In this document: positions 1 through 64,000 of the stretch, in pieces
Position numbering within the stretch: position 1 is the stretch's first letter
Layout of the letters: each line of letters opens with the position of its first letter
Origin: Streptomyces pacificus
GTDB lineage: Bacteria; Actinomycetota; Actinomycetes; Streptomycetales; Streptomycetaceae
Length of the DNA stretch: 64,000 nt
Assembly (NCBI RefSeq): GCF_011766325.1
Contig: NZ_BLLG01000011.1
Span: 1-64,000, forward strand
Direction of reading: 5' to 3'
The notes under the pieces: generated by a model
Told to the model about the DNA's origin: nothing
Databases searched by the model: none
What the model saw: the letters and a program-made list of their open reading frames with translations, nothing else
Translations under genes and position numbers: made by a program

Positions 1-391
1 CGGCGGTGAAATCGCGTCCGACCAGGTCCGGGGCCGGGGCGGCCTTGGCATCCTGCTTCGTCAGGTACCGGCGCTTGCGGCGGGTGACGCCTCGGATGTC
101 GCGTTCCCGCATGATCCGCTCGACCCTTTTCCGGTTGATCGCACGGCCCCCTCGCCGCAGCGCGGCGTGCACGCGCGGGACGCCGTACGCGCCGCGCGAG
201 CCCGCATGGATCTCGCGGATCCGGTCGGCCAACTCATCGTCATCGCACTGCCGTTCGGCGACGGCAGGCCATGAAGCGAGCCATGCGTAGTAGGTGGAGC
301 GGTTGACGCCCAGCGTGCGGCACAGCAGCGCGACACTGTAGCCATCGGGGTTGTCCTCGGTGGCCTTCTCCGCATCGATGAAGCGGCACAC
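1..391 (-). CDS. IS3-family transposase OrfB, N-terminal part (cut by window start)
   Basis: Reading leftwards from a GTG at 391, the frame gives about 130 residues. They begin VCRFIDAEKATEDNPDGYS and continue through an HTH_21-like region (LGVNRSTYYAWLASWP, GSRGAYGVPRVHAALRR, INRKRVERIMRERDIRG). The frame leaves the window at the start of the DDE integrase core (LVGRDFTA). The frame is -1 relative to orfA, so the active product is expected to be an OrfAB fusion made by programmed frameshifting, as in other IS3 elements. No obvious A-rich slippery heptamer is visible near the junction. The catalytic residues lie outside the window, so activity cannot be judged. Confidence 0.85.
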   Translation of the reverse strand, partial: MCRFIDAEKATEDNPDGYSVALLCRTLGVNRSTYYAWLASWPAVAERQCDDDELADRIREIHAGSRGAYGVPRVHAALRRGGRAINRKRVERIMRERDIRGVTRRKRRYLTKQDAKAAPAPDLVGRDFTA

Positions 392-396
392 AGCGC

Positions 397-696
397 CTAC
401 TTCACGATCTCCTTCGCGAAGAAGGCCGCGGCTTTTACCAAGATCTCGTTCGCCTTCCTGACCTCGGCCAGCTCACGGCGCAGGCGCCGAAGCTCGTCAC
501 GCTCATCGCTGGTCAGCGCGCCCGTGGGCCCCTCGCCCCGGTCGATCTGCGCCTGCTTCACCCAGCCGCAGAGCCCTTCGGGGCTGACCCCCAGTTCCCG
601 GGCGATCTCGGTGACGTTTCGATGCGGCGATGAACGTACGAGCGCGATCGCGTCGCGCTTGAACTCGGCCGTGTACCGCTTGCTCATGTTGCTCAT
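397..696 (-). CDS. IS3-family transposase OrfA (HTH_8 type)
   Basis: This is a protein of about 99 residues with the typical OrfA opening MSKRYTAEFKRDAIALV, a helix-turn-helix around residues 25-50 (NVTEIARELGVSPEGLCGWV), and a C-terminal coiled-coil/leucine-zipper segment (ELRRLRRELAEVRKANEIL). OrfA binds the terminal repeats and donates its N-terminus to the OrfAB transposase. ATG codons at 696 and 687 are both possible starts, and a TTG at 705 is in frame. The stop at 397 lies eight bases from the OrfB GTG. The gene appears intact. Confidence 0.9.
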   Translation of the reverse strand: MSNMSKRYTAEFKRDAIALVRSSPHRNVTEIARELGVSPEGLCGWVKQAQIDRGEGPTGALTSDERDELRRLRRELAEVRKANEILVKAAAFFAKEIVK

Positions 697-769
697 GCCA
701 CTCAACCTGGACTGCTTCCTCCGGGACGATCCGTCCCAGTATCAGGCTGTCCACTTCAGTGGGGGAACT

Positions 770-1082
770 TCACGGGGGCGGCGGCCGGTTCCATGGACCG
801 GCGGACACTGTGTGGACGCGCCGGGCTCGAACCACCGCCACGAGGCGCTGAGCATCTCGGCGTCCGACCCCGCGCGTCAGGTGCTCCCGTGCGCCCTGTC
901 GGTCATGACCGGCCGCCGCCGGTCGGCGCGGACCGCCCGGATACACCGATCCGCCCGGATACACCGGTCCGCGCCGGTCCGCGCCCGCCGGAGACGCTTG
1001 TGGCGACGACCGCGCAGACGCCCGACCGACCACCGCCGTACCGCCGCCTGACCACCGCCGGGACCGGATTAGGCTGGTGGCC
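770..1082. other. Non-coding stretch between IS end and DUF6104 gene
   Basis: About 310 bases with no convincing gene on either strand. It contains an 18-base direct repeat (CCGCCCGGATACACCGRT at 933-950 and 951-968) and is otherwise uniformly GC-rich. No promoter consensus is convincing. Confidence 0.5.
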
Positions 1083-1265
1083 ATGTACTTCACCGACCGT
1101 GGCATCGAGGAGCTGGAGAAGCGGCGCGGCGAGGAGGAGATCACCTTCGAGTGGCTCGCCGGGCAGCTGCGCACGTTCGTCGATCTCAACCCGGACTTCG
1201 AGGTGCCGGTCGAGCGGCTGGCCACCTGGCTGGCACGGCTCGACGACGAGGACGACGAGGAGTAG
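1083..1265 (+). CDS. DUF6104 family small acidic protein
   Basis: A 60-residue protein beginning MYFTDRGIEELEKRRGEEE, very acidic at the C-terminus (DDEDDEE). From memory it belongs to the short DUF6104 family found across Streptomyces, whose function is unknown. It has no transmembrane segment or signal peptide. A GTG six bases upstream (1077) is an alternative start, but the ATG at 1083 gives the usual family N-terminus. There is no strong Shine-Dalgarno and it stands alone, transcribed away from the IS element. Confidence 0.75.
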   Translation: MYFTDRGIEELEKRRGEEEITFEWLAGQLRTFVDLNPDFEVPVERLATWLARLDDEDDEE

Positions 1266-1295
1266 CAGGGCGGTTGCGGCCGCCGGGCCGCACCG

Positions 1296-2114
1296 TCACC
1301 GCGCCGGCGCACGGTCGCGGGCCAGCGCGCCGGTAGGCCGTGGGCGAGCAGTACGGCACCGGCGGCCCTCCACCCCGCACTGCGGCGGGCGAGGCCGCGG
1401 ACAGTCGGCGGGAAGCCCGCGGCGATCTGCGCGAGGGCCGGGACGCCGGACCGCGGTGGCCGGTGGCCGGTGGCCGACGGCGTGCACGGTGCGCCCGCGC
1501 CCCTTCTGCGCCACGCCCTGCTCCCTCGCGGCCACGCCCTGCTCCCTCGCGGCCGCGGCCCGGGCCGCGGCGCGGATGCCGTCCGTGTCCGCGCCCGGTG
1601 CGATGCCCTCGGGCAGGGCGGGTCCGGTCCGGGTCGGCACCGCGGCCGGTCCGACCGGCCAGCGCGGGCGCCCGTGTCCGGATCGGGACGGATCAGCCTC
1701 CAGGGCCTGCAGATCGAGGACGGGGGCGAGTGCGAGCCTGGCCGCGAAGGTGTGCATCGCCTCTTCCTCCCCAGCCGTGGTGCCGTCCGCCGGCCAGACG
1801 TAGCCGACCGGGCAGCGGAACCCCGTGGCGAGCGTGAAGCCCACGCGGTCCGCGTCCCACCAGAGGGCGGGCGCGGGGTGGCTCGTGGCGACGGCGAGGG
1901 CCGCGGCCCAGCCGGAGCACACCCGGTCGACGGGTTCGGCGTCGTTCGGCCAGGGCTCCCCCTCCGGTACGAGCATGCTCCAGCCCCGGCCCGCCGGAGC
2001 GAGGAGGAACAGCTCACGCAGGAGGAGGGGGACGAGGGCCTGATGACGTCGTACTCGGCCCGGCAGTGCAGCGCTCCGGCGCACGTCGCGTTCATGCGCC
2101 TCACGTTGGGCCAC
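1296..2114 (-). CDS. Hypothetical protein, possibly frame-damaged at both ends
   Basis: The frame is 272 residues. The middle, about residues 28-150, looks like real protein (VPLLLRELFLLAPAGRGW, RVCSGWAAALAVATSHPAPA, GFRCPVGYVWPADGTTAGE) and resembles uncharacterised Streptomyces proteins. The last 80 or so residues are arginine/proline-rich and read like the wrong frame. The first 25 residues compete with another frame that offers a tidier start (MNATCAGALHCRAEYDVI). A 21-base in-phase duplication gives a repeated AAREQGV. I do not recognise a function. The gene may be intact but fast-evolving, or may carry one or two frameshifts. The GTG start at 2114 is uncertain. Confidence 0.45.
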   Translation of the reverse strand: MAQREAHERDVRRSAALPGRVRRHQALVPLLLRELFLLAPAGRGWSMLVPEGEPWPNDAEPVDRVCSGWAAALAVATSHPAPALWWDADRVGFTLATGFRCPVGYVWPADGTTAGEEEAMHTFAARLALAPVLDLQALEADPSRSGHGRPRWPVGPAAVPTRTGPALPEGIAPGADTDGIRAAARAAAAREQGVAAREQGVAQKGRGRTVHAVGHRPPATAVRRPGPRADRRGLPADCPRPRPPQCGVEGRRCRTARPRPTGALARDRAPAR

Positions 2115-2167
2115 TCTGCCCGTATGTGCCGCCGCCCGGCGGCACCCCTTGACTTCCGGTAGCCGCG

Positions 2168-2199
2168 ATATATCGTGTCAATGACAAGACGCGATATAT
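2168..2199. promoter_or_regulatory. Putative PadR operator (inverted repeat)
   Basis: Twelve-base arms ATATATCGTGTC (2168-2179) and the complement of GACGCGATATAT (2188-2199) are separated by eight bases, with one mismatch. The A/T-rich arms stand out in this GC-rich DNA. The site lies 34 bases before the DUF4097 start and is well placed to overlap the promoter of the DUF4097-PadR operon. PadR proteins commonly repress their own operons. Assignment to this PadR is inference. Confidence 0.6.
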
Positions 2200-2232
2200 T
2201 GCGTTGCAGGCAGGCCCCGGGAGGTCAGCACC

Positions 2233-3081
2233 ATGCCCGACTCGACATGGGAAGTCGCCGAGCCGACGAAGCTCACCTTCGACGAGCCCGTGACATCCCT
2301 CAGCGTGCGCATCGTCAACGGCACGGTGAACATCGTCGGTACCGACGAGAGTTCCGCCCGGCTGGAGGTCTCCGAGATCGACGGCCCGCCGCTGACCGTC
2401 ACGCGGACCGGCGCCGCAATCCTCGTCGCCTACACGGACCCGCCCTGGACGGGCTTGCTCAAGCTGCTCGACCGCAAGGAGCGGCAACGGCACGCGGTGG
2501 TGTCCCTCGCGGTACCCGCCGGGGCCTCCGTCGAGGTCGGTGCCGTCGGAGCGGCCGCGGTCGTCTCCGGCATCCGCGGCCGCACGAACGTACGGGGCGT
2601 CACCGGTGACACCACGCTCGTGGGACTGTCCGGCACCGTCCGGGCCGAGACCGTCACCGGCAGCCTGGAGGCCCAGGCCGTCACCGGCGACCTGCGCCTC
2701 CACTCCGTTTCCGGCGATCTGACCGTGATCGAGGGCGCCGGCTCGTCCGTACGGGCCGACTCCGTGAGCGGCGACATGGCGATCGACATCGACGGCACAC
2801 CCACGGACCTCCGTCTCACCAGCGTCTCCGGTCAGGTCGCCGTGCGCCTGCCGGACCCGGCGGACGCGCGCGTCGAGGCCAACACCACGAGCGGCGCGGT
2901 CTCCAACGCCTTCGAGGACCTCCGTGTCAGCGGGCGATGGGGCGCGAAGAAGATCACCGGCACGCTCGGCACCGGCAGCGGTTCCCTGCACGCCACCACC
3001 GTGTCCGGGTCCATCGCCCTCCTGCGCCGCCCGCCCCGCGCGGACGAGCCGTACGAGGACGAGACAGGAAAGGTGCTCTGA
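2233..3081 (+). CDS. DUF4097 family beta-strand repeat protein
   Basis: A 282-residue protein that starts MPDSTWEVAEPTKLTFDEP after a GGGAGG ribosome site at about 2219. Most of it is repeated short beta strands of the pattern GDxxLxxVSG (for example AVTGDLRLHSVSGDL and SVSGDMAIDIDG), giving the DUF4097 putative adhesin-like solenoid. It has no signal peptide, membrane anchor or sortase motif, so a cytoplasmic location is likely. The PadR gene follows one base after the stop, so the two form an operon. In actinobacteria this pairing is common but the molecular role is unknown. Possibly it is a sensory or scaffold partner of PadR (inference). Confidence 0.85.
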   Translation: MPDSTWEVAEPTKLTFDEPVTSLSVRIVNGTVNIVGTDESSARLEVSEIDGPPLTVTRTGAAILVAYTDPPWTGLLKLLDRKERQRHAVVSLAVPAGASVEVGAVGAAAVVSGIRGRTNVRGVTGDTTLVGLSGTVRAETVTGSLEAQAVTGDLRLHSVSGDLTVIEGAGSSVRADSVSGDMAIDIDGTPTDLRLTSVSGQVAVRLPDPADARVEANTTSGAVSNAFEDLRVSGRWGAKKITGTLGTGSGSLHATTVSGSIALLRRPPRADEPYEDETGKVL

Positions 3082-3082
3082 C

Positions 3083-4021
3083 ATGCCCCCCGTATTCGCC
3101 CATGGCCGGCTGCGCCTGTATCTGCTGAAACTCCTCGACGAGGCCCCGCGCCACGGGTACGAGGTCATCCGCCTGCTGGAGGAGCGCTTCCAGGGGCTCT
3201 ACGCGCCCTCCGCCGGCACCGTCTACCCGCGCCTCGCCAAGCTGGAGGCCGAGGGACTGGTCACCCACGCCACCGAGGGCGGCCGCAAGGTGTACTCGAT
3301 CACCGACGAGGGCCGCGAGGAACTCGCCGGCCGGCGCGGGGAGCTGGCCGACCTCGAGCTCGAGATCCGCGAGTCCGTCTCCGAACTGGCCGCGGAGATC
3401 CGCGACGACGTACGCGGCGCCGCCGGCAAGCTGCGCAGCGAGATGCGCGCCGCGGCGACGGAGAACCGCAGCACCACCGGCCCGGGCACCGACGACGGGG
3501 CCCGGCGGGCGACGAAGGACGAGATGCGCCGCGCGCAGCAGGAGTGGAAGGAGCAGGCGCGCCGGGCCAAGAACGAGTCCCGCCGGGCCCGCGAGGAGGC
3601 GCAGACGGCACGCCGGCAGGCCAGGGAGGCGCAGGACCGGGCGCGGGACGAGATGCAGCGGATCGCCCGCCAGGTCCAGGACCAGGTCCAAGGGCACTTC
3701 GCCCGCGGCGACTGGCCGGCAGCCGTACGGGAAGGGCTTTCCGAACTGACCGCGCAGCTGGGGGGACTGGCCTCGTGGGACACGGCGGGGCGCCCGCGCA
3801 CCGAGCCGGACCCGGCCGGCGGGGCGCCCCGGTGGGCGGAGGAGACGGCGGAGTCCGGGGACCCGGCGCGCGATCTCGAACGCCTCCTGGACCGCTTCCG
3901 CGACGACATCCGCGACGCCGCCCGCGACCACGGTGTGACGCCGGCCCAACTCGCCGAGGCGCGGAGCCATCTGTCGACCGCGGCCGGGCGCATCTCGGCG
4001 CTGCTGCGCGTGGGCGAGTGA
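3083..4021 (+). CDS. PadR family transcriptional regulator, long form
   Basis: A 312-residue protein. The PadR winged helix occupies about residues 1-90 (GRLRLYLLKLLDEAPRHGYE, GTVYPRLAKLEAEGLVTH, GGRKVYSITDEGREEL). It is followed by a long charged alpha-helical region rich in R/E/A (about 90-215), then a Gly/Pro linker and a C-terminal helical domain (LERLLDRFRDDIRDAARDH). Ordinary PadR proteins are 110-190 residues, so the extra helical half is notable and may mediate oligomerisation or ligand sensing. It is translationally coupled to the DUF4097 gene. The palindrome at 2168-2199 is the expected autoregulatory site. Confidence 0.85.
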   Translation: MPPVFAHGRLRLYLLKLLDEAPRHGYEVIRLLEERFQGLYAPSAGTVYPRLAKLEAEGLVTHATEGGRKVYSITDEGREELAGRRGELADLELEIRESVSELAAEIRDDVRGAAGKLRSEMRAAATENRSTTGPGTDDGARRATKDEMRRAQQEWKEQARRAKNESRRAREEAQTARRQAREAQDRARDEMQRIARQVQDQVQGHFARGDWPAAVREGLSELTAQLGGLASWDTAGRPRTEPDPAGGAPRWAEETAESGDPARDLERLLDRFRDDIRDAARDHGVTPAQLAEARSHLSTAAGRISALLRVGE

Positions 4022-4218
4022 GCGCGTCCCGGCGCCGCCGCGCGTCCCGGTGCGCGCCACTGGGGCGAGCCGCCCTACCCGGCGCGCGCCGCCGGGTACC
4101 CCGCCCCGGAGGGTGTAGCGGGCGGACGGGTACGGCGGGCGGGTGGTCCGCACGGGGCCTCCGGCACGGCGCGCAACGGCGTGCCGGAGATCCCTGACGG
4201 AAAGGACAGTCCGAGGGG

Positions 4219-4262
4219 CTGCAGAGGGACTGCAGAAGGACTGCAGAGGGACTGCAGAGGGA
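4219..4262. repeat. 11-bp tandem repeat x4 (CTGCAGAGGGA)
   Basis: Four head-to-tail copies start at 4219, 4230, 4241 and 4252, with one substitution in the second. The array sits immediately downstream of the oxidoreductase stop codon at 4266, in the gap between convergent genes. Confidence 0.9.
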
Positions 4263-4265
4263 CAT

Positions 4266-5231
4266 TCAGGACCCGGTCAGCACGATCTTGCCGAAGAGCT
4301 CGCCGGAGGCCATCTTCTCGAAGCCCGCACGCGCCCGCTCCAGCGGCAGCACCTCGTCGATCACCGGCCGTACGCCGGTCGCGGCGCAGAAGGAGAGCAG
4401 GTCCTCCAGTTCGTCCTTGGTTCCCATGGTGGAGCCGACGACCTTGAGTTCCAGGAAGAAGATCCTGGTCAGCTCGGCGTGCGAGGGCCGGTCGCCGCTC
4501 GTCGCACCGGAGATGACCACGGTGCCCCCCGGGCGGAGCGACTTGACCGAATGCGACCAGGTGGCCGCGCCGACCGTCTCGATGACCGCGTCGACGCGCT
4601 GCGGCAGCCGGGCACCCGGTTCGAACGCGTCGACCGCGCCCAGGTCCACGGCCCGCTTGCGCTTGGCCTCGTCACGGCTCGTGGCGAAGACGCGGAGCCC
4701 GGCCGCCCTGCCGAGGACGATCGCGGCAGTGGCGACCCCACCGCCGGCACCCTGGACGAGCAGCGAGTCGCCCGGCCGCACTCCGGCGTTGGTGAAGATC
4801 ATGCGGTAGGCGGTGAGCCAGGCGGTCGGCAGGCACGCGGCCTCCTCGAAGGACAGCTCCTTCGGTTTGCGCAGGACGTTCCAGGCCGGGACGGCGACCT
4901 GCTCGGCGAAGGTGCCCTGGTACCTCTCGGTCAGGATGGAGCGGGGCTCGTCCGGGCCGACCCCGTGGCCGCTCTGGCCGATGACCGAGTGGAGCACCAC
5001 CTCGTTTCCGTCCGCGTCGACGCCGGCGGCGTCGCAGCCGAGGATCATCGGCAGTCTGTCGTCGGAGAGCCCGATTCCCCTCAGCGACCACAGGTCGTGG
5101 TGGTTGAGGGAGGCGGCCTTGACGTTGATGGTGGTCCAGCCGGGACGGTCCCCGGGGGCCGGGCGGTCACCCAGTTCCAGGCCGTTGAGCGGCTGGTCGC
5201 GGTCGATGCGGGCGGCGTATGCGGCGAACAT
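4266..5231 (-). CDS. Zinc-type alcohol dehydrogenase-like / quinone oxidoreductase (MDR family)
   Basis: A 321-residue medium-chain dehydrogenase/reductase. The N-terminal GroES-like part (ASLNHHDLWSLRGIG, MILGCDAAGV) is followed by the Rossmann fold with the nucleotide motif VQGAGGGVATAAIVLGRAAG and the end motif LPLERARAGFEKMASGELFGKIV. The ATG at 5231 gives MFAAYAARIDRDQPL, the normal family start. The frame stays open upstream only because it runs through the 31-bp repeat array. The likely reaction is NAD(P)H-dependent reduction of a quinone or enal, but the substrate cannot be told from sequence. It lies downstream of malic enzyme on the same strand, about 450 bases away, so it is probably a separate transcript. 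Confidence 0.85.
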   Translation of the reverse strand: MFAAYAARIDRDQPLNGLELGDRPAPGDRPGWTTINVKAASLNHHDLWSLRGIGLSDDRLPMILGCDAAGVDADGNEVVLHSVIGQSGHGVGPDEPRSILTERYQGTFAEQVAVPAWNVLRKPKELSFEEAACLPTAWLTAYRMIFTNAGVRPGDSLLVQGAGGGVATAAIVLGRAAGLRVFATSRDEAKRKRAVDLGAVDAFEPGARLPQRVDAVIETVGAATWSHSVKSLRPGGTVVISGATSGDRPSHAELTRIFFLELKVVGSTMGTKDELEDLLSFCAATGVRPVIDEVLPLERARAGFEKMASGELFGKIVLTGS

Positions 5232-5310
5232 GACCGTGAGCGTAGGGCGGGCCGGTGCGCGGCGGAACCACGCACCGGTGTGACACGCGTCCCTGGCCGC
5301 CCCCCGGCCC

Positions 5311-5450
5311 GGGAGCAACACCCCTGCGGGTCCCCCGGCCCGGGAGCAACACCCCTGCGGGTCCCCCGACCCGGGAGCAACACCCCTGCGGGTCCCCCGA
5401 CCCGGGAGCAACACCCCTGCGGGTCCCCCGGCCCGGGAGAGGCGCCCCCT
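5311..5450. repeat. 31-bp tandem repeat, four copies plus a partial fifth
   Basis: Units begin GGGAGCAACACCCCTGCGGG at 5311, 5342, 5373 and 5404, with a diverged fifth start at 5435. Each carries the junction CCCCCGRCCCGGGAG, which can fold back on itself. The copies are almost identical, differing by one G/A position, so the array is recent. It fills the gap between malic enzyme and the oxidoreductase (5232-5679), in which I see no gene. Confidence 0.95.
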
Positions 5451-5679
5451 GTGCCTTCCCCGGACCGGGGCGGCTCCCGGTCCCCGCGCCACCCGTTCGC
5501 AGGGAGGCGAGGCAACCCGCCCGTCGCGCAGTCCTCAGCACCGGCCAGAGCACCGGCCAGAGCGCCGCGCGGGCGTGCCGCATCGGCGGAGGGGCACGCC
5601 GCGGCCCCGGCCGCGTCGAGCGCGTCCGGGGCCGCGAGGTGAGGGTGCCGAGGGCATCGGCCCCGGCGGCGGGCGGACG

Positions 5680-6900
5680 TCAGCGCCGGGCCACGCCCTC
5701 CAGTCGCGCCGCCGCCGCCACGGCCGCGGTGACCGCGGGGGCGACCCGCTCGTCGAAGGGCGACGGGATGACGCAGTCGGGGGCGAGCGCGTCGCCGACC
5801 ACGTCGGCCAGCGCGTTCGCCGCGGCGATCTTCATGCCCTCGGTGATCCGGGAGGCCCGCACCTGCAGCGCGCCCGCGAAGATGCCGGGGAAGGCCAGGA
5901 CGTTGTTGATCTGGTTCGGGTAGTCGCTGCGGCCGGTGGCCACGACCGCGGCGTACCGGTGCGCCACGTCCGGGTGGACCTCGGGGTTCGGGTTGGCCAT
6001 CGCGAAGACGAAGGCGCCCGGCGCCATCGAGGCGACCGCGGCCTCCGGCACCGTACCGCCGGAGACGCCGATGAAGACGTCCGCGCCGGCCAGGGCCGTC
6101 TCCAGCGAGCCGCTGAAGCCGGCCCGGTTGGTGATCTCGGCGAGTTCCCGCTTGACCGGGTTCAGGTCGTCCCGGTCGCGGCTGACGACGCCCTTGCGGT
6201 CGGCCACCGCCACGTCGCCGAGTCCCGCCGCGAGGAGGAACTTGGCGATGGCCACACCGGCCGCACCCGCGCCCGAGATCACGGCACGCAGGTCGCCCAG
6301 GGCGCGGCCGGTCAGCCTGGCCGCGTTGCGCAGCGCCGCGAGGGTGACGACGGCGGTGCCGTGCTGGTCGTCGTGGAAGATCGGGATGTCCAGCCGTTCC
6401 TGGAGCTTGCGCTCGATCTCGAAGCACCGCGGCGCCGAGATGTCCTCCAGGTTCACCCCGCCGAAGGAGGGTGCGAGCCGGACGACCGTGTCCACGATCT
6501 CGTCGGTGTCCGTGGTCGCGAGGGCGATGGGGACGGCGTCGACGCCGCCGAACTGCTTGAAGAGGATCGCCTTGCCCTCCATGACGGGGAGCGAGGCCTC
6601 CGGTCCGATGTCACCGAGCCCGAGGACCGCCGTGCCGTCGGTCACGACCGCGACCACCTGCGACTTCCAGGTGTAGTCGTGGACGAGTTCCGGCTTCTCG
6701 GCGATGGCGGTGCACACCTTGGCGACACCGGGTGTGTAAGCGAGGGACAGGTCGTCCTTGTTCCGGACCGGCACGGTGGCCTGGACGGCCATCTTGCCGC
6801 CGCGGTGCAGCGCGAAGGCCGGATCGAAGGGTTCCCCGGACTCCCCGGGTGCGCTCTCCGTCCCGCCGACACTGCCGGGATTGACGATCTCCGCTGCCAT
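5680..6900 (-). CDS. Malic enzyme (NAD(P)-dependent malate dehydrogenase, decarboxylating)
   Basis: A 406-residue protein of the short bacterial malic enzyme class. It oxidatively decarboxylates malate to pyruvate, yielding NAD(P)H. The N-terminal malic domain has [11 protein letters not shown] and [15 protein letters not shown], with the acidic metal site region [13 protein letters not shown]. The nucleotide fold has [17 protein letters not shown] and AMANPNPE. The ATG at 6900 gives [13 protein letters not shown], and the open frame extending further upstream is non-coding. In Streptomyces malic enzymes supply acetyl-CoA and reducing power for lipid and antibiotic synthesis (family knowledge). 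The cofactor preference is not certain from sequence. Confidence 0.93.
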
Positions 6901-7461
6901 GTTCGTTTGACCCCTTAAGTCTTCATCAGTTGAGGGTGTCCACTCCTGGTTGAGGAGGGGTGGGCGGGCACCGCGTCCGCTCCCCGTCCCGGGCGGTCGG
7001 CCCGCCGTGGCAGGGGAGGTGCGTACGCGCGGGCGCGCCGCACAACGCGCCCTGAGCCCCGGATGAGGGGTGTAAGGATCCTTCTTACCGGACGGACGGC
7101 GCCGGAGACGAGTCCATCGGGCGCCCACGGCCGCCCGGTGGCCTGTTCCACGGCGCCGCAAAGGTGACATACCCTGACAAGGCCCCAGCACCTGGAGCAA
7201 CCGCCACGAGAGCCGCTCACACCGGAAGGCGACCGGGAGATCCTCCGGTCGGAAGAAGGAAGAACCGCAGATGATGCGGCTCGACCGGCCTGGATGTGCC
7301 GGCCCCTGGCGCTTCGGGGATCACCCGTTATCCGATTTTGACATGGGCGGCCCACTGAATGGGCTAGTCCGAATGGCAAGATGCCGAGAACACACAGTCG
7401 GCACTCGAAGGCGAGTGCGCGATACCTGGCGAACCCCTTCACCTGCCGGAGGACCACGATC
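6901..7461. other. Divergent intergenic region, malic enzyme / amino-acid ABC operon
   Basis: About 560 bases between the outward-facing malic enzyme and ABC operons. It has no convincing gene. It holds the likely promoter at 7338-7368 and an A-rich patch (GGAAGAAGGAAGAACC) near 7250-7268, with no recognisable riboswitch or operator palindrome. Confidence 0.5.
7338..7368 (+). promoter_or_regulatory. Candidate promoter of the amino-acid ABC operon
   Basis: A TTGACA hexamer at 7338-7343 sits in a locally A/T-richer patch. It is followed 19 bases later by GCTAGT (7363-7368), about 94 bases before the ATG. The spacing is slightly long for a vegetative promoter, so the -10 assignment is tentative. 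Confidence 0.45.
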
Positions 7462-8433
7462 ATGACCGCAAGCACCACCCGCCGCTCGACCGCCGCCAGG
7501 TCCCGGATCGCCGCGGGCAGCGCGATCGTGGTCGCCGGTGCCCTGCTGCTCACCTCCTGCGGCGACCAGACCGACTCCGGATCGGGCAGCAAGGAGACGG
7601 ACGGCGCGACCGCCTCCGCCGCCCCCCTGGCGGACAAGCTGCCGCAGTCGGTCCGCGACAAGGGCGTCATCAAGGTCGGCTCGGACATCGCCTACCCGCC
7701 GGTGGAGTTCAGGGACGACTCCGGCAAGGCCATCGGCATCGACCCGGACATCGCGGAGGCCATGGGCAAGCAGCTCGGCGTGACGTTCGAGTTCCAGAAC
7801 GGCACCTTCGACACCCTGATCACCGGCCTGCGCTCCAAGCGGTACGACATCGCCATGTCGGCCATGACCGACACCAAGGCCCGCCAGGACGGCGTGGACT
7901 CCGAGACCGGCAAGAAGGTGGGCGAGGGAGTCGACTTCGTCGACTACTTCACCGCCGGCGTCTCGATCTACACCAAGAAGGGCGACGACCAGGGCATCAA
8001 GACCTGGTCCGACCTGTGCGGCAAGAAGATCGTCGTCCAGCGCGGCACGGTTTCCGAGGACCTCGCAAAGACCGAGAACGACAAGTGCCTGAAGGCCGGG
8101 AAGGGCAAGATCGCGATCGAGCCCTTCGACAACGACCAGCAGGCCCAGACCCGTCTGCGGGCCGGCGGCGCGGACGCCGGTTCCTCCGACTTCCCCGTCG
8201 CCGCCTACGCCGTGAAGACCTCCGGCGGCGGCAACGACTTCCAGCTCGTGGGCGAGCAGGTCGAGGCGGCCCCGTACGGCATCGCGGTGGCCAAGGACAA
8301 CACCGAGCTGCGTGACGCGCTCCAGGCCGCGCTGGACGCCATCATCAAGAACGGCGAGTACGAGAAGATCATCGCCAAGTGGGGCGTCCAGGCCGGTGCG
8401 GTGACCGAGGCGAAGATCAACGGCGGTTCCTGA
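7462..8433 (+). CDS. Polar amino-acid ABC transporter, substrate-binding lipoprotein
   Basis: A 323-residue family 3 solute-binding protein. The signal peptide (TARSRIAAGSAIVVAGALL) ends in the lipobox LLTSC-G, so the mature protein is lipid-anchored outside the membrane. The mature part has the usual two-lobe motifs (VIKVGSDIAYPPVEFRD, IGIDPDIAEAMGKQLG, AMTDTKARQ). The ATG at 7462 follows GGAGG at about 7448. An upstream in-frame start at 7381 would spoil the signal peptide. The permease follows after 47 bases and the ATPase overlaps it, giving a complete three-gene importer. A glutamate-type or other polar amino-acid substrate is likely. Confidence 0.92.
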   Translation: MTASTTRRSTAARSRIAAGSAIVVAGALLLTSCGDQTDSGSGSKETDGATASAAPLADKLPQSVRDKGVIKVGSDIAYPPVEFRDDSGKAIGIDPDIAEAMGKQLGVTFEFQNGTFDTLITGLRSKRYDIAMSAMTDTKARQDGVDSETGKKVGEGVDFVDYFTAGVSIYTKKGDDQGIKTWSDLCGKKIVVQRGTVSEDLAKTENDKCLKAGKGKIAIEPFDNDQQAQTRLRAGGADAGSSDFPVAAYAVKTSGGGNDFQLVGEQVEAAPYGIAVAKDNTELRDALQAALDAIIKNGEYEKIIAKWGVQAGAVTEAKINGGS

Positions 8434-8480
8434 TCCGGATCGGAACCAGGCCTCGGCACTGAAGCACTGAAAGGCTCCAC

Positions 8481-9425
8481 GTGACTGTCGACATCGATAA
8501 GACGGGTCCGGAGGACACTCCGCCGACGCCGAAGGCCGGACCGGAGGCCATCAAGGCCATCCCGGTGCGGCACTACGGCCGGTACGTCGCCGCCGTAGTG
8601 GCGATCGCGCTCCTCGCGTCGATCGTCGTCGCCTTCTCCCAGGGCAAGATCAACTGGGGGGCCATCCCCGAGAACTTCTTCGACCCGCGCATCCTCGAAG
8701 GCGTCGGGAACACCCTGCTGCTGACCGGCCTGTCGATGGCGATCGGCATCGTCGGCGGCATCCTGCTGGCGGTGATGCGCCTGTCGAAGAACCCGGTGAC
8801 CTCGTCGATCGCCTGGTTCTACATCTGGTTCTTCCGCGGCACCCCGGTCCTGGTCCAGCTCATCGTCTGGTTCAACCTCGGCCTGGTCTTCGAGTTCATC
8901 AACCTCGGACCGTTCTACAAGAACGAGTGGTCCGACTTCATGACCCCGTTCCTGACCGCGCTGCTCGGCCTGGGGCTGAACGAGGCCGCCTACATGGCCG
9001 AGATCTGCCGCGCCGGCCTGCTCGCGGTCGACGAGGGGCAGACCGAGGCCTCGCACGCGCTGGGCATGAGCCACGCCAAGACCCTGCGGCGCGTGGTGAT
9101 CCCCCAGGCCATGCGCGTCATCGTGCCCCCGACGGGCAACGAGGTCATCAACATGCTGAAGACCACCTCGCTCGTCTCGGTGGTCCAGTACTCCGAACTG
9201 CTCCGCCAGGCCCAGGACATCGGCCAGACCTCCGGCGCCCCGGTGGAGATGCTCTTCCTGGCGGCCTCCTGGTACCTGATCATGACATCGGTGCTCAGCG
9301 TCGGCCAGTACTACCTGGAGCGCTACTACGCCCGCGGCTCCAGCCGCAGCCTGCCGCCCACCCCGCTGCAGAGGATCAGGGCCACCGTCTTCTCGGTGCG
9401 CCGCCCGAAGGGAGTCGCGGCATGA
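8481..9425 (+). CDS. Polar amino-acid ABC transporter permease (HisM-type)
   Basis: A 314-residue membrane protein starting at a GTG. The cytoplasmic N-terminus of about 35 residues is followed by about five or six transmembrane helices. Two helices flank the HisM-type segment [19 protein letters not shown]. The EAA coupling loop is [20 protein letters not shown], which contacts the ATPase. The conserved [17 protein letters not shown] region is present as [18 protein letters not shown]. Only one permease gene is present, so it probably forms a homodimer. Its stop overlaps the next ATG by four bases, indicating translational coupling. Confidence 0.93.
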
Positions 9426-10183
9426 CCGCCATGGTCAAGGCCGAAGGCGTCCACAAGTCGTTCGGCCACATCGAAGTACTCAAGGGCATCGACCTCGAGG
9501 TCGCCCCCCGCGAGGTGTTCTGCCTCATCGGCCCCTCCGGCTCCGGCAAGTCGACCTTCCTCAGGTGCATCAACCACCTGGAGAAGATCAACGCGGGCCG
9601 GCTCTACGTCGACGGCGAACTCGTCGGCTACCGCCAGAGGGGCGACAAGCTCTACGAGCTCAAGGACAGCGAGGTCGCCCTCAAGCGCCGCGACATCGGC
9701 ATGGTGTTCCAGCGGTTCAACCTGTTCCCGCACATGACCGCCGTCGAGAACGTCATGGAAGCACCCGTGCAGGTGAAGGGCGAGGCAAAGGCCGTCGCCC
9801 GCGAGCGGGCCCTGAAGCTGCTGGACCGCGTCGGGCTGTCCGACCGGGCCGGGAACTACCCCTCCCAGCTCTCCGGCGGCCAGCAGCAGCGCGTCGCCAT
9901 CGCCCGCGCCCTGGCGATGGAGCCCAAGCTGATGCTCTTCGACGAGCCCACCAGCGCCCTCGACCCCGAACTGGTCGGCGACGTCCTCGACGTCATGCGC
10001 GGCCTGGCCGAGGACGGCATGACGATGGTCGTCGTCACCCATGAGATGGGCTTCGCCCGCGAGGTCGGCGACAGCCTGGTCTTCATGGACGGCGGCGTCG
10101 TCGTCGAGTCGGGCAACCCCCGTGACGTGCTGACCGACCCCCAGCACGACCGCACCAAGGCGTTCCTCTCCAAGGTGCTGTAG
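9422..10183 (+). CDS. Polar amino-acid ABC transporter ATP-binding protein (GlnQ-type)
   Basis: A 253-residue ATPase with all hallmarks: Walker [11 protein letters not shown]-loop [10 protein letters not shown], signature LSGGQQQR, Walker [13 protein letters not shown] and the switch histidine in VVTHEM. It has a small insertion after the Walker A region ([20 protein letters not shown]) common in actinobacterial GlnQ proteins. The start ATG lies within the permease stop (ATGA), the usual arrangement for stoichiometric translation. The operon ends here with a very strong hairpin. Confidence 0.95.
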
Positions 10184-10203
10184 CGGTCCGGTGGAACACC
10201 GCA

Positions 10204-10251
10204 CCGGAAGCCGGAGGCGGCAGGGCGTGCCCTGCCGCCTCCGGCTTCCGG
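10204..10251. terminator. Perfect 23-bp hairpin terminator
   Basis: Arms 10204-10226 and 10229-10251 are exactly complementary (CCGGAAGCCGGAGGCGGCAG...), with a two-base loop, 20 bases after the ABC ATPase stop. There is no U-tract, as is usual for Streptomyces terminators. It lies 15 bases from the end of the methyltransferase remnant on the other strand and could serve both directions. Confidence 0.9.
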
Positions 10252-10265
10252 TCGTCCGGGCCGGG

Positions 10266-10408
10266 TCACTTCAGCGCGAGCACCAACGCGTCGGAGGGGG
10301 ACGCCCACACCGGCCGCACCTCGGCGAAGCCCCCGGCGCGCAGGGTGTCGGCATGCCGGCGGACGGACGGGATGCCGCCCTCCGCGTGCTCGCCGTACGG
10401 CGGGTCCG
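10266..10408 (-). pseudogene. 3' remnant of SAM-dependent methyltransferase
   Basis: The minus frame ending at 10266 reads DPPYGEHAEGGIPSVRRHAD, then TLRAGGFAEVRPVWASPSDA, ending LVLALK. This is a typical C-terminus of class I SAM methyltransferases (GGF.EV.PVW...VLALK). Upstream the homology stops abruptly at about 10408, where the truncated XRE reading frame takes over. The matching N-terminal part is at 11378-11707 on the same strand. Together they are two ends of one gene that has lost roughly its middle third. Confidence 0.7.
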
Positions 10409-10738
10409 CTGATACAGCGGCAAGCGCACTTCCTGCGCCTGCTTGAGCCCGGCCCGTTCCATGCGGCGCCAGTTGACCCACATGCCCTCAGCGGTCCGCA
10501 GCGAGGCGATCAGGTCTTCGGTCTGGTCCTCGGCACCGCACGCCTGACACCAGGCCCGAATGTCGTCAGCGGACGGGGGCGTCTTGGCGTTCATGATCCG
10601 AGACGACTTGGACCGGCTCCACCCGCAGCGCTCGGCCAGGTCGAGACCGGTCAGCCCGGCATCCCGGCAGAGATCCGCGAGACGTTCCGCGAGAGCCTGC
10701 CGGGCCCGCCGGGCACTGGAAGATGCAGAGACAGCCAT
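10271..10738 (-). CDS. XRE-family regulator, truncated (DUF5753/Scr1-type domain lost)
   Basis: The ATG at 10738 begins MAVSASSSARRARQALAERL. A helix-turn-helix lies at about residues 20-65 (AGLTGLDLAERCGWSRSKSS, PSADDIRAWCQACG), followed by the linker LKQAQEVRLPLYQRTRR. In Scr1/DUF5753 regulators this segment leads into a domain of about 180 residues. Here the sequence runs into another frame of the methyltransferase remnant, so residues after about 110 are spurious. The start is 10 bases after the DUF6879 stop, so they form an operon. DNA binding might survive but ligand or partner sensing should be lost. Confidence 0.7.
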   Translation of the reverse strand: MAVSASSSARRARQALAERLADLCRDAGLTGLDLAERCGWSRSKSSRIMNAKTPPSADDIRAWCQACGAEDQTEDLIASLRTAEGMWVNWRRMERAGLKQAQEVRLPLYQRTRRTASTRRAASRPSAGMPTPCAPGASPRCGRCGRPPPTRWCSR

Positions 10739-10748
10739 GGGTGCGTGA

Positions 10749-11279
10749 TCAGGCGGGCCGGTACTCCGCGTGAGGAATCGCGCGCTCCCACGCTGCCTCA
10801 TACGCGCTGACGTACTGCGCGGCCAACGTCGGATCATGCACGACTTCCATGCGCGCACCCGTCCACTGCCCCTCGCCGCTGAAGTGGTGCAGGATCACGG
10901 TTTCCTCATCCATGACCCACCCGTCCAGCGCGGGGAGCAGCAGATCACGCGCCCGCGAGCGAGGCAGCCAACGGACGTCCTCGCCGGCTGCGACGTTCGT
11001 GAAGGTGCCGTCGTACTCGTACCGGACGTAGTCGCTCAGCGGCTCCGAGACCACACGCAGACGACGCATGACGACACCACGCCCGGTCGTCTCGGCCACC
11101 ACGTCCAGCCACGACCGCCACCACGACTCGCGGTCTGCCGGGTCGTACCGGTGCCCTTCCTGCCAACGGATGAACTCCGGGTCATCCCGCATGTAGCTGT
11201 CCCGCATCTCAAGGTGCATCGCCGAGCGCTGCGCCTTGGCGAGGCATTCACGTACCGCTGTTGCCACCGTTGTCCTCAC
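10749..11279 (-). CDS. DUF6879 family protein
   Basis: A protein of about 176 residues with the family pattern AQRSAMHLEMRDSY, then W-rich RESWWRSWLDVV, GRGVVMRRLRVVSEPLSDYV, VRWLPRSRARDLLLPALDGW and ILHHFSGEGQW. DUF6879 proteins are common next to XRE/DUF5753 regulators and in actinobacterial integrative elements. Their function is not known, although a toxin or effector-like role has been suggested for such partners. The start may be GTG 11279 or GTG 11267. The frame overlaps the end of an upstream gene fragment. It appears full length, unlike its neighbours on both sides. Confidence 0.8.
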   Translation of the reverse strand: MRTTVATAVRECLAKAQRSAMHLEMRDSYMRDDPEFIRWQEGHRYDPADRESWWRSWLDVVAETTGRGVVMRRLRVVSEPLSDYVRYEYDGTFTNVAAGEDVRWLPRSRARDLLLPALDGWVMDEETVILHHFSGEGQWTGARMEVVHDPTLAAQYVSAYEAAWERAIPHAEYRPA

Positions 11280-11390
11280 TGTCCGGACGGGGAATGAACT
11301 GGAGCATGTTCGCAGGGAGCCGGATCACGGTCTCGTGGTCCGGCACGTCCGTCGAGTGACCCGGCACCGAGCCGACTTCAAGACGCAGGG
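11248..11390 (-). pseudogene. 3' end of an unidentified gene upstream of DUF6879
   Basis: A minus-strand frame reads EVGSVPGHSTDVPDHETVIR, then LPANMLQFIPRPDSEDNGG, ending NSGT at the stop at 11248. It overlaps the DUF6879 start by 20-32 bases, the spacing of a real operon. It has no start codon within the block and disappears at the methyltransferase junction (about 11381-11395). It is therefore the tail of a gene that was cut when this DNA arrived. I do not recognise the family. Confidence 0.5.
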
Positions 11391-11707
11391 TCCGCGAGGT
11401 CGGCGGTGACGAAGGTGACGCGCCGGTCCCCGGCGAAGTACCCCTCGGCGATGGTCAGCAGGGCGGGGTCGAGGTCGACGCCGACGCTCTCCGCCTTCGG
11501 GAAGCGCTTGAGCAGTCTGTCCGTGATACTCCCCGTGCCGCAGGCGAGGTCCAGGACCCTCGGCTCGGGGCCGGCGAAGGCCTCGACCATGTCCAGCATC
11601 ACCCGGAACCGCTCCTCGCGGCCGGGCATGTACCACTCCTGCTGGCGGTCCCCGCTCTCCTGCCAGGCCCGCCAGTCGGTTTCGGTCGCGGCCGTGCTCT
11701 CGGTCAT
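11378..11707 (-). pseudogene. 5' remnant of SAM-dependent methyltransferase
   Basis: The ATG at 11707, with GGAGGAG nine bases upstream, starts MTESTAATETDWRAWQESGD. Motif I of class I methyltransferases is intact (VLDLACGTGSITDRLLKRFP), as are motif II (VGVDLDPALL) and the start of motif III (VTFVTADLADPA). The frame then stops at 11378, after about 109 residues, where about 250-280 are expected. The C-terminal end lies at 10266-10408. About 970 bases of unrelated sequence now occupy the place of the missing middle. The product would bind SAM poorly if at all. Confidence 0.8.
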
Positions 11708-11798
11708 CCGCACTCCTCCGTTCCGTAATACCCTCGAAACGAGAGCATTACTTACCTCATCCATCGCCGGCACTAGCCCTCATCCGTAAGGACTACAA

Positions 11799-12425
11799 GT
11801 GGAACTGGCCTCTTACTCGGACTATGCCGTGCGTCTGGTCAACACCGAGGAGCCGGACCGCGGCAAGGACGCGCTCACCTCGGTGGAGGGCGTCCGCGAA
11901 CTCTTCGGCGCGTCCCCGATGGCGCGCCGGGCCACCGACGCGGACGTCACCCGGTTCCGGTCGGTGCGGACCAGGCTCCGGGCGGTCTTCGCCGCCGCGG
12001 ACTCGGGCGACCAGACCCAGGCCGTGGACCTGCTCAACTCGCTGCTCCTGGACTTCCCGGTGAGCCCGCAGGTCTCCGGCCACGACTTCCTCGACGGCGA
12101 GGGCCGGCCCCGCTGGCACCTGCACCTCGCCGACCACCCCTCCAACGCGACCTCCGGCTACGCCGCGATCGCCGCGATGGGGCTCGCCTTCCACCTCACC
12201 GAGCACGGCGTCGACCGGCTCGGCCTCTGTCAGGCGGCGCCCTGCCGCAACGCCTACCTGGACACCTCCACCAACCGCTCGCGCCGCTACTGCTCCGACC
12301 GCTGCGCCACCCGCGCCAACGTCGCCGCCTACCGGGCCCGCAAGCGCCTGGAGACCGAGCGGTCCGAAAGCACGGGCCGCACGGCTGAGGACGCCCAGGC
12401 CAGCAGACCGAGGACCGACCTCTGA
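11799..12425 (+). CDS. CGNR zinc-finger / ABATE domain transcriptional regulator
   Basis: A 208-residue protein from a GTG start. The N-terminal ABATE domain is about residues 1-130. The C-terminal zinc finger of CGNR type has cysteines in LGLCQAAPCRNAYLDTSTNR and RRYCSDRCATRANVAAYRAR. These proteins are thought to be stress-response regulators. It is divergent from the methyltransferase remnant and convergent with sodX, overlapping the sodX 3' end by 97 bases. The last 25 residues (ESTGRTAEDAQASRPRTDL) are encoded in that overlap and have low complexity. Confidence 0.87.
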   Translation: MELASYSDYAVRLVNTEEPDRGKDALTSVEGVRELFGASPMARRATDADVTRFRSVRTRLRAVFAAADSGDQTQAVDLLNSLLLDFPVSPQVSGHDFLDGEGRPRWHLHLADHPSNATSGYAAIAAMGLAFHLTEHGVDRLGLCQAAPCRNAYLDTSTNRSRRYCSDRCATRANVAAYRARKRLETERSESTGRTAEDAQASRPRTDL

Positions 12426-12748
12426 CCGCGGGGCCGCGGCCGGTAGCGCGCCCGTACCCGGCCCAGCAGCAGGTCCCCGGGCACCGCGCCGAACACCCGG
12501 CTGTCGCCTTCGGCGTACGGGTTGTCGCCCAGCACCCACCAGCCGTCCCCGCGCCGCTCGGCCAGCCGCTTCACGATCAGCAGGTCCTGCTGCAGCGGAT
12601 GCCGCAGCACGGCCACGTCGCCGGACCGCACGGCGGCGCCGTAGTGGACCAGCAGCCGGTCCCCGTGCGCCAGCGCGGGGAGCATGGAGGGCCCGGTCAC
12701 CTCCGCGACTCCGAAGGGCGCACCCGGCTCCCGCCCCAGACCCGTCAT
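12329..12748 (-). CDS. sodX: Nickel-type superoxide dismutase maturation protease
   Basis: A 139-residue S26 (signal peptidase-like) protease that removes the SodN leader so the nickel hook can form. The catalytic serine is in EVTGPSMLPALAHGDRLLV and the general-base lysine in LLIVKRLAERRGDGW. The box GDNPYAEGDSR is conserved. The ATG at 12748 follows GGAGG. There is no clear membrane anchor at the N-terminus, and the C-terminus is basic. It is divergent from sodN, as in other Streptomyces. Its 3' end overlaps the CGNR gene. Confidence 0.93.
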   Translation of the reverse strand: MTGLGREPGAPFGVAEVTGPSMLPALAHGDRLLVHYGAAVRSGDVAVLRHPLQQDLLIVKRLAERRGDGWWVLGDNPYAEGDSRVFGAVPGDLLLGRVRARYRPRPRGQRSVLGLLAWASSAVRPVLSDRSVSRRLRAR

Positions 12749-12895
12749 GGGCCACCTCCGTCTCTCGGTACGTTCCACCGCACGTCCCGCGATCACCCTG
12801 GACTTTTGACCCAAGCCCCAGGGGCACCCGGGTAAACGCGCCTCCCACGGAGTAATCTCCCACCTGAGAAGACGATCACGAGGAAGGACAGCTCA

Positions 12896-13291
12896 ATGCT
12901 CTCCCGCCTGTTTGCCCCCAAGGTGAAGGTCAGCGCGCACTGCGACCTGCCCTGCGGCGTCTACGACCCCGCCCAGGCCCGTATCGAGGCCGAGTCGGTC
13001 AAGGCCGTGCAGGAGAAGATGGCCGCCAACGACGACCCGCACTACCAGTCCCGTGCCACGGTGATCAAGGAGCAGCGCGCGGAGCTCGCCAAGCACCACG
13101 TGTCGGTGCTCTGGAGCGACTACTTCAAGCCCCCGCACTTCGAGAAGTACCCGGAGCTGCACCAGCTGGTCAACGAGACCCTGAAGGCGCTCTCCGCGGC
13201 CAAGGCCTCGACCGACCCGAAGACGGGCGAGAAGGCCCTGGAACTCATCGCCGAGATCGACCGGATCTTCTGGGAGACCAAGAAGGCCTGA
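12896..13291 (+). CDS. sodN: Nickel superoxide dismutase
   Basis: A 131-residue precursor with a 14-residue leader ending VKVSA before the mature N-terminus HCDLPCGVYDP. The nickel hook residues His1, Cys2 and Cys6 are present, with Tyr9 nearby. The mature protein is 117 residues, the normal size, with the conserved helical bundle (LHQLVNETLKALSAAKASTD). It disproportionates superoxide in the cytoplasm as a hexamer. In S. coelicolor its mRNA is targeted by a small RNA from sodF through the 5' leader when nickel is scarce (literature from memory). I see no clear Nur box here. A strong terminator follows. Confidence 0.97.
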   Translation: MLSRLFAPKVKVSAHCDLPCGVYDPAQARIEAESVKAVQEKMAANDDPHYQSRATVIKEQRAELAKHHVSVLWSDYFKPPHFEKYPELHQLVNETLKALSAAKASTDPKTGEKALELIAEIDRIFWETKKA

Positions 13292-13344
13292 TCTAGGGCT
13301 AGGGCGCCTGATCTGCGGTTTCGCTGGTCATATCGCCTACCGGT

Positions 13345-13396
13345 CCGCACCCGGTCCGCAGTCCGCCGAGCACGGCGGACTGCGGACCGGGTGCGG
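13345..13396. terminator. 24-bp perfect hairpin after sodN
   Basis: Arms 13345-13368 (CCGCACCCGGTCCGCAGTCC...) and 13373-13396 are exact complements around a four-base loop AGCA, 54 bases downstream of the sodN stop. No other gene is visible between 13292 and 13573. Confidence 0.9.
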
Positions 13397-13573
13397 TCCC
13401 CTTTATGCGGCCGCGGGTGTGCGCAGGTCCGCAGTGTGACGGCGGCGCTGATCAGTTGGGTCTCGTAGCCGGGGAAGCCGCGCGGCCTGTCCACGCCCTC
13501 GGCAGGACGGCGGCGAGTTCGCCGCCGCTGCCCGGGTGCCCCGGCGTGATGGAGGCCGGTCTGCCGGTCGTGC

Positions 13574-13960
13574 TCAGATCAGGTGGGTGATGCAGAACGG
13601 GTGGCCTGCGGGGTCCAGCAGAACCCTCCACCGATCGGACTGGGGCTGCGCCGGGGGCTCGACAGCACCCAGGGCCAGCAGGTGAGCCTGCGCGGCATCC
13701 AGGTCGTCGACGCCCAGTTCGATGTGGGCCTGCTTCTCCTGGGAGGGGTCGGGCCAGGTGGGACGCCGGTAGTCGGTCAACCGGTTGAACCCCAGTCCGG
13801 CCGAGCCCTCCTGGCCGAGCATGACGAAGTCGTCGCTGGAGTAGACGACGGGCAGGCCGAGGACCTCGCCGTAGAAACGGGCCATTTCGGCGGGGTCCGG
13901 GCAGTCGAAGGTGACGGCCCCGTAGCGGATCGCGGGTGCGGACGTGTTTGCGTTGCTCAT
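13574..13960 (-). CDS. VOC-family (glyoxalase/bleomycin-resistance-like) protein
   Basis: A 128-residue single-module VOC fold. It shows the first beta strand with YGAVTFDCPDPAEMARFYGE, the middle HIELGVDDLDAAQAHLLALG and the end WRVLLDPAGHPFCITHLI. One histidine (HIEL) and one glutamate/aspartate are placed as in metal-binding members, so either a small-molecule binder or a lyase is possible. The start at 13960 is MSNANTSAPAIRY. The divergent DNA holds a decayed WYL/DeoR-type regulator, and such pairs usually sit with their regulated gene. The substrate is unknown. Confidence 0.85.
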   Translation of the reverse strand: MSNANTSAPAIRYGAVTFDCPDPAEMARFYGEVLGLPVVYSSDDFVMLGQEGSAGLGFNRLTDYRRPTWPDPSQEKQAHIELGVDDLDAAQAHLLALGAVEPPAQPQSDRWRVLLDPAGHPFCITHLI

Positions 13961-14022
13961 GAGGAAGACGCTACGACGGAATCAGGACAGTTCCCGTCCT
14001 CTTCATGCGGGACCTTCACGAG

Positions 14023-14300
14023 GTGATCGGCACATCCGCCCGCCTGCTGCGACTGGTCTCACTGCTGTCCTCACGCCCGCCCGTCGTGGACCTGCGGCGA
14101 GCCGGCCGACCACATGGCTGTGACCGAGCGCGCAGCACGGCGGGACATCGCCCGGATCCGGGAACTCGGCTCCCGACCCGGCTCTGCTCGTCTCCCACTC
14201 CCCCGCGACCGGCAGCTGCCCACGCTACGCGACGATGCCGCCCGTCAGCCAGGCTCGGCGACCGACCGACGAGGGCCCCGCAGTGCTGCCGACCGACGAG
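14023..14300 (+). pseudogene. Decayed WYL/DeoR-type HTH regulator fragment
   Basis: From GTG 14023 the frame reads MIGTSARLLRLVSLLSSRP, the signature opening of WYL-domain regulators. It then continues in a neighbouring frame as SWTCGEPADHMAVTERAARR and DIARIRELGSRPGSA, the expected second half of the helix-turn-helix. A single frameshift near 14080-14085 separates the halves. Downstream of about 14180 the similarity to the family disappears and the WYL domain is missing before the LysR gene end at 14331. It is divergent from the VOC gene, which it probably once regulated. Confidence 0.75.
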
Positions 14301-14330
14301 GGTCCCGCGGCGGCGTGCACCCGATCGTGC

Positions 14331-15242
14331 TCAGCGCCCGTCGCCGAGAGCCTGCCGGGCGGCACGGAGGCAGACGGCGACGGCCGGGTCATCGCGGGTG
14401 GTGCTCCGGGTGAGCGCCAGGAGGGTGCGCCGCATGCGGGGAGCGGTCCGCAGTCCGGTGACGCCCGGTTGCTCCTCGGCCATGCCGGCGGGAAGGAAGG
14501 CCACACCGGCATCGGCGGCGACGAGCGCGGCCAGGACGTGCAGCCCCTCGAACTCCCAGCGCCGCGAGGGCGTGGCGTCGACGGAGGCCAGGTGCCGGTC
14601 GCCGGCGGCCCGGGAGAGCTGTCCGACGGGAGCGCACAGCCAGGTCCGGTCGGCGACGATCTGCCGTAGCCGCGCGGCGGTGGCCGGGCCGGGATGTCCG
14701 GCGAGCGGGTGGCCGGCAGGGACCGCCAGGACGATGTCCTCACGGCGCAGGCGGTGCACGGCCAGACCGGTGCCGTCGGCGGGTGGGTGCGCGGACCAGT
14801 CATCGATGACGGCCAGGTCGTAGCGGCGGTCCAGGACGGCTGCGGCGGCGTTGGCCGAACCGGTCTCGTGTGCCACGACGGTCAGTTCGGGGTGGACGCG
14901 CTGCAGCTCGGCCAGCCGGGGAGCGAGCGCGGGGGCGAGAGCGGGGATGCAGCTGACGGCCACCCTGCCGCCGACGGTGCCCGCCCGGGCGCGCATCCGG
15001 CTCTCGGCGGACTCCACGGCGTCGAGGATGCGCGCGGCGTGCCCGGCCAGTTCGCGTCCCGCGTCGGTCAGGCTCGCCCGCCGGGCGGTGCGCTCGATCA
15101 GCGCGATGCCCGCCTCCCGCTCCAGGGTGGCCAGTTGCTGGGAGACCGCCGACGGCGAATACCCCAGGTCGGCGGCTGTGGCGGTGATGGTGCCCCGGGC
15201 GGCGAAGCGGGCCAGGATCTCCAGCCGCCGCAGATCGAGCAT
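14331..15242 (-). CDS. LysR family transcriptional regulator
   Basis: A 303-residue protein. The winged HTH is residues 1-60 (LRRLEILARFAARGTITATA, LGYSPSAVSQQLATLEREAG), followed by the linker helix and a periplasmic-binding-like effector domain from about residue 90 (VGGRVAVSCIPALAPALAPR, VLAVPAGHPLAG). The start at 15242 is MLDLRRLE. It is divergent from the aminotransferase gene with 133 bases between starts, the classic layout for a LysR protein controlling its neighbour. The effector is unknown. No clear T-N11-A palindrome could be fixed by eye. Confidence 0.9.
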   Translation of the reverse strand: MLDLRRLEILARFAARGTITATAADLGYSPSAVSQQLATLEREAGIALIERTARRASLTDAGRELAGHAARILDAVESAESRMRARAGTVGGRVAVSCIPALAPALAPRLAELQRVHPELTVVAHETGSANAAAAVLDRRYDLAVIDDWSAHPPADGTGLAVHRLRREDIVLAVPAGHPLAGHPGPATAARLRQIVADRTWLCAPVGQLSRAAGDRHLASVDATPSRRWEFEGLHVLAALVAADAGVAFLPAGMAEEQPGVTGLRTAPRMRRTLLALTRSTTRDDPAVAVCLRAARQALGDGR

Positions 15243-15375
15243 CAGATCTCCTTATCCAGTCCACCGCATTTTCGCGCTGTTGCCGATGCTACTCCCCGGG
15301 GCACGCTGGAGGGGCGCGGCGGAGCGCCGCGGCTCCACGGCACCGCTGTCCGGTGCCCGCACGGAACGGATACCC

Positions 15376-16644
15376 ATGACGTCCCCTTCCGCCACGCTCG
15401 CCGTCGACGAGGCCGTTCAGGCCCTTCGAGAGGCCGGGCACGACGTGCTGCACCTGGGATTCGGCGAAGCCGGAGTGCCGGTCGCCCCGGGCCTGACCGA
15501 GCTGCTCGCCGACGCCCACCTGCGCAACGGATACGGCCCGGTCGCCGGTTCGCCGCAGGCCCGCGCCGCCGCGGCGGGCTGGTTCACCAGGCGCGGCCTG
15601 TCCACCGAACCGGGCCAGATCCTCTTCGCCCCCGGCAGCAAGCCCCTGCTGTTCGCCCTGCTGGCCGCGATCGGCGGTGACGTGGTGCTGCCCCGCCCGT
15701 CGTGGGTCTCCTACGCGGCCCAGGCCGCTCTGCTGGGCCGCCGCGTCGTCACCGTGCCCGTCCCCGCGGAGGCCGGCGGCATTCCCGACCCCGATCTGCT
15801 GGAGCAGGCCCTGCGGGGGGCCGTGGCGGAGGGGGCCCGGCCGGGTGCGCTGGTCCTCACCGTCGCGGACAACCCGACCGGCACCATCGCCCCCGCCGAA
15901 CAGGTCGAGGCGGTCTGCGCGATCGCCGAACGCCACGGCCTCGCGGTCGTCAGCGACGAGATCTACGCCGAGCTGAGCCACCGCGGCACGGTCACCAGCC
16001 CGGTGCGGTACCTGGCCGAACGCACCGTCGTCACCACCGGGCTGAGCAAGTCCCTGGCCCTGGGCGGTTGGCGGATCGGCTTCGCCCGCACCCCTTCGGG
16101 CAGCTGGGGGCGGCGCCTGCAGCGGGAGCTGACCGGGGTCGCCAGCGAGATCTGGTCCAGCCTGGCCGCACCCATGCAGGCCGTCGCCGCCCACGCCCTG
16201 GACGACCCACCGGAGGTCACCGCACACATCGCCGCGGCCCGCCGGCTGCACGCCCGCATCGCCGCCGAGGTGCACACCAGGCTCCGCACGACCGGAGCAC
16301 TCTGCCGCCCGCCCGGGGCCGGCTTCTACCTCTACCCCGACTTCGGCCCCAACCGTGCGGCGCTGCGCGCCCGGGGGATCACCACCGGCACCGAGCTGGC
16401 CACCGCGCTGCTCGAGCGGCACGGCATCGCCACCCTGCCCGGCAGCGCGTTCGGCGAAGCCGGCACCGCCCTGACCCTCAGGCTCGCCACCAGCCTCCTG
16501 TACGGCACCACCCCGCAGCAGCGCCACATGGCACTGACCTCGCCGGAACCACAGGACCTGCCCTGGATATCGTCCGCCCTCACCCGCCTCGGCACCGCAC
16601 TGGGTGACCTCACCACCGACCGGCACGCCCGCCCCCAGAGCTGA
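15376..16644 (+). CDS. PLP-dependent aminotransferase, class I/II
   Basis: A 422-residue fold-type I enzyme. The PLP lysine is in VVTTGLSKSLALGGWRIGFA and the aspartate binding the pyridine nitrogen is in LAVVSDEIYAELSH. Other conserved elements are NPTG (as DNPTGTIAP), the FGEA substrate loop near the start and the C-terminal arginine region ALTLRLATS. The start is ATG 15376, and the long upstream extension of the frame is non-coding. The closest families are aspartate/aromatic or alanine aminotransferases, but the substrate is unassigned. It is divergent from a LysR regulator. Confidence 0.88.
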   Translation: MTSPSATLAVDEAVQALREAGHDVLHLGFGEAGVPVAPGLTELLADAHLRNGYGPVAGSPQARAAAAGWFTRRGLSTEPGQILFAPGSKPLLFALLAAIGGDVVLPRPSWVSYAAQAALLGRRVVTVPVPAEAGGIPDPDLLEQALRGAVAEGARPGALVLTVADNPTGTIAPAEQVEAVCAIAERHGLAVVSDEIYAELSHRGTVTSPVRYLAERTVVTTGLSKSLALGGWRIGFARTPSGSWGRRLQRELTGVASEIWSSLAAPMQAVAAHALDDPPEVTAHIAAARRLHARIAAEVHTRLRTTGALCRPPGAGFYLYPDFGPNRAALRARGITTGTELATALLERHGIATLPGSAFGEAGTALTLRLATSLLYGTTPQQRHMALTSPEPQDLPWISSALTRLGTALGDLTTDRHARPQS

Positions 16645-16879
16645 TCACTGCCGGTGGGCCCGCCGCACCGCCCCGCCCATCGACGGCCGCCTCCGGCGCA
16701 CACGACCACCGGCCGCGCGGCCCCGTCGGAGAACCGGCCACGGCGAACGGCCGTGATGCCGATGAGGCATGCCCCGCTCCCCTCCCCCGGATCAGGCGGA
16801 CGGCATGACGTGTCGGGCCCCCGAGATGCCCGACGGGGCGGTGAGGAGGGCCGCCCGAGTCCGGCCACCGGCGGGCCGT

Positions 16880-17326
16880 TCAGGCGCTTTCCAGCAGCCT
16901 CCCGCCCAGTTCGGCACCCTCCGGCAACTGCCGCCGGATCCGCTCCAGTGCCGCGTCGAAGTCGCCACCGGCCACCCCGGACCCGTACGCCGCCCCGCCG
17001 AAGAGCAGGGTGAGGTTGAGATCCACCCGGCCGGGCGTGCCCTCGGGCCCGGCTTCGCCCAGTGCCAGCAGACAGGCGAGGGTGGCCCGCTCCGCCGCTC
17101 CGCCCAGTGTGACGGGCAGCGGCATGTCCCATTCCAGTACGCAGCCGAAGAGGCGTTCACCCGACTCCACCGCGCTCAGGGCGGCGAAATGCGGCCCCGC
17201 GTACTCGACTCCCCTGATGCGGGTGCTCACTCTGTGCCCGCCCGAGGCGTTCGCCAGGGCGATCGCCTCCGCTCCGCGGCGGTCCCGGTACCAGCCGGTC
17301 CACACGTCCGTCGACTCCGTTGACAT
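16880..17326 (-). CDS. Conserved Streptomyces protein, DUF6304-like
   Basis: A 148-residue soluble protein (DVWTGWYRDRRGAEAIALAN, FGCVLEWDMPLPVTLGG, VDLNLTLLFGGAAYGSGVAG, DFDAALERIRRQLPEGAELG). The beta-rich pattern with acidic WDMPLP and GGDFxAALE motifs matches, from memory, the uncharacterised DUF6304 family. It has no membrane segment. It may be co-oriented with the GNAT gene, but the gap (17327-17496) makes co-transcription uncertain. The 235 bases downstream to the aminotransferase end show nothing recognisable. Confidence 0.65.
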   Translation of the reverse strand: MSTESTDVWTGWYRDRRGAEAIALANASGGHRVSTRIRGVEYAGPHFAALSAVESGERLFGCVLEWDMPLPVTLGGAAERATLACLLALGEAGPEGTPGRVDLNLTLLFGGAAYGSGVAGGDFDAALERIRRQLPEGAELGGRLLESA

Positions 17327-17496
17327 GGCGCGGACTGTAGCGGTCCGAGGGGCCGCGTTGCACAGCCGGTCGGCTCTCGAACGGTTCTCCGCCGCTCCGT
17401 TCAGGCGGCCGGCTCCTCGTCCGGCGTCTCGCCCGGCGTCTCGCCCAAGGCCGACAGAGAGGGCCGCGCTCCGGGGCTTCCCCCGCGGGGCGCCCG

Positions 17497-18186
17497 CTAA
17501 GGAGCGGGCGGGCGGCCCACACCCCCGCCGCCCGGCTTACTCGCAGCGGACCCGGCAGGCTGATGCCGGGTGTGCTCCACGGCCCCGCTCCCCCGCGCGC
17601 CGGGCTCACGCCACATGGGCCACATCTGCGGGCCGTCGGGGAGCCGGATGGCGCTGTCCGTGAACGCGAAGCCCATCCGCCGGTAGAGGTGGCAGCTGCG
17701 GGCGCTGCTCGCCTCCAGGTAGGCGGGCAGCCCCTCCCGGTCGCACCGCTCCAGGGCGGGCCCGAGCAGGGCCGTGCCGAGCCCCTCGCCCTGGCGGTCC
17801 GGGGAGACGCCGATCAGCAGCAGGTACTCGTGCGCCCTGCCCTGCGGATGGACCGCGCCGGTCAGCCGTCCGATGAGTTCGGCCCGTTCGTTGTCCGGGT
17901 CGGCGATCTCCCGCATCCGGGCGGGAATGTCGTCCTCCTCTTCGGGCGCCGCCGCGGGCACGGGCAGCCAGAGCGCCGCCGCGGTCCCGTCCTCGATCAT
18001 GTCGACCCGGCCCTCGGCGAGCACGGTGTCGAGGAAGACCCCGAGGAAGACGCCGTGCACCCGGCGGCGGTGGGCCTCCTCGGGGAAGACCCAGCTGCTG
18101 ACCGGGTCGTGCAGGAACGCCTCGTCGAGCAGCCGCACCACCCTCTCCCGGTCCCGCTCCGCCGCCTGCCGAATCCGTACGCCCAT
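17497..18186 (-). CDS. GNAT family N-acetyltransferase
   Basis: A 229-residue protein. The acetyl-CoA motif A is visible as LLLIGVSPDRQGEGLGTALL (Q/R-x-x-G-x-G/A), followed by motif B (AYLEASSARSCHLYRRMGFA). The N-terminal IRQAAERDRERVVRLLDEAF is typical. The acyl acceptor cannot be predicted. The tail beyond about residue 195 (HTRHQPAGSAASKPGGGG) looks disordered. It lies upstream of the DUF6304-like gene and immediately downstream of the polyprenyl synthetase/encapsulin pair on the same strand. Confidence 0.88.
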   Translation of the reverse strand: MGVRIRQAAERDRERVVRLLDEAFLHDPVSSWVFPEEAHRRRVHGVFLGVFLDTVLAEGRVDMIEDGTAAALWLPVPAAAPEEEDDIPARMREIADPDNERAELIGRLTGAVHPQGRAHEYLLLIGVSPDRQGEGLGTALLGPALERCDREGLPAYLEASSARSCHLYRRMGFAFTDSAIRLPDGPQMWPMWREPGARGSGAVEHTRHQPAGSAASKPGGGGVGRPPAP

Positions 18187-18303
18187 GCCCGGGCCGCCTC
18201 TCCGAGATCGTCAACTGGCGGCTGCGATCCTAGGTTTGCGATCCGGGCGGCGCACGGAGGGCCGCGCGGATCCGGCCCGTGGCTCAGCGGCTCCGGCGTG
18301 TAC

Positions 18304-19371
18304 TCAGCGGCTCCGGCGTGTGACGAACTCCGCCAGCGCGAGCAGGTCACCCGCTGCGTCGAGGTCGGGCACGGCACGGGAGAGCTGTTGTACGGCCCGG
18401 CCCATCCGGTCCGCCGCCTGCAGCTGGGCCCAGTCACGTCCCCCGGCCCGCTCCACCGCGTCCGCGGCCCGGGCGACCGCTCCCGGGGTCATCGGCCCGG
18501 CGTACAGTTCGGCGAGTTCCGCACCCGCTTCGGTGCCCGAGCCCAGGGCCGCCACCACCGGCAGCGACTTCTTGTGCGCGGCCAGGTCGGCGCCCGCCGG
18601 CTTGCCCGTGCGGTCCGGATCGCCCCAGATGCCGATGAGGTCGTCGATCAGCTGGAAGGCCAGTCCCGCCTCCCGGCCGAACGCGTCCATCGCGGCGGTC
18701 TCCTCCTCGCCCGCCCCCGCGTACAGCGCGCCGAGGGCGCAGGCGGAGCCCAGCAGCGCCCCGGTCTTGGCCGTGGCCATGGCGATGCACTCGTCGAGGG
18801 AGACCTCCCCCGGCCCGCGCTGCTCGAAGGCGCAGTCCGCCTGCTGGCCGGCACAGAGTTCGATCACGCAGGCCGCCAGCCGCGCGGAGGCCGCCGCGGA
18901 GGCCGGATGCCGGTCCTCGGCGAGCAGCCGCAGCGCCAGGGCCAGCATGGCGTCACCCGCGACGATGGCGTCCGCGGTGCCGAACACCGTCCAGGCGGTG
19001 GGCCGGTGCCGGCGGGTGGCGTCCTCGTCGATGACGTCGTCGTGGAGCAGGGTGAAGTTGTGCGCGAGTTCCACGGCCGCGGCCGGGCGCAGCGCCTGCT
19101 GCGGGTCCCCGCCGAGCGCCCGGGCCGCGGCGAGCACCAGGGCCGGCCTGATGGCCTTGCCCGCCGGCCCGGCGGCGGGTGTGCCGTCGGCGTGCTCCCA
19201 GCCGAAGTGGTACTTCGCGACGCGGCGTATGGAGGCGGGAAGGGAGTCGACGGTGTCCCGCAGCCCGGGGTCGACGGCGCTGCGGGTGTGTTCCAGAAGC
19301 CGCGCCGCCTCGTGTGAGTCGGTGTCCGCGGCGTCGGCGGCGTCGGCGGCGTCGGCGGTGGTCGTGGTCAC
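18304..19371 (-). CDS. Polyprenyl diphosphate synthase, probable encapsulin cargo
   Basis: A 355-residue trans-prenyltransferase. The first aspartate-rich motif DDVID is at residues 111-115 (TLLHDDVIDED). The second is at 243-251 (QLIDDLIGIWGD). The lysine/arginine substrate-binding segment is GKAIRP at 71-76. It condenses isopentenyl units onto an allylic diphosphate, and chain length (C20 to C30) is not certain. The first 18 residues are a low-complexity ADAADAADAAD tract encoded by a repeat, preceding the fold by about 30 residues. In family 2 encapsulins such disordered N-terminal extensions act as cargo-loading domains. The shell gene lies directly upstream, 208 bases away. The start is GTG. 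Confidence 0.9.
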   Translation of the reverse strand: MTTTTADAADAADAADTDSHEAARLLEHTRSAVDPGLRDTVDSLPASIRRVAKYHFGWEHADGTPAAGPAGKAIRPALVLAAARALGGDPQQALRPAAAVELAHNFTLLHDDVIDEDATRRHRPTAWTVFGTADAIVAGDAMLALALRLLAEDRHPASAAASARLAACVIELCAGQQADCAFEQRGPGEVSLDECIAMATAKTGALLGSACALGALYAGAGEEETAAMDAFGREAGLAFQLIDDLIGIWGDPDRTGKPAGADLAAHKKSLPVVAALGSGTEAGAELAELYAGPMTPGAVARAADAVERAGGRDWAQLQAADRMGRAVQQLSRAVPDLDAAGDLLALAEFVTRRSR

Positions 19372-19384
19372 GGTCTCGTCCTCT

Positions 19385-19434
19385 GCTGACAGGGGCTGAC
19401 AGGGGCTGACAGGGGCTGACAGGGGCTGACAGGG
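19385..19434. repeat. 10-bp tandem repeat x5 (GCTGACAGGG)
   Basis: Five exact head-to-tail copies run from 19385 to 19434, between the encapsulin stop and the synthetase start. They overlap the region where the synthetase ribosome site should be, only 14 bases upstream of its GTG. They read CCCTGTCAGC on the coding strand. A G-rich run follows up to the shell gene. Confidence 0.95.
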
Positions 19435-19579
19435 TGCTGCGGGAGGTGGGTCTCGGGTGGGGCGGCACGGGGGCGGGGGCGGGGGCTGATGCGCTGGGGT
19501 GGTGGAGGGGGGAACGGCAGGGGGTGCGGGCGGGGCGGGAGCGGCGCCGGGCCGCTCCCGCCGGGGGCGGCGCCGGGTG

Positions 19580-21013
19580 TCAGCGCCAGCGGCTCACCTC
19601 GACGTTCTCCAGCACGCCCAGGGCGTCGGGCACCAGGACCGCCGCCGAGTAGTAGGCCGTGACCAGGTAGGAGATGATGGCCTGCTCGTCGATGCCCATG
19701 AACCGGACGGAGAGGCTGGGCTCGATCTCGTCGGGGAGGCCGGCCTGGTGCAGACCGACCACGCCCTGGTCGTCCTCGCCCGTACGCATGCAGATGATCG
19801 ACGTGGTCCGGTCCTTCGAGATCGGGATCTTGTTGCACGGGAAGATCGGCACCCCGCGCCAGGAGGGGATGCGGCTCCCCCCGATGTCCACGGTGTCCGG
19901 GTAGACGCCGCGCCTGCTGCACTCCCGGCCGAAGGCCGCGATGGCCCGCGGATGGGCCAGGAACATCCTGGAGCCGCGCCGCCTCGACAGCAGCTCGTCC
20001 ATGTCGTCCGGGCCGGGCACGCCGTCGTGCGGCTGGAGCCGCTGTCCGTAGTCGCAGTTGGCCAGGAGGCCGAAGTCCTTGTTGTTGACGAGTTCGTCCT
20101 CCTGGCGCTCCCGCAGCGCCTCGACCGTCAGCCGCAACTGCTGCTCGGTCTGGTTCATCGGCTGGTTGTAGAGGTCGGCGACCCGGCTGTGCACCTTGAG
20201 CACGGTCTGCGCGACGCTCAGTTCGTACTCGCGGGGCGAGGCCTCGTAGTCGACGAACGTGTGCGGGACGACGGCTTCGCCGACATGGCCGGCCGAGAGG
20301 TCGATGGCGGCCTCCCCGTACTTGTTGGTCCGCTGCTGGGGGACCGACACCACGGAGCGGAGGTGGCCGGCGAGGGACTCGGCACGGTCCGCGAGGGTCA
20401 GCACGTCCTGCCGGGTGAGCTCGAGCGCGATGCACGCGGTGCCGGCCCGGGCGGTGAACTCCCATACGGCGCCGTCGTCGACCAGCGACCGCTCGCCGAA
20501 GTAGGAGCCGTCGGCGAGGACGCCGAGCACGGCCTCGTCACCGTAGGGCCCGGTGCCGATCTGCTCCACCCGGCCGTGCGCGAGGAGGAACACCCGGTCC
20601 GTCGCCTCGCCTTTCGCCGCGAGCACGTCACCCGGCGCGAACCGCACCTGCCGGCAGCGCTGGGCCAGCTCGCGCAGCACCGCCTCGTCGCCGAATCCCC
20701 GCAGGGGCGGCAGTTCGCCGAGTTCCCCCGGGATGACCTCGACCTGGCTGCCCGTCTGGACGAAGGTGACCCGGCCGTCGCCGACCGCGTAACTGAGCCG
20801 GCGGTTCAGCCGGTACGTACCGCCCTGCACCTGGACCCAGGGCAGCATCCGCAGCAGCCACCGGGAAGTGATCTCCTGCATCTGGGGGGCCGACTTGGTG
20901 GTGGTCGCGAGATTCCGCGCCGCCGCCGTACCCAGACTCTGCTGCGGCTGTGCCGCGTCCTGGGCGCCTTCGCGCGCCTCGTCACCGACCGGACCGACCG
21001 TACCAACCGACAT
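19580..21013 (-). CDS. Family 2B encapsulin nanocompartment shell protein with cyclic-nucleotide-binding domain
   Basis: A 477-residue protein. Residues 1-45 are a flexible N-arm, about 48-100 the first HK97-fold part, about 110-215 an inserted cNMP-binding-like domain ([37 protein letters not shown]), and 225-477 the rest of the shell fold ([64 protein letters not shown]). The C-terminus is [20 protein letters not shown]. It should assemble into a T=1 protein shell around a cargo enzyme, here most likely the adjacent polyprenyl synthetase. The ATG at 21013 has GGAG seven bases upstream. The arginine usual in cNMP pockets is not obvious after GERSL, so ligand binding is uncertain. Confidence 0.93.
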
Positions 21014-21263
21014 GGGGCTCCTTCGCAATCATGAGTCGACCTGCGACGAAGAGCCTTTCAGCACGGTGCGTGCGTGCACCATTACACAAATGAGTGGGAC
21101 TGAACGATGATGTGCGAGGCGCGGCGGGCGCGTTCCGCCCCCGATCGGCGCACTGGCCGGATCGGCTCGCACACCGTGCGGACGGACCGACTCGGCGGGG
21201 AGCGGCGGGTAAGAAGCCCGTACCCACACCGCACCCCCACCACATCCCGTGAAGGAGTCGGCC

Positions 21264-21854
21264 ATGGCCCCACCCATGTCCGCGGACAGCTTCCTCGGCG
21301 CCCTGCTCGGCGAGGGGCTGACGATCGTCCAGGTCGGCGCCTGGCGCACCCACAACCGCAGCCACATCGGCCCCTGGGGCCCCGTGCACGGGGTGATGAT
21401 CCATCACACCGCCACCTCGGGCACCGCGGGCAGCGTGCGCCTCTGCCGCGACGGCTACCAGGGCCTGCCGGGCCCGCTGTGCCACGGCGTCATCGCCAAG
21501 GACGGCACGGTCCACCTCGTCGGGTACGGCAGGGCCAACCACGCCGGGCCCGGCGACGACGACGTCCTGCGCGCCGTCATCGCCGAGACGGCGCTTCCCC
21601 CCGACGACGAGGCGAACACGGACGGGAACCCGCACTTCTACGGCTTCGAGTGCGTGAACCTCGGCGACGGGAAGGACCCCTGGCCCCAAGCCCAGTTGGA
21701 GGCGATCGAGCGAGCGGCCGCCGCCGTCTGCCGACGCCACGGGTGGGGCGCCCCTTCGGTCATCGGGCATCTGGAGTGGCAGCCGGGGAAGATCGACCCC
21801 CGGGGCTTCACCATGAGCTCCATGCGCGCCCGGATCGCCGAACGGCTCGCCTGA
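21264..21854 (+). CDS. Peptidoglycan-recognition / N-acetylmuramoyl-L-alanine amidase (amidase_2)
   Basis: A 196-residue single-domain zinc amidase. The first ligand histidine is in VHGVMIHHTATSG and the second in VIGHLEWQPGKIDP. The catalytic-core segment GPLCHGVIAKDGTVHLVG is typical of PGRP/T7-lysozyme-like folds. There is no signal peptide or wall-binding domain, so it resembles endolysin-type or cytoplasmic recycling amidases. The ATG at 21264 with AAGGAG upstream is preferred to the in-frame GTG at 21249. It diverges from the encapsulin gene, with 250 non-coding bases between. Confidence 0.87.
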   Translation: MAPPMSADSFLGALLGEGLTIVQVGAWRTHNRSHIGPWGPVHGVMIHHTATSGTAGSVRLCRDGYQGLPGPLCHGVIAKDGTVHLVGYGRANHAGPGDDDVLRAVIAETALPPDDEANTDGNPHFYGFECVNLGDGKDPWPQAQLEAIERAAAAVCRRHGWGAPSVIGHLEWQPGKIDPRGFTMSSMRARIAERLA

Positions 21855-21877
21855 CACCGCCCTCGCGAGCCGGCCCG

Positions 21878-21927
21878 GCCGGCCCGGTGAGTCCGCGGGC
21901 CGCGGCCGGCGGACTCACCGGGCCGGC
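21878..21927. terminator. 19-bp perfect hairpin after the amidase
   Basis: Arms 21878-21896 (GCCGGCCCGGTGAGTCCGC) and 21909-21927 are exact complements with a 12-base GC-rich loop, 23 bases after the stop. The remaining DNA to 22248 contains no gene. It has a short triplicate CGAGCCGC-type repeat near 22150-22175. Confidence 0.88.
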
Positions 21928-22248
21928 ACCCCCACCGATCGGGCGGGAGGCTGTCCGCGCGAGCAGGCCCCGGGGCCCGGACAGGAGCACCGCGTGATCA
22001 TCGGCATGTGCCGGTCGTGTGCGGATGCCGCCGGATCTCCGCGCTCGCGTCCTTCGCCGCCGAGTGGTCGCCCCGGCCTCCGGCCTCCCCGCCGCTGGGC
22101 GTCCAGCGCCCTCGCCGGCGGGGAGGCGGCGGAATGTCCGCCCGGTTCGCCGAGCCGCCGAGCCGCCGAGCCGCCGAGGAGCTGCGGGGCCGGGGAGTGC
22201 CGCGGACGCCGTGACGGGGCGGCGAGAAGGCGAGGCGACAATGGGCGG

Positions 22249-23169
22249 GTGAGCCAGCCCGTAGACCTCGACCGCGCACTTCGGCCCCGGCTGCCCTCCC
22301 CCTTGCAGGAGGTGCGGGACGAGCGCTTCGCGCGGCACGGGCTGCGGCTGCTGCTCAAGCGGGACGACCTCATCCACCCCGAGCTGCCCGGCAACAAGTG
22401 GCGCAAGCTGGCGCCGAACCTGCGCGCGGCGGCCGGCCGGACCCTGCTCACCTTCGGCGGCGCGTACTCCCACCATCTGCGCGCCACGGCCGCCGCCGGG
22501 CGGCTGCTCGGCTTCCCCACGATCGGCGTCGTCCGGGGCGACGAGCTCGCCGAGAGGCCGCTCAACCCGTCGCTCGCCGCCTGCGCCGCCGACGGCATGC
22601 GGCTGCACTTCGTGGACCGTGCCACGTACCGCCGTGCGTCCGAGCCGGAGGTGCTCGCGGAGCTGCGGGTGCGCTGCGGGGCGCCGGCGGGGTGCCGGGT
22701 CGTCCCGGAGGGCGGCAGCAACGCCCTCGCGGCGCGGGGCTGTACGGAGCTGGGCCGCGAGCTGCGCGGCGCGGCCGATGTGGCCGCCGTGGCGTGCGGG
22801 ACGGGAGGGACGCTCGCCGGGCTCGCCGCCGGACTCGGGGACGGGGCGAGGGCGCTGGGCGTACCCGTGCTCAGGGGGGGCTTCCTGGGCGAGCGGACGG
22901 CCGCCCTCCAGAGAGAGGCCTTCGGCGGCCCGGCCGGCGACTGGTCGCTGGACGAGCGGTTCCACTTCGGCGGGTACGCCCGCGTCCCACCGGCTCTCGA
23001 GGCGTTCGCGCGGGACTTCGAGGCGCGCCACGCACTGCCGGTCGAGCGGCTCTATGTCGCCAAAATGCTCTATGGACTCGTCGTCCTCGCCGGCGAGGGC
23101 GCCTTCCCGCCGGGAACGGCCGTGGCGGCGGTGGTCACCGGCGGGCCTCAGCCCGAGGGCTCGCGGTAG
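22249..23169 (+). CDS. PLP-dependent D-cysteine desulfhydrase / ACC deaminase-like enzyme
   Basis: A 306-residue fold-type II PLP enzyme. The Schiff-base lysine is in the motif LPGNKWRKLAPNL. The phosphate loop is VACGTGGTLAGLAAGL and an early motif is LKRDDLIHPELPG. The length and FGGAYSHHLRATAAAG segment fit the ACC deaminase/D-cysteine desulfhydrase subgroup. Which amino acid it cleaves is not determinable here. The GTG start at 22249 (VSQPVDLDR) is the best choice. Its 3' end overlaps the convergent antiporter gene by 22 bases. Confidence 0.87.
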   Translation: MSQPVDLDRALRPRLPSPLQEVRDERFARHGLRLLLKRDDLIHPELPGNKWRKLAPNLRAAAGRTLLTFGGAYSHHLRATAAAGRLLGFPTIGVVRGDELAERPLNPSLAACAADGMRLHFVDRATYRRASEPEVLAELRVRCGAPAGCRVVPEGGSNALAARGCTELGRELRGAADVAAVACGTGGTLAGLAAGLGDGARALGVPVLRGGFLGERTAALQREAFGGPAGDWSLDERFHFGGYARVPPALEAFARDFEARHALPVERLYVAKMLYGLVVLAGEGAFPPGTAVAAVVTGGPQPEGSR

Positions 23170-24749
23170 GCGGCCGCCTCCTCGAGATCCAGCCGCCGCA
23201 GCAGCGCCCGCATCATCTCGTCGTCGATCCGGCGTTCGTCGCGGAGCCGCACGAACACCGCACGCTCGGCCTGGATCACCTCGCGGGTGAGGCGGCGGTA
23301 GGTGCCGTCGGCGGACTCGCCCGTGACGGGGTTGACCGCCCCCAGCCGCTCCCAGGGTGAGTTCCTGCGGTGTTCGAGGACCGTGCGCAACCGGTCGAGG
23401 AGCGGATCCGGAAGTGCGTTGCCCGGGTCGGCGACGAGTTCCTCCAGCCGCCGTTCCGCCGCGCGGGACGCCTCGCTCTGCGCCTGTGCCTCGGCCAGGG
23501 TGACGCTCGTCGGATCGCGCTCAGGGAGCTTCAGGGCACGGATGAGCGCGGGCAGGGTGAGCCCCTGCACCACCAGGGTGCCGATGACCGTGGTGAAGGT
23601 GAGGAAGAGGATCAGGTTGCGCGCCGGGAAGGGCTCGCCGGCGGATGTGAGGACCGGGATGGAGAACGCGATCGCCAGGGAGACCACGCCCCGCATCCCG
23701 GCCCAGCCGACGATCACCGGGGCCCGCCAGTCCACGCCGGGCTCGCGCTCCCTGATGCGCCGTGACAGCACGCGCGGGACGAAGGTCGCGGGGAAGACCC
23801 ACACGAAGCGGGACACGACCACGACGCCGAAGACGACGACGGCGTACCCGGCGACCTCCCGGGCCGAGAAGGAGCCGATCTGCCCCACCACGGGCGCCAG
23901 TTGCAGTCCGATCAGCGCGAAGACGGCCGACTCGAGGACGAAGGCGGCCATCCGCCAGACCGCCTCCTCCTGGAGCCGGGTGGCGAAGTCGACCTGCCAG
24001 GAGCGGTGCCCGAGGAAGAGGGCGACGACCACGACGGCCAGCACTCCGGAGGCGTGCACGTGCTCGGCGGCGGCGTAGGCGACGAAGGGGATCAGCAGGG
24101 ACAGGGTGTTCTGCAGCAGGGGTTCCCGCAGACGGGTCCGCAGCCAGTGGATCGGCACCATCAGGACCAGGCCGACGCCGACACCCCCGGCCGCGGCGAC
24201 GAGGAACATCGCGACGCCCTCGCCCCAGGTGATGCCCTCGCCGACGGCGGCCGCCAGGGCGACCCGGTAGGCGGTGATGGCGGTGGCGTCGTTCACCAGG
24301 GACTCGCCCTGGAGGATCGTGGTGACCCGGCCGGGCAGGCGGAGCCTGCGGGCGACCGCGGTGGCCGCCACCGCGTCGGGCGGGGCGACCACCGCGCCGA
24401 GCACGAGCGCGGCGGTCAGCGGGAGTCCGGGGATCACCAGGTGCGCCACCCACCCCACGACGAGGGTCGCGAAGAGCGTGTAGCCGACGGAGAGCAGCGC
24501 GATGGGGCGGACGTTGGCCCGCAGATCGAGGTATGAGCTGTCCAGCGCGGCCATGTGCAGCAGCGGAGGCAGGATCAGCGGCAGCACGATGTGCGGGTCC
24601 AGGGTGTATTCCGGGACTCCGGGCAGGTACGAGGCGACCAGACCGACCGCGACGAGGAGCAGCGGCGCCGGCACCGCCGTCCTGCGGGCGATCCCGGCGA
24701 CCGCGGCGCTCGCCGCGACCAGCGCCACCACCGACAGCGCGTCCATCAT
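23148..24749 (-). CDS. CPA1 family Na+/H+ antiporter
   Basis: A protein of about 533 residues. It has some 12 membrane helices in the first 400 residues, with the ion-translocating NDA motif in LQGESLVNDATAITAYRVAL, and the conserved GWAGMRGVVSLAIAF segment. The cytosolic tail of about 130 residues (RAAERRLEELVADPGNALPD...) is helical. It exchanges protons for sodium or potassium across the plasma membrane. Two adjacent ATGs (24749 and 24746) are both possible starts after GGGAAGG. It diverges from the small zinc-finger gene. Confidence 0.92.
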   Translation of the reverse strand: MMDALSVVALVAASAAVAGIARRTAVPAPLLLVAVGLVASYLPGVPEYTLDPHIVLPLILPPLLHMAALDSSYLDLRANVRPIALLSVGYTLFATLVVGWVAHLVIPGLPLTAALVLGAVVAPPDAVAATAVARRLRLPGRVTTILQGESLVNDATAITAYRVALAAAVGEGITWGEGVAMFLVAAAGGVGVGLVLMVPIHWLRTRLREPLLQNTLSLLIPFVAYAAAEHVHASGVLAVVVVALFLGHRSWQVDFATRLQEEAVWRMAAFVLESAVFALIGLQLAPVVGQIGSFSAREVAGYAVVVFGVVVVSRFVWVFPATFVPRVLSRRIREREPGVDWRAPVIVGWAGMRGVVSLAIAFSIPVLTSAGEPFPARNLILFLTFTTVIGTLVVQGLTLPALIRALKLPERDPTSVTLAEAQAQSEASRAAERRLEELVADPGNALPDPLLDRLRTVLEHRRNSPWERLGAVNPVTGESADGTYRRLTREVIQAERAVFVRLRDERRIDDEMMRALLRRLDLEEAAAYREPSG

Positions 24750-24817
24750 CCGCCCTTCCCTCCGGCCCACGGCCGCCCGGCCGCCCGGCCGCCCACCGGC
24801 GTCGTAACCTGGCCATC

Positions 24818-25078
24818 ATGAGCGAGTGCAAGCATGTTCTCGACCTGCCGCGCCCCGAACCCGAGCCCCTGAGCGACACCTGCCCCGCGTGCCGGGCCGA
24901 GGGGACGCACCCGGTGCAGCTGCGGCTCTGCCTCACGTGCGGGCACGTGGGGTGCTGCGACTCGTCACCGGGCCGGCACGCCTCCCACCACTTCGAGCAG
25001 GAGGGACATCCGGTGATGCGTACCCTGGAGCGCGGAGAGAAGTGGCGGTGGTGCTTCGCGGACGGTTCGATCGTCTGA
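24818..25078 (+). CDS. UBP-type zinc finger protein
   Basis: An 86-residue protein made almost entirely of one ZnF-UBP domain. It has paired cysteines and histidines in CPACRAEGTHPVQLRLCLTC, GHVGCCDSSPGRHASHHF, and the C-terminal W-rich strand EKWRWCFADG. In eukaryotes this fold binds ubiquitin C-termini. Bacterial stand-alone copies have no established role. The start is ATG 24818. The divergent arrangement with the Na+/H+ antiporter suggests a shared control region of about 70 bases. Confidence 0.88.
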   Translation: MSECKHVLDLPRPEPEPLSDTCPACRAEGTHPVQLRLCLTCGHVGCCDSSPGRHASHHFEQEGHPVMRTLERGEKWRWCFADGSIV

Positions 25079-25319
25079 CGTCGGGGTACGTCAAAGCTCC
25101 GCCGACTTCTCGCAATTGAGGACCGCAGAACACTAGCCACTGTGCGTACCTGTGGGCTTACTATGAGTGACAGCTCCGGGTAGGGGTCCCGGCGACACGG
25201 CACCATGGATCGCGATAGCGTCGCCAGTCCAGGTTCGGGCTGCGCACCGACGCGCAGCACTCGGCTCCGGGACGCCCTCCCGGAGCCTCGATCGACCTTG
25301 TGCCACCTTGGAGGTGAGG

Positions 25320-25733
25320 GTGTCCGACATCGCAGGCGAGCCCGGGACCCAGGACTTCGTGGAAGTCCGGCTGCCCGCTGCGGGTGCCTACCTGTCCGTG
25401 CTGCGTACGGCCACGGCCGGCCTCGCGGCGCGCTTGGACTTCACCCTCGACGAGATCGAGGACCTGCGCATCGCGGTCGACGAGGCGTGCGCCATCCTGC
25501 TGCAGCAGGCCGTCCCCGGATCCGTTCTCAGCTGCGTCTTCCGGCTCGTCGACGACTCCCTGGAGGTCACGGTCTCGGCCCCCACGACCGACGGCCGCGC
25601 CCCGGAGCGCGACACCTTCGCCTGGACGGTGCTCTCGGCGCTGGCGGGCAAGGTCGACTCCTCCGTGGCCCCGGACCGCACGGTCTGCATCAGCCTGTAC
25701 AAGCAGCGCGGCGCGGGACCCGGGCCGGCGTGA
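25320..25733 (+). CDS. Anti-sigma factor, RsbW-like kinase fold (UshX/PrsH-type)
   Basis: A 137-residue histidine-kinase-like ATPase. The N box IRIAVDEACAIL is visible as EDLRIAVDEACAILLQQAVP. The later ATP-lid glycine boxes are degenerate, as in many sigma-factor antagonists. It begins at GTG 25320 directly after GGAGG (VSDIAGEPGTQDFVEV). The sigma factor frame starts at its stop codon. In S. coelicolor the matching protein holds SigH inactive by direct binding (family knowledge). The assignment rests on position and fold. Confidence 0.88.
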   Translation: MSDIAGEPGTQDFVEVRLPAAGAYLSVLRTATAGLAARLDFTLDEIEDLRIAVDEACAILLQQAVPGSVLSCVFRLVDDSLEVTVSAPTTDGRAPERDTFAWTVLSALAGKVDSSVAPDRTVCISLYKQRGAGPGPA

Positions 25734-26749
25734 GGGACGGGGACGGTCCGGTGCGCGACGAGGAGCGGATGTCCGGAGCGGGGAACGGCGGACCCACGGC
25801 CCCGGCGGAGCCGGCGGGCGCGCCGGCGGGCATCCCGGAGCAGCAGGCCAGGCCGCACCCGGTGGACGAGCGCGACGGCCTCCCGGCCGCGGCGGAGCAG
25901 AAGCAGGCTGGGGGTACCTCCCGGGCGAGGCACTGGCAGAGGGCGGCCATGAGCGACCACGAGCACGACCTCAAGGAACACGGGCACCACGCTCCGAACG
26001 ACCGGAGCGGGGCGAGATCGATGTTCATCGCGCTGCGCGGACTCCCGGAGGGCTCTCCCGAGCGCGCCGAACTCCGCAACCAGCTGGTGCGGATGCATCT
26101 GCCCCTGGTGGAGCACCTGGCCCGGCGCTTCCGCAACCGCGGCGAGCCGCTCGACGACCTCACCCAGGTCGCGACCATCGGGCTGATCAAGTCCGTGGAC
26201 CGGTTCGACCCCGACCGGGGCGTCGAGTTCTCGACCTACGCGACACCGACGGTCGTCGGGGAGATCAAGCGCCACTTCCGCGACAAGGGCTGGGCGGTGC
26301 GGGTCCCCCGCCGGCTCCAGGAGCTGCGGCTCGCGCTGACCACGGCGACCGCGGAACTGTCCCAGCAGTACGGCCGCTCCCCCACGGTCCACGAACTCGC
26401 CGAGCGGCTGGGCATCTCCGAGGAGGAGGTGCTGGAGGGCCTGGAGTCCGCCAACGCGTACTCGACGCTCTCGCTGGACGTCCCCGACACCGACGACGAG
26501 TCCCCGGCTGTCGCCGACACCCTGGGCGCCGAGGACGAGGCGCTGGAGGGCGTCGAGTACCGCGAGTCGCTGAAACCGCTGCTGGAGGATCTGCCGCCCC
26601 GGGAGAAGCGGATTCTCCTTCTCCGCTTCTTCGGCAATATGACGCAGTCGCAGATCGCCCAGGAGGTCGGCATCTCCCAGATGCACGTCTCCCGTCTCCT
26701 GGCGCGCACGCTCGCTCAACTGCGCGAGAAGCTCCTGGTCGAGGAGTGA
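25730..26749 (+). CDS. sigH: SigB/SigF-type stress sigma factor
   Basis: About 339 residues if translation begins at the GTG overlapping the anti-sigma stop. GTG 25751, ATG 25769 and ATG 25949 are other in-frame starts. The first 100 residues are Pro/Ala-rich. Region 2 is clear (LPLVEHLARRFRNRGEPLDD, LTQVATIGLIKSVDRFDPD, RGVEFSTYATPTVVGEIKRH). Region 3 follows (LQELRLALTTATAELSQQYG), then region 4 (LPPREKRILLLRFFGNMTQS, QIAQEVGISQMHVSRLLART). The paired anti-sigma gene and long variable N-terminus fit SigH of Streptomyces, which is known to exist in several N-terminal forms and to respond to osmotic stress and differentiation. Confidence 0.9.
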   Translation: MRDGDGPVRDEERMSGAGNGGPTAPAEPAGAPAGIPEQQARPHPVDERDGLPAAAEQKQAGGTSRARHWQRAAMSDHEHDLKEHGHHAPNDRSGARSMFIALRGLPEGSPERAELRNQLVRMHLPLVEHLARRFRNRGEPLDDLTQVATIGLIKSVDRFDPDRGVEFSTYATPTVVGEIKRHFRDKGWAVRVPRRLQELRLALTTATAELSQQYGRSPTVHELAERLGISEEEVLEGLESANAYSTLSLDVPDTDDESPAVADTLGAEDEALEGVEYRESLKPLLEDLPPREKRILLLRFFGNMTQSQIAQEVGISQMHVSRLLARTLAQLREKLLVEE

Positions 26750-26968
26750 CCCCCGAGGCGTGACTCTCCGGGACGCCCCCCGAGGGGTGTGCCCGGCGGC
26801 CCAAACGGTCCGCACCGCGCCCTCCCGGGCCGTCGGGAACCGCCGGTGGCGATGCGGCACACGGCCGCCGGCCCACCCGCGGAACACACACTGACCACCT
26901 GCCCGGACCACGCGCCGGGCCGCCCGAACCGCGCGCACGGCCACGCGCGGGCGCACGGCCGCCGGAGG

Positions 26969-27406
26969 CTACGCGCGGCCGCGGATGCCCAGCGCCTGCG
27001 TCGTCCGCGGGTCGAGCAGCAGCACCAGCGCGGTGACGGCCGCGACGGCCAGCAGGACACCCGCCGGGATCAGCGCGCCCGACGCGCGGAGCAGGGTCCA
27101 GGCCACCGGAAGGGCCATGATCTGGGTGATGATCGCGGGGCCGCGGCTCCAGCCTCGCCGCAGCAGCAGCCCGCGTGCCGCGAGCAGCGGGATGAGGCCC
27201 AGCGCGATCAGCGTCACCCCGCCCGTCTCGGCCCCCGACGTGCTCTCCGGGCTACCGGTGAGGCCCGAGACCAGCATGGAGAGGCCGCCGGCGAACAGCG
27301 CCAGGGCCTGGAACCCGCACACGGCGGCCGCCACGGCCAGTCTGCCGGGCCGCCGCCGCACGGGGGCGCCGGGGACGGTCTCAGGGGTCTGCTCCGCGCT
27401 GCTCAC
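26969..27406 (-). CDS. Small integral membrane protein
   Basis: A 145-residue protein from a GTG. After about 22 cytosolic residues (SSAEQTPETVPGAPVRRRPG) come four hydrophobic helices (LAVAAAVCGFQALALFAGGL, GGVTLIALGLIPLLAARGLL, AIITQIMALPVAWTLLRAS, IPAGVLLAVAAVTALVLLL). The basic tail is TTQALGIRGRA. It is conserved in Streptomyces but has no assigned function. It converges with sigH and diverges from the lipid-kinase gene. Confidence 0.82.
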   Translation of the reverse strand: MSSAEQTPETVPGAPVRRRPGRLAVAAAVCGFQALALFAGGLSMLVSGLTGSPESTSGAETGGVTLIALGLIPLLAARGLLLRRGWSRGPAIITQIMALPVAWTLLRASGALIPAGVLLAVAAVTALVLLLDPRTTQALGIRGRA

Positions 27407-27511
27407 CCCTGCAGGGTAGCCCCGCGCCCGGCCCGGCCCGCAGGGCGTACCGCGCCGGGGGCGCGCTCCCCGGACTGGGCCGGGTACCGCGCGGTAGGTA
27501 CCCTGGCGGCC

Positions 27512-28480
27512 ATGCGTGCACTCCTCGTGGTCAACCCGGCGGCAACCACCACCAGTGCCCGCACCCGTGACGTGCTGATCCACGCGCTGGCGAGCGAGAT
27601 GAAGCTGGAGGCCGTCACCACCGAGTACCGCGGCCACGCGCGGGACCTCGGCCGGCGGGCCGCCGACTCCGACGACATCGGCATGGTGGTGGCGCTGGGC
27701 GGCGACGGCACGGTCAACGAGGTGGTCAACGGGCTGCTGCACGCCGGCCCGGACCCCGACGCCCTGCCGCGGCTCGCGGTCGTCCCCGGCGGCTCCACGA
27801 ACGTCTTCGCCCGCGCCCTGGGACTGCCCAACGACGCCGTGGAGGCCACCGGCGCCATCCTGGACGCCCTGGAGACGGGGAGCGGCCGCACGGTGGGGCT
27901 CGGCATAGCGGCCGGCACGCCGGGCACACCGGACGAGGGCGTCCCGCCCCGCTGGTTCACCTTCTGCGCCGGATTCGGCTTCGACGCCGGAGTCGTCGGC
28001 AGGGTCGAACGGCAGCGGGAGCGCGGCCGGATCTCGACGCACTCCCTCTACATACGCCAGGCGGCCCGGCAGTTCCTCGCGGACCCGCACCGCCGCAGTG
28101 GTGCGATCACCCTGGAACGGCCCGGGGCGGACCCCGTGCGCGAGCTGGTGCTGTCCATCGTCTGCAACACGTCCCCCTGGACCTACCTGGGGGACCGCCC
28201 GGTGTACGCGACCCCGGCGGCGTCCTTCGACAGCGCCCTGGACGTGCTCGGACTGAGCCGGCTTTCGACCCCCGCGCTGGCCCGCTACGCGACCCAGTTG
28301 CTCACCTCGACCCCGGACCGCGGGCCGCGCGGCAGGCATGTGACCTCTTTTCACGATCTCACGGACTTCACCTTGCATTCGAAGGTGCCACTCCCTTTCC
28401 AGATGGACGGTGACCACCTCGGACTCCGCAGCAGTGTGACGTTCACAGGCGTACGCCGTGCACTGCGTGTGATTGTGTGA
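27512..28480 (+). CDS. Diacylglycerol/sphingosine kinase family lipid kinase
   Basis: A 322-residue DAGK-catalytic-fold protein. It opens MRALLVVNPAATTTSARTRD. The nucleotide loop is VALGGDGTVNEVVNGLLHAG and the second motif is VVPGGSTNVFARALGLPND. The C-terminal beta-sandwich ends with IPFQMDGDH-like LPFQMDGDHLG. It phosphorylates a lipid hydroxyl (diacylglycerol or similar) at the membrane, exact substrate unknown. The start ATG at 27512 has only a weak ribosome site. Confidence 0.92.
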   Translation: MRALLVVNPAATTTSARTRDVLIHALASEMKLEAVTTEYRGHARDLGRRAADSDDIGMVVALGGDGTVNEVVNGLLHAGPDPDALPRLAVVPGGSTNVFARALGLPNDAVEATGAILDALETGSGRTVGLGIAAGTPGTPDEGVPPRWFTFCAGFGFDAGVVGRVERQRERGRISTHSLYIRQAARQFLADPHRRSGAITLERPGADPVRELVLSIVCNTSPWTYLGDRPVYATPAASFDSALDVLGLSRLSTPALARYATQLLTSTPDRGPRGRHVTSFHDLTDFTLHSKVPLPFQMDGDHLGLRSSVTFTGVRRALRVIV

Positions 28481-28796
28481 GCGGAAGCGGCAAAAGTCCT
28501 TCCAGTCGAACGTTTAGGCGCGGATCCACCCCATGGAAGTACGGCTGTGACCTAGTCGACACCGAGGAATCAAAAAAAACTTTCCGGAAGGGGTTGTATC
28601 CGCCGCCGAGGTTTGCGAATCTCTACATGGCGCTCGGGACGGCCCGCAAGACCGGCCCCCAGTGAGCACCAGAACCCCTCCTCGATCAGGACCGCGGCCA
28701 GTTCGTCTGGTTGCAGGCCCTTCCCTTGCGAGGGGATTCGTGAAAGCGTTCACATTCACAAGCAATACGCATGTCATACCAAGAGAGGTAGCAGCC
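28481..28796. other. wblE upstream region
   Basis: About 315 bases with no protein gene. It contains an A8 tract at 28572-28579, rare in this genome, and a short inverted repeat (listed separately). No clear -10/-35 pair was fixed. A GGAAT at 28566 is followed by GTT only after 22 bases, too far for a sigma-R promoter. Confidence 0.5.
28740..28753. promoter_or_regulatory. Inverted repeat upstream of wblE
   Basis: GTGAA-AGCG-TTCAC is a perfect 5+5 palindrome, 44 bases before the wblE ATG, in an A/T-richer context. It could be an operator or part of the mRNA leader. No known regulator is assigned. Confidence 0.4.
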
Positions 28797-29054
28797 ATGG
28801 ACTGGCGTCACAACGCCGTTTGCCGCGAGGAAGACCCCGAGCTGTTCTTCCCCATCGGCAACACCGGTCCTGCGCTGCTGCAGATCGAGGAAGCCAAGGC
28901 CGTCTGCCGTCGCTGCCCCGTCATGGAGCAGTGCCTGCAGTGGGCGCTCGAGTCCGGCCAGGACTCCGGCGTCTGGGGTGGCCTCAGCGAGGACGAGCGC
29001 CGCGCGATGAAGCGCCGCGCCGCCCGCAACCGGGCACGCAACGCCACCGCCTGA
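28797..29054 (+). CDS. wblE: WhiB-like iron-sulfur regulator WblE
   Basis: An 85-residue Wbl protein. The four cysteines that hold a [4Fe-4S] cluster are Cys9 (NAVCREED) and the C-x2-C-x5-C set Cys37, Cys40, Cys46 (VCRRCPVMEQCLQWAL). The turn GVWGGLSEDERR follows, with a basic C-terminal tail (RRAARNRARN) for DNA contact. Sequence and position identify WblE. Wbl proteins act with the housekeeping sigma factor region 4. Ribosome site AGAGAGG precedes ATG 28797. A hairpin terminator lies 94 bases downstream. Confidence 0.95.
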   Translation: MDWRHNAVCREEDPELFFPIGNTGPALLQIEEAKAVCRRCPVMEQCLQWALESGQDSGVWGGLSEDERRAMKRRAARNRARNATA

Positions 29055-29147
29055 GCCCCCTGCCCACAGCCTGAGCCCGGCGGCGCGTACGGTGAGTACG
29101 CAATCACCGCCCCCGAGCCGCAGCGCGCAGCAGTATCCCGCAGCTTT

Positions 29148-29182
29148 CGAGCCCCGGACCATCTCCAGCGGTCCGGGGCTCG
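29148..29182. terminator. 13-bp hairpin between wblE and sensor kinase gene
   Basis: CGAGCCCCGGACC (29148-29160) pairs with 29170-29182 around a nine-base loop. It is placed between the convergent wblE and histidine kinase genes and can end transcription in both directions. Confidence 0.9.
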
Positions 29183-29273
29183 CTGCCGTCCACCCGGGGC
29201 AGGCATCGCACCGCGCGCGGCAGGCGCCTCCCGTCGCCCACGGCGCGGGGCCGTACCGGCAAACCGCCCGGAA

Positions 29274-30740
29274 CTACTTCTGGCTGCGGACCGGAATGTC
29301 CAGGACCGCACGCGTCCCCCGCCCGGCGGCCGGCTTCATATCGAAGGTGCCGCCCAGCTCCCCCTCCACCAGTGTCCTGATGATCTGGAGACCGAGGTTT
29401 CCCGCCGTCTTCGGATCGAAGCCCTCGGGCAGCCCCCTGCCGTCGTCCTGCACGGTGATGAGCAGCCGCTCGGCCGAGCGGGGGCCGCCGCGCACCGCCG
29501 AAACCTCGACGGTGCCGGACTCCCCCGGCGCGAAGGCGTGCTCCAGCGCGTTCTGCAGGACCTCGGTGAGGACCATGGAGAGCGGCGTGGCCACCTCGGC
29601 GTCCAGGATTCCGCAACGGCCGGTGCGCCGGCAGTCGACCTTGCCGGGGGAGATCTCGGCCACCATGGCGAGTACCCGGTCGGCGATCTCGTCGAACTCG
29701 ACCCGCTCGTCCAGGTTCTGGGACAGCGTCTCATGGACGATGGCGATGGACCCGACCCTCCGGACCGCCTCGCCGAGGGCCGCCCGACCGCGCACCGAGT
29801 CCATCCTCCGGGCCTGGAGACGCAGCAGCGCGGCGACCGTCTGGAGGTTGTTCTTCACCCGGTGGTGGATCTCCCGGATGGTGGCGTCCTTGGTCATCAA
29901 CTCGCGCTCGCGGCGCCGGAGTTCCGTGACATCGCGGAGCAGGACAAGGGAGCCGATACGGGCGCCCTTGGGCTTCAGCGGGATGGCGCGGAGCTGGATG
30001 ACGCCGCCGTTTCCCTCGACTTCGGTCTCCCGGGGCGCGTATCCGCTGGCGAGCTTGATCAGGGCCTCGTCGACCGGCCCCCGGGAAGGCGCCAGTTCGG
30101 CGGTGATCTGGCCCAGGTGCTGCCCGACCAGGTCGGCGGCGAGGCCGAGCCGGTGGTACGCGGACAGCGCGTTCGGGGACGCGTACTGGACGACACCGTC
30201 TGCGTCGAGACGGATCAGCCCGTCACCGGCACGCGGTGAGGCGTCCATGTCGACCTGCTGCTCGGGGAAGGGGAAGGCACCCGCGGCGATCATCTGGGCC
30301 AGGTCGGAGGCGGACTGCAGATAGGTCAGCTCGAGCCGGCTGGGGGTGCGCACGGTGAGCAGGTTGGTGTTGCGCGCGATCACCCCGAGGACCCGGCCGT
30401 CACGCCGTACGGGGATCGACTCGACCCGTACCGGCACCTCCTCGCGCCACTCGGGGTCTCCCTCGCGCACGATGCGGCCCTCGTCGAGCGCGGCGTCCAG
30501 CAGCGGGCGGCGACCGCGGGGGACCAGATGCCCGACCATGTCGTCCTGGTAGGAGGTGGGGCCGGTGTTCGGCCGCATCTGGGCCACCGAGACATACCGC
30601 GTGCCGTCCAGGGTGGGAACCCACAGGACGAGGTCCGCGAAGGAGAGGTCGGAGAGCAGTTGCCACTCCGAGACCAGCAGGTGCAGCCACTCGAGGTCGG
30701 ACTCGCTCAGAGCGGTGTGCTGGCGTACGAGGTCGTTCAT
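29274..30740 (-). CDS. PdtaS-like sensor histidine kinase (HisKA_2)
   Basis: A 488-residue soluble kinase. The N-terminal GAF-like domain is about residues 15-150 (LLSDLSFADLVLWVPTLDGT), the PAS domain about 165-275 (LIRLDADGVVQYASPNALSA), and the HisKA_2 H-box IREIHHRVKNNLQTVAALLR is at about 290. The HATPase domain has LTEVLQNALEHAF, DDGRGLPEGFD and GNLGLQIIRTLVEG. It has no transmembrane helix. Such kinases phosphorylate RNA-binding ANTAR response regulators such as PdtaR, but no ANTAR gene is in the window. ATG 30740 is preferred to GTG 30749. Confidence 0.92.
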   Translation of the reverse strand: MNDLVRQHTALSESDLEWLHLLVSEWQLLSDLSFADLVLWVPTLDGTRYVSVAQMRPNTGPTSYQDDMVGHLVPRGRRPLLDAALDEGRIVREGDPEWREEVPVRVESIPVRRDGRVLGVIARNTNLLTVRTPSRLELTYLQSASDLAQMIAAGAFPFPEQQVDMDASPRAGDGLIRLDADGVVQYASPNALSAYHRLGLAADLVGQHLGQITAELAPSRGPVDEALIKLASGYAPRETEVEGNGGVIQLRAIPLKPKGARIGSLVLLRDVTELRRRERELMTKDATIREIHHRVKNNLQTVAALLRLQARRMDSVRGRAALGEAVRRVGSIAIVHETLSQNLDERVEFDEIADRVLAMVAEISPGKVDCRRTGRCGILDAEVATPLSMVLTEVLQNALEHAFAPGESGTVEVSAVRGGPRSAERLLITVQDDGRGLPEGFDPKTAGNLGLQIIRTLVEGELGGTFDMKPAAGRGTRAVLDIPVRSQK

Positions 30741-30844
30741 GGAGGGCACGCTGTGAGCGTACCTTTGGCGAGAACCTGACGGGACGGGCCCGAGTAGGGG
30801 AGGATGGGCCCGGAAAAGCGTGTGCAGACGGATGGACAGCGCTT

Positions 30845-30860
30845 AATGGTCTAGTCCACA
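30845..30860. promoter_or_regulatory. dre-like DasR operator near sensor kinase gene
   Basis: AATGGTCTAGTCCACA matches the dre consensus ACTGGTCTAGACCACT at 13 of 16 positions, including the GGTCTAG core. It lies 105 bases upstream of the kinase start. It may control that gene or be a remnant of a lost neighbour. Confidence 0.75.
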
Positions 30861-31511
30861 ATGACATCGCCGTGCCGGGACACGCCCCGGACGGCGGACA
30901 GCAGAAGACCTCCGCCCTCCCCGCACAGGAGGGTGGACCGAGGACCCGGCGCTCTCTGCCCTGACTGCGCCGAGGGCCTCCACACGGCCGACCGGGACCG
31001 CACACCCGACGGCCGGGCAACTCCGGGCTGCGGTGCCGGACGGGTTGAGGGTCCCGTCCCGGCGCCGCGGCCCGCGGGTCCCCCACGGCCGGGGGCGCGC
31101 CGAATGCTCCGGCGCCGGCAGGACCCGCCGCGCCGCCCCTTCGGCGGGCGGCACCAGGCCGGCCGAGACCCCTCCCGGCTCCGACCCCGCGGCCCCGATT
31201 CCCGGCCCCCGGACCAGGGGAGAGCGCGACCGGCGCACCGCACGAGTGCGGCCGGTCCGCGGGCCGGGCAGTTCGCGCCGAAGCGGAGTGCGGCGAGGCC
31301 GCGCCGCACCCGCGGCCTTCCGGACAGGCCGGGTCCGCCATGGCACGGCGCCACCGCCCGACGGCATCGACCCCGTCCCTGCCCGTCCCTGCCCCGGCGA
31401 CCAGCGCGGCTCACGGGGCCGGCCGATCCGCGGGCCGGTCGGCCCAGGGCCCTCCCGAGGGCCCTCCTCCCGCCGGCCGGCGTTCACCCCGGCATCACCC
31501 CGCTCTGCTAG

Positions 31512-31527
31512 ATTGGTCTATACCACA
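31512..31527. promoter_or_regulatory. dre-like DasR operator of nagB
   Basis: ATTGGTCTATACCACA matches the dre consensus at 13 of 16 positions. It lies 27 bases upstream of the nagB GTG start and ends on an in-frame ATG (31527). That supports the downstream GTG as the true start, with the operator over the promoter. Confidence 0.85.
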
Positions 31528-31553
31528 TGCCCTCAATCGATCGGCGGCCCACA

Positions 31554-32339
31554 GTGGAAGTTGTCATCGTCCAGGACGCCAAGGCGGGCGGGGAACTCGT
31601 CGCGCAGGGCATCGCGGACCTGCTCCGCCGCAGGCCGGACGCCCTGCTCGGGGTGGCGACGGGATCGACGCCGCTGCCCGTCTACCGGGCCCTGGCAGCA
31701 CGGGTCCGGGCCGGGACTGCGGACGTCTCCCGGGCCCGGATCGCACAGCTCGACGAGTATGTGGGCCTGCCCGCCGGGCATCCCGAGTCATACCGCTCGG
31801 TGGTGATGCGCACGGTCCTCAAACCGCTCGGGCTGAGTCCGGAATCGTTCATCGGCCCGGACGGCTCAGCGGAGGACGTCCGCGCCGCCTGCGAGGCGTA
31901 CGAGACGGCCCTGACGGCGGCGGGCGGCGTCGACCTGCAGCTGCTGGGCATCGGCACGGACGGGCACATCGGGTTCAACGAACCCTGCTCGTCGCTCGCC
32001 TCGCGCACGAGGATCAAGACCTTGACCGAGCAGACCCGCGCGGACAACGCCCGCTTCTTCGACGGCGACATCGAGCAGGTGCCGCAGCACGTCATCACCC
32101 AGGGGATCGGGACGATCCTGGAGGCCCGGCACCTGGTGCTGCTGGCCACCGGGGAGGGGAAGGCGGAAGCGGTCGCGGCGACCGCGGAGGGCCCCGTCGC
32201 GGCGGTCTGCCCCGCCTCGGCACTCCAACTGCACCCGCATGCGACGGTCGTGGTCGACGAGGCGGCGGCCTCGAAACTGAAGCTGGCGGGCTACTTCCGC
32301 CACGCGTACGCCCACAAGCCGGCCTGGCAAGACCTGTAG
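31554..32339 (+). CDS. nagB: Glucosamine-6-phosphate deaminase
   Basis: A 261-residue enzyme converting glucosamine-6-phosphate to fructose-6-phosphate and ammonia. It shows [17 protein letters not shown] (phosphate loop), [12 protein letters not shown] (proton-acceptor aspartate) and [17 protein letters not shown] (Asp/His/Glu catalytic set). GTG 31554 gives [18 protein letters not shown], the normal N-terminus. ATG 31527 would add nine residues and overlap the dre operator. It is the key step of chitin and N-acetylglucosamine use and a classic DasR target. A hairpin follows the stop. Confidence 0.95.
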
Positions 32340-32349
32340 CACGCGGCGC

Positions 32350-32382
32350 GGCCCCGCCCGACCGGGCGGGCGGGCGGGGGCC
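32350..32382 (+). terminator. Hairpin terminator of nagB
   Basis: GGCCCCGCCCG (32350-32360) pairs with CGGGCGGGGGCC (32371-32382), with one bulged base, 11 bases after the nagB stop. Confidence 0.75.
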
Positions 32383-32645
32383 ATGCGTCCCGCGGGCGGG
32401 AGTCGGCGGCCAGGACAGGTGCGTACTTGACGGATGGGGAACCGACCGCACGCGACTCGCGGAAAGGCTGCAGCTCACGCGAGCGCAACGCGGCCGGCGC
32501 CACATCGCCCCGGGGCCGGGGTGGGGGTCGACGGCAGCGCCATGTCCCGGAAAATGCCCGGCACCTACCGCAACGCCCGCGGGCCGCACGCCCGGTCCTG
32601 TGCGGCCCCGAGTGCCCTCGGCCGGCGTGAACCACCACCTCGGAT

Positions 32646-32661
32646 CATGGACTAGACCTCT
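32646..32661. promoter_or_regulatory. dre-like DasR operator upstream of dasR
   Basis: On the minus strand AGAGGTCTAGTCCATG matches the dre consensus at 10-11 of 16 positions, with the core GGTCTAG intact. It lies 122 bases before the dasR start, fitting autoregulation, which is known for DasR in S. coelicolor. Confidence 0.65.
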
Positions 32662-32782
32662 CAGGGTGTCCAGGGTGTATAAGAAGGGCTGTCGCGTCCG
32701 GTCACCGACCGGCACCCGGGTCAGGGCGGCGGCCCGCGAACGGACCGTGCCACCATGTGAGCCGCGATCAACGGAGGCGCCG

Positions 32783-33634
32783 GTGACGGCAGCACCACAC
32801 GAGTCGGAAAGGCAGGCCATGGCCGCGGACGGGGCCGGCACCGGGCCGGAGGCCGGACCGGAGACCGGGAGGGAGACCGGGAGGGAGACCGTACGGGAGA
32901 CCGGGAGGGCGGCCAGGACCGCGCGCGTACCCAAGTACTACCGGCTCAAGAGGCACTTGCTCGACATGACCGAGACCCTGCCGCCCGGCACACCCGTGCC
33001 GCCGGAGCGCACCCTCGCCGCCGAGTTCGACACCTCGCGCACCACCGTGCGCCAGGCGCTCCAGGAACTGGTCGTCGAGGGACGGCTGGAGCGCATCCAG
33101 GGCAAGGGCACGTTCGTCGCCAAGCCCAAGGTCTCCCAGGCGCTCCGGCTGACCTCCTACACCGAGGACATGCTGGCGCAGGGTCTGCAACCCGCTTCGC
33201 AACTGCTGGACATCGGCTATGTGACGGCCGACGGCACGCTCGCCGGACTGCTGGACATCGCACCGGGCGGACGGGTGCTGCGCATCGAGCGGCTCCGGCT
33301 GGCCTCCGGCGAGCCGATGGCGATCGAGACCACGCACCTGTCAGCGAAGCGCTTCCCGGCGCTGCGCCGGTCGCTGGTGAGGTACACCTCCCTCTACGCC
33401 GCCCTGGCCGAGGTGTACGACGTCCGCCCCGCCGAGGCCGAGGAGACCATCGAGACCTCCCTGGCCACCCCCCGCGAGGCGGGGCTGCTCGGCACGGACG
33501 TCGGCCTGCCGATGCTGATGCTCTCGCGGCACTCGCTCGACGCCGGGGGCGACCCCGTGGAGTGGGTCCGCTCGGTCTACCGGGGCGACCGCTACAAGTT
33601 CGTGGCCAGACTGCGGCGCCCCGAGACCCCCTGA
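32783..33634 (+). CDS. dasR: GntR/HutC-family regulator DasR
   Basis: About 283 residues from GTG 32783, which has GGAGG five bases upstream. ATG 32819 is an alternative. The core is almost the textbook DasR. The winged HTH has [40 protein letters not shown] and [20 protein letters not shown]. The UTRA ligand domain has [33 protein letters not shown] and [18 protein letters not shown]. It represses amino-sugar and many development or antibiotic genes by binding dre sites, released by glucosamine-6-phosphate. The N-terminal 45 residues are extended and repetitive (TGRETGRET), encoded by a 12-bp repeat. Confidence 0.95.
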
Positions 33635-33813
33635 CGGCCTGCGGAGACCGCGGCCGCCCTCCGGGAACCCGACCAGGCCGGGGAGCCGGCCCACCCGGCA
33701 CCGCCCCGCAGTCTTTGCCGTACCGAAATGCGGACAAGGGGTGACGTCCGCATGAGCAGTCACCTAGATTGCTCGCGCGTTACAGGCAATCAGCACGGGA
33801 CGGGAGCCACACG

Positions 33814-36021
33814 ATGGCCGAGCCTGCACCACCTAGCACACCCCGACGGGGCATGACTCCGCGGGCCACCGCAGTCTGGGTACTCGTCGCGCTGACGGGC
33901 GCGGCCGGCTGGAGCATGCTCGCCCTCTCACGGGGGGAGGAGGTCTCAGCCGCCTGGATGCTGGCGGCAGCACTCGGCTCGTACGCCATCGCCTACCGGT
34001 TCTACGCGCGCTTCATCCAGTACCGGGTACTCCGGGCCGACAAGACCCGCGCCACCCCAGCGGAGCGGCTTGACAACGGTGTCGACTTCCACCCGACCGA
34101 CCGGCGGGTGCTGTTCGGCCACCACTTCGCGGCCATCGCCGGAGCGGGCCCGCTGGTCGGCCCGATCCTCGCCGCCCAGATGGGCTATCTGCCGGGCACC
34201 ATATGGATCATCGTCGGAGTGATCTTCGCCGGCGCCGTGCAGGACATGGTCACCCTGTTCTTCTCCACCCGACGGGACGGCCGCTCGCTCGGCCAGATGG
34301 CGCGGGACGAGATCGGCCCCTTCGGCGGCGTCGCCGCCCTGATCGCCGTCTTCGCGATCATGATCATCCTGCTGGCGGTGCTGGCGCTGGTGATCGTCAA
34401 CGCCCTGGCGCACTCCCCCTGGGGGGTGTTCTCCATCGGCATGACGATTCCGATCGCCCTGTTCATGGGCGTCTACCTGCGGATCCTGCGGCCGGGCAGG
34501 GTCAGCGAGGTGTCGATCATCGGCGTCGCGCTGCTGCTCCTCGCGATCATCGCGGGAGGCTGGGTCGCGGACTCCTCGCTCGCAGCGTTCTTCACCCTGG
34601 AGCCGGGCACCCTGGTCGTCTGGATGATGGCCTACGGATTCCTGGCCTCCGTGCTCCCCGTCTGGCTGCTGCTGGCCCCGCGCGACTACCTCTCGACCTT
34701 TATGAAGGTCGGCACCATCGTGCTGCTGGCCCTGGGCGTGGCCGTGGCGATGCCGACGCTGAAGATGCCGGCCGTCACCGAGTTCGCGGGCAGCGGCCAG
34801 GGCCCGGTCTTCGCCGGCTCGCTGTTCCCGTTCGTCTTCATCACCATCGCGTGCGGCGCGCTCTCCGGCTTCCACTCCCTGGTCTCCTCGGGCACCACCC
34901 CGAAGATGATCCAGAAGGAGACCCAGGTCCGGATGATCGGCTACGGCGCCATGCTGACCGAGTCGTTCGTCGCGGTCATGGCGATGATCTGCGCCGCCAT
35001 CCTCGACCCGGGTCTGTACTTCGCGATCAACTCCCCCTCCGGAGTCATCGGCACCACGGTCGACTCCGCCTCCCAGGCGGTCGCCAACCTGGGTTTCACC
35101 GTCACCCCGGAGCAACTCACCCAGGCCGCCAAGGACGTCGAGGAGGCGAGCCTGCTCTCCCGCACCGGCGGCGCGCCGACCTTCGCCCTCGGCATGTCGG
35201 AGATCTTCTCCGCGGTCGTCGGCGGCGCCGGGATGAAGGCGTTCTGGTACCACTTCGCCATCATGTTCGAGGCGCTGTTCATCCTCACCACGCTCGACGC
35301 CGGCACCCGCGTGGGGCGCTTCATGCTGCAGGACACACTCGGCAACGTCTACCGGCCGATGAAGCAGATCAGCTGGAAGCCCGGCGTCTGGTTCGCCAGT
35401 GCGGTCGTCGTCGGCGGCTGGGGCTACTTCCTCTGGGTCGGCGTGCACGACCCGCTCGGCGGCATCAACCAGCTCTTCCCGCTCTTCGGAATCGCCAACC
35501 AGCTCCTCGCCGCCGTCGCCCTCGCCGTCTGCACCACGCTGCTGGTGAAGTCCGGACGCCTCAAGTGGGCCTGGGTCACGGCCGTCCCGCTCGCCTGGGA
35601 CGTCACGGTCACCCTCACCGCGAGCTGGCAGAAGGTCTTCTCCGCCGACCCGAAGGTGGGCTTCTTCTCCCAGCGCGAGAAGTACCAGGCGGGCATCGAC
35701 TCCGGCGAGGTGCTGGCTCCGGCGAAGACGATGGACGACATGCACACCATCGTCACCAACTCGACCGTCGACGGCGTGCTCTCGGCACTGTTCGCCCTCC
35801 TCATCGTGGTGGTCCTGGCGGACGCCGCCCGGGTCTGCTTCCGGGCGATCAGCAATCCGGAGACCGTCCGGCTCGCCGAGGCCCCGTACGTCGAGTCGAA
35901 GCTCGTCGCGCCCGCCGGGATGTTCGCCACGAAGGAGGAGAAGGCGGAGCTCGCGGCGGTCGCCGCCGGAGCCGGCGCCGGTGCCCCGGAGCACGAGGCC
36001 GCCGTAAGCGGCCGGACATGA
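33814..36021 (+). CDS. cstA: Carbon starvation protein CstA-like pyruvate/peptide transporter
   Basis: A 735-residue membrane protein with about 16-18 helices. Family signatures are visible: RVLFGHHFAAIAGAGPLVGP, LAAQMGYLPGTIWIIVGVIF, GAVQDMVTLFFSTRRDGRSL, SGFHSLVSSGTTPKMIQKE and the LDAGTRVGRFMLQDTLGN stretch. The C-terminal CstA domain ends in a soluble Ala-rich tail. The family imports pyruvate or peptides during carbon limitation. ATG 33814 with GGGAG is preferred. It is coupled to the small YbdD-type gene by an ATGA overlap and lies 180 bases after dasR. Confidence 0.95.
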   Translation: MAEPAPPSTPRRGMTPRATAVWVLVALTGAAGWSMLALSRGEEVSAAWMLAAALGSYAIAYRFYARFIQYRVLRADKTRATPAERLDNGVDFHPTDRRVLFGHHFAAIAGAGPLVGPILAAQMGYLPGTIWIIVGVIFAGAVQDMVTLFFSTRRDGRSLGQMARDEIGPFGGVAALIAVFAIMIILLAVLALVIVNALAHSPWGVFSIGMTIPIALFMGVYLRILRPGRVSEVSIIGVALLLLAIIAGGWVADSSLAAFFTLEPGTLVVWMMAYGFLASVLPVWLLLAPRDYLSTFMKVGTIVLLALGVAVAMPTLKMPAVTEFAGSGQGPVFAGSLFPFVFITIACGALSGFHSLVSSGTTPKMIQKETQVRMIGYGAMLTESFVAVMAMICAAILDPGLYFAINSPSGVIGTTVDSASQAVANLGFTVTPEQLTQAAKDVEEASLLSRTGGAPTFALGMSEIFSAVVGGAGMKAFWYHFAIMFEALFILTTLDAGTRVGRFMLQDTLGNVYRPMKQISWKPGVWFASAVVVGGWGYFLWVGVHDPLGGINQLFPLFGIANQLLAAVALAVCTTLLVKSGRLKWAWVTAVPLAWDVTVTLTASWQKVFSADPKVGFFSQREKYQAGIDSGEVLAPAKTMDDMHTIVTNSTVDGVLSALFALLIVVVLADAARVCFRAISNPETVRLAEAPYVESKLVAPAGMFATKEEKAELAAVAAGAGAGAPEHEAAVSGRT

Positions 36022-36260
36022 GTACCGTCGCGGGAATGGCGGGCACGGCGGGCACGGCGGTGGCGAACGGGGTACGGCGGGCGGTCGGCTGGGTCCGCTG
36101 GTACGTGCGCGAGGTCTCGGGCGAGTCGGTGTACGACCGCTATGTGGCGCACACCCGGGCACACGACCCCGGTGCGGAGGTCCTTTCCCGCCGCGAGTTC
36201 GAGCGCCGCCGCACGGACGAGCGGGAGGCCGACCCCCGCAAGGGATTCCGCTGCTGCTGA
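36018..36260 (+). CDS. YbdD/YjiX (DUF466) family small protein
   Basis: An 80-residue partner of CstA-type transporters. The conserved part reads YVREVSGESVYDRYVAHTRA and LSRREFERRRTDERE, ending in the invariant RKGFRCC. Its start overlaps the cstA stop, so the two are co-translated. In E. coli the homologues are required for the transporter's pyruvate-uptake activity (family knowledge). The first 20 residues are Gly/Ala/Thr-rich. Confidence 0.92.
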   Translation: MSTVAGMAGTAGTAVANGVRRAVGWVRWYVREVSGESVYDRYVAHTRAHDPGAEVLSRREFERRRTDEREADPRKGFRCC

Positions 36261-36281
36261 GCACCCGCTCCCGCCGGCCGG

Positions 36282-36324
36282 CCTCGGGCCTCCGCCTCCC
36301 TCGGGGGAGAGCGGAGGCCCGAGG
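36282..36324 (+). terminator. 14-bp hairpin after cstA operon
   Basis: CCTCGGGCCTCCGC (36282-36295) pairs with GCGGAGGCCCGAGG (36311-36324), 21 bases after the stop. Confidence 0.85.
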
Positions 36325-36404
36325 GCCTCCCCGCGGCCACGGAGGACGCGGCCGCCCGCGGGGCACCCCCCACCCCACCGCCGCACAGGGCACCACCGGC
36401 CCCC

Positions 36405-36560
36405 ACCGCGCGGAACACCACATGGGGAACGTCACCGCCGCGCGGAACACCCACGCGGAACGTCACCACCGCACGGAACACCACCGCACGGAACAGCACC
36501 GCCGCACGGAACAGCACCACGGGGAACAGCACCGCCCGGAACGCCGCCCGCCCCGCCGCC
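36405..36560. repeat. Degenerate 15-19 bp repeats (GCRCGGAACAnCACC)
   Basis: Around ten imperfect copies of CGGAACRSCACC follow each other, with spacing of 13-19 bases, between the cstA operon and the nrdAB control region. The array is purine-skewed on one strand and has no stop codons in some frames, but does not look like protein. Confidence 0.85.
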
Positions 36561-36643
36561 AGGACACCCCCGCGGGACCGGGGACCCGCGCCGGGCCCCC
36601 CGCCCCCGGGCACCTCCGCCCTCAAGCCCTGAGCCGAGCCACG

Positions 36644-36691
36644 ACACAACATGTGGGGGGTACCGCAACCCACCGCCCCCACATGTATGCT
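36644..36691. promoter_or_regulatory. Pair of NrdR boxes at the nrdAB promoter
   Basis: Two 16-base sites, ACACAACATGTGGGGG (36644-36659) and CCCCCACATGTATGCT (36676-36691), are centred 32 bases apart, three helical turns, as required for cooperative NrdR binding. Together they form a perfect 11-bp inverted repeat (ACATGTGGGGG/CCCCCACATGT). The second site ends in TATGCT, a plausible -10. Identification as NrdR boxes rests on spacing, position and resemblance to the NrdR consensus. Confidence 0.75.
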
Positions 36692-36699
36692 CATCCTCG

Positions 36700-36860
36700 C
36701 TGTCGACGCAGGGGAATCCGGTGGGAAACCGGAACTGTCCCGCAACGGTGTACCGGTGTGCGCTGGTCCGAAACCAGGACCCGTCCCGTGTGAGTCCGAG
36801 AACCTGCCGGCGGTGCGCCCGGACCGTCCGGCCCGGGTGCCCAGACGTCCGGGCCTCGCG
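36700..36860 (+). ncRNA. Adenosylcobalamin riboswitch controlling nrdAB
   Basis: The aptamer core reads GGAATCCGGTGGGAAACCGG then AACTGTCCCGCAACGGTG, with the later conserved box GTGAGTCCGAGAACCTGCCG ending at about 36810. This is the classic B12-box pattern. A hairpin GGCCCGG/CCGGGCC (36830-36836 with 36849-36855) follows and may be the expression platform, 95 bases before the nrdA GTG. In S. coelicolor AdoCbl shuts off the class Ia reductase through such a switch because the cell also has a B12-dependent class II enzyme. Boundaries are approximate. Confidence 0.9.
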
Positions 36861-36949
36861 GAAAAGGCCGGTGGACGCGGTCCGCCCTGCCCGGGTGAGC
36901 GTCCGCGCACCGCCCCGCCGGCCCCCAGCCGAGCGAGGGAGAGCACCCC

Positions 36950-39343
36950 GTGACCATCGCGCCGCCCGATCCTGCTTCAGCGCAGCTCGCCGACGGACCA
37001 GGCACCGCGCTTCTGCGGACCCTGACCGAGCTCACCGCCGACCTGCCCGACACCGACCCCGGCCGGGTGGCCGGGGCCGCCCTCCGGGGCCGTCACGCGG
37101 GATCGGACGAGGCCGAACTGCGCGAACTGGCCACCGAGGCGGCCGCCGGCCTGATCTCCGAGGACCCGGCGTACTCCCGGCTCGCGGCACGACTGCTCAC
37201 CCTCACCATCGCCGAAGAGGCGGCCGGCCAGGGCGCCTCCGCGTTCTCCGGCTCGATCGCCGCCGGCCACCGCGAGGGGCTGATCGCGGACCGCACGGCC
37301 GTCTTCGTCCAGACGCACGCCCGGCGCCTCGACGCGCTGGTCGACCCGGACGCCGACGACCGCTTCGGGTACTTCGGTCTGCGCACCCTCTACAGCCGCT
37401 ATCTGCTCCGGCACCCGATCACCCGCAAGGTCGTCGAGACCCCGCAGTACTTCATGCTGCGCGTCGCCTGCGGTCTCGCCGAGGACGACTCCCCGCGCGC
37501 GCTGGAGGAAGTGGCCTCCCTCTACGGGCTGATGAGCCGCCTCGACTACCTGCCGTCCTCCCCCACGCTCTTCAACTCCGGCACCCGGCACCCCCAGATG
37601 TCGTCCTGCTACCTGCTGGACTCCCCGCTGGACGAGCTGGACTCCATCTACCAGCGCTACCACCAGGTGGCGCGGCTCTCCAAGCACGCGGGCGGTATCG
37701 GGCTGTCGTACTCCCGCATCCGCTCCCGCGGTTCGCTCATCCGGGGCACCAACGGCCACTCCAACGGCATCGTGCCGTTCCTGCGCACCCTGGACTCCTC
37801 GGTGGCCGCCGTCAACCAGGGCGGCCGGCGCAAGGGCGCGGCCTGCGTGTACCTGGAGACCTGGCACGCGGACATCGAGGAGTTCCTGGAGCTGCGCGAC
37901 AACACGGGCGAGGAGGCGCGCCGCACGCACAACCTCAACCTGGCGCACTGGATCCCCGACGAGTTCATGCGCCGGGTCGACGCCGACGCCCACTGGTCGC
38001 TGTTCTCCCCCGCCGACGTGCCGGAGCTCGTCGATCTCTGGGGCGGCGACTTCGACGCCGCGTACCGCAGGGCGGAGGCCGCCGGGCTCGCCCGCCGCAC
38101 CATCCCCGCCCGTGAGCTGTACGGGCGGATGATGCGCACCCTCGCCCAGACCGGCAACGGCTGGATGACCTTCAAGGACGCCTCCAACCGCACCGCCAAC
38201 CAGACCGCGGAGCCCGGGACCGCCGTCCACTCCTCCAACCTGTGCACCGAGATCATCGAGGTGACCGACGACGGCGAGACGGCGGTCTGCAACCTCGGCT
38301 CGGTGAACCTCGGCGCGTTCGTCGTACCGGGCGCCGCCGACGGCGAGGAGGTGATCGACTGGGCGCGGCTGGACGACACCGTCCGCACCGCCGTGACCTT
38401 CCTCGACCGGGTCGTCGACATCAACTACTACCCGACCGAGCAGGCCGGCCGCTCCAACTCCCGGTGGCGCCCGGTGGGCCTCGGCGCGATGGGCCTCCAG
38501 GACGTCTTCTTCAAGCTGCGCCTGCCCTTCGACTCCGCCGCGGCGAAGGCCCTGTCCACACGCATCGCCGAGCGGATCATGCTGGCCGCCTACGAGGCGT
38601 CCTGCGAACTGGCCGAGCGCAGCGGGCCGCTGCCGGCCTGGGAGCGGACCCGCACCGCCCGGGGCGTGCTGCACCCCGACCACTACGACACGCGCCTGGC
38701 CTGGCCCGAGCGCTGGGCCGCGCTGCGCGAGCGGGTCGCCGCCACCGGCATGCGCAACTCGCTGCTGCTGGCCATCGCGCCGACCGCCACCATCGCGTCG
38801 ATCGCCGGTGTGTACGAGTGCATCGAGCCGCAGGTGTCCAACCTCTTCAAGCGCGAGACGCTGTCGGGCGAGTTCCTCCAGGTGAACTCCTACCTGGTAC
38901 ACGACCTGAAGCGGCTCGGCGTGTGGGACGCACAGACCCGGGAGGCGCTGCGCGACTCCGGCGGTTCGGTACAGGGCCTGAACTGGATCCCAGCGGAGGT
39001 GCGGGAGCTGTACCGGACCGCCTGGGAGATCCCGCAGCGCGGCCTGATCGACATGGCCGCGGCCCGCACCCCGTTCCTGGACCAGTCGCAGTCGCTGAAC
39101 CTCTTCATGGAGACGCCGACCATCGGCAAGCTCTCCTCGATGTACGCGTACGCCTGGAAGCAGGGTCTGAAGACCACGTACTACCTGCGGTCCCGCCCCG
39201 CGACCCGGATCGCCCGGGCCGCCTCGGGCACGACCCCGGCCGCCACCATCCCGGCCGCCACCCTCCCCGTCCAGCAGGCCGCCGACCCCGATGCCGTCGC
39301 CTGCTCCCTGGAGAACCCGGAGTCCTGCGAGGCCTGCCAGTAA
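36950..39343 (+). CDS. nrdA: Class Ia ribonucleoside-diphosphate reductase, large subunit
   Basis: A 797-residue alpha subunit that reduces ribonucleotides. The redox and radical cysteines lie in MSSCYLLDSPLDELDS, HSSNLCTEIIEV and ETAVCNLGSVNLG. The tyrosine pair of the radical path is in LKTTYYLRSRPA and the thioredoxin-accepting C-terminal pair in NPESCEACQ. The PTATIASIAG loop is present. The N-terminal 90 residues are Ala-rich and lack an obvious canonical ATP cone, so activity regulation may be unusual. GTG 36950 follows GGGAGAG. The gene sits below NrdR boxes and an AdoCbl riboswitch and is followed by nrdB after 56 bases. Confidence 0.96.
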   Translation: MTIAPPDPASAQLADGPGTALLRTLTELTADLPDTDPGRVAGAALRGRHAGSDEAELRELATEAAAGLISEDPAYSRLAARLLTLTIAEEAAGQGASAFSGSIAAGHREGLIADRTAVFVQTHARRLDALVDPDADDRFGYFGLRTLYSRYLLRHPITRKVVETPQYFMLRVACGLAEDDSPRALEEVASLYGLMSRLDYLPSSPTLFNSGTRHPQMSSCYLLDSPLDELDSIYQRYHQVARLSKHAGGIGLSYSRIRSRGSLIRGTNGHSNGIVPFLRTLDSSVAAVNQGGRRKGAACVYLETWHADIEEFLELRDNTGEEARRTHNLNLAHWIPDEFMRRVDADAHWSLFSPADVPELVDLWGGDFDAAYRRAEAAGLARRTIPARELYGRMMRTLAQTGNGWMTFKDASNRTANQTAEPGTAVHSSNLCTEIIEVTDDGETAVCNLGSVNLGAFVVPGAADGEEVIDWARLDDTVRTAVTFLDRVVDINYYPTEQAGRSNSRWRPVGLGAMGLQDVFFKLRLPFDSAAAKALSTRIAERIMLAAYEASCELAERSGPLPAWERTRTARGVLHPDHYDTRLAWPERWAALRERVAATGMRNSLLLAIAPTATIASIAGVYECIEPQVSNLFKRETLSGEFLQVNSYLVHDLKRLGVWDAQTREALRDSGGSVQGLNWIPAEVRELYRTAWEIPQRGLIDMAAARTPFLDQSQSLNLFMETPTIGKLSSMYAYAWKQGLKTTYYLRSRPATRIARAASGTTPAATIPAATLPVQQAADPDAVACSLENPESCEACQ

Positions 39344-39399
39344 CTCCGCCCCGCCATCCGCACCCCACCTCTGGAGGACGGCGCCCCGCGCCGGCTGCT

Positions 39400-40407
39400 A
39401 TGAACGACAAGAACCTGCTCGATCCGGGCTTCGAGCTGACGCTGCGCCCGATGCGCTACCCGGACTTCTACGACCGCTACCGGGACGCCATCAAGAACAC
39501 CTGGACGGTGGAGGAGGTCGACCTCCACTCGGACGTCGCCGACCTCGCCAGGCTCAGCCCGGGCGAGCAGCACCTGATCGGCCGCCTGGTCGCGTTCTTC
39601 GCGACCGGCGACTCGATCGTCGCGAACAACCTGGTGCTGACGCTGTACAAGCACATCAACTCCCCCGAGGCGCGCCTCTACCTGTCGCGGCAGCTCTTCG
39701 AGGAGGCCGTGCACGTCCAGTTCTATCTGACGCTGCTCGACACCTATCTGCCCGACCCGGAGGACCGCGCCGCGGCCTTCGCCGCGGTGGAGAACATCCC
39801 GTCGATCCGGGAGAAGGCCCAGTTCTGCTTCCGGTGGATGGACTCGGTCGAGACGATCGACCGGCTGGAGAGCCGGGCCGACCGGCGCCGCTTCCTGCTG
39901 AACCTGATCTGCTTCGCGGCCTGCATCGAGGGGCTGTTCTTCTACGGGGCTTTCGCCTACGTGTACTGGTTCCGTTCGCGGGGCCTGCTGCACGGGCTGG
40001 CGACCGGGACGAACTGGGTGTTCCGGGACGAGACCATGCACATGAACTTCGCCTTCGAGGTCGTGGACACGGTCCGCAAGGAGGAGCCCGAGCTCTTCGA
40101 CGACGCCCTCGGGCAGCAGGTCACGGACATGCTGAAGGAGGCGGTCGAGGCCGAGCTGCAGTTCGCCCGCGACCTGTGCGGCGACGGGCTGCCGGGAATG
40201 AACACCGAGTCGATGCGCGCGTACCTGGAGTGCGTCGCCGACCAGCGGCTGACCCGGCTGGGCTTCGCCCCGGTGTTCGGCTCGCAGAACCCGTTCTCCT
40301 TCATGGAGTTGCAGGGCGTGCAGGAGCTGACGAACTTCTTCGAGCGCCGGCCGTCGGCGTACCAGGTCGCGGTCGAGGGCACGGTCGACCTGGACGAGGA
40401 CTTCTGA
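39400..40407 (+). CDS. nrdB: Class Ia ribonucleoside-diphosphate reductase, small subunit
   Basis: A 335-residue ferritin-like beta subunit that makes the tyrosyl radical. The di-iron and radical residues appear in order: Asp71 (FFATGDSIVANN), Glu102 and His105 with the radical tyrosine at Tyr109 (FEEAVHVQFYLTLLDTY), then the second iron-ligand set (ACIEGLFFYG and FRDETMHMNFAFE). The C-terminal tail ends VDLDEDF, which docks to NrdA. The ATG at 39400 follows CTGGAGGACGG. No third operon gene (the AraC-like nrdS reported in S. coelicolor) follows. The next gene is on the other strand. Confidence 0.96.
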   Translation: MNDKNLLDPGFELTLRPMRYPDFYDRYRDAIKNTWTVEEVDLHSDVADLARLSPGEQHLIGRLVAFFATGDSIVANNLVLTLYKHINSPEARLYLSRQLFEEAVHVQFYLTLLDTYLPDPEDRAAAFAAVENIPSIREKAQFCFRWMDSVETIDRLESRADRRRFLLNLICFAACIEGLFFYGAFAYVYWFRSRGLLHGLATGTNWVFRDETMHMNFAFEVVDTVRKEEPELFDDALGQQVTDMLKEAVEAELQFARDLCGDGLPGMNTESMRAYLECVADQRLTRLGFAPVFGSQNPFSFMELQGVQELTNFFERRPSAYQVAVEGTVDLDEDF

Positions 40408-40808
40408 CGCGGGTCTCTGGTCTCTGCACGGATCTCGCGCGGATCTCTGGCGCGGATCTCTGACACCTGCTTGCGGCCCCGGCTTCTCACGTCGCCGGGG
40501 CCCCGGCTCTTCGGGGACGGCCTCTGACGAGGGCTTTTGAGGAAGGCGCTCAGGACGGCGCGGGGCAGCGGCCCCGCCCGCCCGCGGCCCCTCGGCGGTC
40601 CGGGCGCCCGCCCGCGTCGTGTGCCGTCCGCGCGGGCGGGTCCGCGGCCCCTCGGCGATCATGACCGCGCCCCGCACCGGGTGGTTCCGTGCGGGGCGGG
40701 GCGGGGCGAGCGGCACACGACGCGGGCGGGCACACGGCACACGGCACACGGGGACGGTTTGTCCGGCACGGGTCGGCCGTCGCACACGGGACGGCTCCGC
40801 CGGCGCGC
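40408..40808. other. nrdB-def intergenic region
   Basis: About 400 bases between convergent genes. It has the terminator at 40475-40502, a degenerate GCGGATCTCTGG repeat (40425-40460) and a run of CACACGGCAC-type repeats at 40731-40750. No gene is recognisable, and there is no trace of the terpene synthase and P450 genes that I recall at this place in S. coelicolor. Confidence 0.5.
40475..40502 (+). terminator. Hairpin terminator of nrdAB
   Basis: GGCCCCGGC (40475-40483) pairs with GCCGGGGCC (40494-40502), 68 bases after the nrdB stop, with a ten-base loop. Confidence 0.75.
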
Positions 40809-41438
40809 TCAGTCGTTGGGCACGGTCTCGTAGCGCGGCGTGCCCTCGGCCATCTGCCGCAGCGCGTCCTTGCGGTCCCGCTTCGACAGCCGGTCGATAT
40901 AGAGCCGGCCGTACAGATGGTCCGTCTCGTGCTGCAGGCAGCGCGCGAAGTAGCCGGTGCCGCGCACCTTGATCGGCTTGCCCTCGGCATCCTGGCCGTG
41001 CACCTCGGCGTAGTCCGGGCGGGCGAGCGACGCATACGCCGTCGGGACCGAGAGACAGCCCTCGTTGGAGTCGTCGAGAACCCGGCGCTCCGGCGGCAGC
41101 TCCTGCAGCACCGGGTTGCAGACGACGCCCACATGGCGCTCGCCCTCGTCGTCCGGGCAGTCGTAGACGAAGACCTTGAGGTCCACGCCGATCTGGTTGG
41201 CGGCCAGGCCCACGCCCTCCGCCGCCCGCTGGCTGGCGAACATGTCGTCGATCAGCGCCGCGAGCCCGTCGTCGAACTCGGTGACGTCCCGGCACTCCCG
41301 GTGGAGCACCGGATTGCCGACGACGGTGATGGGACGGGCGCTGCCGCGCTCGCGATGGGTCCGCTCGCGCTCCTCGCAGTCCTCCGTGTCGACGGCGAAG
41401 CCGCCGCTGATCTGCTCGTCCGTCTCCTGCTGCGCCAT
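40809..41438 (-). CDS. def: Peptide deformylase
   Basis: A 209-residue metalloenzyme that removes the formyl group from nascent proteins. All three motifs are intact: [13 protein letters not shown] (motif 1), [10 protein letters not shown] (motif 2, metal cysteine) and [14 protein letters not shown] (motif 3, metal histidines). There is an N-terminal extension of about 35 charged residues ([20 protein letters not shown]). Streptomyces have several deformylases and this is one of the typical type I class. It is transcribed in the same direction as the TPR gene, 66 bases downstream of it. Confidence 0.95.
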
Positions 41439-41504
41439 TTCCGCCGTAAGCCTTCCTCAAAACCGTCTCGATGACCCGTACAGCCTACGGCCCTGCGGCG
41501 GTGG

Positions 41505-42500
41505 TCAGCAGACCTCCTCCAGATCGCGCCACTCCCGGCTGCCGGGGCTGTCGGCCACCCAGCCGTCGAGCAGTCCCCGCACGAGCGCGGCGGGCGCGGC
41601 GATCCCGCACTCCCGCTCCGGCACCCAGAGCTCACCGGCCGTGCGGTGGCCCAGCGGGCCCGGATGACCCGGCTCGCTGTGGTCGTGCGGGTCCAGATGC
41701 TCTCCCTCGCCCTCGGCGCTCGGCATCACTCCCTCGGAACAGGTCCGGCACAGCAGCCGCACCGACGAGGACCAGTCCTCGGCCGCGAAGCCCGCGTCGG
41801 CGGCAAGCTGTTCCAGCGCGTCCCGGTCCTCCTCCGTCGCGGCCTCGAGCAGCACCACCCACGTCGGCACGGGCGAGGGCGCCCAGAGCTCGATCTCGTC
41901 GAAGACGGGGAAGCTGTGCCCCGCGGTGGTGGTGCGCTCGCCGTGCGGAACACCGTCGTGCAGAACGACCTCGCCCCAGCGCCTGCCGGACGAAGGCAGC
42001 GGGATCGACAGCACCTCTATCCGCGCGGGGTCGAGCCTGCGACCCCACACGACCTCCGCCTCGCCCTCGGGCGACAGCCGCACGGCCGCGCTGCCCAGCT
42101 CCATCCCGACGGGCTCCGCGGCCGCCCCGCCGCCCGCGGCCCTGGGGCGGCCGGGCACCTTCAGCCCGTAGGCCTGCCAGGCGCGCCGGGCCAGCGGCCA
42201 GTCCTGGAGGGCCGTGGCGGCGATCCCCACGTTCCACCAGTCGGGTGCGCCCGTCTCCTTGTCCAGGAGGGCGACGGCCCGCAGGCCCGCGGCGCGGGCC
42301 TGCTCCCAGTCGTGGCGGAATTTGTGCAGGAGGGCCAGGTTGAACCACGACTCCGACAGCCAGGGCTCCAGGTCCGCCGCGCGCGTCAGCAGCGCGCCCG
42401 CGTCCTCGTACCGGCCGTCGCCGATCAGCGTGAACGCGCGGTCGGTGGCCTGCCGCCAAGAGGCGGAGGGCCGATGCCGTACCTTCCCGAAGATCCTCAC
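41505..42500 (-). CDS. Tetratricopeptide-repeat protein
   Basis: A 331-residue cytoplasmic protein from GTG 42500 (MRIFGKVRHRPSASWRQATD). Residues 15-120 form two to three TPR-like helical pairs (AFTLIGDGRYEDAGALLTRA, WFNLALLHKFRHDWEQARAA, DWPLARRAWQAYG). The rest is a conserved domain rich in W and acidic residues (EVVWGRRLDPARIEVLSIPL, FPVFDEIELWAPSPVPTWVV) and contains LLCRTCSEG. It is conserved in Streptomyces without a known function. A further upstream start exists, but the GTG matches the protein-like beginning. Confidence 0.85.
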   Translation of the reverse strand: MRIFGKVRHRPSASWRQATDRAFTLIGDGRYEDAGALLTRAADLEPWLSESWFNLALLHKFRHDWEQARAAGLRAVALLDKETGAPDWWNVGIAATALQDWPLARRAWQAYGLKVPGRPRAAGGGAAAEPVGMELGSAAVRLSPEGEAEVVWGRRLDPARIEVLSIPLPSSGRRWGEVVLHDGVPHGERTTTAGHSFPVFDEIELWAPSPVPTWVVLLEAATEEDRDALEQLAADAGFAAEDWSSSVRLLCRTCSEGVMPSAEGEGEHLDPHDHSEPGHPGPLGHRTAGELWVPERECGIAAPAALVRGLLDGWVADSPGSREWRDLEEVC

Positions 42501-42588
42501 GATTCCCGCCTGCCGGTCGCTCGGGTCATTGCCCCCGCACACCGCCTGAATGACCGTGTGCCGATGTCTCTCAGTGCTCCTTCTCCGT

Positions 42589-42648
42589 GCTCTCCGGCGC
42601 TCTCCAGCGCTCTCCGGCGCTCTCCGGCGCTCTCCGGCGCTCCCACAA
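42589..42648. repeat. 10-bp tandem repeat x5 (GCTCTCCGGC)
   Basis: Five copies run from 42589, with one substitution in the second, followed by diverged copies to about 42720. The array fills most of the 268-base gap between the TPR gene and the HD-domain gene, and I see no gene in that gap. Confidence 0.93.
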
Positions 42649-42768
42649 GCGCTGCTCCAGCCCTGCCTCGGCGCCCGGCGCTCCCGCAGGCGCCCCGCAG
42701 TCCTGCTTCAGCGCTCTTTCCTTCGCATCCAACCATGCCCGCTCGGACGCCCGCTCATTACCCATGGG

Positions 42769-44121
42769 TTACCCGGGCCGAGCGAACTCGAGACCCCCGC
42801 GCAGCACTCGGGCCAGCGACTCCACGACCTCGGGCTGGTAGTCGTGCGCGGTCCCCAGCCTGAGCCGTTCCAGCGCGGTCAGTGCGCTCCGCACACTGTC
42901 ACCGGTCAGATCGTCGTACGCGTTGACGGCGCGGACGATACGGGCGGGCAGCGGCTGCTCGCGATACGGCTCGGCCTGCCGCTCGACGACCACCGCGACG
43001 GCCGACGGGACCCCGGTCCGGCGGACGACGGCACCGCCCAGCAGGGCGATCCTGCGCTGCTCCGGCGCGGGAAGCAGCGCGGTCGCCCCCGCCGGGACGG
43101 GATCCACCAGGGACAACTGGCCGATGTCGTGCATCAGCGCCGCGTACTCCAGCACGGTCAGGTCGAAACCGGAGAGTCCCATCTCACGGCCGACCAGGGC
43201 GCTCAGGGCCGCGACCCGGCGCGCGTGCCCGTGGGGCGTGTACCCGGCGACCTCGGTCGCCCGTGCGAGTGAGGCGACGGTCTGCCGGTACGTCGTCCGC
43301 ACCGCCGTGAGCCTCCGTAGCGACAACTGGGTGAGCAGCAGCGGCAGACAGCACAGCGGCAGCGCCCAGGGCCCGGCGACAGCCGTGCCGAGCGCCATCA
43401 CGGCACCGGTCGCCCAGACCGCGCAGCCCGCGCCGGGGAGCGAGCGCAGCTCGTCGCGCAGCAGCGGCCCGAAGGGTACGGGGGGACCTCCCGTGCGCTC
43501 GGCGCCACCGGAGAGGGTGCCAGGCCGCAGCAGCAGGGACGCGAGAACGGCGTCGCACAGTGCGGTGGGCACCAGCACGAGCAGCAGCGCCAGGACGCAG
43601 CCGGGGCCGGTGGCGAGCGATTCCGCGGGTGCGCCCGGGCCGTGGAGGGGCTGGACGCAGACCGCGGCGAAGGCGACGGTGATGATCCTGCGGGCCGCAT
43701 GGCCGAGCGCCGGTCCCCGGCCACGAGCGACCCGTGGGACGGCGCCGGCGAGGACGCCGGCCGTGACCACCGCCACGGTCTGCGGAAAGCCGTGCGCGGT
43801 GGCGTGCCCGGCGTTCGCGCCCAGCAGGGCGTAGCCGAGCGCGCTCGCGGCCCCGAAAGGGGCGGGCTCCCGCTCTCCCGGCCCGGCTCGGCGGCCGGCG
43901 AGTTCGCCCATCGCGACCATCAGGCCGAACGTCAGAGCGACCACGGGTTCGGTGACCCCCTGCCACCCGGTCCACCCGAGCCCGGCCGCGGCGAGCACGA
44001 CGGCCGCGGCGTTCACGGCGGCCGCGGCGTTCACGGCGGTGACGGCCTTGACCACCTTGACGGCGAAGGCCGCGAAGGCCGCGAAGACCGCGAAGACGGC
44101 GCCCGGTGCGGTCGGCCTCAT
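42769..44121 (-). CDS. HD-domain membrane protein with degenerate HD-GYP module
   Basis: A 450-residue protein. The first 270 residues are hydrophobic, with about 7-8 helices (AVNAAAVVLAAAGLGWTGWQ, VLALLLVLVPTALCDAVLAS, LPLCCLPLLLTQLSLRRL). The C-terminal domain keeps an HD pair (YAALMHDIGQLSLVDPV) and the late segment RIVRAVNAYDDLTGD. It lacks the HHE...GYP stretch, replaced by VVVERQAEPYREQPLPA, so c-di-GMP hydrolysis is doubtful. The start ATG overlaps the stop of the upstream HD-GYP gene (ATGA), so the two are translated together. It may be a regulatory partner of the active copy. Confidence 0.85.
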   Translation of the reverse strand: MRPTAPGAVFAVFAAFAAFAVKVVKAVTAVNAAAAVNAAAVVLAAAGLGWTGWQGVTEPVVALTFGLMVAMGELAGRRAGPGEREPAPFGAASALGYALLGANAGHATAHGFPQTVAVVTAGVLAGAVPRVARGRGPALGHAARRIITVAFAAVCVQPLHGPGAPAESLATGPGCVLALLLVLVPTALCDAVLASLLLRPGTLSGGAERTGGPPVPFGPLLRDELRSLPGAGCAVWATGAVMALGTAVAGPWALPLCCLPLLLTQLSLRRLTAVRTTYRQTVASLARATEVAGYTPHGHARRVAALSALVGREMGLSGFDLTVLEYAALMHDIGQLSLVDPVPAGATALLPAPEQRRIALLGGAVVRRTGVPSAVAVVVERQAEPYREQPLPARIVRAVNAYDDLTGDSVRSALTALERLRLGTAHDYQPEVVESLARVLRGGLEFARPG

Positions 44122-45500
44122 CCGCCCCGCCGGTGCCGGAAGGCCGATGCCGCGCCCGGCGGAGCCGGCGCACCGCCGCGTCCGCGGGGCGGCTGTGCGG
44201 GCACGGCCGGCTCGTCCGCGGTGACGGCGCCCTCCCAGCCGTGGCGTTCCAGGGCGCGGACGAGGGCCCGCACCATCCGCGGGTCGAACTGGGTGCCCGC
44301 GCATCGCCTGAGTTCCTCGACCGCGGTGTGCACCGGCCGCGCCCTGCGGTAGGAGCGGGTCGAGGTCATGGCGTCGAAGGCGTCGGCGACGGCGACGACA
44401 CGGGCGGCCTCGGGGATCTGCCGTCCGGCGAGTCCGCAGGGGTAGCCGCTGCCATCGAGTCGCTCGTGGTGGTGGAGGATCGCGGCCCTGGCCTCGCCGA
44501 GGAAGCCGATGCCCCGGACGATCTCGTGCCCGTACTCGGGGTGCAGCTCGATCACCCGCCGCTCTTCGGGGGTCAGCGGGCCGTCCTTGCGCAGCACCCG
44601 GGTGGGGACACCGAGCTTGCCCACGTCGTGGAGGATGCCCGCGATGCGGAGCACCTCGAGCCGTTCCCCGTCCATGCCGAGCTCCCGGGCGATCAGCACG
44701 CTCGCCCGGCCCACCCGCTCGCTGTGCCCTCCGGTGTAGCGGTCCTTGATGTCGACGGCCTGGACGAGCGCGCGGACGGTGCACCGGTGGGCGCGCTGCT
44801 CGCGGTGGTGCCGCGCGGGGACCCGACTCGACAGGTACACGGGCAGCAGCACGAGGAGCGCGGCCGGCGGGCCGTAGGCGCTCCGCCACATGACGGCCGC
44901 CATCAGCCCGGCCAGCCCGTGGAGGAGGTGCGGGCCGAGTGACCGGGACAGCAACCCGCGCCAGGCGGCCCGTACCGGCACCCGTTCGGCGGTGGCGAGG
45001 ATGCCCCCGTCCAGGGCTGTGACGGCCAGGCAACAGGCCAGCACCGCGGCCCCGGCCGGGACCAGGGCGTACGGGAGCGCGGGGCCTGCCAGGGCTGCCG
45101 GACCACCGCACAGCGCCGCCGCGCCGGAAGCGGCCGCCGCGGCCAGGGCGAGCCGGGCGGCCCGCCAGGCCCGCCGGGCACCTGCCGGGCGCCGGTCCAC
45201 GTGTCCGAGCAGGGCCGCCGGTACCGCGGCCAGCGCGGCCCCGGCGGGCGGCAGGAGCAGGGCGGCGGCGAACAGGACGGGGAGGAACGGTCCGGACCCG
45301 GCCGGGGCGGACTCCCCGAGCAGCCGCCCGGGGATCCGGCGGCGCCCCGGCATCTCGCCCAGGGCGTGCAGCCCGGCCAGCAGCGCCACGGCGGTCCAGG
45401 GCGTGTCCGCTCCCGGGCGCAGCGCGGGCAGGGCGCATACTCCTGCGCCCACCACCGCGCACAGGATGTATGCGCGCGCCGGTCCGGGAATGCGTTTCAC
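44118..45500 (-). CDS. HD-GYP domain membrane phosphodiesterase
   Basis: A 460-residue protein. About seven hydrophobic helices (residues 8-240) precede a complete HD-GYP domain: AVDIKDRYTGGHSERVGRAS, LRIAGILHDVGKLGVPTRVL, HPEYGHEIVRGI, ILHHHERLDGSGYPCGLAGR and VADAFDAMTSTRSYRRARP. Such domains hydrolyse c-di-GMP, a key brake on Streptomyces sporulation. The sensing part is the membrane region. The start at 45500 is MKRIPGPARAYILC. The downstream HD gene overlaps by four bases. Confidence 0.9.
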   Translation of the reverse strand: MKRIPGPARAYILCAVVGAGVCALPALRPGADTPWTAVALLAGLHALGEMPGRRRIPGRLLGESAPAGSGPFLPVLFAAALLLPPAGAALAAVPAALLGHVDRRPAGARRAWRAARLALAAAAASGAAALCGGPAALAGPALPYALVPAGAAVLACCLAVTALDGGILATAERVPVRAAWRGLLSRSLGPHLLHGLAGLMAAVMWRSAYGPPAALLVLLPVYLSSRVPARHHREQRAHRCTVRALVQAVDIKDRYTGGHSERVGRASVLIARELGMDGERLEVLRIAGILHDVGKLGVPTRVLRKDGPLTPEERRVIELHPEYGHEIVRGIGFLGEARAAILHHHERLDGSGYPCGLAGRQIPEAARVVAVADAFDAMTSTRSYRRARPVHTAVEELRRCAGTQFDPRMVRALVRALERHGWEGAVTADEPAVPAQPPRGRGGAPAPPGAASAFRHRRGG

Positions 45501-45713
45501 CCGCCGTCAGCCTCCTTGCCCCCAAACAGAGCGTCAGGCTAGCGAGTTGTTCACATCCGGACGTTTGGTTGCGGCCGATTGGCACCATCGGGTGACAGGC
45601 GCGCATATGTGCGCATAGGGACGCGGAACGCGGGACGGACACCGCCCTCGGACATCACCGGTTCCGGCCCCTTACGGGGCCATGCCGCCGGGTCCGCCCA
45701 CCGGCCGGGCCGG

Positions 45714-46031
45714 CTACTCGGCCGGGCTCGGCACGTCCGCCGGGCCCTCGGTCACATCATGGTCGGGCACGGTCTCGCCCGCCCTGATGAGCTCGATCCG
45801 GCCCATGACCTTCGCACGCAGGTCCACCGGCACGTCGTCATGGCCGCAGCAGCGCTTGACGAGCTTCTTCACCGCCTGCTCCAGGCCGTACTTCTCCAGA
45901 CAGGGGGAGCACTCCTCGAAGTGCACCTCGAACTTGGTGCAGTCGGCATCGGGCATCTCACGGTCGAGGAACTCGTAGAGATGATCGAGTACCTCCGCGC
46001 AGTCAGTCTCGTGCGGCTCTCCGCAGCTCAT
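45714..46031 (-). CDS. rsrA: Redox-sensing zinc anti-sigma factor RsrA
   Basis: A 105-residue ZAS protein. The zinc/thiol switch is Cys11, His37, Cys41 and Cys44 ([14 protein letters not shown]), the same positions as in S. coelicolor RsrA. Cys3, Cys31, Cys61 and Cys62 are additional. Reduced RsrA binds and inhibits SigR. Oxidation forms a disulfide, expels zinc and frees the sigma factor. Its ATG overlaps the sigR stop by four bases, ensuring coupled synthesis. Confidence 0.97.
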
Positions 46032-46675
46032 GAGCCCGCGCCTTTCCGATCGTTCGTCGACTCCCCGGCGCCCGCGGGAACGAGCCCGCGCTCGCGGGCG
46101 TAGTCCTCCAGCATGCCGCGCAGCTGGCGGCGGCCGCGGTGCAGCCGGGACATCACCGTACCGATGGGCGTCCCCATGATGTCCGCGATCTCCTTGTACG
46201 CAAAGCCCTCGACATCGGCGAGGTAGACGGCGATGCGGAACTCCTCGGGAATCGCCTGCAGGGCCTCCTTGACGTCCGAGTCCGGCAGATGGTCGAGCGC
46301 CTGGGACTCGGCCGAGCGCAGACCGGTCGACATGTGCGACTCGGCACGGGCGAGCTGCCAGTCCTCGATCTCCTCCGCCGCGCTGCGCTGCGGTTCGCGC
46401 TGCTTCTTGCGGTAGGAGTTGATGAAGGTGTTCGTGAGGATGCGGTACATCCACGCCTTGAGGTTCGTGCCCTCGCGGAACTGGTGGAACGAGCCGTAGG
46501 CCTTGGCGTACGTCTCCTGCACCAGGTCCTCGGCATCGGCCGGATTGCGTGTCATGCGCAGGGCCGCCGAGTACATCTGGTCGAGGTAGCCGAGGGCGTC
46601 CCGCTCGAATCGCGCGTTGCGCTCGGCGGCCGTCTCTTCCGTGCTGCCGTCGTCGGTCCCAGTGACCGGACCCAC
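46028..46675 (-). CDS. sigR: Thiol-oxidative-stress sigma factor SigR
   Basis: From GTG 46675 ([14 protein letters not shown]) the product is about 215 residues. An upstream in-frame ATG at 46840 adds exactly 55 residues ([17 protein letters not shown]...), corresponding to the unstable autoinduced sigma-R' of S. coelicolor. ECF region 2 reads [40 protein letters not shown] and [17 protein letters not shown]. Region 4 reads [20 protein letters not shown] and [20 protein letters not shown]. It directs thioredoxin, mycothiol and protein-quality genes. The sigma-R promoter at 46884-46910 makes the long-form transcript. Confidence 0.97.
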
Positions 46676-46840
46676 CTCCTCCAACGCTGTGGCGGGACCG
46701 AGACCGGACCCGCTCGAATCGGAGGATAGACGACCAACCACTCCGCCCGCCGCCCGAGTCGTCGCCGTCTTCGGTGCGGGCAGCACGGTCCAGTCGAGGT
46801 CGGCGGCCTGCGACCGGTTCGGGCAGATGGTCGAACCCAT

Positions 46841-47183
46841 GCGACGGACTCCCTCTCCACTCTCCTGTGCTGACGTGCTGCACAACAGGGATCGCGCCCT
46901 CCGCTATTCCCGGACGATTCCCGGACGATTCCCGGCGGGGGACCCGGTTGCCCACGGGCGGGACCGCGCGGGCGGCGCGGCTCATCCTGTCGGGGCGGGG
47001 GCACCCGGCCGCCCGCCGGAGGACCCCGTCTGCGACCCGGCGCACACCGCTGGGTAAGCCAGTCGGGAGCCGGCCTGAAACCGGGCGGGAAGCCGGGCGG
47101 AAACAACCGGTCGAAAGCCATCGAAAGCCACGTCGTGAAGCACCGGCAGCAAGCCGGGAGCCGGCCGGCAGCGGCCACCGGTG
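46841..47183. other. sigR upstream region
   Basis: About 340 bases holding the sigma-R-dependent promoter (46884-46910), three 11-bp GGGAATCGTCC-type repeats and purine-rich GGAAAGCC-type repeats near 47075-47140. No gene is visible. Confidence 0.6.
46884..46910 (-). promoter_or_regulatory. Sigma-R-dependent autoregulatory promoter of sigR
   Basis: On the minus strand GGAAT (complement of 46906-46910) and GTT (complement of 46884-46886) are separated by exactly 19 bases, matching the GGAAT-N18/19-GTT consensus. Transcription would begin near 46877, just upstream of the ATG at 46840, so this promoter expresses the extended sigma-R'. The -35 GGGAAT is repeated twice more at 11-bp steps upstream (46917 and 46928). 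Confidence 0.88.
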
Positions 47184-47819
47184 TCACACCAGGGCGGTAA
47201 TCCACGTCCGCACGCCGGCCACGACAACACCCAGTGCCTCCTGTCTGGTCAGGGCGGCCCGCTTGGGCACCGCGAGCCCGTGGTCGGCGGCGTCCACCGC
47301 GATCAGCTCGTACGCACCGTCCGGGAACTCCTCCGGTCTGCCGAACGGGTCGCTGCCGCCCTGGACGACCAGGACCGGCACCCCGGCGCCCAGCAGCTCC
47401 TCCGCGCGGGACTTCTCCGGCCTTCCCGGCGGATGCAGCGGGAAGCTCAGTGCGAGGACGGCGCCCGCGCCCAGCTCACGGGCGGTCCGGCAGGCCACCC
47501 GCGCTCCCGCGCTGCGTCCGCCCGCGACGATCGGCAGCCCCCGCTCCTGCAGGGCGGGCCAGAGGCCCCGCCAGGCGGTGTCCAGGGTCTTCGGCGCGGG
47601 CGCGATTCTCTTCCCCGCGACCCGCCACGGCTGCTCCACCAGGGCCACGGTGACCCCGGCGGGTGGCAGCGCGGCCGCGAGGGCCCGCAGGTCCGGGGCG
47701 TCGACGCCGCCGCCCGCGCCGTGGCCCAACGCCAGGACCGCGCGCGCCCGGCCCGATGCCGGGCGCCAGGTGATGCGCGCGTCCCCGGCCGGTGTCCCTA
47801 CGATCTCGCTCTCGCCCAC
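47184..47819 (-). CDS. Alpha/beta-hydrolase family protein (KANL3/Tex30-like)
   Basis: A 211-residue small alpha/beta hydrolase. The oxyanion region is [20 protein letters not shown], the nucleophile elbow [10 protein letters not shown] (G-x-S-x-G), the aspartate [12 protein letters not shown] and the histidine [11 protein letters not shown]. The length and GHGAGGG motif place it in the KANL3/Tex30 or dienelactone-hydrolase-like group. The substrate is unknown. The ATG at 47819 gives [18 protein letters not shown]. It lies upstream of the sigR promoter region in the same orientation as the SRAP gene. Confidence 0.87.
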
Positions 47820-47871
47820 CGCAGCAGTGTCACATCAGAGCCCCGGGAACCGCGGCAAGGAGTCAACGGCG

Positions 47872-47907
47872 TCAAAGGATTCAAAGGAGTCAAAGGAGTC
47901 AAAGGAT
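47872..47907. repeat. 9-bp tandem repeat x4 (TCAAAGGAK)
   Basis: Four copies start at 47872, 47881, 47890 and 47899 and end directly at the SRAP stop codon (47908). They are unusually A-rich for this chromosome. The repeats occupy the gap between the SRAP and hydrolase genes. Confidence 0.92.
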
Positions 47908-48723
47908 TCAGAAGAGCGTGCCGACCTCGGGGGCGGCCAGTTCCTCGACCAGCTCGGGCCCGTTGTTGCGGACGTTGGAGACGGCCGTGCCCACCGGGTA
48001 GGCGCGCATCAGCCCCGTGGGCGGCGGTGCCAGCAGTCCGCGCAGCTCGTCCGGGTCGGTACGGGACGGGTCCAGCCAGGCGTCCCAGCGGTCCTCCGTG
48101 AGCATCAGCGGCATCCGCGGGTGGATGTCGGACAGCGAACGGGGTCCTTCGGCAGGCGCGACCCCCAGCGGCCCGGTCTCCGCCTCGGTCGTGATCACGG
48201 AGCAGGTCGCCCACCAGGACCGGGGATGGTCGTCCGGCAGCGAACGGTCGCGCCAGAACTCGTACAGCCCGGCCATGGCGAAGACGGAGCCGTCGGCCGG
48301 GGTCACGAAGTACGGCTGCTTGCGGGGCCGTTTCTTCCTCCCCTTCACCTCCAGCTCGCGCTCCTCGCTGCCGGTGACCCACTCGTAGTACCCGTCCGCC
48401 GGCAGGATGCAGCGCCGGGCCCGGAAGGGCCGGCGAAAGGAGGGCTTCTCGTGGACGGTCTCGGCCCGGGCGTTGATCATCCGGGCCGCGCCCTCCGGGT
48501 TCCCGGCGAAGGACGGGACGAGTCCCCATCGGAGCTTCCGCAGCTGCCGAACCGGACGGCGGTCGTCCGCATCCTTCAGAGGACGTTCGAGCACCGCGAG
48601 GACCTCTTTGGTGGGGGCCACGTTCCAGTCGGGAGCCAGTTCCCGGGACGACTCCCACTTCTCCACCCGGAAGAGCCCCGCAAGGTCCTCGGGCCTCCGG
48701 CTCGCCGCGTACCGTCCGCACAT
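47908..48723 (-). CDS. SOS response-associated peptidase / abasic-site cross-linker (SRAP, YedK/HMCES)
   Basis: A 271-residue SRAP protein. The invariant Cys2 directly after the initiator Met ([18 protein letters not shown]) forms a thiazolidine with abasic DNA. Conserved active-site segments are [56 protein letters not shown] and [12 protein letters not shown] (with catalytic histidine). The ATG at 48723 must be the start. A TTG six bases upstream would bury the Cys. It protects single-stranded DNA abasic sites during replication. Confidence 0.95.
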
Positions 48724-49387
48724 CTCCAACCGCCCCTCCGGCCTCGCGGAAACACCGGATCATTCCGCTTCGGCCGCGCCGTCGGCACAGCCCCCGGCAG
48801 CACCCCGTGCGTCGGCCCGGCCGCCGGGGCCGGGGCGGCCGGGCGGCGTGATGCCGGTACGGGTCCGCCGTGTCCGCTCGGTCCTCGATCTTTCTGGCTC
48901 TTTCCGGTCTCTCCGGGTCTCTCCGGGTCGCCCTGGGTCGCGCTGACCTCGTGCTCCCGTCACCGGGACACGTCCAAGAGTGCCAGACCGCCGCCGGGCA
49001 CGGTTTCCGTACCGGTGTCACCGGGTGTGGGGCGACGGACCGCTGAAGCGCGCACCCTCCGGGGACGCCTGCCGGCGGGGGGCGGGATGGCGTCGGGGCC
49101 GGCCGCCGGCACTCCCCCGGTGCCCCGAGGACGGCGCCGAGCCGGCACCGGTGCGGCAGGAGCCCGGACCACCCCGCGCGGCCCTCACCTGGCGATCCAC
49201 CGGTGGTCCTGCGGTGATCCGCATGTTTGCCGGCGGGAACGATCGCTGCCGCACCGACGTCTCAGATACCGTCCCCGTCCCCGCCGTCCCCGTCCCCGCC
49301 GTCCCCGCCGTCCCCGCCGTCCCCGCCATCGCCATCACGTCCGCGCCGGACCGCCCGCCCCGAGCCCCCCGAGGAGCCACCCCGTAC
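48724..49387. other. Long non-coding stretch between SRAP and M50 genes
   Basis: About 660 bases between divergent genes. It contains a CGG/CCG-rich hairpin-prone zone at 48795-48850, short TCTCCGGG repeats at 48905-48935 and the GTCCCCGCC repeat array. The open frames on both strands are of low complexity and are not supported as genes. Confidence 0.5.
49271..49329. repeat. GTCCCCGCC tandem repeat
   Basis: Six to seven 9-bp units, two shortened to GTCCCC, form an unbroken array ending 59 bases before the M50 protease start. The strand asymmetry (C-rich top strand) is extreme. Confidence 0.9.
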
Positions 49388-50080
49388 ATGGTCACATTCG
49401 AGATCTTCGCGACCCAGCCGGCTCCCGACCGCTGGCTGGTCATAGGCACGGCCGTGCTCGCCCTGGCCGCGGTCGTCCCGTCGGCGATATGGCGGCTGTC
49501 CCGCAACGCCGTCACCATCGCCCACGAGGGCGGGCACGGCCTGATCGCCCTGGCCACCGGCCGGCGTCTGGAGGGCATCCGGCTGCACTCCGACACCAGC
49601 GGACTGACGGTCAGCCGCGGCAGACCGACCGGACCCGGCATGATCCTCACGGCGGCCGCGGGCTACACCGCCCCGCCGCTGCTCGGGCTCGGCGGCGCCT
49701 GGCTGCTCGCCTCGCACCGCATCACCCTGCTGCTGTGGGTCGCCACCGCGCTGCTGATCGCGATGCTGGTGATGATCCGCAACGCGTACGGGGCGCTCAC
49801 CGTGGTCCTCACCGGCGCCGCGTTCCTGCTGGTGTCCTGGCTCACCGAACCGGAGGTGCAGGCGGCGTTCGCCTACGCGGCCGTGTGGTTCCTGCTGCTG
49901 GGCGGCGTCCGGCCGCCCTTCGAACTGCAGGTCAAGCGCCGCCACGGGGGTGCGCCGGACTCGGACGCGGACCAGCTGGCGAGGATGACGCACGTCCCGC
50001 CCGCGGTGTGGCTGTTCCTCTTCCACGCCGTGTCGCTGTGCTCCCTGATCGGGGGCGGCCGCTGGCTGCTCGATCCCTGA
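49388..50080 (+). CDS. M50 family membrane metallopeptidase
   Basis: A 230-residue membrane protein with about six helices. The zinc site is [16 protein letters not shown] (HExxH) inside an early helix. The later hydrophobic segments include [20 protein letters not shown] and [19 protein letters not shown]. The length and HEGGH suit the compact peptidase-M50B-like subgroup, a possible intramembrane protease, but the second (aspartate) ligand motif is not clear, so activity is uncertain. ATG 49388 gives [18 protein letters not shown]. It runs toward aroA with 68 bases between. Confidence 0.85.
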
Positions 50081-50148
50081 CCGGTCGGGGTGCCGGGCGA
50101 CCGGCCGGCGAGCGACCGGGCCTCCGCGGGGCCACTAAAGTGTGGGCC

Positions 50149-51489
50149 ATGACCGAGAGCCCCGTGCACACCGCCCTTTGGCCCGCCCCCCACGCGAGTG
50201 GGCCCGTCGACGCGACGGTCACCGTTCCCGGATCGAAGTCGGTCACCAACCGCGCGCTGGTACTCGCCGCGCTGGCCGCGGAACCGGGCTGGCTGCGCCG
50301 CCCGCTGAGGTCCCGGGACACCCTGCTGATGGCGGATGCGCTGCGCGCCATGGGCGTCGGCATCGAGGAGCAGGTCTCCTCCAGCTCCACCGCGACCGGC
50401 GGCCCCGACAGCGGCGAGGCGTGGCGGATCATCCCGGCCGGGCTGCACGGACCCGCGGCGGTCGACGTCGGCAACGCGGGCACGGTGATGCGCTTCCTGC
50501 CGCCGGTCGCCGCCCTCGCCGACGGCTCCGTCCGCTTCGACGGCGACCCCCGCTCCTACGAGCGTCCGCTCGGCGAGGTGATCCGCGCCCTGCGGGCCCT
50601 GGGTGCCCGGATCGACGACGGCGGCCGCGGCGCGCTCCCGCTGACGGTGCACGGCCGCGGGGCGCTGGACGGCGGCGAGGTGGAGATCGACGCCTCCTCG
50701 TCCTCCCAGTTCGTCTCCGCGCTGCTGCTCTCCTCCCCCCGCTTCAACCAGGGGCTGGAGGTCCGGCACCGGGGCTCGCGGCTGCCGTCCATGCCGCACA
50801 TCCGGATGACCGTCGACATGCTCCGCGCGGTCGGCGCGCAGGTGGACGAGCCGGAGACCGGCGGTGAGCCGGACGTCTGGCGGGTCCGCAGCGGCGCCCT
50901 GCTCGGCCGGGACCTGACCGTGGAGCCGGATCTCTCCAACGCCCAGCCCTTCCTGGCCGCGGCACTGGTCACCGGCGGCCGGGTGACCGTCCCGGACTGG
51001 CCGGAGCGGACCACCCAGCCCGGTGACGCCCTGCGGGGGATCTTCACCGAAATGGGCGGTTCGTACGAGTTGACCGAGGCCGGGCTGACCTTCACCGGTT
51101 CCGGCCGGATCCACGGCGTCGACGTCGACCTGGGCGAGGTCGGCGAGCTGACCCCGGGCATCGCTGCGGTGGCCGCACTGGCCGACTCCCCCTCCACGCT
51201 GCGCGGCGTCGCGCATCTGCGGCTGCACGAGACGGACCGCCTCGCGGCCCTGACCAAGGAGATCAACGAGCTCGGCGGCGATGTCACCGAGACGGAGGAC
51301 GGTCTGCACATCCGGCCGCGCCCGCTGCACGGCGGGGTGTTCCACACGTACGACGACCACCGGATGGCCACGGCCGGCGCGCTCATCGGTCTGGCCGTCG
51401 CGGGCGTGGAGGTCGAGAACGTCGCGACGACCGCCAAGACCCTGCCCGACTTCCCGAGGATGTGGACCGACATGCTCGCGGGGAACTGA
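50149..51489 (+). CDS. aroA: 3-phosphoshikimate 1-carboxyvinyltransferase (EPSP synthase)
   Basis: A 446-residue enzyme of the shikimate pathway joining shikimate-3-phosphate and phosphoenolpyruvate. Key segments: [20 protein letters not shown] (PEP site), [20 protein letters not shown] (G-N-A-G-T), [26 protein letters not shown] and [17 protein letters not shown]. The usual GNAGTA alanine is valine here and the first motif is PGSKSVTNR, so its class could differ from the glyphosate-sensitive type. ATG 50149 is clear. The downstream rsgA follows after 15 bases, so they form an operon. Confidence 0.96.
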
Positions 51490-51504
51490 GCGGGGCGGCA
51501 CGAG

Positions 51505-52515
51505 ATGCGCCGCTACGGCAAGCACACCGACGAGGACGATGTCCGGGTCCGGCCGAACCGCAAGGGCAACCGGCCCCGTACGAGCATCCGCCCGAAGCAC
51601 GAGGACGCCGCCGAGGGCATGGTCCTGACCGTGGACCGGGGCCGGCTCACCTGCCTCGTGGACGACCGCACCGTCGTGGCGATGAAGGCCCGGGAACTGG
51701 GCCGCAAGGCGGCCGTGGTCGGCGACCGGGTGGAACTGGTCGGCGACCTGTCCGGCGCCAAGGACACGCTCGCCCGTATCGTCCGCATCAGGGAGCGCGC
51801 CTCCGTGCTGCGGCGCACCGCCGACGACGACGACCCCTACGAGCGGGTCGTCGTCGCCAACGCCGACCAGCTGGCGATCGTGACGGCCCTCGCCGATCCG
51901 GAGCCCCGCCCGCGGCTGATCGACCGCTGCCTGGTAGCGGCCTACGACGGCGGCCTGGAACCGCTGCTGGTGCTGACGAAGTCGGACCTGGCCCCGGCAT
52001 CGGCGCTGCTGGACCTGTACGGCGCGCTCGACATCCCCCACGTCGTGACCTCACGCGACGAGCTGGACGCGGGCGAGGCGGCGAGCGTCGTGCGCGAGCA
52101 CCTCGACGGCCGGATCACCGCCTTCGTCGGCCATTCCGGCGTCGGGAAGACCACGCTGGTCAACGCGTTGGTACCGGAGGAGAAGCGGCGCTCGACCGGC
52201 CGGGTCAACGCCGTCACGGGCCGCGGCCGGCACACCACCACCTCCGCGCTGGCCCTGCCGCTGGCCGGCGCGGGAGGCTGGGTGATCGACACTCCGGGTG
52301 TGCGGTCCTTCGGGCTGCACCACGTCGACCCGTCCCGGGTCATCCACGCCTTCCCCGATCTGGAGCCCGGCACGGAGCACTGCCCGCGCGCGTGTTCGCA
52401 CGACGAACCGGACTGCGCCCTGGACGAGTGGGCGGCCCGGGGACACGCCGACCCGGCGCGCCTCTACTCCCTGAGGCGGCTGCTGGCCACCCGGGAGCGA
52501 CGCGAGGGCGACTGA
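51505..52515 (+). CDS. rsgA: Ribosome small-subunit-dependent GTPase A
   Basis: A 336-residue circularly permuted GTPase involved in late 30S maturation. The OB domain covers about residues 35-105. The G motifs appear in permuted order: G4 VLTKSD, then G1 GHSGVGKTTLVNALV, G2 region GRGRHTTTSALA and G3 VIDTPGVRSFGLHH. The C-terminal zinc motif is present (CPRACSHDEPDCALDEW). It follows aroA closely in what is likely one transcript. The N-terminal 30 residues are charged and repetitive. Confidence 0.96.
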   Translation: MRRYGKHTDEDDVRVRPNRKGNRPRTSIRPKHEDAAEGMVLTVDRGRLTCLVDDRTVVAMKARELGRKAAVVGDRVELVGDLSGAKDTLARIVRIRERASVLRRTADDDDPYERVVVANADQLAIVTALADPEPRPRLIDRCLVAAYDGGLEPLLVLTKSDLAPASALLDLYGALDIPHVVTSRDELDAGEAASVVREHLDGRITAFVGHSGVGKTTLVNALVPEEKRRSTGRVNAVTGRGRHTTTSALALPLAGAGGWVIDTPGVRSFGLHHVDPSRVIHAFPDLEPGTEHCPRACSHDEPDCALDEWAARGHADPARLYSLRRLLATRERREGD

Positions 52516-52660
52516 CCCCGCCGGTCCGCCGTCCGCCGTCCGCGCGGGCGGCCGCGGTGCGTGCATAATCACAGCACGTGAGACAAGGCGGTCGCGGTGC
52601 GTGGTACGCGGTGCGCGGTTCAGGGACGCGGGAGGCGCGGGAGACGCGGGAGGCACTGAC

Positions 52661-52984
52661 ATGGCCTGGCTACTCGTGGTCGTCGCCGGATTCCTGGAGA
52701 CGGGGTTCGCCATCAGCCTGAAGCTGTCGCACGGCTTCACCCGGCTCTGGCCGACCATCGCGTTCGCGGTCTTCGCCGTGAGCAGTTTCGGACTGCTCAC
52801 CCTCGCCCTGCGCAAGCTCGACGTCGGACCCGCCTACGCGGTGTGGACGGGCATCGGCGCCGCAGGCACGGCCATCTACGGGATGGTGTTCCTCGGGGAG
52901 ATCGCCTCGACGCTGAAGATCGTCTCGATCACGCTGGTGGTCGCGGGGGTCATCGGCCTGCAGCTCTCCGGCCCGGCCCACTGA
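52661..52984 (+). CDS. Small multidrug resistance (SMR) efflux protein, SugE/EmrE-like
   Basis: A 107-residue, four-helix transporter. The substrate glutamate is in helix 1 (VVAGFLETGFAISLKLSHGF). The conserved WPTIAFAVFAVSSFGLLTLA, AYAVWTGIGAAGTAIYGM and FLGEIASTLKIVSITLVVAG follow. The pattern GAGTA-like GIGAAGTA fits the SugE (guanidinium exporter) subgroup slightly better than EmrE. No guanidine riboswitch was recognised upstream. Its stop overlaps the 3' end of a convergent TetR gene by 35 bases. Ribosome site GGGAGG. Confidence 0.9.
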   Translation: MAWLLVVVAGFLETGFAISLKLSHGFTRLWPTIAFAVFAVSSFGLLTLALRKLDVGPAYAVWTGIGAAGTAIYGMVFLGEIASTLKIVSITLVVAGVIGLQLSGPAH

Positions 52985-53576
52985 GAGCCGTACGGACCAG
53001 CCGGCCGACCCCCTCGGGCGGGCCCGCGACCAGACAGGACAGCGCCAGCCGCACGGCCAGTTCGCAGTGCCGTCCCGCCTCCGCCGACTCCTCCCGTGCG
53101 CGGCTCCCGCCGCGCTGCTCCAGCGCGGCGAGCGACCGGTCGCGCACCGCGGCCACCAGGTCTGCGGGGGCGGGGTGGCCCGCGTCCGCGCGCCGCTGGG
53201 CGGGTACGGCCGGACCCGCGGCTGACCGGCCGGCGGGCCTCGGCTCGGGGAGCCGGTCGCTCCACACACCGGTGAGCAGGGCGCGCAGCAGCGGCCGGGA
53301 ACGGGCCTCCGCCACGATCCACTCGGCCAGCCGGACCAGCTGCTCGGCGGCCGCGGCCGGCTCCCCGAGCACGCGGTCCACGCCGGAGAGGTAGGCGTCG
53401 GCCTCGCGCCGGACCAGCGCCCGGGCAAGACCGTCCTTGCCGCCGAACTCGTTGTAGAGCGTCTGCCGGGAGACGCTCGCCGCCGAAGCGACGTCGACCA
53501 TGCGGACGGCGGGCCAGGGCCGGCCGGCGAGTGCGCTGTGAGCGGCGTTCAGCAGGGCTTCTCGCGCTGTGGGCAT
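52950..53576 (-). CDS. TetR family transcriptional regulator
   Basis: A 208-residue protein. The N-terminal HTH is typical (REALLNAAHSALAGRPWPAV, RMVDVASAASVSRQTLYNEF, GGKDGLARALVRRE). The ligand domain is Ala/Arg-rich (LLRALLTGVWSDRLPEPRPA). It starts at ATG 53576 after GGAAGG. It converges on the SMR gene with overlap, so it need not control it directly. The other neighbour upstream is hisN, whose promoter region it faces. No palindrome was identified. Confidence 0.9.
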   Translation of the reverse strand: MPTAREALLNAAHSALAGRPWPAVRMVDVASAASVSRQTLYNEFGGKDGLARALVRREADAYLSGVDRVLGEPAAAAEQLVRLAEWIVAEARSRPLLRALLTGVWSDRLPEPRPAGRSAAGPAVPAQRRADAGHPAPADLVAAVRDRSLAALEQRGGSRAREESAEAGRHCELAVRLALSCLVAGPPEGVGRLVRTALSGPGRRAAGR

Positions 53577-53720
53577 CGTGATCCTTCCGGGAGGGGCCCT
53601 CACCGGCCCCGCTGCTCTTTGCTCAGAGTTGATGTGCGAACACCTGCTGTCAAGAGTGCCCCCGGGGCCGCGCAGCACCGCGGAACGCCGTCGTCTTCGG
53701 GCCCTGGCGGGACCAGACCC

Positions 53721-53747
53721 GACGTGACGGACGTGACGGACGTGACG
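53721..53747. repeat. 9-bp tandem repeat x3 (GACGTGACG), followed by diverged copies
   Basis: Three exact units are followed by a degenerate GACGGGYGGGA series to about 53816, in the TetR-hisN gap. No gene is seen there. Confidence 0.88.
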
Positions 53748-53864
53748 GACGGGTGGGAGAGGGCGGATGTGTGGGACAGGGCGGACGGGTGGGACGGGAC
53801 GGACGGGGCGCCTGGCGCGGACGGACGGGGCGGAGTGGCCGCGCCCCGGGGATAGAGTGCGGAC

Positions 53865-54662
53865 ATGGCCGACTACCACGATGATCTGCGTCTCGCCCAT
53901 GTCCTCGCGGACGCCGCCGACGCGGCGACCATGGACCGGTTCAGGGCGCTCGACCTCAAGGTCGAGACCAAGCCGGACATGACCCCGGTGAGCGAGGCCG
54001 ACAAGGCGGCCGAGGAACTGATCCGCCACCAGCTCCAGCGCGCCAGGCCGCGGGACGCGATCCTGGGCGAGGAGTACGGCCTGGAGGGCACCGGTCCCAG
54101 GCGCTGGGTGGTCGACCCGATCGACGGCACCAAGAACTACGTCCGCGGGGTTCCCGTGTGGGCGACGCTGATCTCCTTGATGGAGGCAGGCGAGGGCGGC
54201 TACCAGCCGGTCGTGGGCGTGGTCTCGGCGCCCGCGCTGGGCCGCCGCTGGTGGGCGGCGAAGGGCGCGGGCGCGTACACCGGGCGCAGCCTGTCGTCCG
54301 CGACCCGGCTGCACGCCTCCCGGGTCGCGGAGCTGTCCGACGCCTCGTTCGCCTACTCCTCGCTCGACGGCTGGGAGGAGCAGGGGCGGCTGGGCGGCTT
54401 CCTGGAACTGGGCCGGGCGGTCTGGCGGACGCGGGGGTACGGCGATTTCTGGCCGTACATGATGGTGGCGGAGGGGTCGGTGGACATCTGCGCGGAACCC
54501 GAGCTCTCCCTCTGGGACATGGCGGCCACCGCGATCGTCGTACAGGAGGCGGGCGGCACGTTCACCGGCCTCGACGGTGTCCACGGACCGCACAGCGGAA
54601 ACGCGGCGGCCTCCAACGGGCTGCTGCACACAGAGTTGCTGGAGTACCTCAACCGAGGTTGA
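53865..54662 (+). CDS. hisN: Histidinol-phosphatase (inositol monophosphatase family)
   Basis: A 265-residue Mg-dependent phosphatase. The metal-site sequence is ILGEEYGLEG, DPIDGTKNYVRGVPVWATLI and later LSLWDMAATAIVVQEAGG (W-D-x-A). It is 260-270 residues, as for actinobacterial HisN, and S. coelicolor has such an enzyme at the matching locus (from memory). It catalyses the penultimate step of histidine synthesis. Inositol monophosphatase is the main alternative. ATG 53865 gives MADYHDDLRLAHVLADAA. Confidence 0.9.
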   Translation: MADYHDDLRLAHVLADAADAATMDRFRALDLKVETKPDMTPVSEADKAAEELIRHQLQRARPRDAILGEEYGLEGTGPRRWVVDPIDGTKNYVRGVPVWATLISLMEAGEGGYQPVVGVVSAPALGRRWWAAKGAGAYTGRSLSSATRLHASRVAELSDASFAYSSLDGWEEQGRLGGFLELGRAVWRTRGYGDFWPYMMVAEGSVDICAEPELSLWDMAATAIVVQEAGGTFTGLDGVHGPHSGNAAASNGLLHTELLEYLNRG

Positions 54663-54834
54663 GCGAGGGCCGCGCGAGGCGGGTAACCGGACAGTTCGCT
54701 TCCGGTGCTCCCCCCGTGGGCGCCATGTTCCCTCTTGTCGACCCGCCCGATCGCTGCGACTCTGAGAGTCCCCCCGTTTGTGAACTTGTGAATTCCTTCT
54801 CGTTGAAGGATTCATCAAGGAGGTGGCTCCCTTC

Positions 54835-55239
54835 ATGCTCGTCCGTGACGCCATGAGCACGGTGGTCCTCACCATCGGCCCCGCACACACCCTGAGGCAG
54901 GCCGCACGGCTGATGGCCGCACGGCGTGTCGGGGCGGCCGTCGTCCTCGACCCCGACACCAGCGGCCTCGGCATACTCACCGAGCGGGACGTCCTCGTCT
55001 CGCTCGGCGCCGGCCAGGACCCCGACCTCGAATCCGCCGCCGCCCACACCACCACCGACGTCGTCTTCGCCGCCCCCACCTGGACCCTGGAGGAGGCCGC
55101 GGACACCATGGCCCACGGCGACTTCCGCCATCTCATCGTGCTCGACGCCCAGGGACCCGTCGGCGTCGTCTCGGTACGCGACATCATCCGCTGCTGGACA
55201 CCGGGACGGCGCCGGACCGAGGCGGCACTCGCGGGCTGA
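54835..55239 (+). CDS. CBS-domain pair protein
   Basis: A 134-residue protein of two CBS motifs (RDAMSTVVLTIGPAHTLRQA, VLDPDTSGLGILTERDVLVS and TTDVVFAAPTWTLEEAADTM, RHLIVLDAQGPVGVVSVRDI). Such small proteins bind adenine nucleotides and act as energy-responsive regulators. The ATG at 54835 follows AAGGAGG at an 11-base spacing. The in-frame GTG at 54823 overlaps the ribosome site and is unlikely. An A/T-rich leader (54775-54815) is notable. A bidirectional terminator separates it from the catalase gene. Confidence 0.9.
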   Translation: MLVRDAMSTVVLTIGPAHTLRQAARLMAARRVGAAVVLDPDTSGLGILTERDVLVSLGAGQDPDLESAAAHTTTDVVFAAPTWTLEEAADTMAHGDFRHLIVLDAQGPVGVVSVRDIIRCWTPGRRRTEAALAG

Positions 55240-55252
55240 CCGCGGGCATGCC

Positions 55253-55288
55253 AGCGGGCCGGACCTCCCCGGGGAGGTCCGGCCCGCT
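55253..55288. terminator. 18-bp perfect palindromic terminator
   Basis: AGCGGGCCGGACCTCCCC (55253-55270) is followed directly by its exact complement (55271-55288). It lies between the convergent CBS-protein and catalase genes. Confidence 0.92.
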
Positions 55289-55318
55289 CTGCTACGGCAA
55301 GCGGTCCAGTGCTGGTGA

Positions 55319-56770
55319 TCAGCCGCGCAGGACCTGGACCGCGGCCTCCAGCCGCTTGCCGAAGTCTCCGTCGGCCCGACGGAAGTTGCCGATCGCCCGC
55401 TCGGCGATGTCGCCCCGGGAGACCTTGGCGATGAAGCCCGCCAGGTTCTCGACCAGACGCCCCCTCTCCTCCTCCGACATCAGCCGGTAGAGGTTGCCGG
55501 CCTGGACGAAGTCGTCGTCCTCGGAGTGCGACGGGGCCTCATGGTTCCCGGTGCCACCGGAGACCGGCACCGGCTGCCACAGCGGCCGGTCGCTCTGGAA
55601 GGGTCCGCCGAAGCTGTTCGGCTCGTAGTTCTTGGCACCCTTGTGGCGGCCGTCGTAGAGCAGGCCGTCACGGGAGTGGGTGCGTGCCTCGGTGGCGTGC
55701 GGGCGGTTCACCGGAAGGTGGTCGGCGTTGATCCCGACGCGGTAGCGGTGGGCGTCGCCGTAGGCGAAGAGGCGGCCCTGGAGCATCTTGTCCGGGGAGG
55801 GGCCGATACCCGGCACGAAGTGCGCGGGACTGAAGATGGACTGCTCGACCTCGGCGAAGATGTTCTCCGGGTTGCGGTTGAGCTCCAGCCTCCCGACCTC
55901 GATCGGCGGGTAGTCCTCGTGCGGCCACACCTTGGTGAGGTCGAACGGGTTGAACCGGTAGGTCGAGGCGTCCGCCGCGGGCATGATCTGGACCTGCACC
56001 GTCCACGACGGGAAGTCACCGCGCTCGATGGACTCACGCAGGTCGCGCTGGTGGCTGTCCGGGTCCTCGCCGGCGAGCCGGTTCGCCTCGGCCTGGGTGA
56101 GGTTTCTGATGCCCTGGTCGGTCTTGAAGTGGTACTTGACCCAGAAGACCTCGCCCGCCTCGTTGTTCCACTGGTAGGTGTGCGAGCCGTAGCCGTTCAT
56201 GTGCCGGTACGAGGCCGGAATCCCGCGATCGCCGAACAGCCAGGTCACCTGGTGGGTCGACTCGGGCGAGAGGCCCCAGAAGTCCCAGACGTTGTCCGCC
56301 TCCTGGCTGCCGGTGTACGGGTCGCGCTTCTGCGTGTGGATGAAGTCGGGGAACTTGACGGCGTCCCTGACGAAGAACACCGGGGTGTTGTTGCCGACGA
56401 GGTCGTAGTTGCCCTCCTCGGTGTAGAACTTCAACGCGAAACCGCGCGGGTCGCGCACCGCGTCCGCCGCGCCGAGGTTGCCCGCGACGGTGGAGAAGCG
56501 CAGGAACGTCTCGGTCTGCTTGCCGACCTCGGAGAGGAACTTCGCCCGCGTGTAGCGGGTGACGTCGGCGGTCACCGTGAAGGTGCCGTACGCGCCGGCG
56601 CCGCGGGCGTGCACCACCCGCTCCGGGATGCGCTCACGGTTGAAGTGCGCCAGCTTCTCGAGCAGCAGCTGGTCCTGGACGAGGACAGGCCCCCCGGCGC
56701 CCGCGGTCTCGCTGTTCTGGTTGTCCGCGACCGGAGCACCGGCCTCCGTGGTGAGCGGTCCCTGCGTCAT
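55319..56770 (-). CDS. Monofunctional haem catalase
   Basis: A 483-residue small-subunit (clade 3) catalase. The catalytic histidine lies in [17 protein letters not shown], the asparagine in [20 protein letters not shown], and the haem-ligand tyrosine in [17 protein letters not shown]. The NADPH-binding type segment [16 protein letters not shown] is present. ATG 56770 follows GGAGG. The gene is divergent from a Fur-family regulator of CatR type with a shared control region of 153 bases. Hydrogen peroxide is its substrate. Confidence 0.95.
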
Positions 56771-56835
56771 GTGCGCCTCCTTCGAGAGCTGCGTCATCGC
56801 CTGCCAGTCCTGTCCCTTGGCTCATGCTGTTGCCG

Positions 56836-56863
56836 ATCCTACAATGGACCCTGTCTAAGTCAA
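56836..56863 (-). promoter_or_regulatory. Catalase promoter in the catalase-Fur divergent region
   Basis: On the minus strand TTGACT (complement of 56858-56863) and TAGGAT (complement of 56836-56841) are 16 bases apart, 66 bases upstream of the catalase ATG. This is the best vegetative-type promoter in the window. The CatR/Fur-type operator is expected to overlap it but no palindrome is unambiguous. Confidence 0.7.
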
Positions 56864-56923
56864 ATGCCCATCCAAGTTCACATCCGTTCGGGATCTGCTC
56901 CCCTGACTGTTAGGCTGATACGC

Positions 56924-57340
56924 ATGAGCGATCTCCTGGAACGGCTGCGCGGACGCGGCTGGCGCATGACCGCGCAGCGGCGCGTCGTCGCCGAGGTCCT
57001 CGACGGCGAGCACGTCCATCTGACCGCCGACGAGGTCCACGCGCGCGCGGTCGAGCGGTTGCCGGAGATCTCCCGGGCCACGGTCTACAACACCCTGGGT
57101 GAGCTGGTTTCCCTGGGCGAGATCCTGGAAGTGGCGACGGACCACCGCGCCAAGCGGTACGACCCGAACGCCCACCGCCCGCACCAGCACCTGGTCTGCG
57201 CGAGCTGCGGCGCGATCCGGGACGTCCATCCCGACGGCAATCCACTGACGGACCTGCCCGAAGCGGAGCGCTTCGGCTTCACGATCTCGGACGTCGAGGT
57301 CACCTACCGGGGCCTCTGCCCGAACTGCGCGAGCGCCTGA
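56924..57340 (+). CDS. Fur-family peroxide/metal regulator (CatR/FurA-like)
   Basis: A 138-residue protein. The DNA-binding helix is RGWRMTAQRRVVAEVL and SRATVYNTLGELVSLGEILE. The regulatory metal-site histidines lie in PHQHLVCASCGAI (H-x-H) and near RYDPNAHRPH. The structural zinc cysteines form two CxxC pairs (CASC, CPNC at the C-terminus). It faces the catalase gene, as in CatR/catA and FurA/katG systems. ATG 56924 has no ribosome site within reach. A TAGGCT hexamer 13 bases upstream suggests a leaderless mRNA. Confidence 0.93.
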   Translation: MSDLLERLRGRGWRMTAQRRVVAEVLDGEHVHLTADEVHARAVERLPEISRATVYNTLGELVSLGEILEVATDHRAKRYDPNAHRPHQHLVCASCGAIRDVHPDGNPLTDLPEAERFGFTISDVEVTYRGLCPNCASA

Positions 57341-57709
57341 CTCCGCACATCAGCGCCCGTCCGCGCCCGTCCACGCGGGGCGGGCTCCCCCGGCCGTTCA
57401 CGGGCGGGCCGGCATGGACCGCCGGCCACTGCCCACCGGCTCCCGGCTCGCGGGTTCCGTCGGCTATCCGGCGGCTCGCGGCTTACGGCTTACGGCTTAC
57501 GCATACTGTCCGGCGGCGCGCCCTTCCCGACGGCAGCACCCCTTGCCGCCGACGACACATTCGCGTCGACGGCGCTCCGCTCATCCCGCCGCACACCGCC
57601 GCCCGGACCTCCGCCCGGACCGCCGTCGCACCGTCCGCGGCCGTCGACGGGCATCACCTGCGCCCGGCCGCCCCGGAGCGTCCACCGGCGACCCGGCCCA
57701 TGATGCACC
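57341..57709. other. Non-coding gap after Fur gene
   Basis: About 370 bases. It contains short CTTACGG triplets at 57483-57500 and is otherwise featureless. No gene on either strand passes inspection. Confidence 0.5.
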
Positions 57710-57740
57710 GAAGGCCCGGATCCACTGGATCCGGGCCTTC
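57710..57740 (-). terminator. Terminator of first initiator tRNA gene
   Basis: GAAGGCCCGGATCC (57710-57723) pairs perfectly with 57727-57740 around ACT, nine bases downstream of the tRNA 3' end. Confidence 0.9.
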
Positions 57741-57749
57741 GGCCTACAG

Positions 57750-57823
57750 TAGCGGGGACAGGATTTGAACCTGCGACCTCTGGGTTATGAGCCCAGCGAG
57801 CTACCGAGCTGCTCCACCCCGCG
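57750..57823 (-). tRNA. Initiator tRNA-Met (CAT), copy 1
   Basis: A 74-base cloverleaf read on the minus strand, beginning CGCGGGGTGGAGCAGCTCGG. The anticodon stem is CTGGG/CCCAG with loop CTCATAA, with the three G-C pairs of initiators. The T arm is GCAGGTTCAAATCCTGT. The 5' C1 faces U72, so the first pair is unmatched, the hallmark of formyl-Met tRNA. CCA is not encoded (the 3' end is CCCCGCTA, then CT). Identical to the copy at 60837-60910. Confidence 0.97.
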
Positions 57824-58309
57824 TCGGCCTGGCCAACAGTACGTCACCCCGCGGACCGGAGCAAATCCGTATCCGTCCACCCTGGAGGTTCCGGCTCCGC
57901 GTGAGCGGTGTCGGTCGATCTCCAGCAGCGAAGGTCCTGGACAGCGCCGGAACCGTGATCGGCAAGCTCGGCGGCCACGCCACCATGCCCTGCACATCCG
58001 TCGTGATCACCTCGACCCGCTCGAACACGGCCTGACCACCGCAGACGTCGGGCGCCGCCGGGCGCGGGCAGGGTGATGGGCTCGGCGACGCCCCAGGGAG
58101 GCGGGGCAGGTTCCCCGGCCCCGTGCACCGGGCCTGGCCTCAGTGCAGCGGTCCCTCCCGGCGGACCGCACGATCGCTGAAGATCAGAAGATCAGTCGAT
58201 CGGCCCGCTGCCGACGCACCCCGGAATCCGGGGTTCCGGCAGGAAGCACTGCGAACGGAACGCCTCAACCCAGGCACCCGCCAAGCTGCCGAGCAGCACG
58301 ATGCGCGCC
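57824..58309. other. tRNA upstream gap
   Basis: About 490 bases between the tRNA gene and the Sel1 gene end. It must hold the tRNA promoter, but no clear hexamers could be fixed. No protein gene is supported. Confidence 0.5.
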
Positions 58310-60622
58310 TCAGGCCGTGAGTTCCTGGTGCAGTGCCTCCCGGAGTGCGGCCGCCCGGTCCGCGACCTCGGCGGGCCCCAGCTCCACCGCGCGGGCACAC
58401 CAGCGCTGGCCCTCCGCCAGCTCCCCGCGGCGCGCGGCCAGCAGGGCGAGCCGAAGCGCCGCACGGCCGTGCCCCGCCCGGGCGGCGCGGGCCCACCAGA
58501 GAGCGGCCTCACGCTCGTTGCCGTCACGGGCCAGCAGCAGCCCCAGGTTGAATGCGCCGTTGCGGCTGCCCGCCTCCGCCGCCTCCCGGTACCAGCGGGC
58601 CGCCTCGACGACATCGCCGCGAGCCGCGGCGAGCATGCCGATACGCACCTGAGCGCGGCGGTGCCCCTGCCCGGCGGCCCGCTCGTACCACTCCTCGCAC
58701 TCGGTCTTCTCCCCCAGCGGCTCACCGAGCGCGGGCGCACCGAGCGGCGGCTGGCGCGCGTCCAGCAGCGTCGCGAGCCGGAACGCCGCCTCGGCGCTTC
58801 CGCTGCCGGCGGCGCAGCGCAGATGCCGCTCCGCCGCGTGCTCATCCCCGTCGCGCAGACACGCCATCCCGACCTGCAGGGCGGCCTCCGTGTGCCCGGC
58901 TGCCGCCGCCCGGGCGTACCAGCCGAGCGCCGTGCCGTCCTCGTCGCGGCCCGCATAGAGGATGCCGAGGTTGAACGCGGCGTCCACGCTCCCCGCCTCG
59001 GCGGCCTTGGAGAACCACGGCTCGGCACCGACCGGGTCCCCGGCCTGGAGCAGCAGCACGGCGAGCGCGTTGGCCGCCTCGCGGTGCCCGGCGTACGCAG
59101 CCCGGCGGTACCACTGCTCGGCCTGACCGGTGCGGCCCTGGGCGGCACACAGCAGCCCGAGGTTGTACGCCCCGTTCACATCACCCGCGTCCAGGGCGGC
59201 GCGGTACCAGCGCTCCGCGGACTGCTGCTCACCACGGGCGGCATGCAGCGCGCCCAGCGCGTTGGCGGCGTTGCCGTCGCCGTCCTGGGCGGCCCGCAGC
59301 CACCACACGGCGGCACCCTCCTCGTCGCCGGCGTCCTTCAGCAGGAACGCCAGGGCGCAGGCGGCACGGGCCTCGCCGTCCTTGGCGGCGGTGAGGTACC
59401 AGCGCGCGGCGTCCCTCAGCTCGCCCCGGCGCTCCAGGATGCCGCCCAGGTGCAGCGCCGCCCGGCGGTGCCCTCGGGCAGCCGCCTGCCGGTACCACTG
59501 CTCCGCCTCGTCCTGACGCACTGACGCCCCGCCTGCGGCGGGGCCGCCCGCCGCTGCGGCCGTGGACGCGGCCGGCGGCGCGGGCTCGGCGGCGCTACGG
59601 GGGGCGCTACGGGCGGCACTGCGGGGGGCGGGGATGACGGCTGACGCCGCGTCTCGGGCTCCGTCGGCGCCGGGGGCGGGGTCGGGGCCGACGGTCACGG
59701 CGGCGGGCTGCGTCCCGAGCTCGCCCTCGGGCCCTGCCGGACCAGCCGCCCTGCCGGCCCCCGCCCTGCCGCCGGGCGAACCGCTGCCACCGGGGCCGCG
59801 GGGACCCCCGCCCGCGGCGGACGGGGCACGGCGGCGGGCCTCCGGGGCGCCACCGTCCGGCGAACGCCGCTCCAGCGCACGCGCCAGCCGGTACGCGGCT
59901 TCGCGGTGGCCCTGCTCGGCCGCCGCGCGCAGCCAGCGCGCGGCGTCCGGCTCGCTGCGGTGCTCCAGCAGATCGGCCAGGGCGTAGGCGCCGAGTGCGT
60001 GCCCCTGCTCGGCGGACTGGCGGAGCCAGTACTCGGCGGCCGGCTCGTCACCCCGCTCCCGGAAGTGCCGGCCGAGTGCGTGCGCCGCGGCCGCGGAACC
60101 GGCGACCGCGGCGATCCGCCACCAGCAGGCCGCCTCGTCGGGGTAGCCGCGCTGGTGCAGCAGCACACCGAGGTTGTTCGCGGCGGCACGGTCCCCTTCC
60201 GCGGTGGCCGTACGCAGATACGGCTCCGCTCCGTCAAGATCGCCCCGGCGCAGGAGCATCGCCCCGAGGACGCTCATGGAGGTCAGGTCGCCCGCCTCGG
60301 CGGCGCGACGGTGCCGGGCCTCGGTCTCGGTCTCGGCGTCGGTCTCGGCGTCGGTGACGGGCAGAGGTTCCACGGGGGTCAGGGACTCGAGCGGATCCAC
60401 GGCGTCCGCGGGGTCCGCGGGGTAGGCGGGGTACGCGGCGTCCCCGGCACCCCCGACGCACGCGGTGTCCACGGCATCCACGGCATCCACGGCATAAGCA
60501 ACGTCCGCAGCATCTGCGACCGTCGCATCGGCCACACTCACCGCGGCCACGGCAGTGACGGCGTGCTCATGCGCAAACCGCCCCATCTCCAACAGATTTA
60601 TCCCGTCCCCCATGAAATCCAT
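58310..60622 (-). CDS. Large Sel1-like/TPR repeat protein
   Basis: A 770-residue protein. The first 110 residues are low complexity with V/A/D runs (AVDAVDAVD, YPAYPADPAD). Residues 110-280 carry about five Sel1-like repeats (AATAEGDRAAANNLGVLLHQ-type) and a disordered Pro/Ala/Gly linker of about 100 residues follows. From about 380 to the end some ten more repeats run, each of pattern A-x-x-WY-R-x-A-A-x-x-G-x-x-x-A-A-x-x-L (for example AEQWYRQAAARGHRRAALHL). Sel1 solenoids act as protein-interaction scaffolds. The partner is unknown. ATG 60622 or 60613 may start it. It has no signal peptide. Confidence 0.9.
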   Translation of the reverse strand: MDFMGDGINLLEMGRFAHEHAVTAVAAVSVADATVADAADVAYAVDAVDAVDTACVGGAGDAAYPAYPADPADAVDPLESLTPVEPLPVTDAETDAETETEARHRRAAEAGDLTSMSVLGAMLLRRGDLDGAEPYLRTATAEGDRAAANNLGVLLHQRGYPDEAACWWRIAAVAGSAAAAHALGRHFRERGDEPAAEYWLRQSAEQGHALGAYALADLLEHRSEPDAARWLRAAAEQGHREAAYRLARALERRSPDGGAPEARRRAPSAAGGGPRGPGGSGSPGGRAGAGRAAGPAGPEGELGTQPAAVTVGPDPAPGADGARDAASAVIPAPRSAARSAPRSAAEPAPPAASTAAAAGGPAAGGASVRQDEAEQWYRQAAARGHRRAALHLGGILERRGELRDAARWYLTAAKDGEARAACALAFLLKDAGDEEGAAVWWLRAAQDGDGNAANALGALHAARGEQQSAERWYRAALDAGDVNGAYNLGLLCAAQGRTGQAEQWYRRAAYAGHREAANALAVLLLQAGDPVGAEPWFSKAAEAGSVDAAFNLGILYAGRDEDGTALGWYARAAAAGHTEAALQVGMACLRDGDEHAAERHLRCAAGSGSAEAAFRLATLLDARQPPLGAPALGEPLGEKTECEEWYERAAGQGHRRAQVRIGMLAAARGDVVEAARWYREAAEAGSRNGAFNLGLLLARDGNEREAALWWARAARAGHGRAALRLALLAARRGELAEGQRWCARAVELGPAEVADRAAALREALHQELTA

Positions 60623-60797
60623 CGTCGCACCACCCGCAACCCGGGTACACCTGGTATACCGCAGCCATTGAGGTCACTTCAGCGTTTTGTCGACATGCCC
60701 ACAGAGAGACAACTCAAACATGCGCCGCTCCGGGACGCCGGACTCAACTCACCCGAATCGGGACAGATTTCGGGAAGAGCTTCCTTGACACATGACA

Positions 60798-60827
60798 AGG
60801 GCCCGGATCCTGATGGATCCGGGCCCT
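60798..60827 (-). terminator. Terminator of second initiator tRNA gene
   Basis: AGGGCCCGGATCC (60798-60810) pairs with GGATCCGGGCCCT (60815-60827), loop TGAT, nine bases beyond the tRNA 3' end. The stem core GGCCCGGATCC is shared with the other copy's terminator. Confidence 0.9.
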
Positions 60828-60836
60828 CGATCTCAG

Positions 60837-60910
60837 TAGCGGGGACAGGATTTGAACCTGCGACCTCTGGGTTATGAGCCCAGCGAGCTACCGAGCTGCT
60901 CCACCCCGCG
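60837..60910 (-). tRNA. Initiator tRNA-Met (CAT), copy 2
   Basis: Base-for-base identical to the gene at 57750-57823, including the unmatched first pair and the CTCATAA loop. The flanking downstream ACT..GC and terminator core are similar, so the duplication covers the gene and its end. It lies between the UPF0182 gene end and the Sel1 gene start on the same strand. Confidence 0.97.
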
Positions 60911-60972
60911 TCGTTGTGTACCTACCGTACCACGGTGCGAAGTGGCGTCCTGCCGGTGAACCACCCGTTCGG

Positions 60973-63888
60973 TCAGCCCTCGGGTTTACGCGAAGACGAC
61001 CCCGAGGCGCCCTGCGACTGTGCCGCAGCCGCCCGGTCCAGCGCCGCCTGCAGTTCCGCCTGGGCCTTGCCGTACGCCGTCCAGTCGTTCTTCTGCAGCG
61101 CCTCCTGGCCGGCCTCGTACGCCTTCTGGGCGTCCGCGATGGCCTGCTCCAGCGCCGCGGTGCCCGTGGCCGGCGGCTGCGGCGTGGTGTCGTCACCCGG
61201 CTCCGACGGAGGCTGCGGTGTGGCCGGCGGCTCGGCGCCCTCCACCCCGAACACCGCGTTCAGCGCCTCGTCGAGGCTGTCCTTGAAGACCGGCTTGCCT
61301 CCGTAGGACACCGCCACCTTCTTCAGCAGCGGGTAGTTGGCGGCGCCGCCTCGGGCGTACACCGGCTCGACATAGAGGAAACCGCCGTCCAGCGGAACCG
61401 TGAGCAGATTGCCGTAGTCGATCTCCGAGTCGGTGCCCCGCAGGTCCCGGACGAACGTCGCGACCTCCGGCACACTGTTGAGCTCGCTCTGCACCTGCGA
61501 GGGCCCCTGCACGGTGGAGGTCACCCTCAGCAGTCTGATCGAGCCGTAGTTCTCGCTGTTGGCGTCGGCGTCGACGGCCATGAACGCACCCAGGTTGGGC
61601 CGCCCGCTGGGCGTGAACGTCGTCGTCAGCGAGAACTTCTGCTCCTGCTCGCCCGGCATCTTCAGGCTCAGGTAGTACGGCGGGACCGCACTGCCGTCCT
61701 TCTGCGTCGGGTCGTTCGGCACCTGCCAGGCGTCGCTGCCGGTGTAGAACTGGTCGGGGTCCGTCACGTGGTACCGGGTGAGCAGCTCACGCTGGACCTT
61801 GAACATGTCCTGCGGGTACCGGAGGTGGGCCAGCAGGTCCGGCCCGATCTCGCCCTTCGGCTTGACCGTGTCCGGGAAGGCCTTCATCCAGGTCTTCAGG
61901 ACCGGATCCTCGGTGTCCCACTGGTACAGGTTCACCGTCCCGTCGTAGGCGTCGACGGTGGCCTTCACCGAGTTGCGGATGTAGTTGACCTGGTTCTGCT
62001 GCGCGACGACGGCACGCTGGCTGTCGGTCAGCGAGTCGGCCGTGGTGTCCCCGAGCGTCGTGCGCGACGCGTAGGGGTACCCGTTCGTCGTGGTGTAGGC
62101 GTCGACGACCCACTTGATCCGGCCGTCGACCACCGCCGGGTAGGCGTCCCCATCGATGGTGAGCCAGGGCGCCACCGCCTCGACGCGCTCCTTGGGCGTG
62201 CGGTTGTAGAGGATCCGCGAACCGTCGCCGATCGCTCCGGAGTAGAGGATCTGCGGCTCGCTCAACGCCACCGCGTACGCGGCCCGGTTGAGGGCACCGG
62301 ACAGGTCGACCCCGCTCTTGCCCTTGTAGCTGGTGGTCACCTCGCCGTTCTTCTCGTAGTCCAGCTCCTTCTGCGGGCCGCCGACGATCGAGTACTGCTC
62401 GGTCTTCTCGCCGTAGTAGACCCGCTGCTCGTACGTGCCGAGCTGGCCCTTGGTGGGCAGGCCGGACTCGATGAAGTCCGGGGCACCGACCGTGCCCTGG
62501 TCCTCGTCGGTGATGGTGTTGGTGCCCTTGGCCGCGATCGCGCCGAAGCCGTGGGTGTAGGTGAAGTGGTCGTTGATCCAGTTGCGCTTGGGGATGCCCT
62601 TGATGTTGAGCTCGCGCAGCCCGATGACCGTGTCCTGCGGCTTTCCGTCGGGGCCGGTGTACCGGTCCACGTCGAGGGTCGCGGGGAACTGGTAGTACTT
62701 CCGCTCCTGCTGGAGCTGCTGGAAGGCGGGCGAGACGATGTTCGAGTCCACGAGCCGGTAGCTGGCCGCCGTGGCGGCCTGCTCGCGCTGCTGCGCCTTG
62801 CGCTCCGGGTCGCCCCTGCCCGCGTAGTTCTCGGACTTCGCCGCGTCGATGCCGTACGCCTCGCGTGTGGCGTCGATGTTCTTCTTGATGTACGGGGCTT
62901 CCTTGGCCTGCTCGTTCGGCTGGACCTGGAACTTCTGCACGATGGCCGGGTAGAGGCCGCCGATGAGGATGGCCGAGAGCACCATCAGCCCGAAGCCGAT
63001 CACCGGGAGCTGCCAGGTGCGCCGCCAGAGCGTCGCGAAGAACAGCACGGCGCAGATGACCGCGATGCAGAAGAGGATCGTCTTCGCCGGCAGGTAGGCG
63101 TTCGCGTCGACGTACCGCAGGCCCGTCCAGTTTCCCGCCGCCTTGAAGTCACTGGACTTGACGGCCAGGCCGTACCGGTCCAGCCAGTAAGCCACGGCCT
63201 TGAGCGCGACGAAGATCCCCAGCAGCACCGACAGATGGCCGGTGGCCGCGGCAGTGGCCCGCGCGCCGGGGCTGGTGACCCGCAGCCCGCCGTACAGGTA
63301 GTGGGTGAGGACCGCGGCGATCAGCGAGAGCACCGCGGCGGCGAAACCGAAGCCCAGCAGGAACCGGTACCAGGGCAGGTCGAACGCGTAGAACGCCACG
63401 TCCATGCCGAACTGGGGGTCCTTCTGGCCGAACGGCACACCGTTGATCCACGTGAGCCAGGTGCGCCACTGGGAGGAGGCGGACGCTCCGGCGATCAGCC
63501 CGACCAGCGCGGTGACCCCCAGGAGCACCCACTTTTTGTACGGGGTGATGCCCATGCGGTAGCGGTCGAGGCTCTGCTGCTCCAGCGACATCGCGCTCAG
63601 CGGCGGCCTCAGCCGGTGCGCCAGCCAGATGTTCAGCCCGACCGCGGCGGCCATCAGCAGGCCGAACACCGCGAACAGGCCGATCTTGGTCCAGAGGGTC
63701 GTGGTGAACACCGACGAGTACTTCACCGAGCGGTACCAGAGCCAGTCGGTCCAGAACCCGGCGAACATCACAAAGACCATGGCCAGCACGGCCAACACGC
63801 CGAGCGTCATCAGCAGCGTCCGTACGCGCCGGGACGGCCGGCCCACTCTCATCCGTGGCCCGGTCGGGCCTCCGCCGCGGTCCGGCAT
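60973..63888 (-). CDS. UPF0182 family membrane protein
   Basis: About 971 residues. Seven N-terminal helices (for example [60 protein letters not shown]) are followed by a large extracellular domain of some 600 residues ([30 protein letters not shown]-like [28 protein letters not shown]-like [14 protein letters not shown]). The tail is acidic/proline-rich and repetitive ([20 protein letters not shown]). The family (COG1615) is widespread in actinobacteria with no established function. ATG 63888 ([15 protein letters not shown]) fits relatives better than the in-frame start at 63957. Confidence 0.94.
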
Positions 63889-64000
63889 CTGGAAAGCCAA
63901 CGTGCGCCCCTCGAGTTCGCGGTTGTGTAAGCGTTGTCCGGGTGCCGTCCCCTGCATGCGGCACCCTTGCTGCGGGCCCTCGTGATGGTAGGGCCCACTC
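63889..64000. other. UPF0182 upstream edge
   Basis: The last 112 bases have no recognisable gene. A short hairpin GGGCCCT...AGGGCCC lies at about 63976-63996. Confidence 0.4.

Follow-up and report, generated by a model that had tools for sequence, protein, structure and literature searches.

A family 2B encapsulin shell gene and its neighbouring prenyl synthase gene in Streptomyces pacificus as a possible half of a split geosmin compartment

The encapsulins closest to the locus under study are the family 2B shells of the PT type, in which the shell gene is followed by that of a prenyl synthase (PT). Operons of this type have already been published in a number of 900 (PMC8346489), and the encapsulin-associated PT class is reported there to carry 50–100 disordered residues without a conserved motif. 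The encapsulin literature searched, within the portions of text available, gives neither a product nor a cargo tag for these shells. The shell/PT locus described here belongs to this published class. It lies in a stretch of 64,000 nucleotides of Streptomyces pacificus (contig NZ_BLLG01000011.1), hereafter the window. We put at about even the chances that it represents one half of a split geosmin compartment, contributing the shell and the precursor, with geosmin synthase (GS) as the candidate partner encoded elsewhere.

The shell gene is an open reading frame on the minus strand which starts with ATG at position 21013 and ends at 19580 (19580..21013), encoding an EshB-like protein of 477 amino acids, a shell of virus-derived type. 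Its HK97/SrpI-like part comprises residues 225–474 (19592..20341, minus strand; PF19307, E 4e-138), and residues 123–209 correspond to a cNMP-binding-like insertion (20387..20647, minus strand; PF00027, E 2e-16), an internal domain which distinguishes it from family 2A shells. In agreement, the NCBIfam model NF041163 ('family 2B encapsulin shell') scores 763.5 bits against a cut-off of 400 and is matched over positions 1–450 of 450, whereas the 2A model NF041162 reaches 371.3, below its cut-off of 380. The 2B profile search proposed in the preliminary description thus bears out its view of an HK97-fold shell split by a cyclic-nucleotide-binding-like domain. Among solved structures it is closest to 9bhu (E 4e-194), 9bix and 9bje, with matches spanning nearly the whole length, and assembly into an icosahedral particle is predicted by homology to these shells. 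A search of the genome with PF19307 returned a single copy; a two-component 2B shell, which requires two shell genes, is ruled out.

The PT gene is found downstream of the shell at exactly the spacing of 208 bp first described (19372–19579). It starts with GTG (18304..19371, minus strand) and encodes a short-chain trans polyprenyl (FPP/GGPP-type) diphosphate synthase of 355 amino acids, as inferred from PF00348 (E 3e-56) and from the solved homologue PDB 3nf2 (E 5e-71), whose alignment begins at residue 22. The first Asp-rich motif, DDVID, is located at residues 111–115 (19027..19041, minus strand), with D111, D112 and D115 invariant among the eight sequences of alignment A1, as are both residues of the second motif, D243-D244 (18640..18645, minus strand). 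The protein scores 486.5 bits with NF041169, which models family 2 cargo polyprenyl transferases (cut-off 450), and it may be loaded into the shell, as predicted from this match and from its adjacency to the shell. Outside the cargo models, the NCBIfam entry that fits it best is a GGPP synthase, with a score below the cut-off; we propose that the product would be the C15 compound farnesyl diphosphate.

The N-terminus of PT contains a tract reading ADAADAADAAD, which had been regarded as a loading extension. The tract is real, and is encoded by a 9-bp tandem repeat of 4.3 copies (19320..19358, minus strand), separate from a 10-bp tandem repeat of 5.4 copies in the shell–PT gap (19385..19439). 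It is however absent from the corresponding PT of a relative whose shell is 96% identical, which reads VTITRADTAATDAPEAARLLERTR, and from that of a relative with a 93% identical shell, which reads VTMTSPDAAATEAHEAARLL; being a tandem repeat missing in the nearest relatives, it does not constitute a conserved tag. In the AlphaFold2 model of PT (mean pLDDT 90.3) the sole run with pLDDT below 50 is formed by residues 1–15, and 3nf2 aligns from residue 22, so that this protein lacks the 50–100-residue disordered N-terminal domain of the published class. In it, 32 residues precede the VDP of the first helix. The extensions were further compared in the PTs of GS/shell/PT clusters from other genomes. 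PT starts in alignment A1 were picked as those nearest to the aligned start, a rule which makes extensions look short, and the longest possible frames were measured instead: in four of seven PTs (L269, L280, L290 and L301) the longest open frame before the first-helix VEP spans at most 23–27 residues, in L270 there are 29, and the frames of L331 and L339 have space for more. A tag resembling GPTGLGTSAAR was not found at the PT N-terminus (p 0.95). The absence of the repeat in close relatives, the short frames in the GS clusters and the restricted disorder led us to discard ADAADAADAAD as a cargo-loading tag.

Judging from gene order, GS, shell and PT genes cluster together in other actinobacteria: they are arranged as GS-shell-PT on one strand in locus L228 and as PT-GS-shell in L229, with MEP-pathway genes alongside. 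At least 586 GS loci were matched, and the 80 best of them, from named genomes, were examined: PT is nearby in 8, and a shell is within the flank in 40 of the 43 loci outside Streptomycetaceae versus 3 of the 37 inside; in the same set, the flanks of GS in L282, L322 (a myxobacterium) and L346 contain no shell. Among 396 genomes sampled, three outside the genus have GS, in all three cases with a shell beside it. The shell of the window falls in a clade with support 0.999 that contains 55 shells; 46 are PT-linked and three GS-linked (S. flaveus, G010 and G051). The same clade includes the second shell copies L085–L087, and L085 and L086 have a 2-MIB-type cyclase beside them, which indicates that cyclases other than GS could also be the partner. 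The sequence of L087 ends near the shell.

The distribution of the two genes across genomes was also analysed. A shell was found in 384 of 392 genomes at E≤1e-60, a threshold which does not separate 2A from 2B, and GS is also missing in seven of the eight shell-less genomes. Of 147 shell-bearing genomes, 146 have GS, and so do 11 of 12 hand-picked shell-bearing controls (eight small genomes and four near relatives), corresponding to a pooled Fisher p of 4.5e-10 which ignores relatedness. The shell-less genomes are scattered on a tree of the rpoB region; the segment used was set by an ORF apparently antisense to rpoB, and the tree thus describes that DNA and not RpoB. The shell-less assemblies G008, G050 and G102 consist of 740–1770 contigs, and G102 has fragments of GS and PT. 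The shell occurs without GS in G775 and G099 (1020 contigs).

In the genome under study, the sole PF19086 terpene synthase found is a two-domain protein (G000:C2:111134-113383), to which we give the putative name of geosmin synthase on the basis of this architecture and of its family matches. Of the NCBIfam models, NF041168 ('family 2 encapsulin cargo terpene cyclase') matches it best, with 1136.1 bits. This is below the cut-off of 1200, as is the score of the shell-linked GS of L228 (1079.2). The C-terminal stretch GPLALGMSAAD resembles the tag GPTGLGTSAAR (p 0.008), and we read it as a putative, weakened 2B cargo tag; the interdomain site gives p 0.48. Merging identical sequences resulted in 106 distinct GS, of which 96 have a tag-like motif at either site with p≤0.01 and 103 with p≤0.05, the two sites being uncorrected. 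GS and shell are on different contigs here, and in the relative G763 a distance of 1.68 Mb separates them. The lack of linkage in this genome counts against a split compartment, and so do the value at the interdomain site, the weakening of the C-terminal tag and the score below the NF041168 cut-off. The new element is that the only PF19086 synthase of the genome appears to be an unlinked GS with a weakened 2B cargo tag: the downstream enzyme, which the preliminary description had suggested may lie elsewhere, now has a named candidate on another contig.

As a split geosmin compartment, the system would operate as follows. The locus provides a one-component family 2B shell together with PT, a prenyl diphosphate synthase of the short-chain type; GS, made from another contig, would be the tagged cargo and would enter the lumen via its GPTGLGTSAAR-like linker and C-terminal motifs, and the farnesyl diphosphate would come from PT, located next to the shell or within it. 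At the level of sequence, this proposal draws on the classes of shell and PT, their conserved pairing, the GS-shell-PT clusters (with or without MEP genes), the putative tag remnants in the unlinked GS and the joint absence of shell and GS; from these we infer that loading would occur in trans, with flux through the shell. EshA is stated as not required for 2-MIB synthesis (PMC6428758), and thus the product may also form without a shell. Should the shell be a geosmin compartment, the lone-standing cyclase of a near-universal soil odorant and a near-universal shell with an untagged neighbour would become one system; of the 150 genomes of the genus that were surveyed, 112 have the shell/PT pair.

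A different reading, which is that published for PT-type operons and also that of the preliminary description, takes PT as the sole cargo: the shell would enclose the adjacent PT, and a linear C15–C20 prenyl diphosphate would feed cytosolic enzymes. The constancy of the pairing speaks in its favour, as does the match to the cargo polyprenyl transferase model, along with the 900 operons reported. The counts from the survey of 150 genomes were limited to the 121 shell rows reaching 71% identity and the 116 PT rows reaching 70%. On this basis PT is directly downstream of 112 of the 121 close shells, with gaps of 2–641 bp (median 159.5 bp). Such recurrence indicates that the pairing is not due to chance, and the comparison of gene order across the genus that had been suggested as a check shows co-occurrence to be common. 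As PT is kept in 116 of the 150 genomes, in 112 of them beside the shell, it may itself be the cargo. However, PT is devoid of a detected tag and its N-extension is short; its orthologue is missing from two genomes, G006 and G141, and truncated in a third, G101, with shell and GS retained in all three; and in some loci shells of the same clade adjoin terpene cyclases instead of PT. We consider this reading possible, though not probable.

It seems rather unlikely that the shell is a developmental particle of the EshA/EshB type, with other cargo or none, PT being in that case a neighbouring isoprenoid supply gene. Such a particle would agree with the up-regulation of eshA and eshB during S. coelicolor development (PMC3878966), with the formation of large multimers by EshA, according to the title of a cited work, and with the report that the 2B insertion domain does not bind cyclic nucleotides (PMC12407261), but not with the joint absence of shell and GS in several lineages, nor with the tag-like motifs kept in most surveyed GS. 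Finally, the early suggestion that the GNAT, DUF6304-like and amidase genes form one functional unit with shell and PT is hardly credible: the three genes are all within 4 kb and GNAT follows PT on the same strand after 117 bp, but across 44 loci they are inconstant neighbours (GNAT 21/44, DUF6304 21/44, amidase 27/44), the amidase is on the strand opposite to shell and PT, and a Na+/H+ antiporter gene (23148–24749) is near the pair in all 44, as would be expected of a fixed site on the chromosome rather than of a unit.

Concerning the split geosmin compartment, a further aspect is how a distant GS could be captured. The best tag match in the whole shell is a motif in its N-arm, at residues 23–40 (20894..20947, minus strand), which resembles the terpene-cyclase tag GPTGLGTSAAR (p 0.009 versus 5000 shuffles of the first 60 shell residues). 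Of 151 shell genes searched with a regular expression, 130 contain it. The motif reads QSLGTAAAR in the shell, GLGTSAAR in geosmin synthase and QSSLPAAAAR in the 2-MIB-type cyclase. Using a profile of the N-arm, 13 terpene cyclases rank above 848 other genes (p 3e-8), the neighbour genes being taken from a rough gene finder which mis-called the PT of the window; with whole-protein shuffles, p≤0.05 is reached in only 70 of the 106 GS. PTs also outscore other neighbour genes when the whole protein is considered (Mann-Whitney p 1.8e-13), and do so weakly within the first 80 residues (p 0.0025). Their best windows lie deep inside the protein (e.g. position 315), and the PT score is therefore taken as composition and the profile test as inflated. 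Only tentatively can a genus-wide scheme be put forward, in which the geosmin compartment would be assembled in trans, the EshB-type shell capturing a distant GS by a signal that is a copy of the shell N-arm, so that cargo would replace the N-arm or pair with it. The likeness between cargo tag and N-arm would also suggest a concrete way in which family 2B shells are loaded.

Comparison with described systems places the locus among several relatives. It shares with the PT-type 2B operon (PMC8346489; NF041163 plus NF041169) a shell with an internal cNMP-like domain and a PT directly downstream in which a tag is not found; unlike that report, the PT N-extension amounts here to around 15–20 residues, against 50–100, and some members of the shell clade are linked to GS or to 2-MIB-type cyclases. 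With the clusters of terpene cyclase plus PT and of geosmin (geoA-cnb) encapsulins (PMC8346489, PMC7251104, PMC12224551) it has in common the gene families, a GS with a putative tag of the same kind and homologous shells, whereas here the cyclase is unlinked, its putative tag is weakened and only shell and PT are together. The EshA-2-MIB operon (eshA-mibA-mibB; PMC6428758) also has a related 2B shell adjoining a terpenoid enzyme, although there a cyclase and a methyltransferase are adjacent and here a PT, with no cyclase. Regarding the two-component 2B shell of S. lydicus (PMC12407261), whose Enc2 motif GAELHGTDVR is carried by 9bix and from which work 9bje presumably also derives, homology is near full-length (E 3e-184 and 1e-179), but that putative xylulose kinase system has two shell genes and the present genome has one.

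The shell gene (window 21013-19580, minus strand) encodes a 477-residue protein in which a cNMP-binding-like insertion (residues 123-209) precedes a SrpI-like HK97 part (residues 225-474), and its assignment to the family 2B encapsulins, made in a preliminary description, is borne out by a profile search, in which it passes the NCBI 2B shell model (763.5 bits, cut-off 400) and stays below the cut-off of the 2A model. It is the only PF19307 gene of this genome, and the closest solved chains are 9bhu, 9bix and 9bje. Residue 184 (window 20462-20464), inside the cNMP-like domain, is Trp in 138 of 144 shells; we take it to sit near the position where cyclic nucleotide binders keep Arg, and its conservation may mark another ligand. 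From gene numbers and products, rather than from sequence comparison, we infer that the shell is eshB (SCO5249, PMC3878966) and its neighbour SCO5250 (PMC7494193). Loss of whiH is reported to raise eshB expression when measured by array and qRT-PCR, with hardly any rise in the S1 assay (PMC3878966), and geoA is a reported direct WhiH target (PMC8549240).

The polyprenyl diphosphate synthase gene (PT, window 18304-19371, minus strand) begins 208 bp past the shell gene, and its 355-residue product passes NF041169, the model for family 2 encapsulin cargo polyprenyl transferases (486.5, cut-off 450). Since both proteins pass curated 2B shell and cargo models, their pairing belongs to a type already described, for which the available text of PMC8346489 counts 900 operons with PT, 904 with terpene cyclase and 165 with both. 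The gene-order comparison suggested earlier shows that the pair recurs: 150 genomes of the genus, which we take to be Streptomyces on the strength of the named GS loci and the EshA/EshB literature, hold 121 shells at least 71% identical, in 118 genomes, and a PT (at least 70% identity) lies directly downstream on the same strand of 112 of these, with gaps of 2-641 bp (median 159.5). The site is syntenic, as a Na+/H+ antiporter gene (window 23148-24749) is nearby in all 44 loci examined, where GNAT, DUF6304 and amidase genes, once considered possible members of the same unit, are found in 21, 21 and 27, respectively. The nine shells without an adjacent PT are that of G006, which has none at all, that of G141, directly followed by GNAT, and that of G101, with a 112-codon PT remnant; in G010 (divergent, apparently frame-broken) and G051 (same strand) a geosmin synthase (GS) adjoins the shell, second shell copies in G052 and G053 adjoin 2-methylisoborneol (2-MIB)-type cyclases, that of G114 lies near a contig end, and the G112 locus is split over contigs. 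Four PTs lack an adjacent shell (G076, G130, G102, G112). Elsewhere in the window, two minus-strand tRNA-Met (CAT) genes lie about 3 kb apart (57749-57823 and 60836-60910).

The ADAADAADAAD tract of PT had been regarded as a loading extension, but it does not behave as a conserved loading peptide: it is the product of a 9-bp tandem repeat, the PTs of relatives with 96% and 93% identical shells read VTITRADTAATDAPEAARLLERTR and VTMTSPDAAATEAHEAARLL, respectively, and other orthologues have roughly 5-60 residues in this region and no motif common to all. The alignment with the homologue 3nf2 begins at residue 22, and the structure model (mean pLDDT 90.3) has a single stretch below 50, residues 1-15. 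A Phe lies five residues ahead of the first Asp motif, which is compatible also with a C20 product. PTs of L056, L061, L063, L064, L067, L070, L071, L091 and L092 open with an EFMTET-/DFMTET-like stretch (e.g. AEFMTET) and a variable linker; this start, missing from the window PT, is possibly a group-specific signal. A perfect 20-bp direct duplication (window 18283-18321) spans the PT stop codon.

A PF19086 search of the genome returned one terpene synthase protein, on another contig (C2:111134-113383), whose two-domain architecture identifies it as a predicted geosmin-synthase-type enzyme. Its best NCBIfam match is NF041168 (family 2 cargo terpene cyclase) at 1136.1 bits, below the cut-off of 1200, as is likewise the shell-linked GS of L228 (1079.2 bits). 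In GS-like cargo the motif GPTGLGTSAAR occurs between both domains and behind them, according to the text available of PMC8346489. At the C-terminal site the GS of this genome has GPLALGMSAAD (shuffle p 0.008), and its linker site has no match to the tag (p 0.48). A survey of 106 distinct GS, drawn almost entirely from this genus, gives a tag-like match at either of the two sites with shuffle p≤0.01 for 96 of them and p≤0.05 for 103; L169 (p 0.06), L200 and L213 miss the 0.05 level. No more than 10 of these GS are accompanied by a shell in the fetched flank, which is 1.5 kb for many; in the single-contig G763 the two genes are 1.68 Mb apart.

The shell (E≤1e-60) is present in 384 of 392 genomes, and GS is also missing in seven of the eight shell-less ones (G008, G050, G102, G587, G599, G618, G725, G741), the exception being G102 (1420 contigs), with part of a GS gene at the start of a contig. 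A PF19307 search found no shell in G008, G587, G599, G618 and G725, and no PT at least 70% identical occurs in the shell-less genomes except a fragment in G102. GS is found in 146 of the 147 shell-bearing genomes of the 150 set (exception G099) and in 11 of 12 chosen shell-bearing controls; the exception, G775, sister of shell-less G599, has a shell (E 7e-127) and neither GS nor PT orthologue. Fisher tests, which ignore descent, give p 8e-4 within the 150 set; for the pooled set, which is not random, p is 4.5e-10. When 30 genomes are placed on a tree of the rpoB region, those lacking the shell fall in several places: for example, G618 stands beside G088, G741 groups with G043, and the neighbour of G725 is a clade formed by G098, G034 and the window's genome.

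Physical linkage occurs elsewhere. L228 (IspH-GS-shell-PT-DXS, 3976-11604) and L229 (IspG-IspH-PT-GS-shell-DXS, 4238-12931), each on one strand, are geosmin precursor-to-product clusters with their own 2B shell, MEP-pathway genes included. Among the 80 top-ranked GS loci of named genomes, out of at least 586 and hence a biased sample (L268 matches the contig of L229), a shell is in the flank of 40 of 43 outside Streptomycetaceae (all but L282, L322 and L346) and 3 of 37 inside, where we presume L314 (titled Saccharothrix sp. ST-888) to belong; PT is near GS in 8 of the 80, Kribbella and Actinopolyspora among them. Of 396 sampled genomes of the phylum 15 have GS, and in all three outside the genus a shell is beside it.

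Among 144 shells placed on a tree, that of the window belongs to a clade of 55 tips (support 0.999), which has 46 PT-linked members and includes GS-linked shells of S. flaveus (80% identical), G010 and G051, the PT-less loci of G006, G101 and G141, and the second copies L085-L087, two of which adjoin 2-MIB-type cyclases; shells of this clade thus occur with GS, 2-MIB-type cyclases and PT. PT as the sole cargo would suit its cargo-model match and the recurrence of the pair; shell and GS are, however, retained more tightly than PT, and this suits a helper role for PT better than that of the only cargo. That the locus is the shell-and-precursor half of a split geosmin compartment we consider evenly balanced, the 2-MIB-linked members of the clade lowering its strength. 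In such a compartment GS would enter the shell in trans through its own tags, PT would make C15 for it, and the shell would limit escape or side reactions.

The best match of the cargo motif inside the window shell is an 11-residue segment in its N-arm motif of residues 23-40 (p 0.009). When 905 neighbour genes were scored with a profile built solely from 63 distinct shell N-arms, 2-MIB-type cyclases came at ranks 1, 2, 5, 10-12, 21, 105 and 232, and GS at 3, 14, 238 and 262 (four of the 2-MIB-type cyclases are named by NF041167, that of L077 by the NF041943 methyltransferase next to it); composition inflates this test, so that the likeness is a lead and not proof. Near their N-termini, the 2-MIB-type cyclases L075:6766-8112, L077:9585-10907 and L081:6218-7567 carry QSSLPAAAAR or QSSLPAAVAR, close to a ten-residue stretch of the N-arm. 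A 2024 paper reportedly deals with a 2-MIB encapsulin. PMC12407261, whose main text has no wording on mimicry, reports two 2B shell proteins of which just one has a resolved N-arm, and proposes a luminal loop for cargo loading.

In the open-licence literature, which gives weak evidence of absence, we found no paper tying the EshB/PT shells of this genus to an unlinked GS. The shell and PT pairing is already known as a kind, and GS-like cyclases are already named encapsulin cargo by NF041168. In cyanobacteria and Deltaproteobacteria geoA is followed by two cnb genes, as stated in the accessible portion of PMC7251104, and in Myxococcota, according to that of PMC12224551, encapsulins are present in all geosmin clusters, unlike the Hyalangium GS locus L322, whose flank has no shell.
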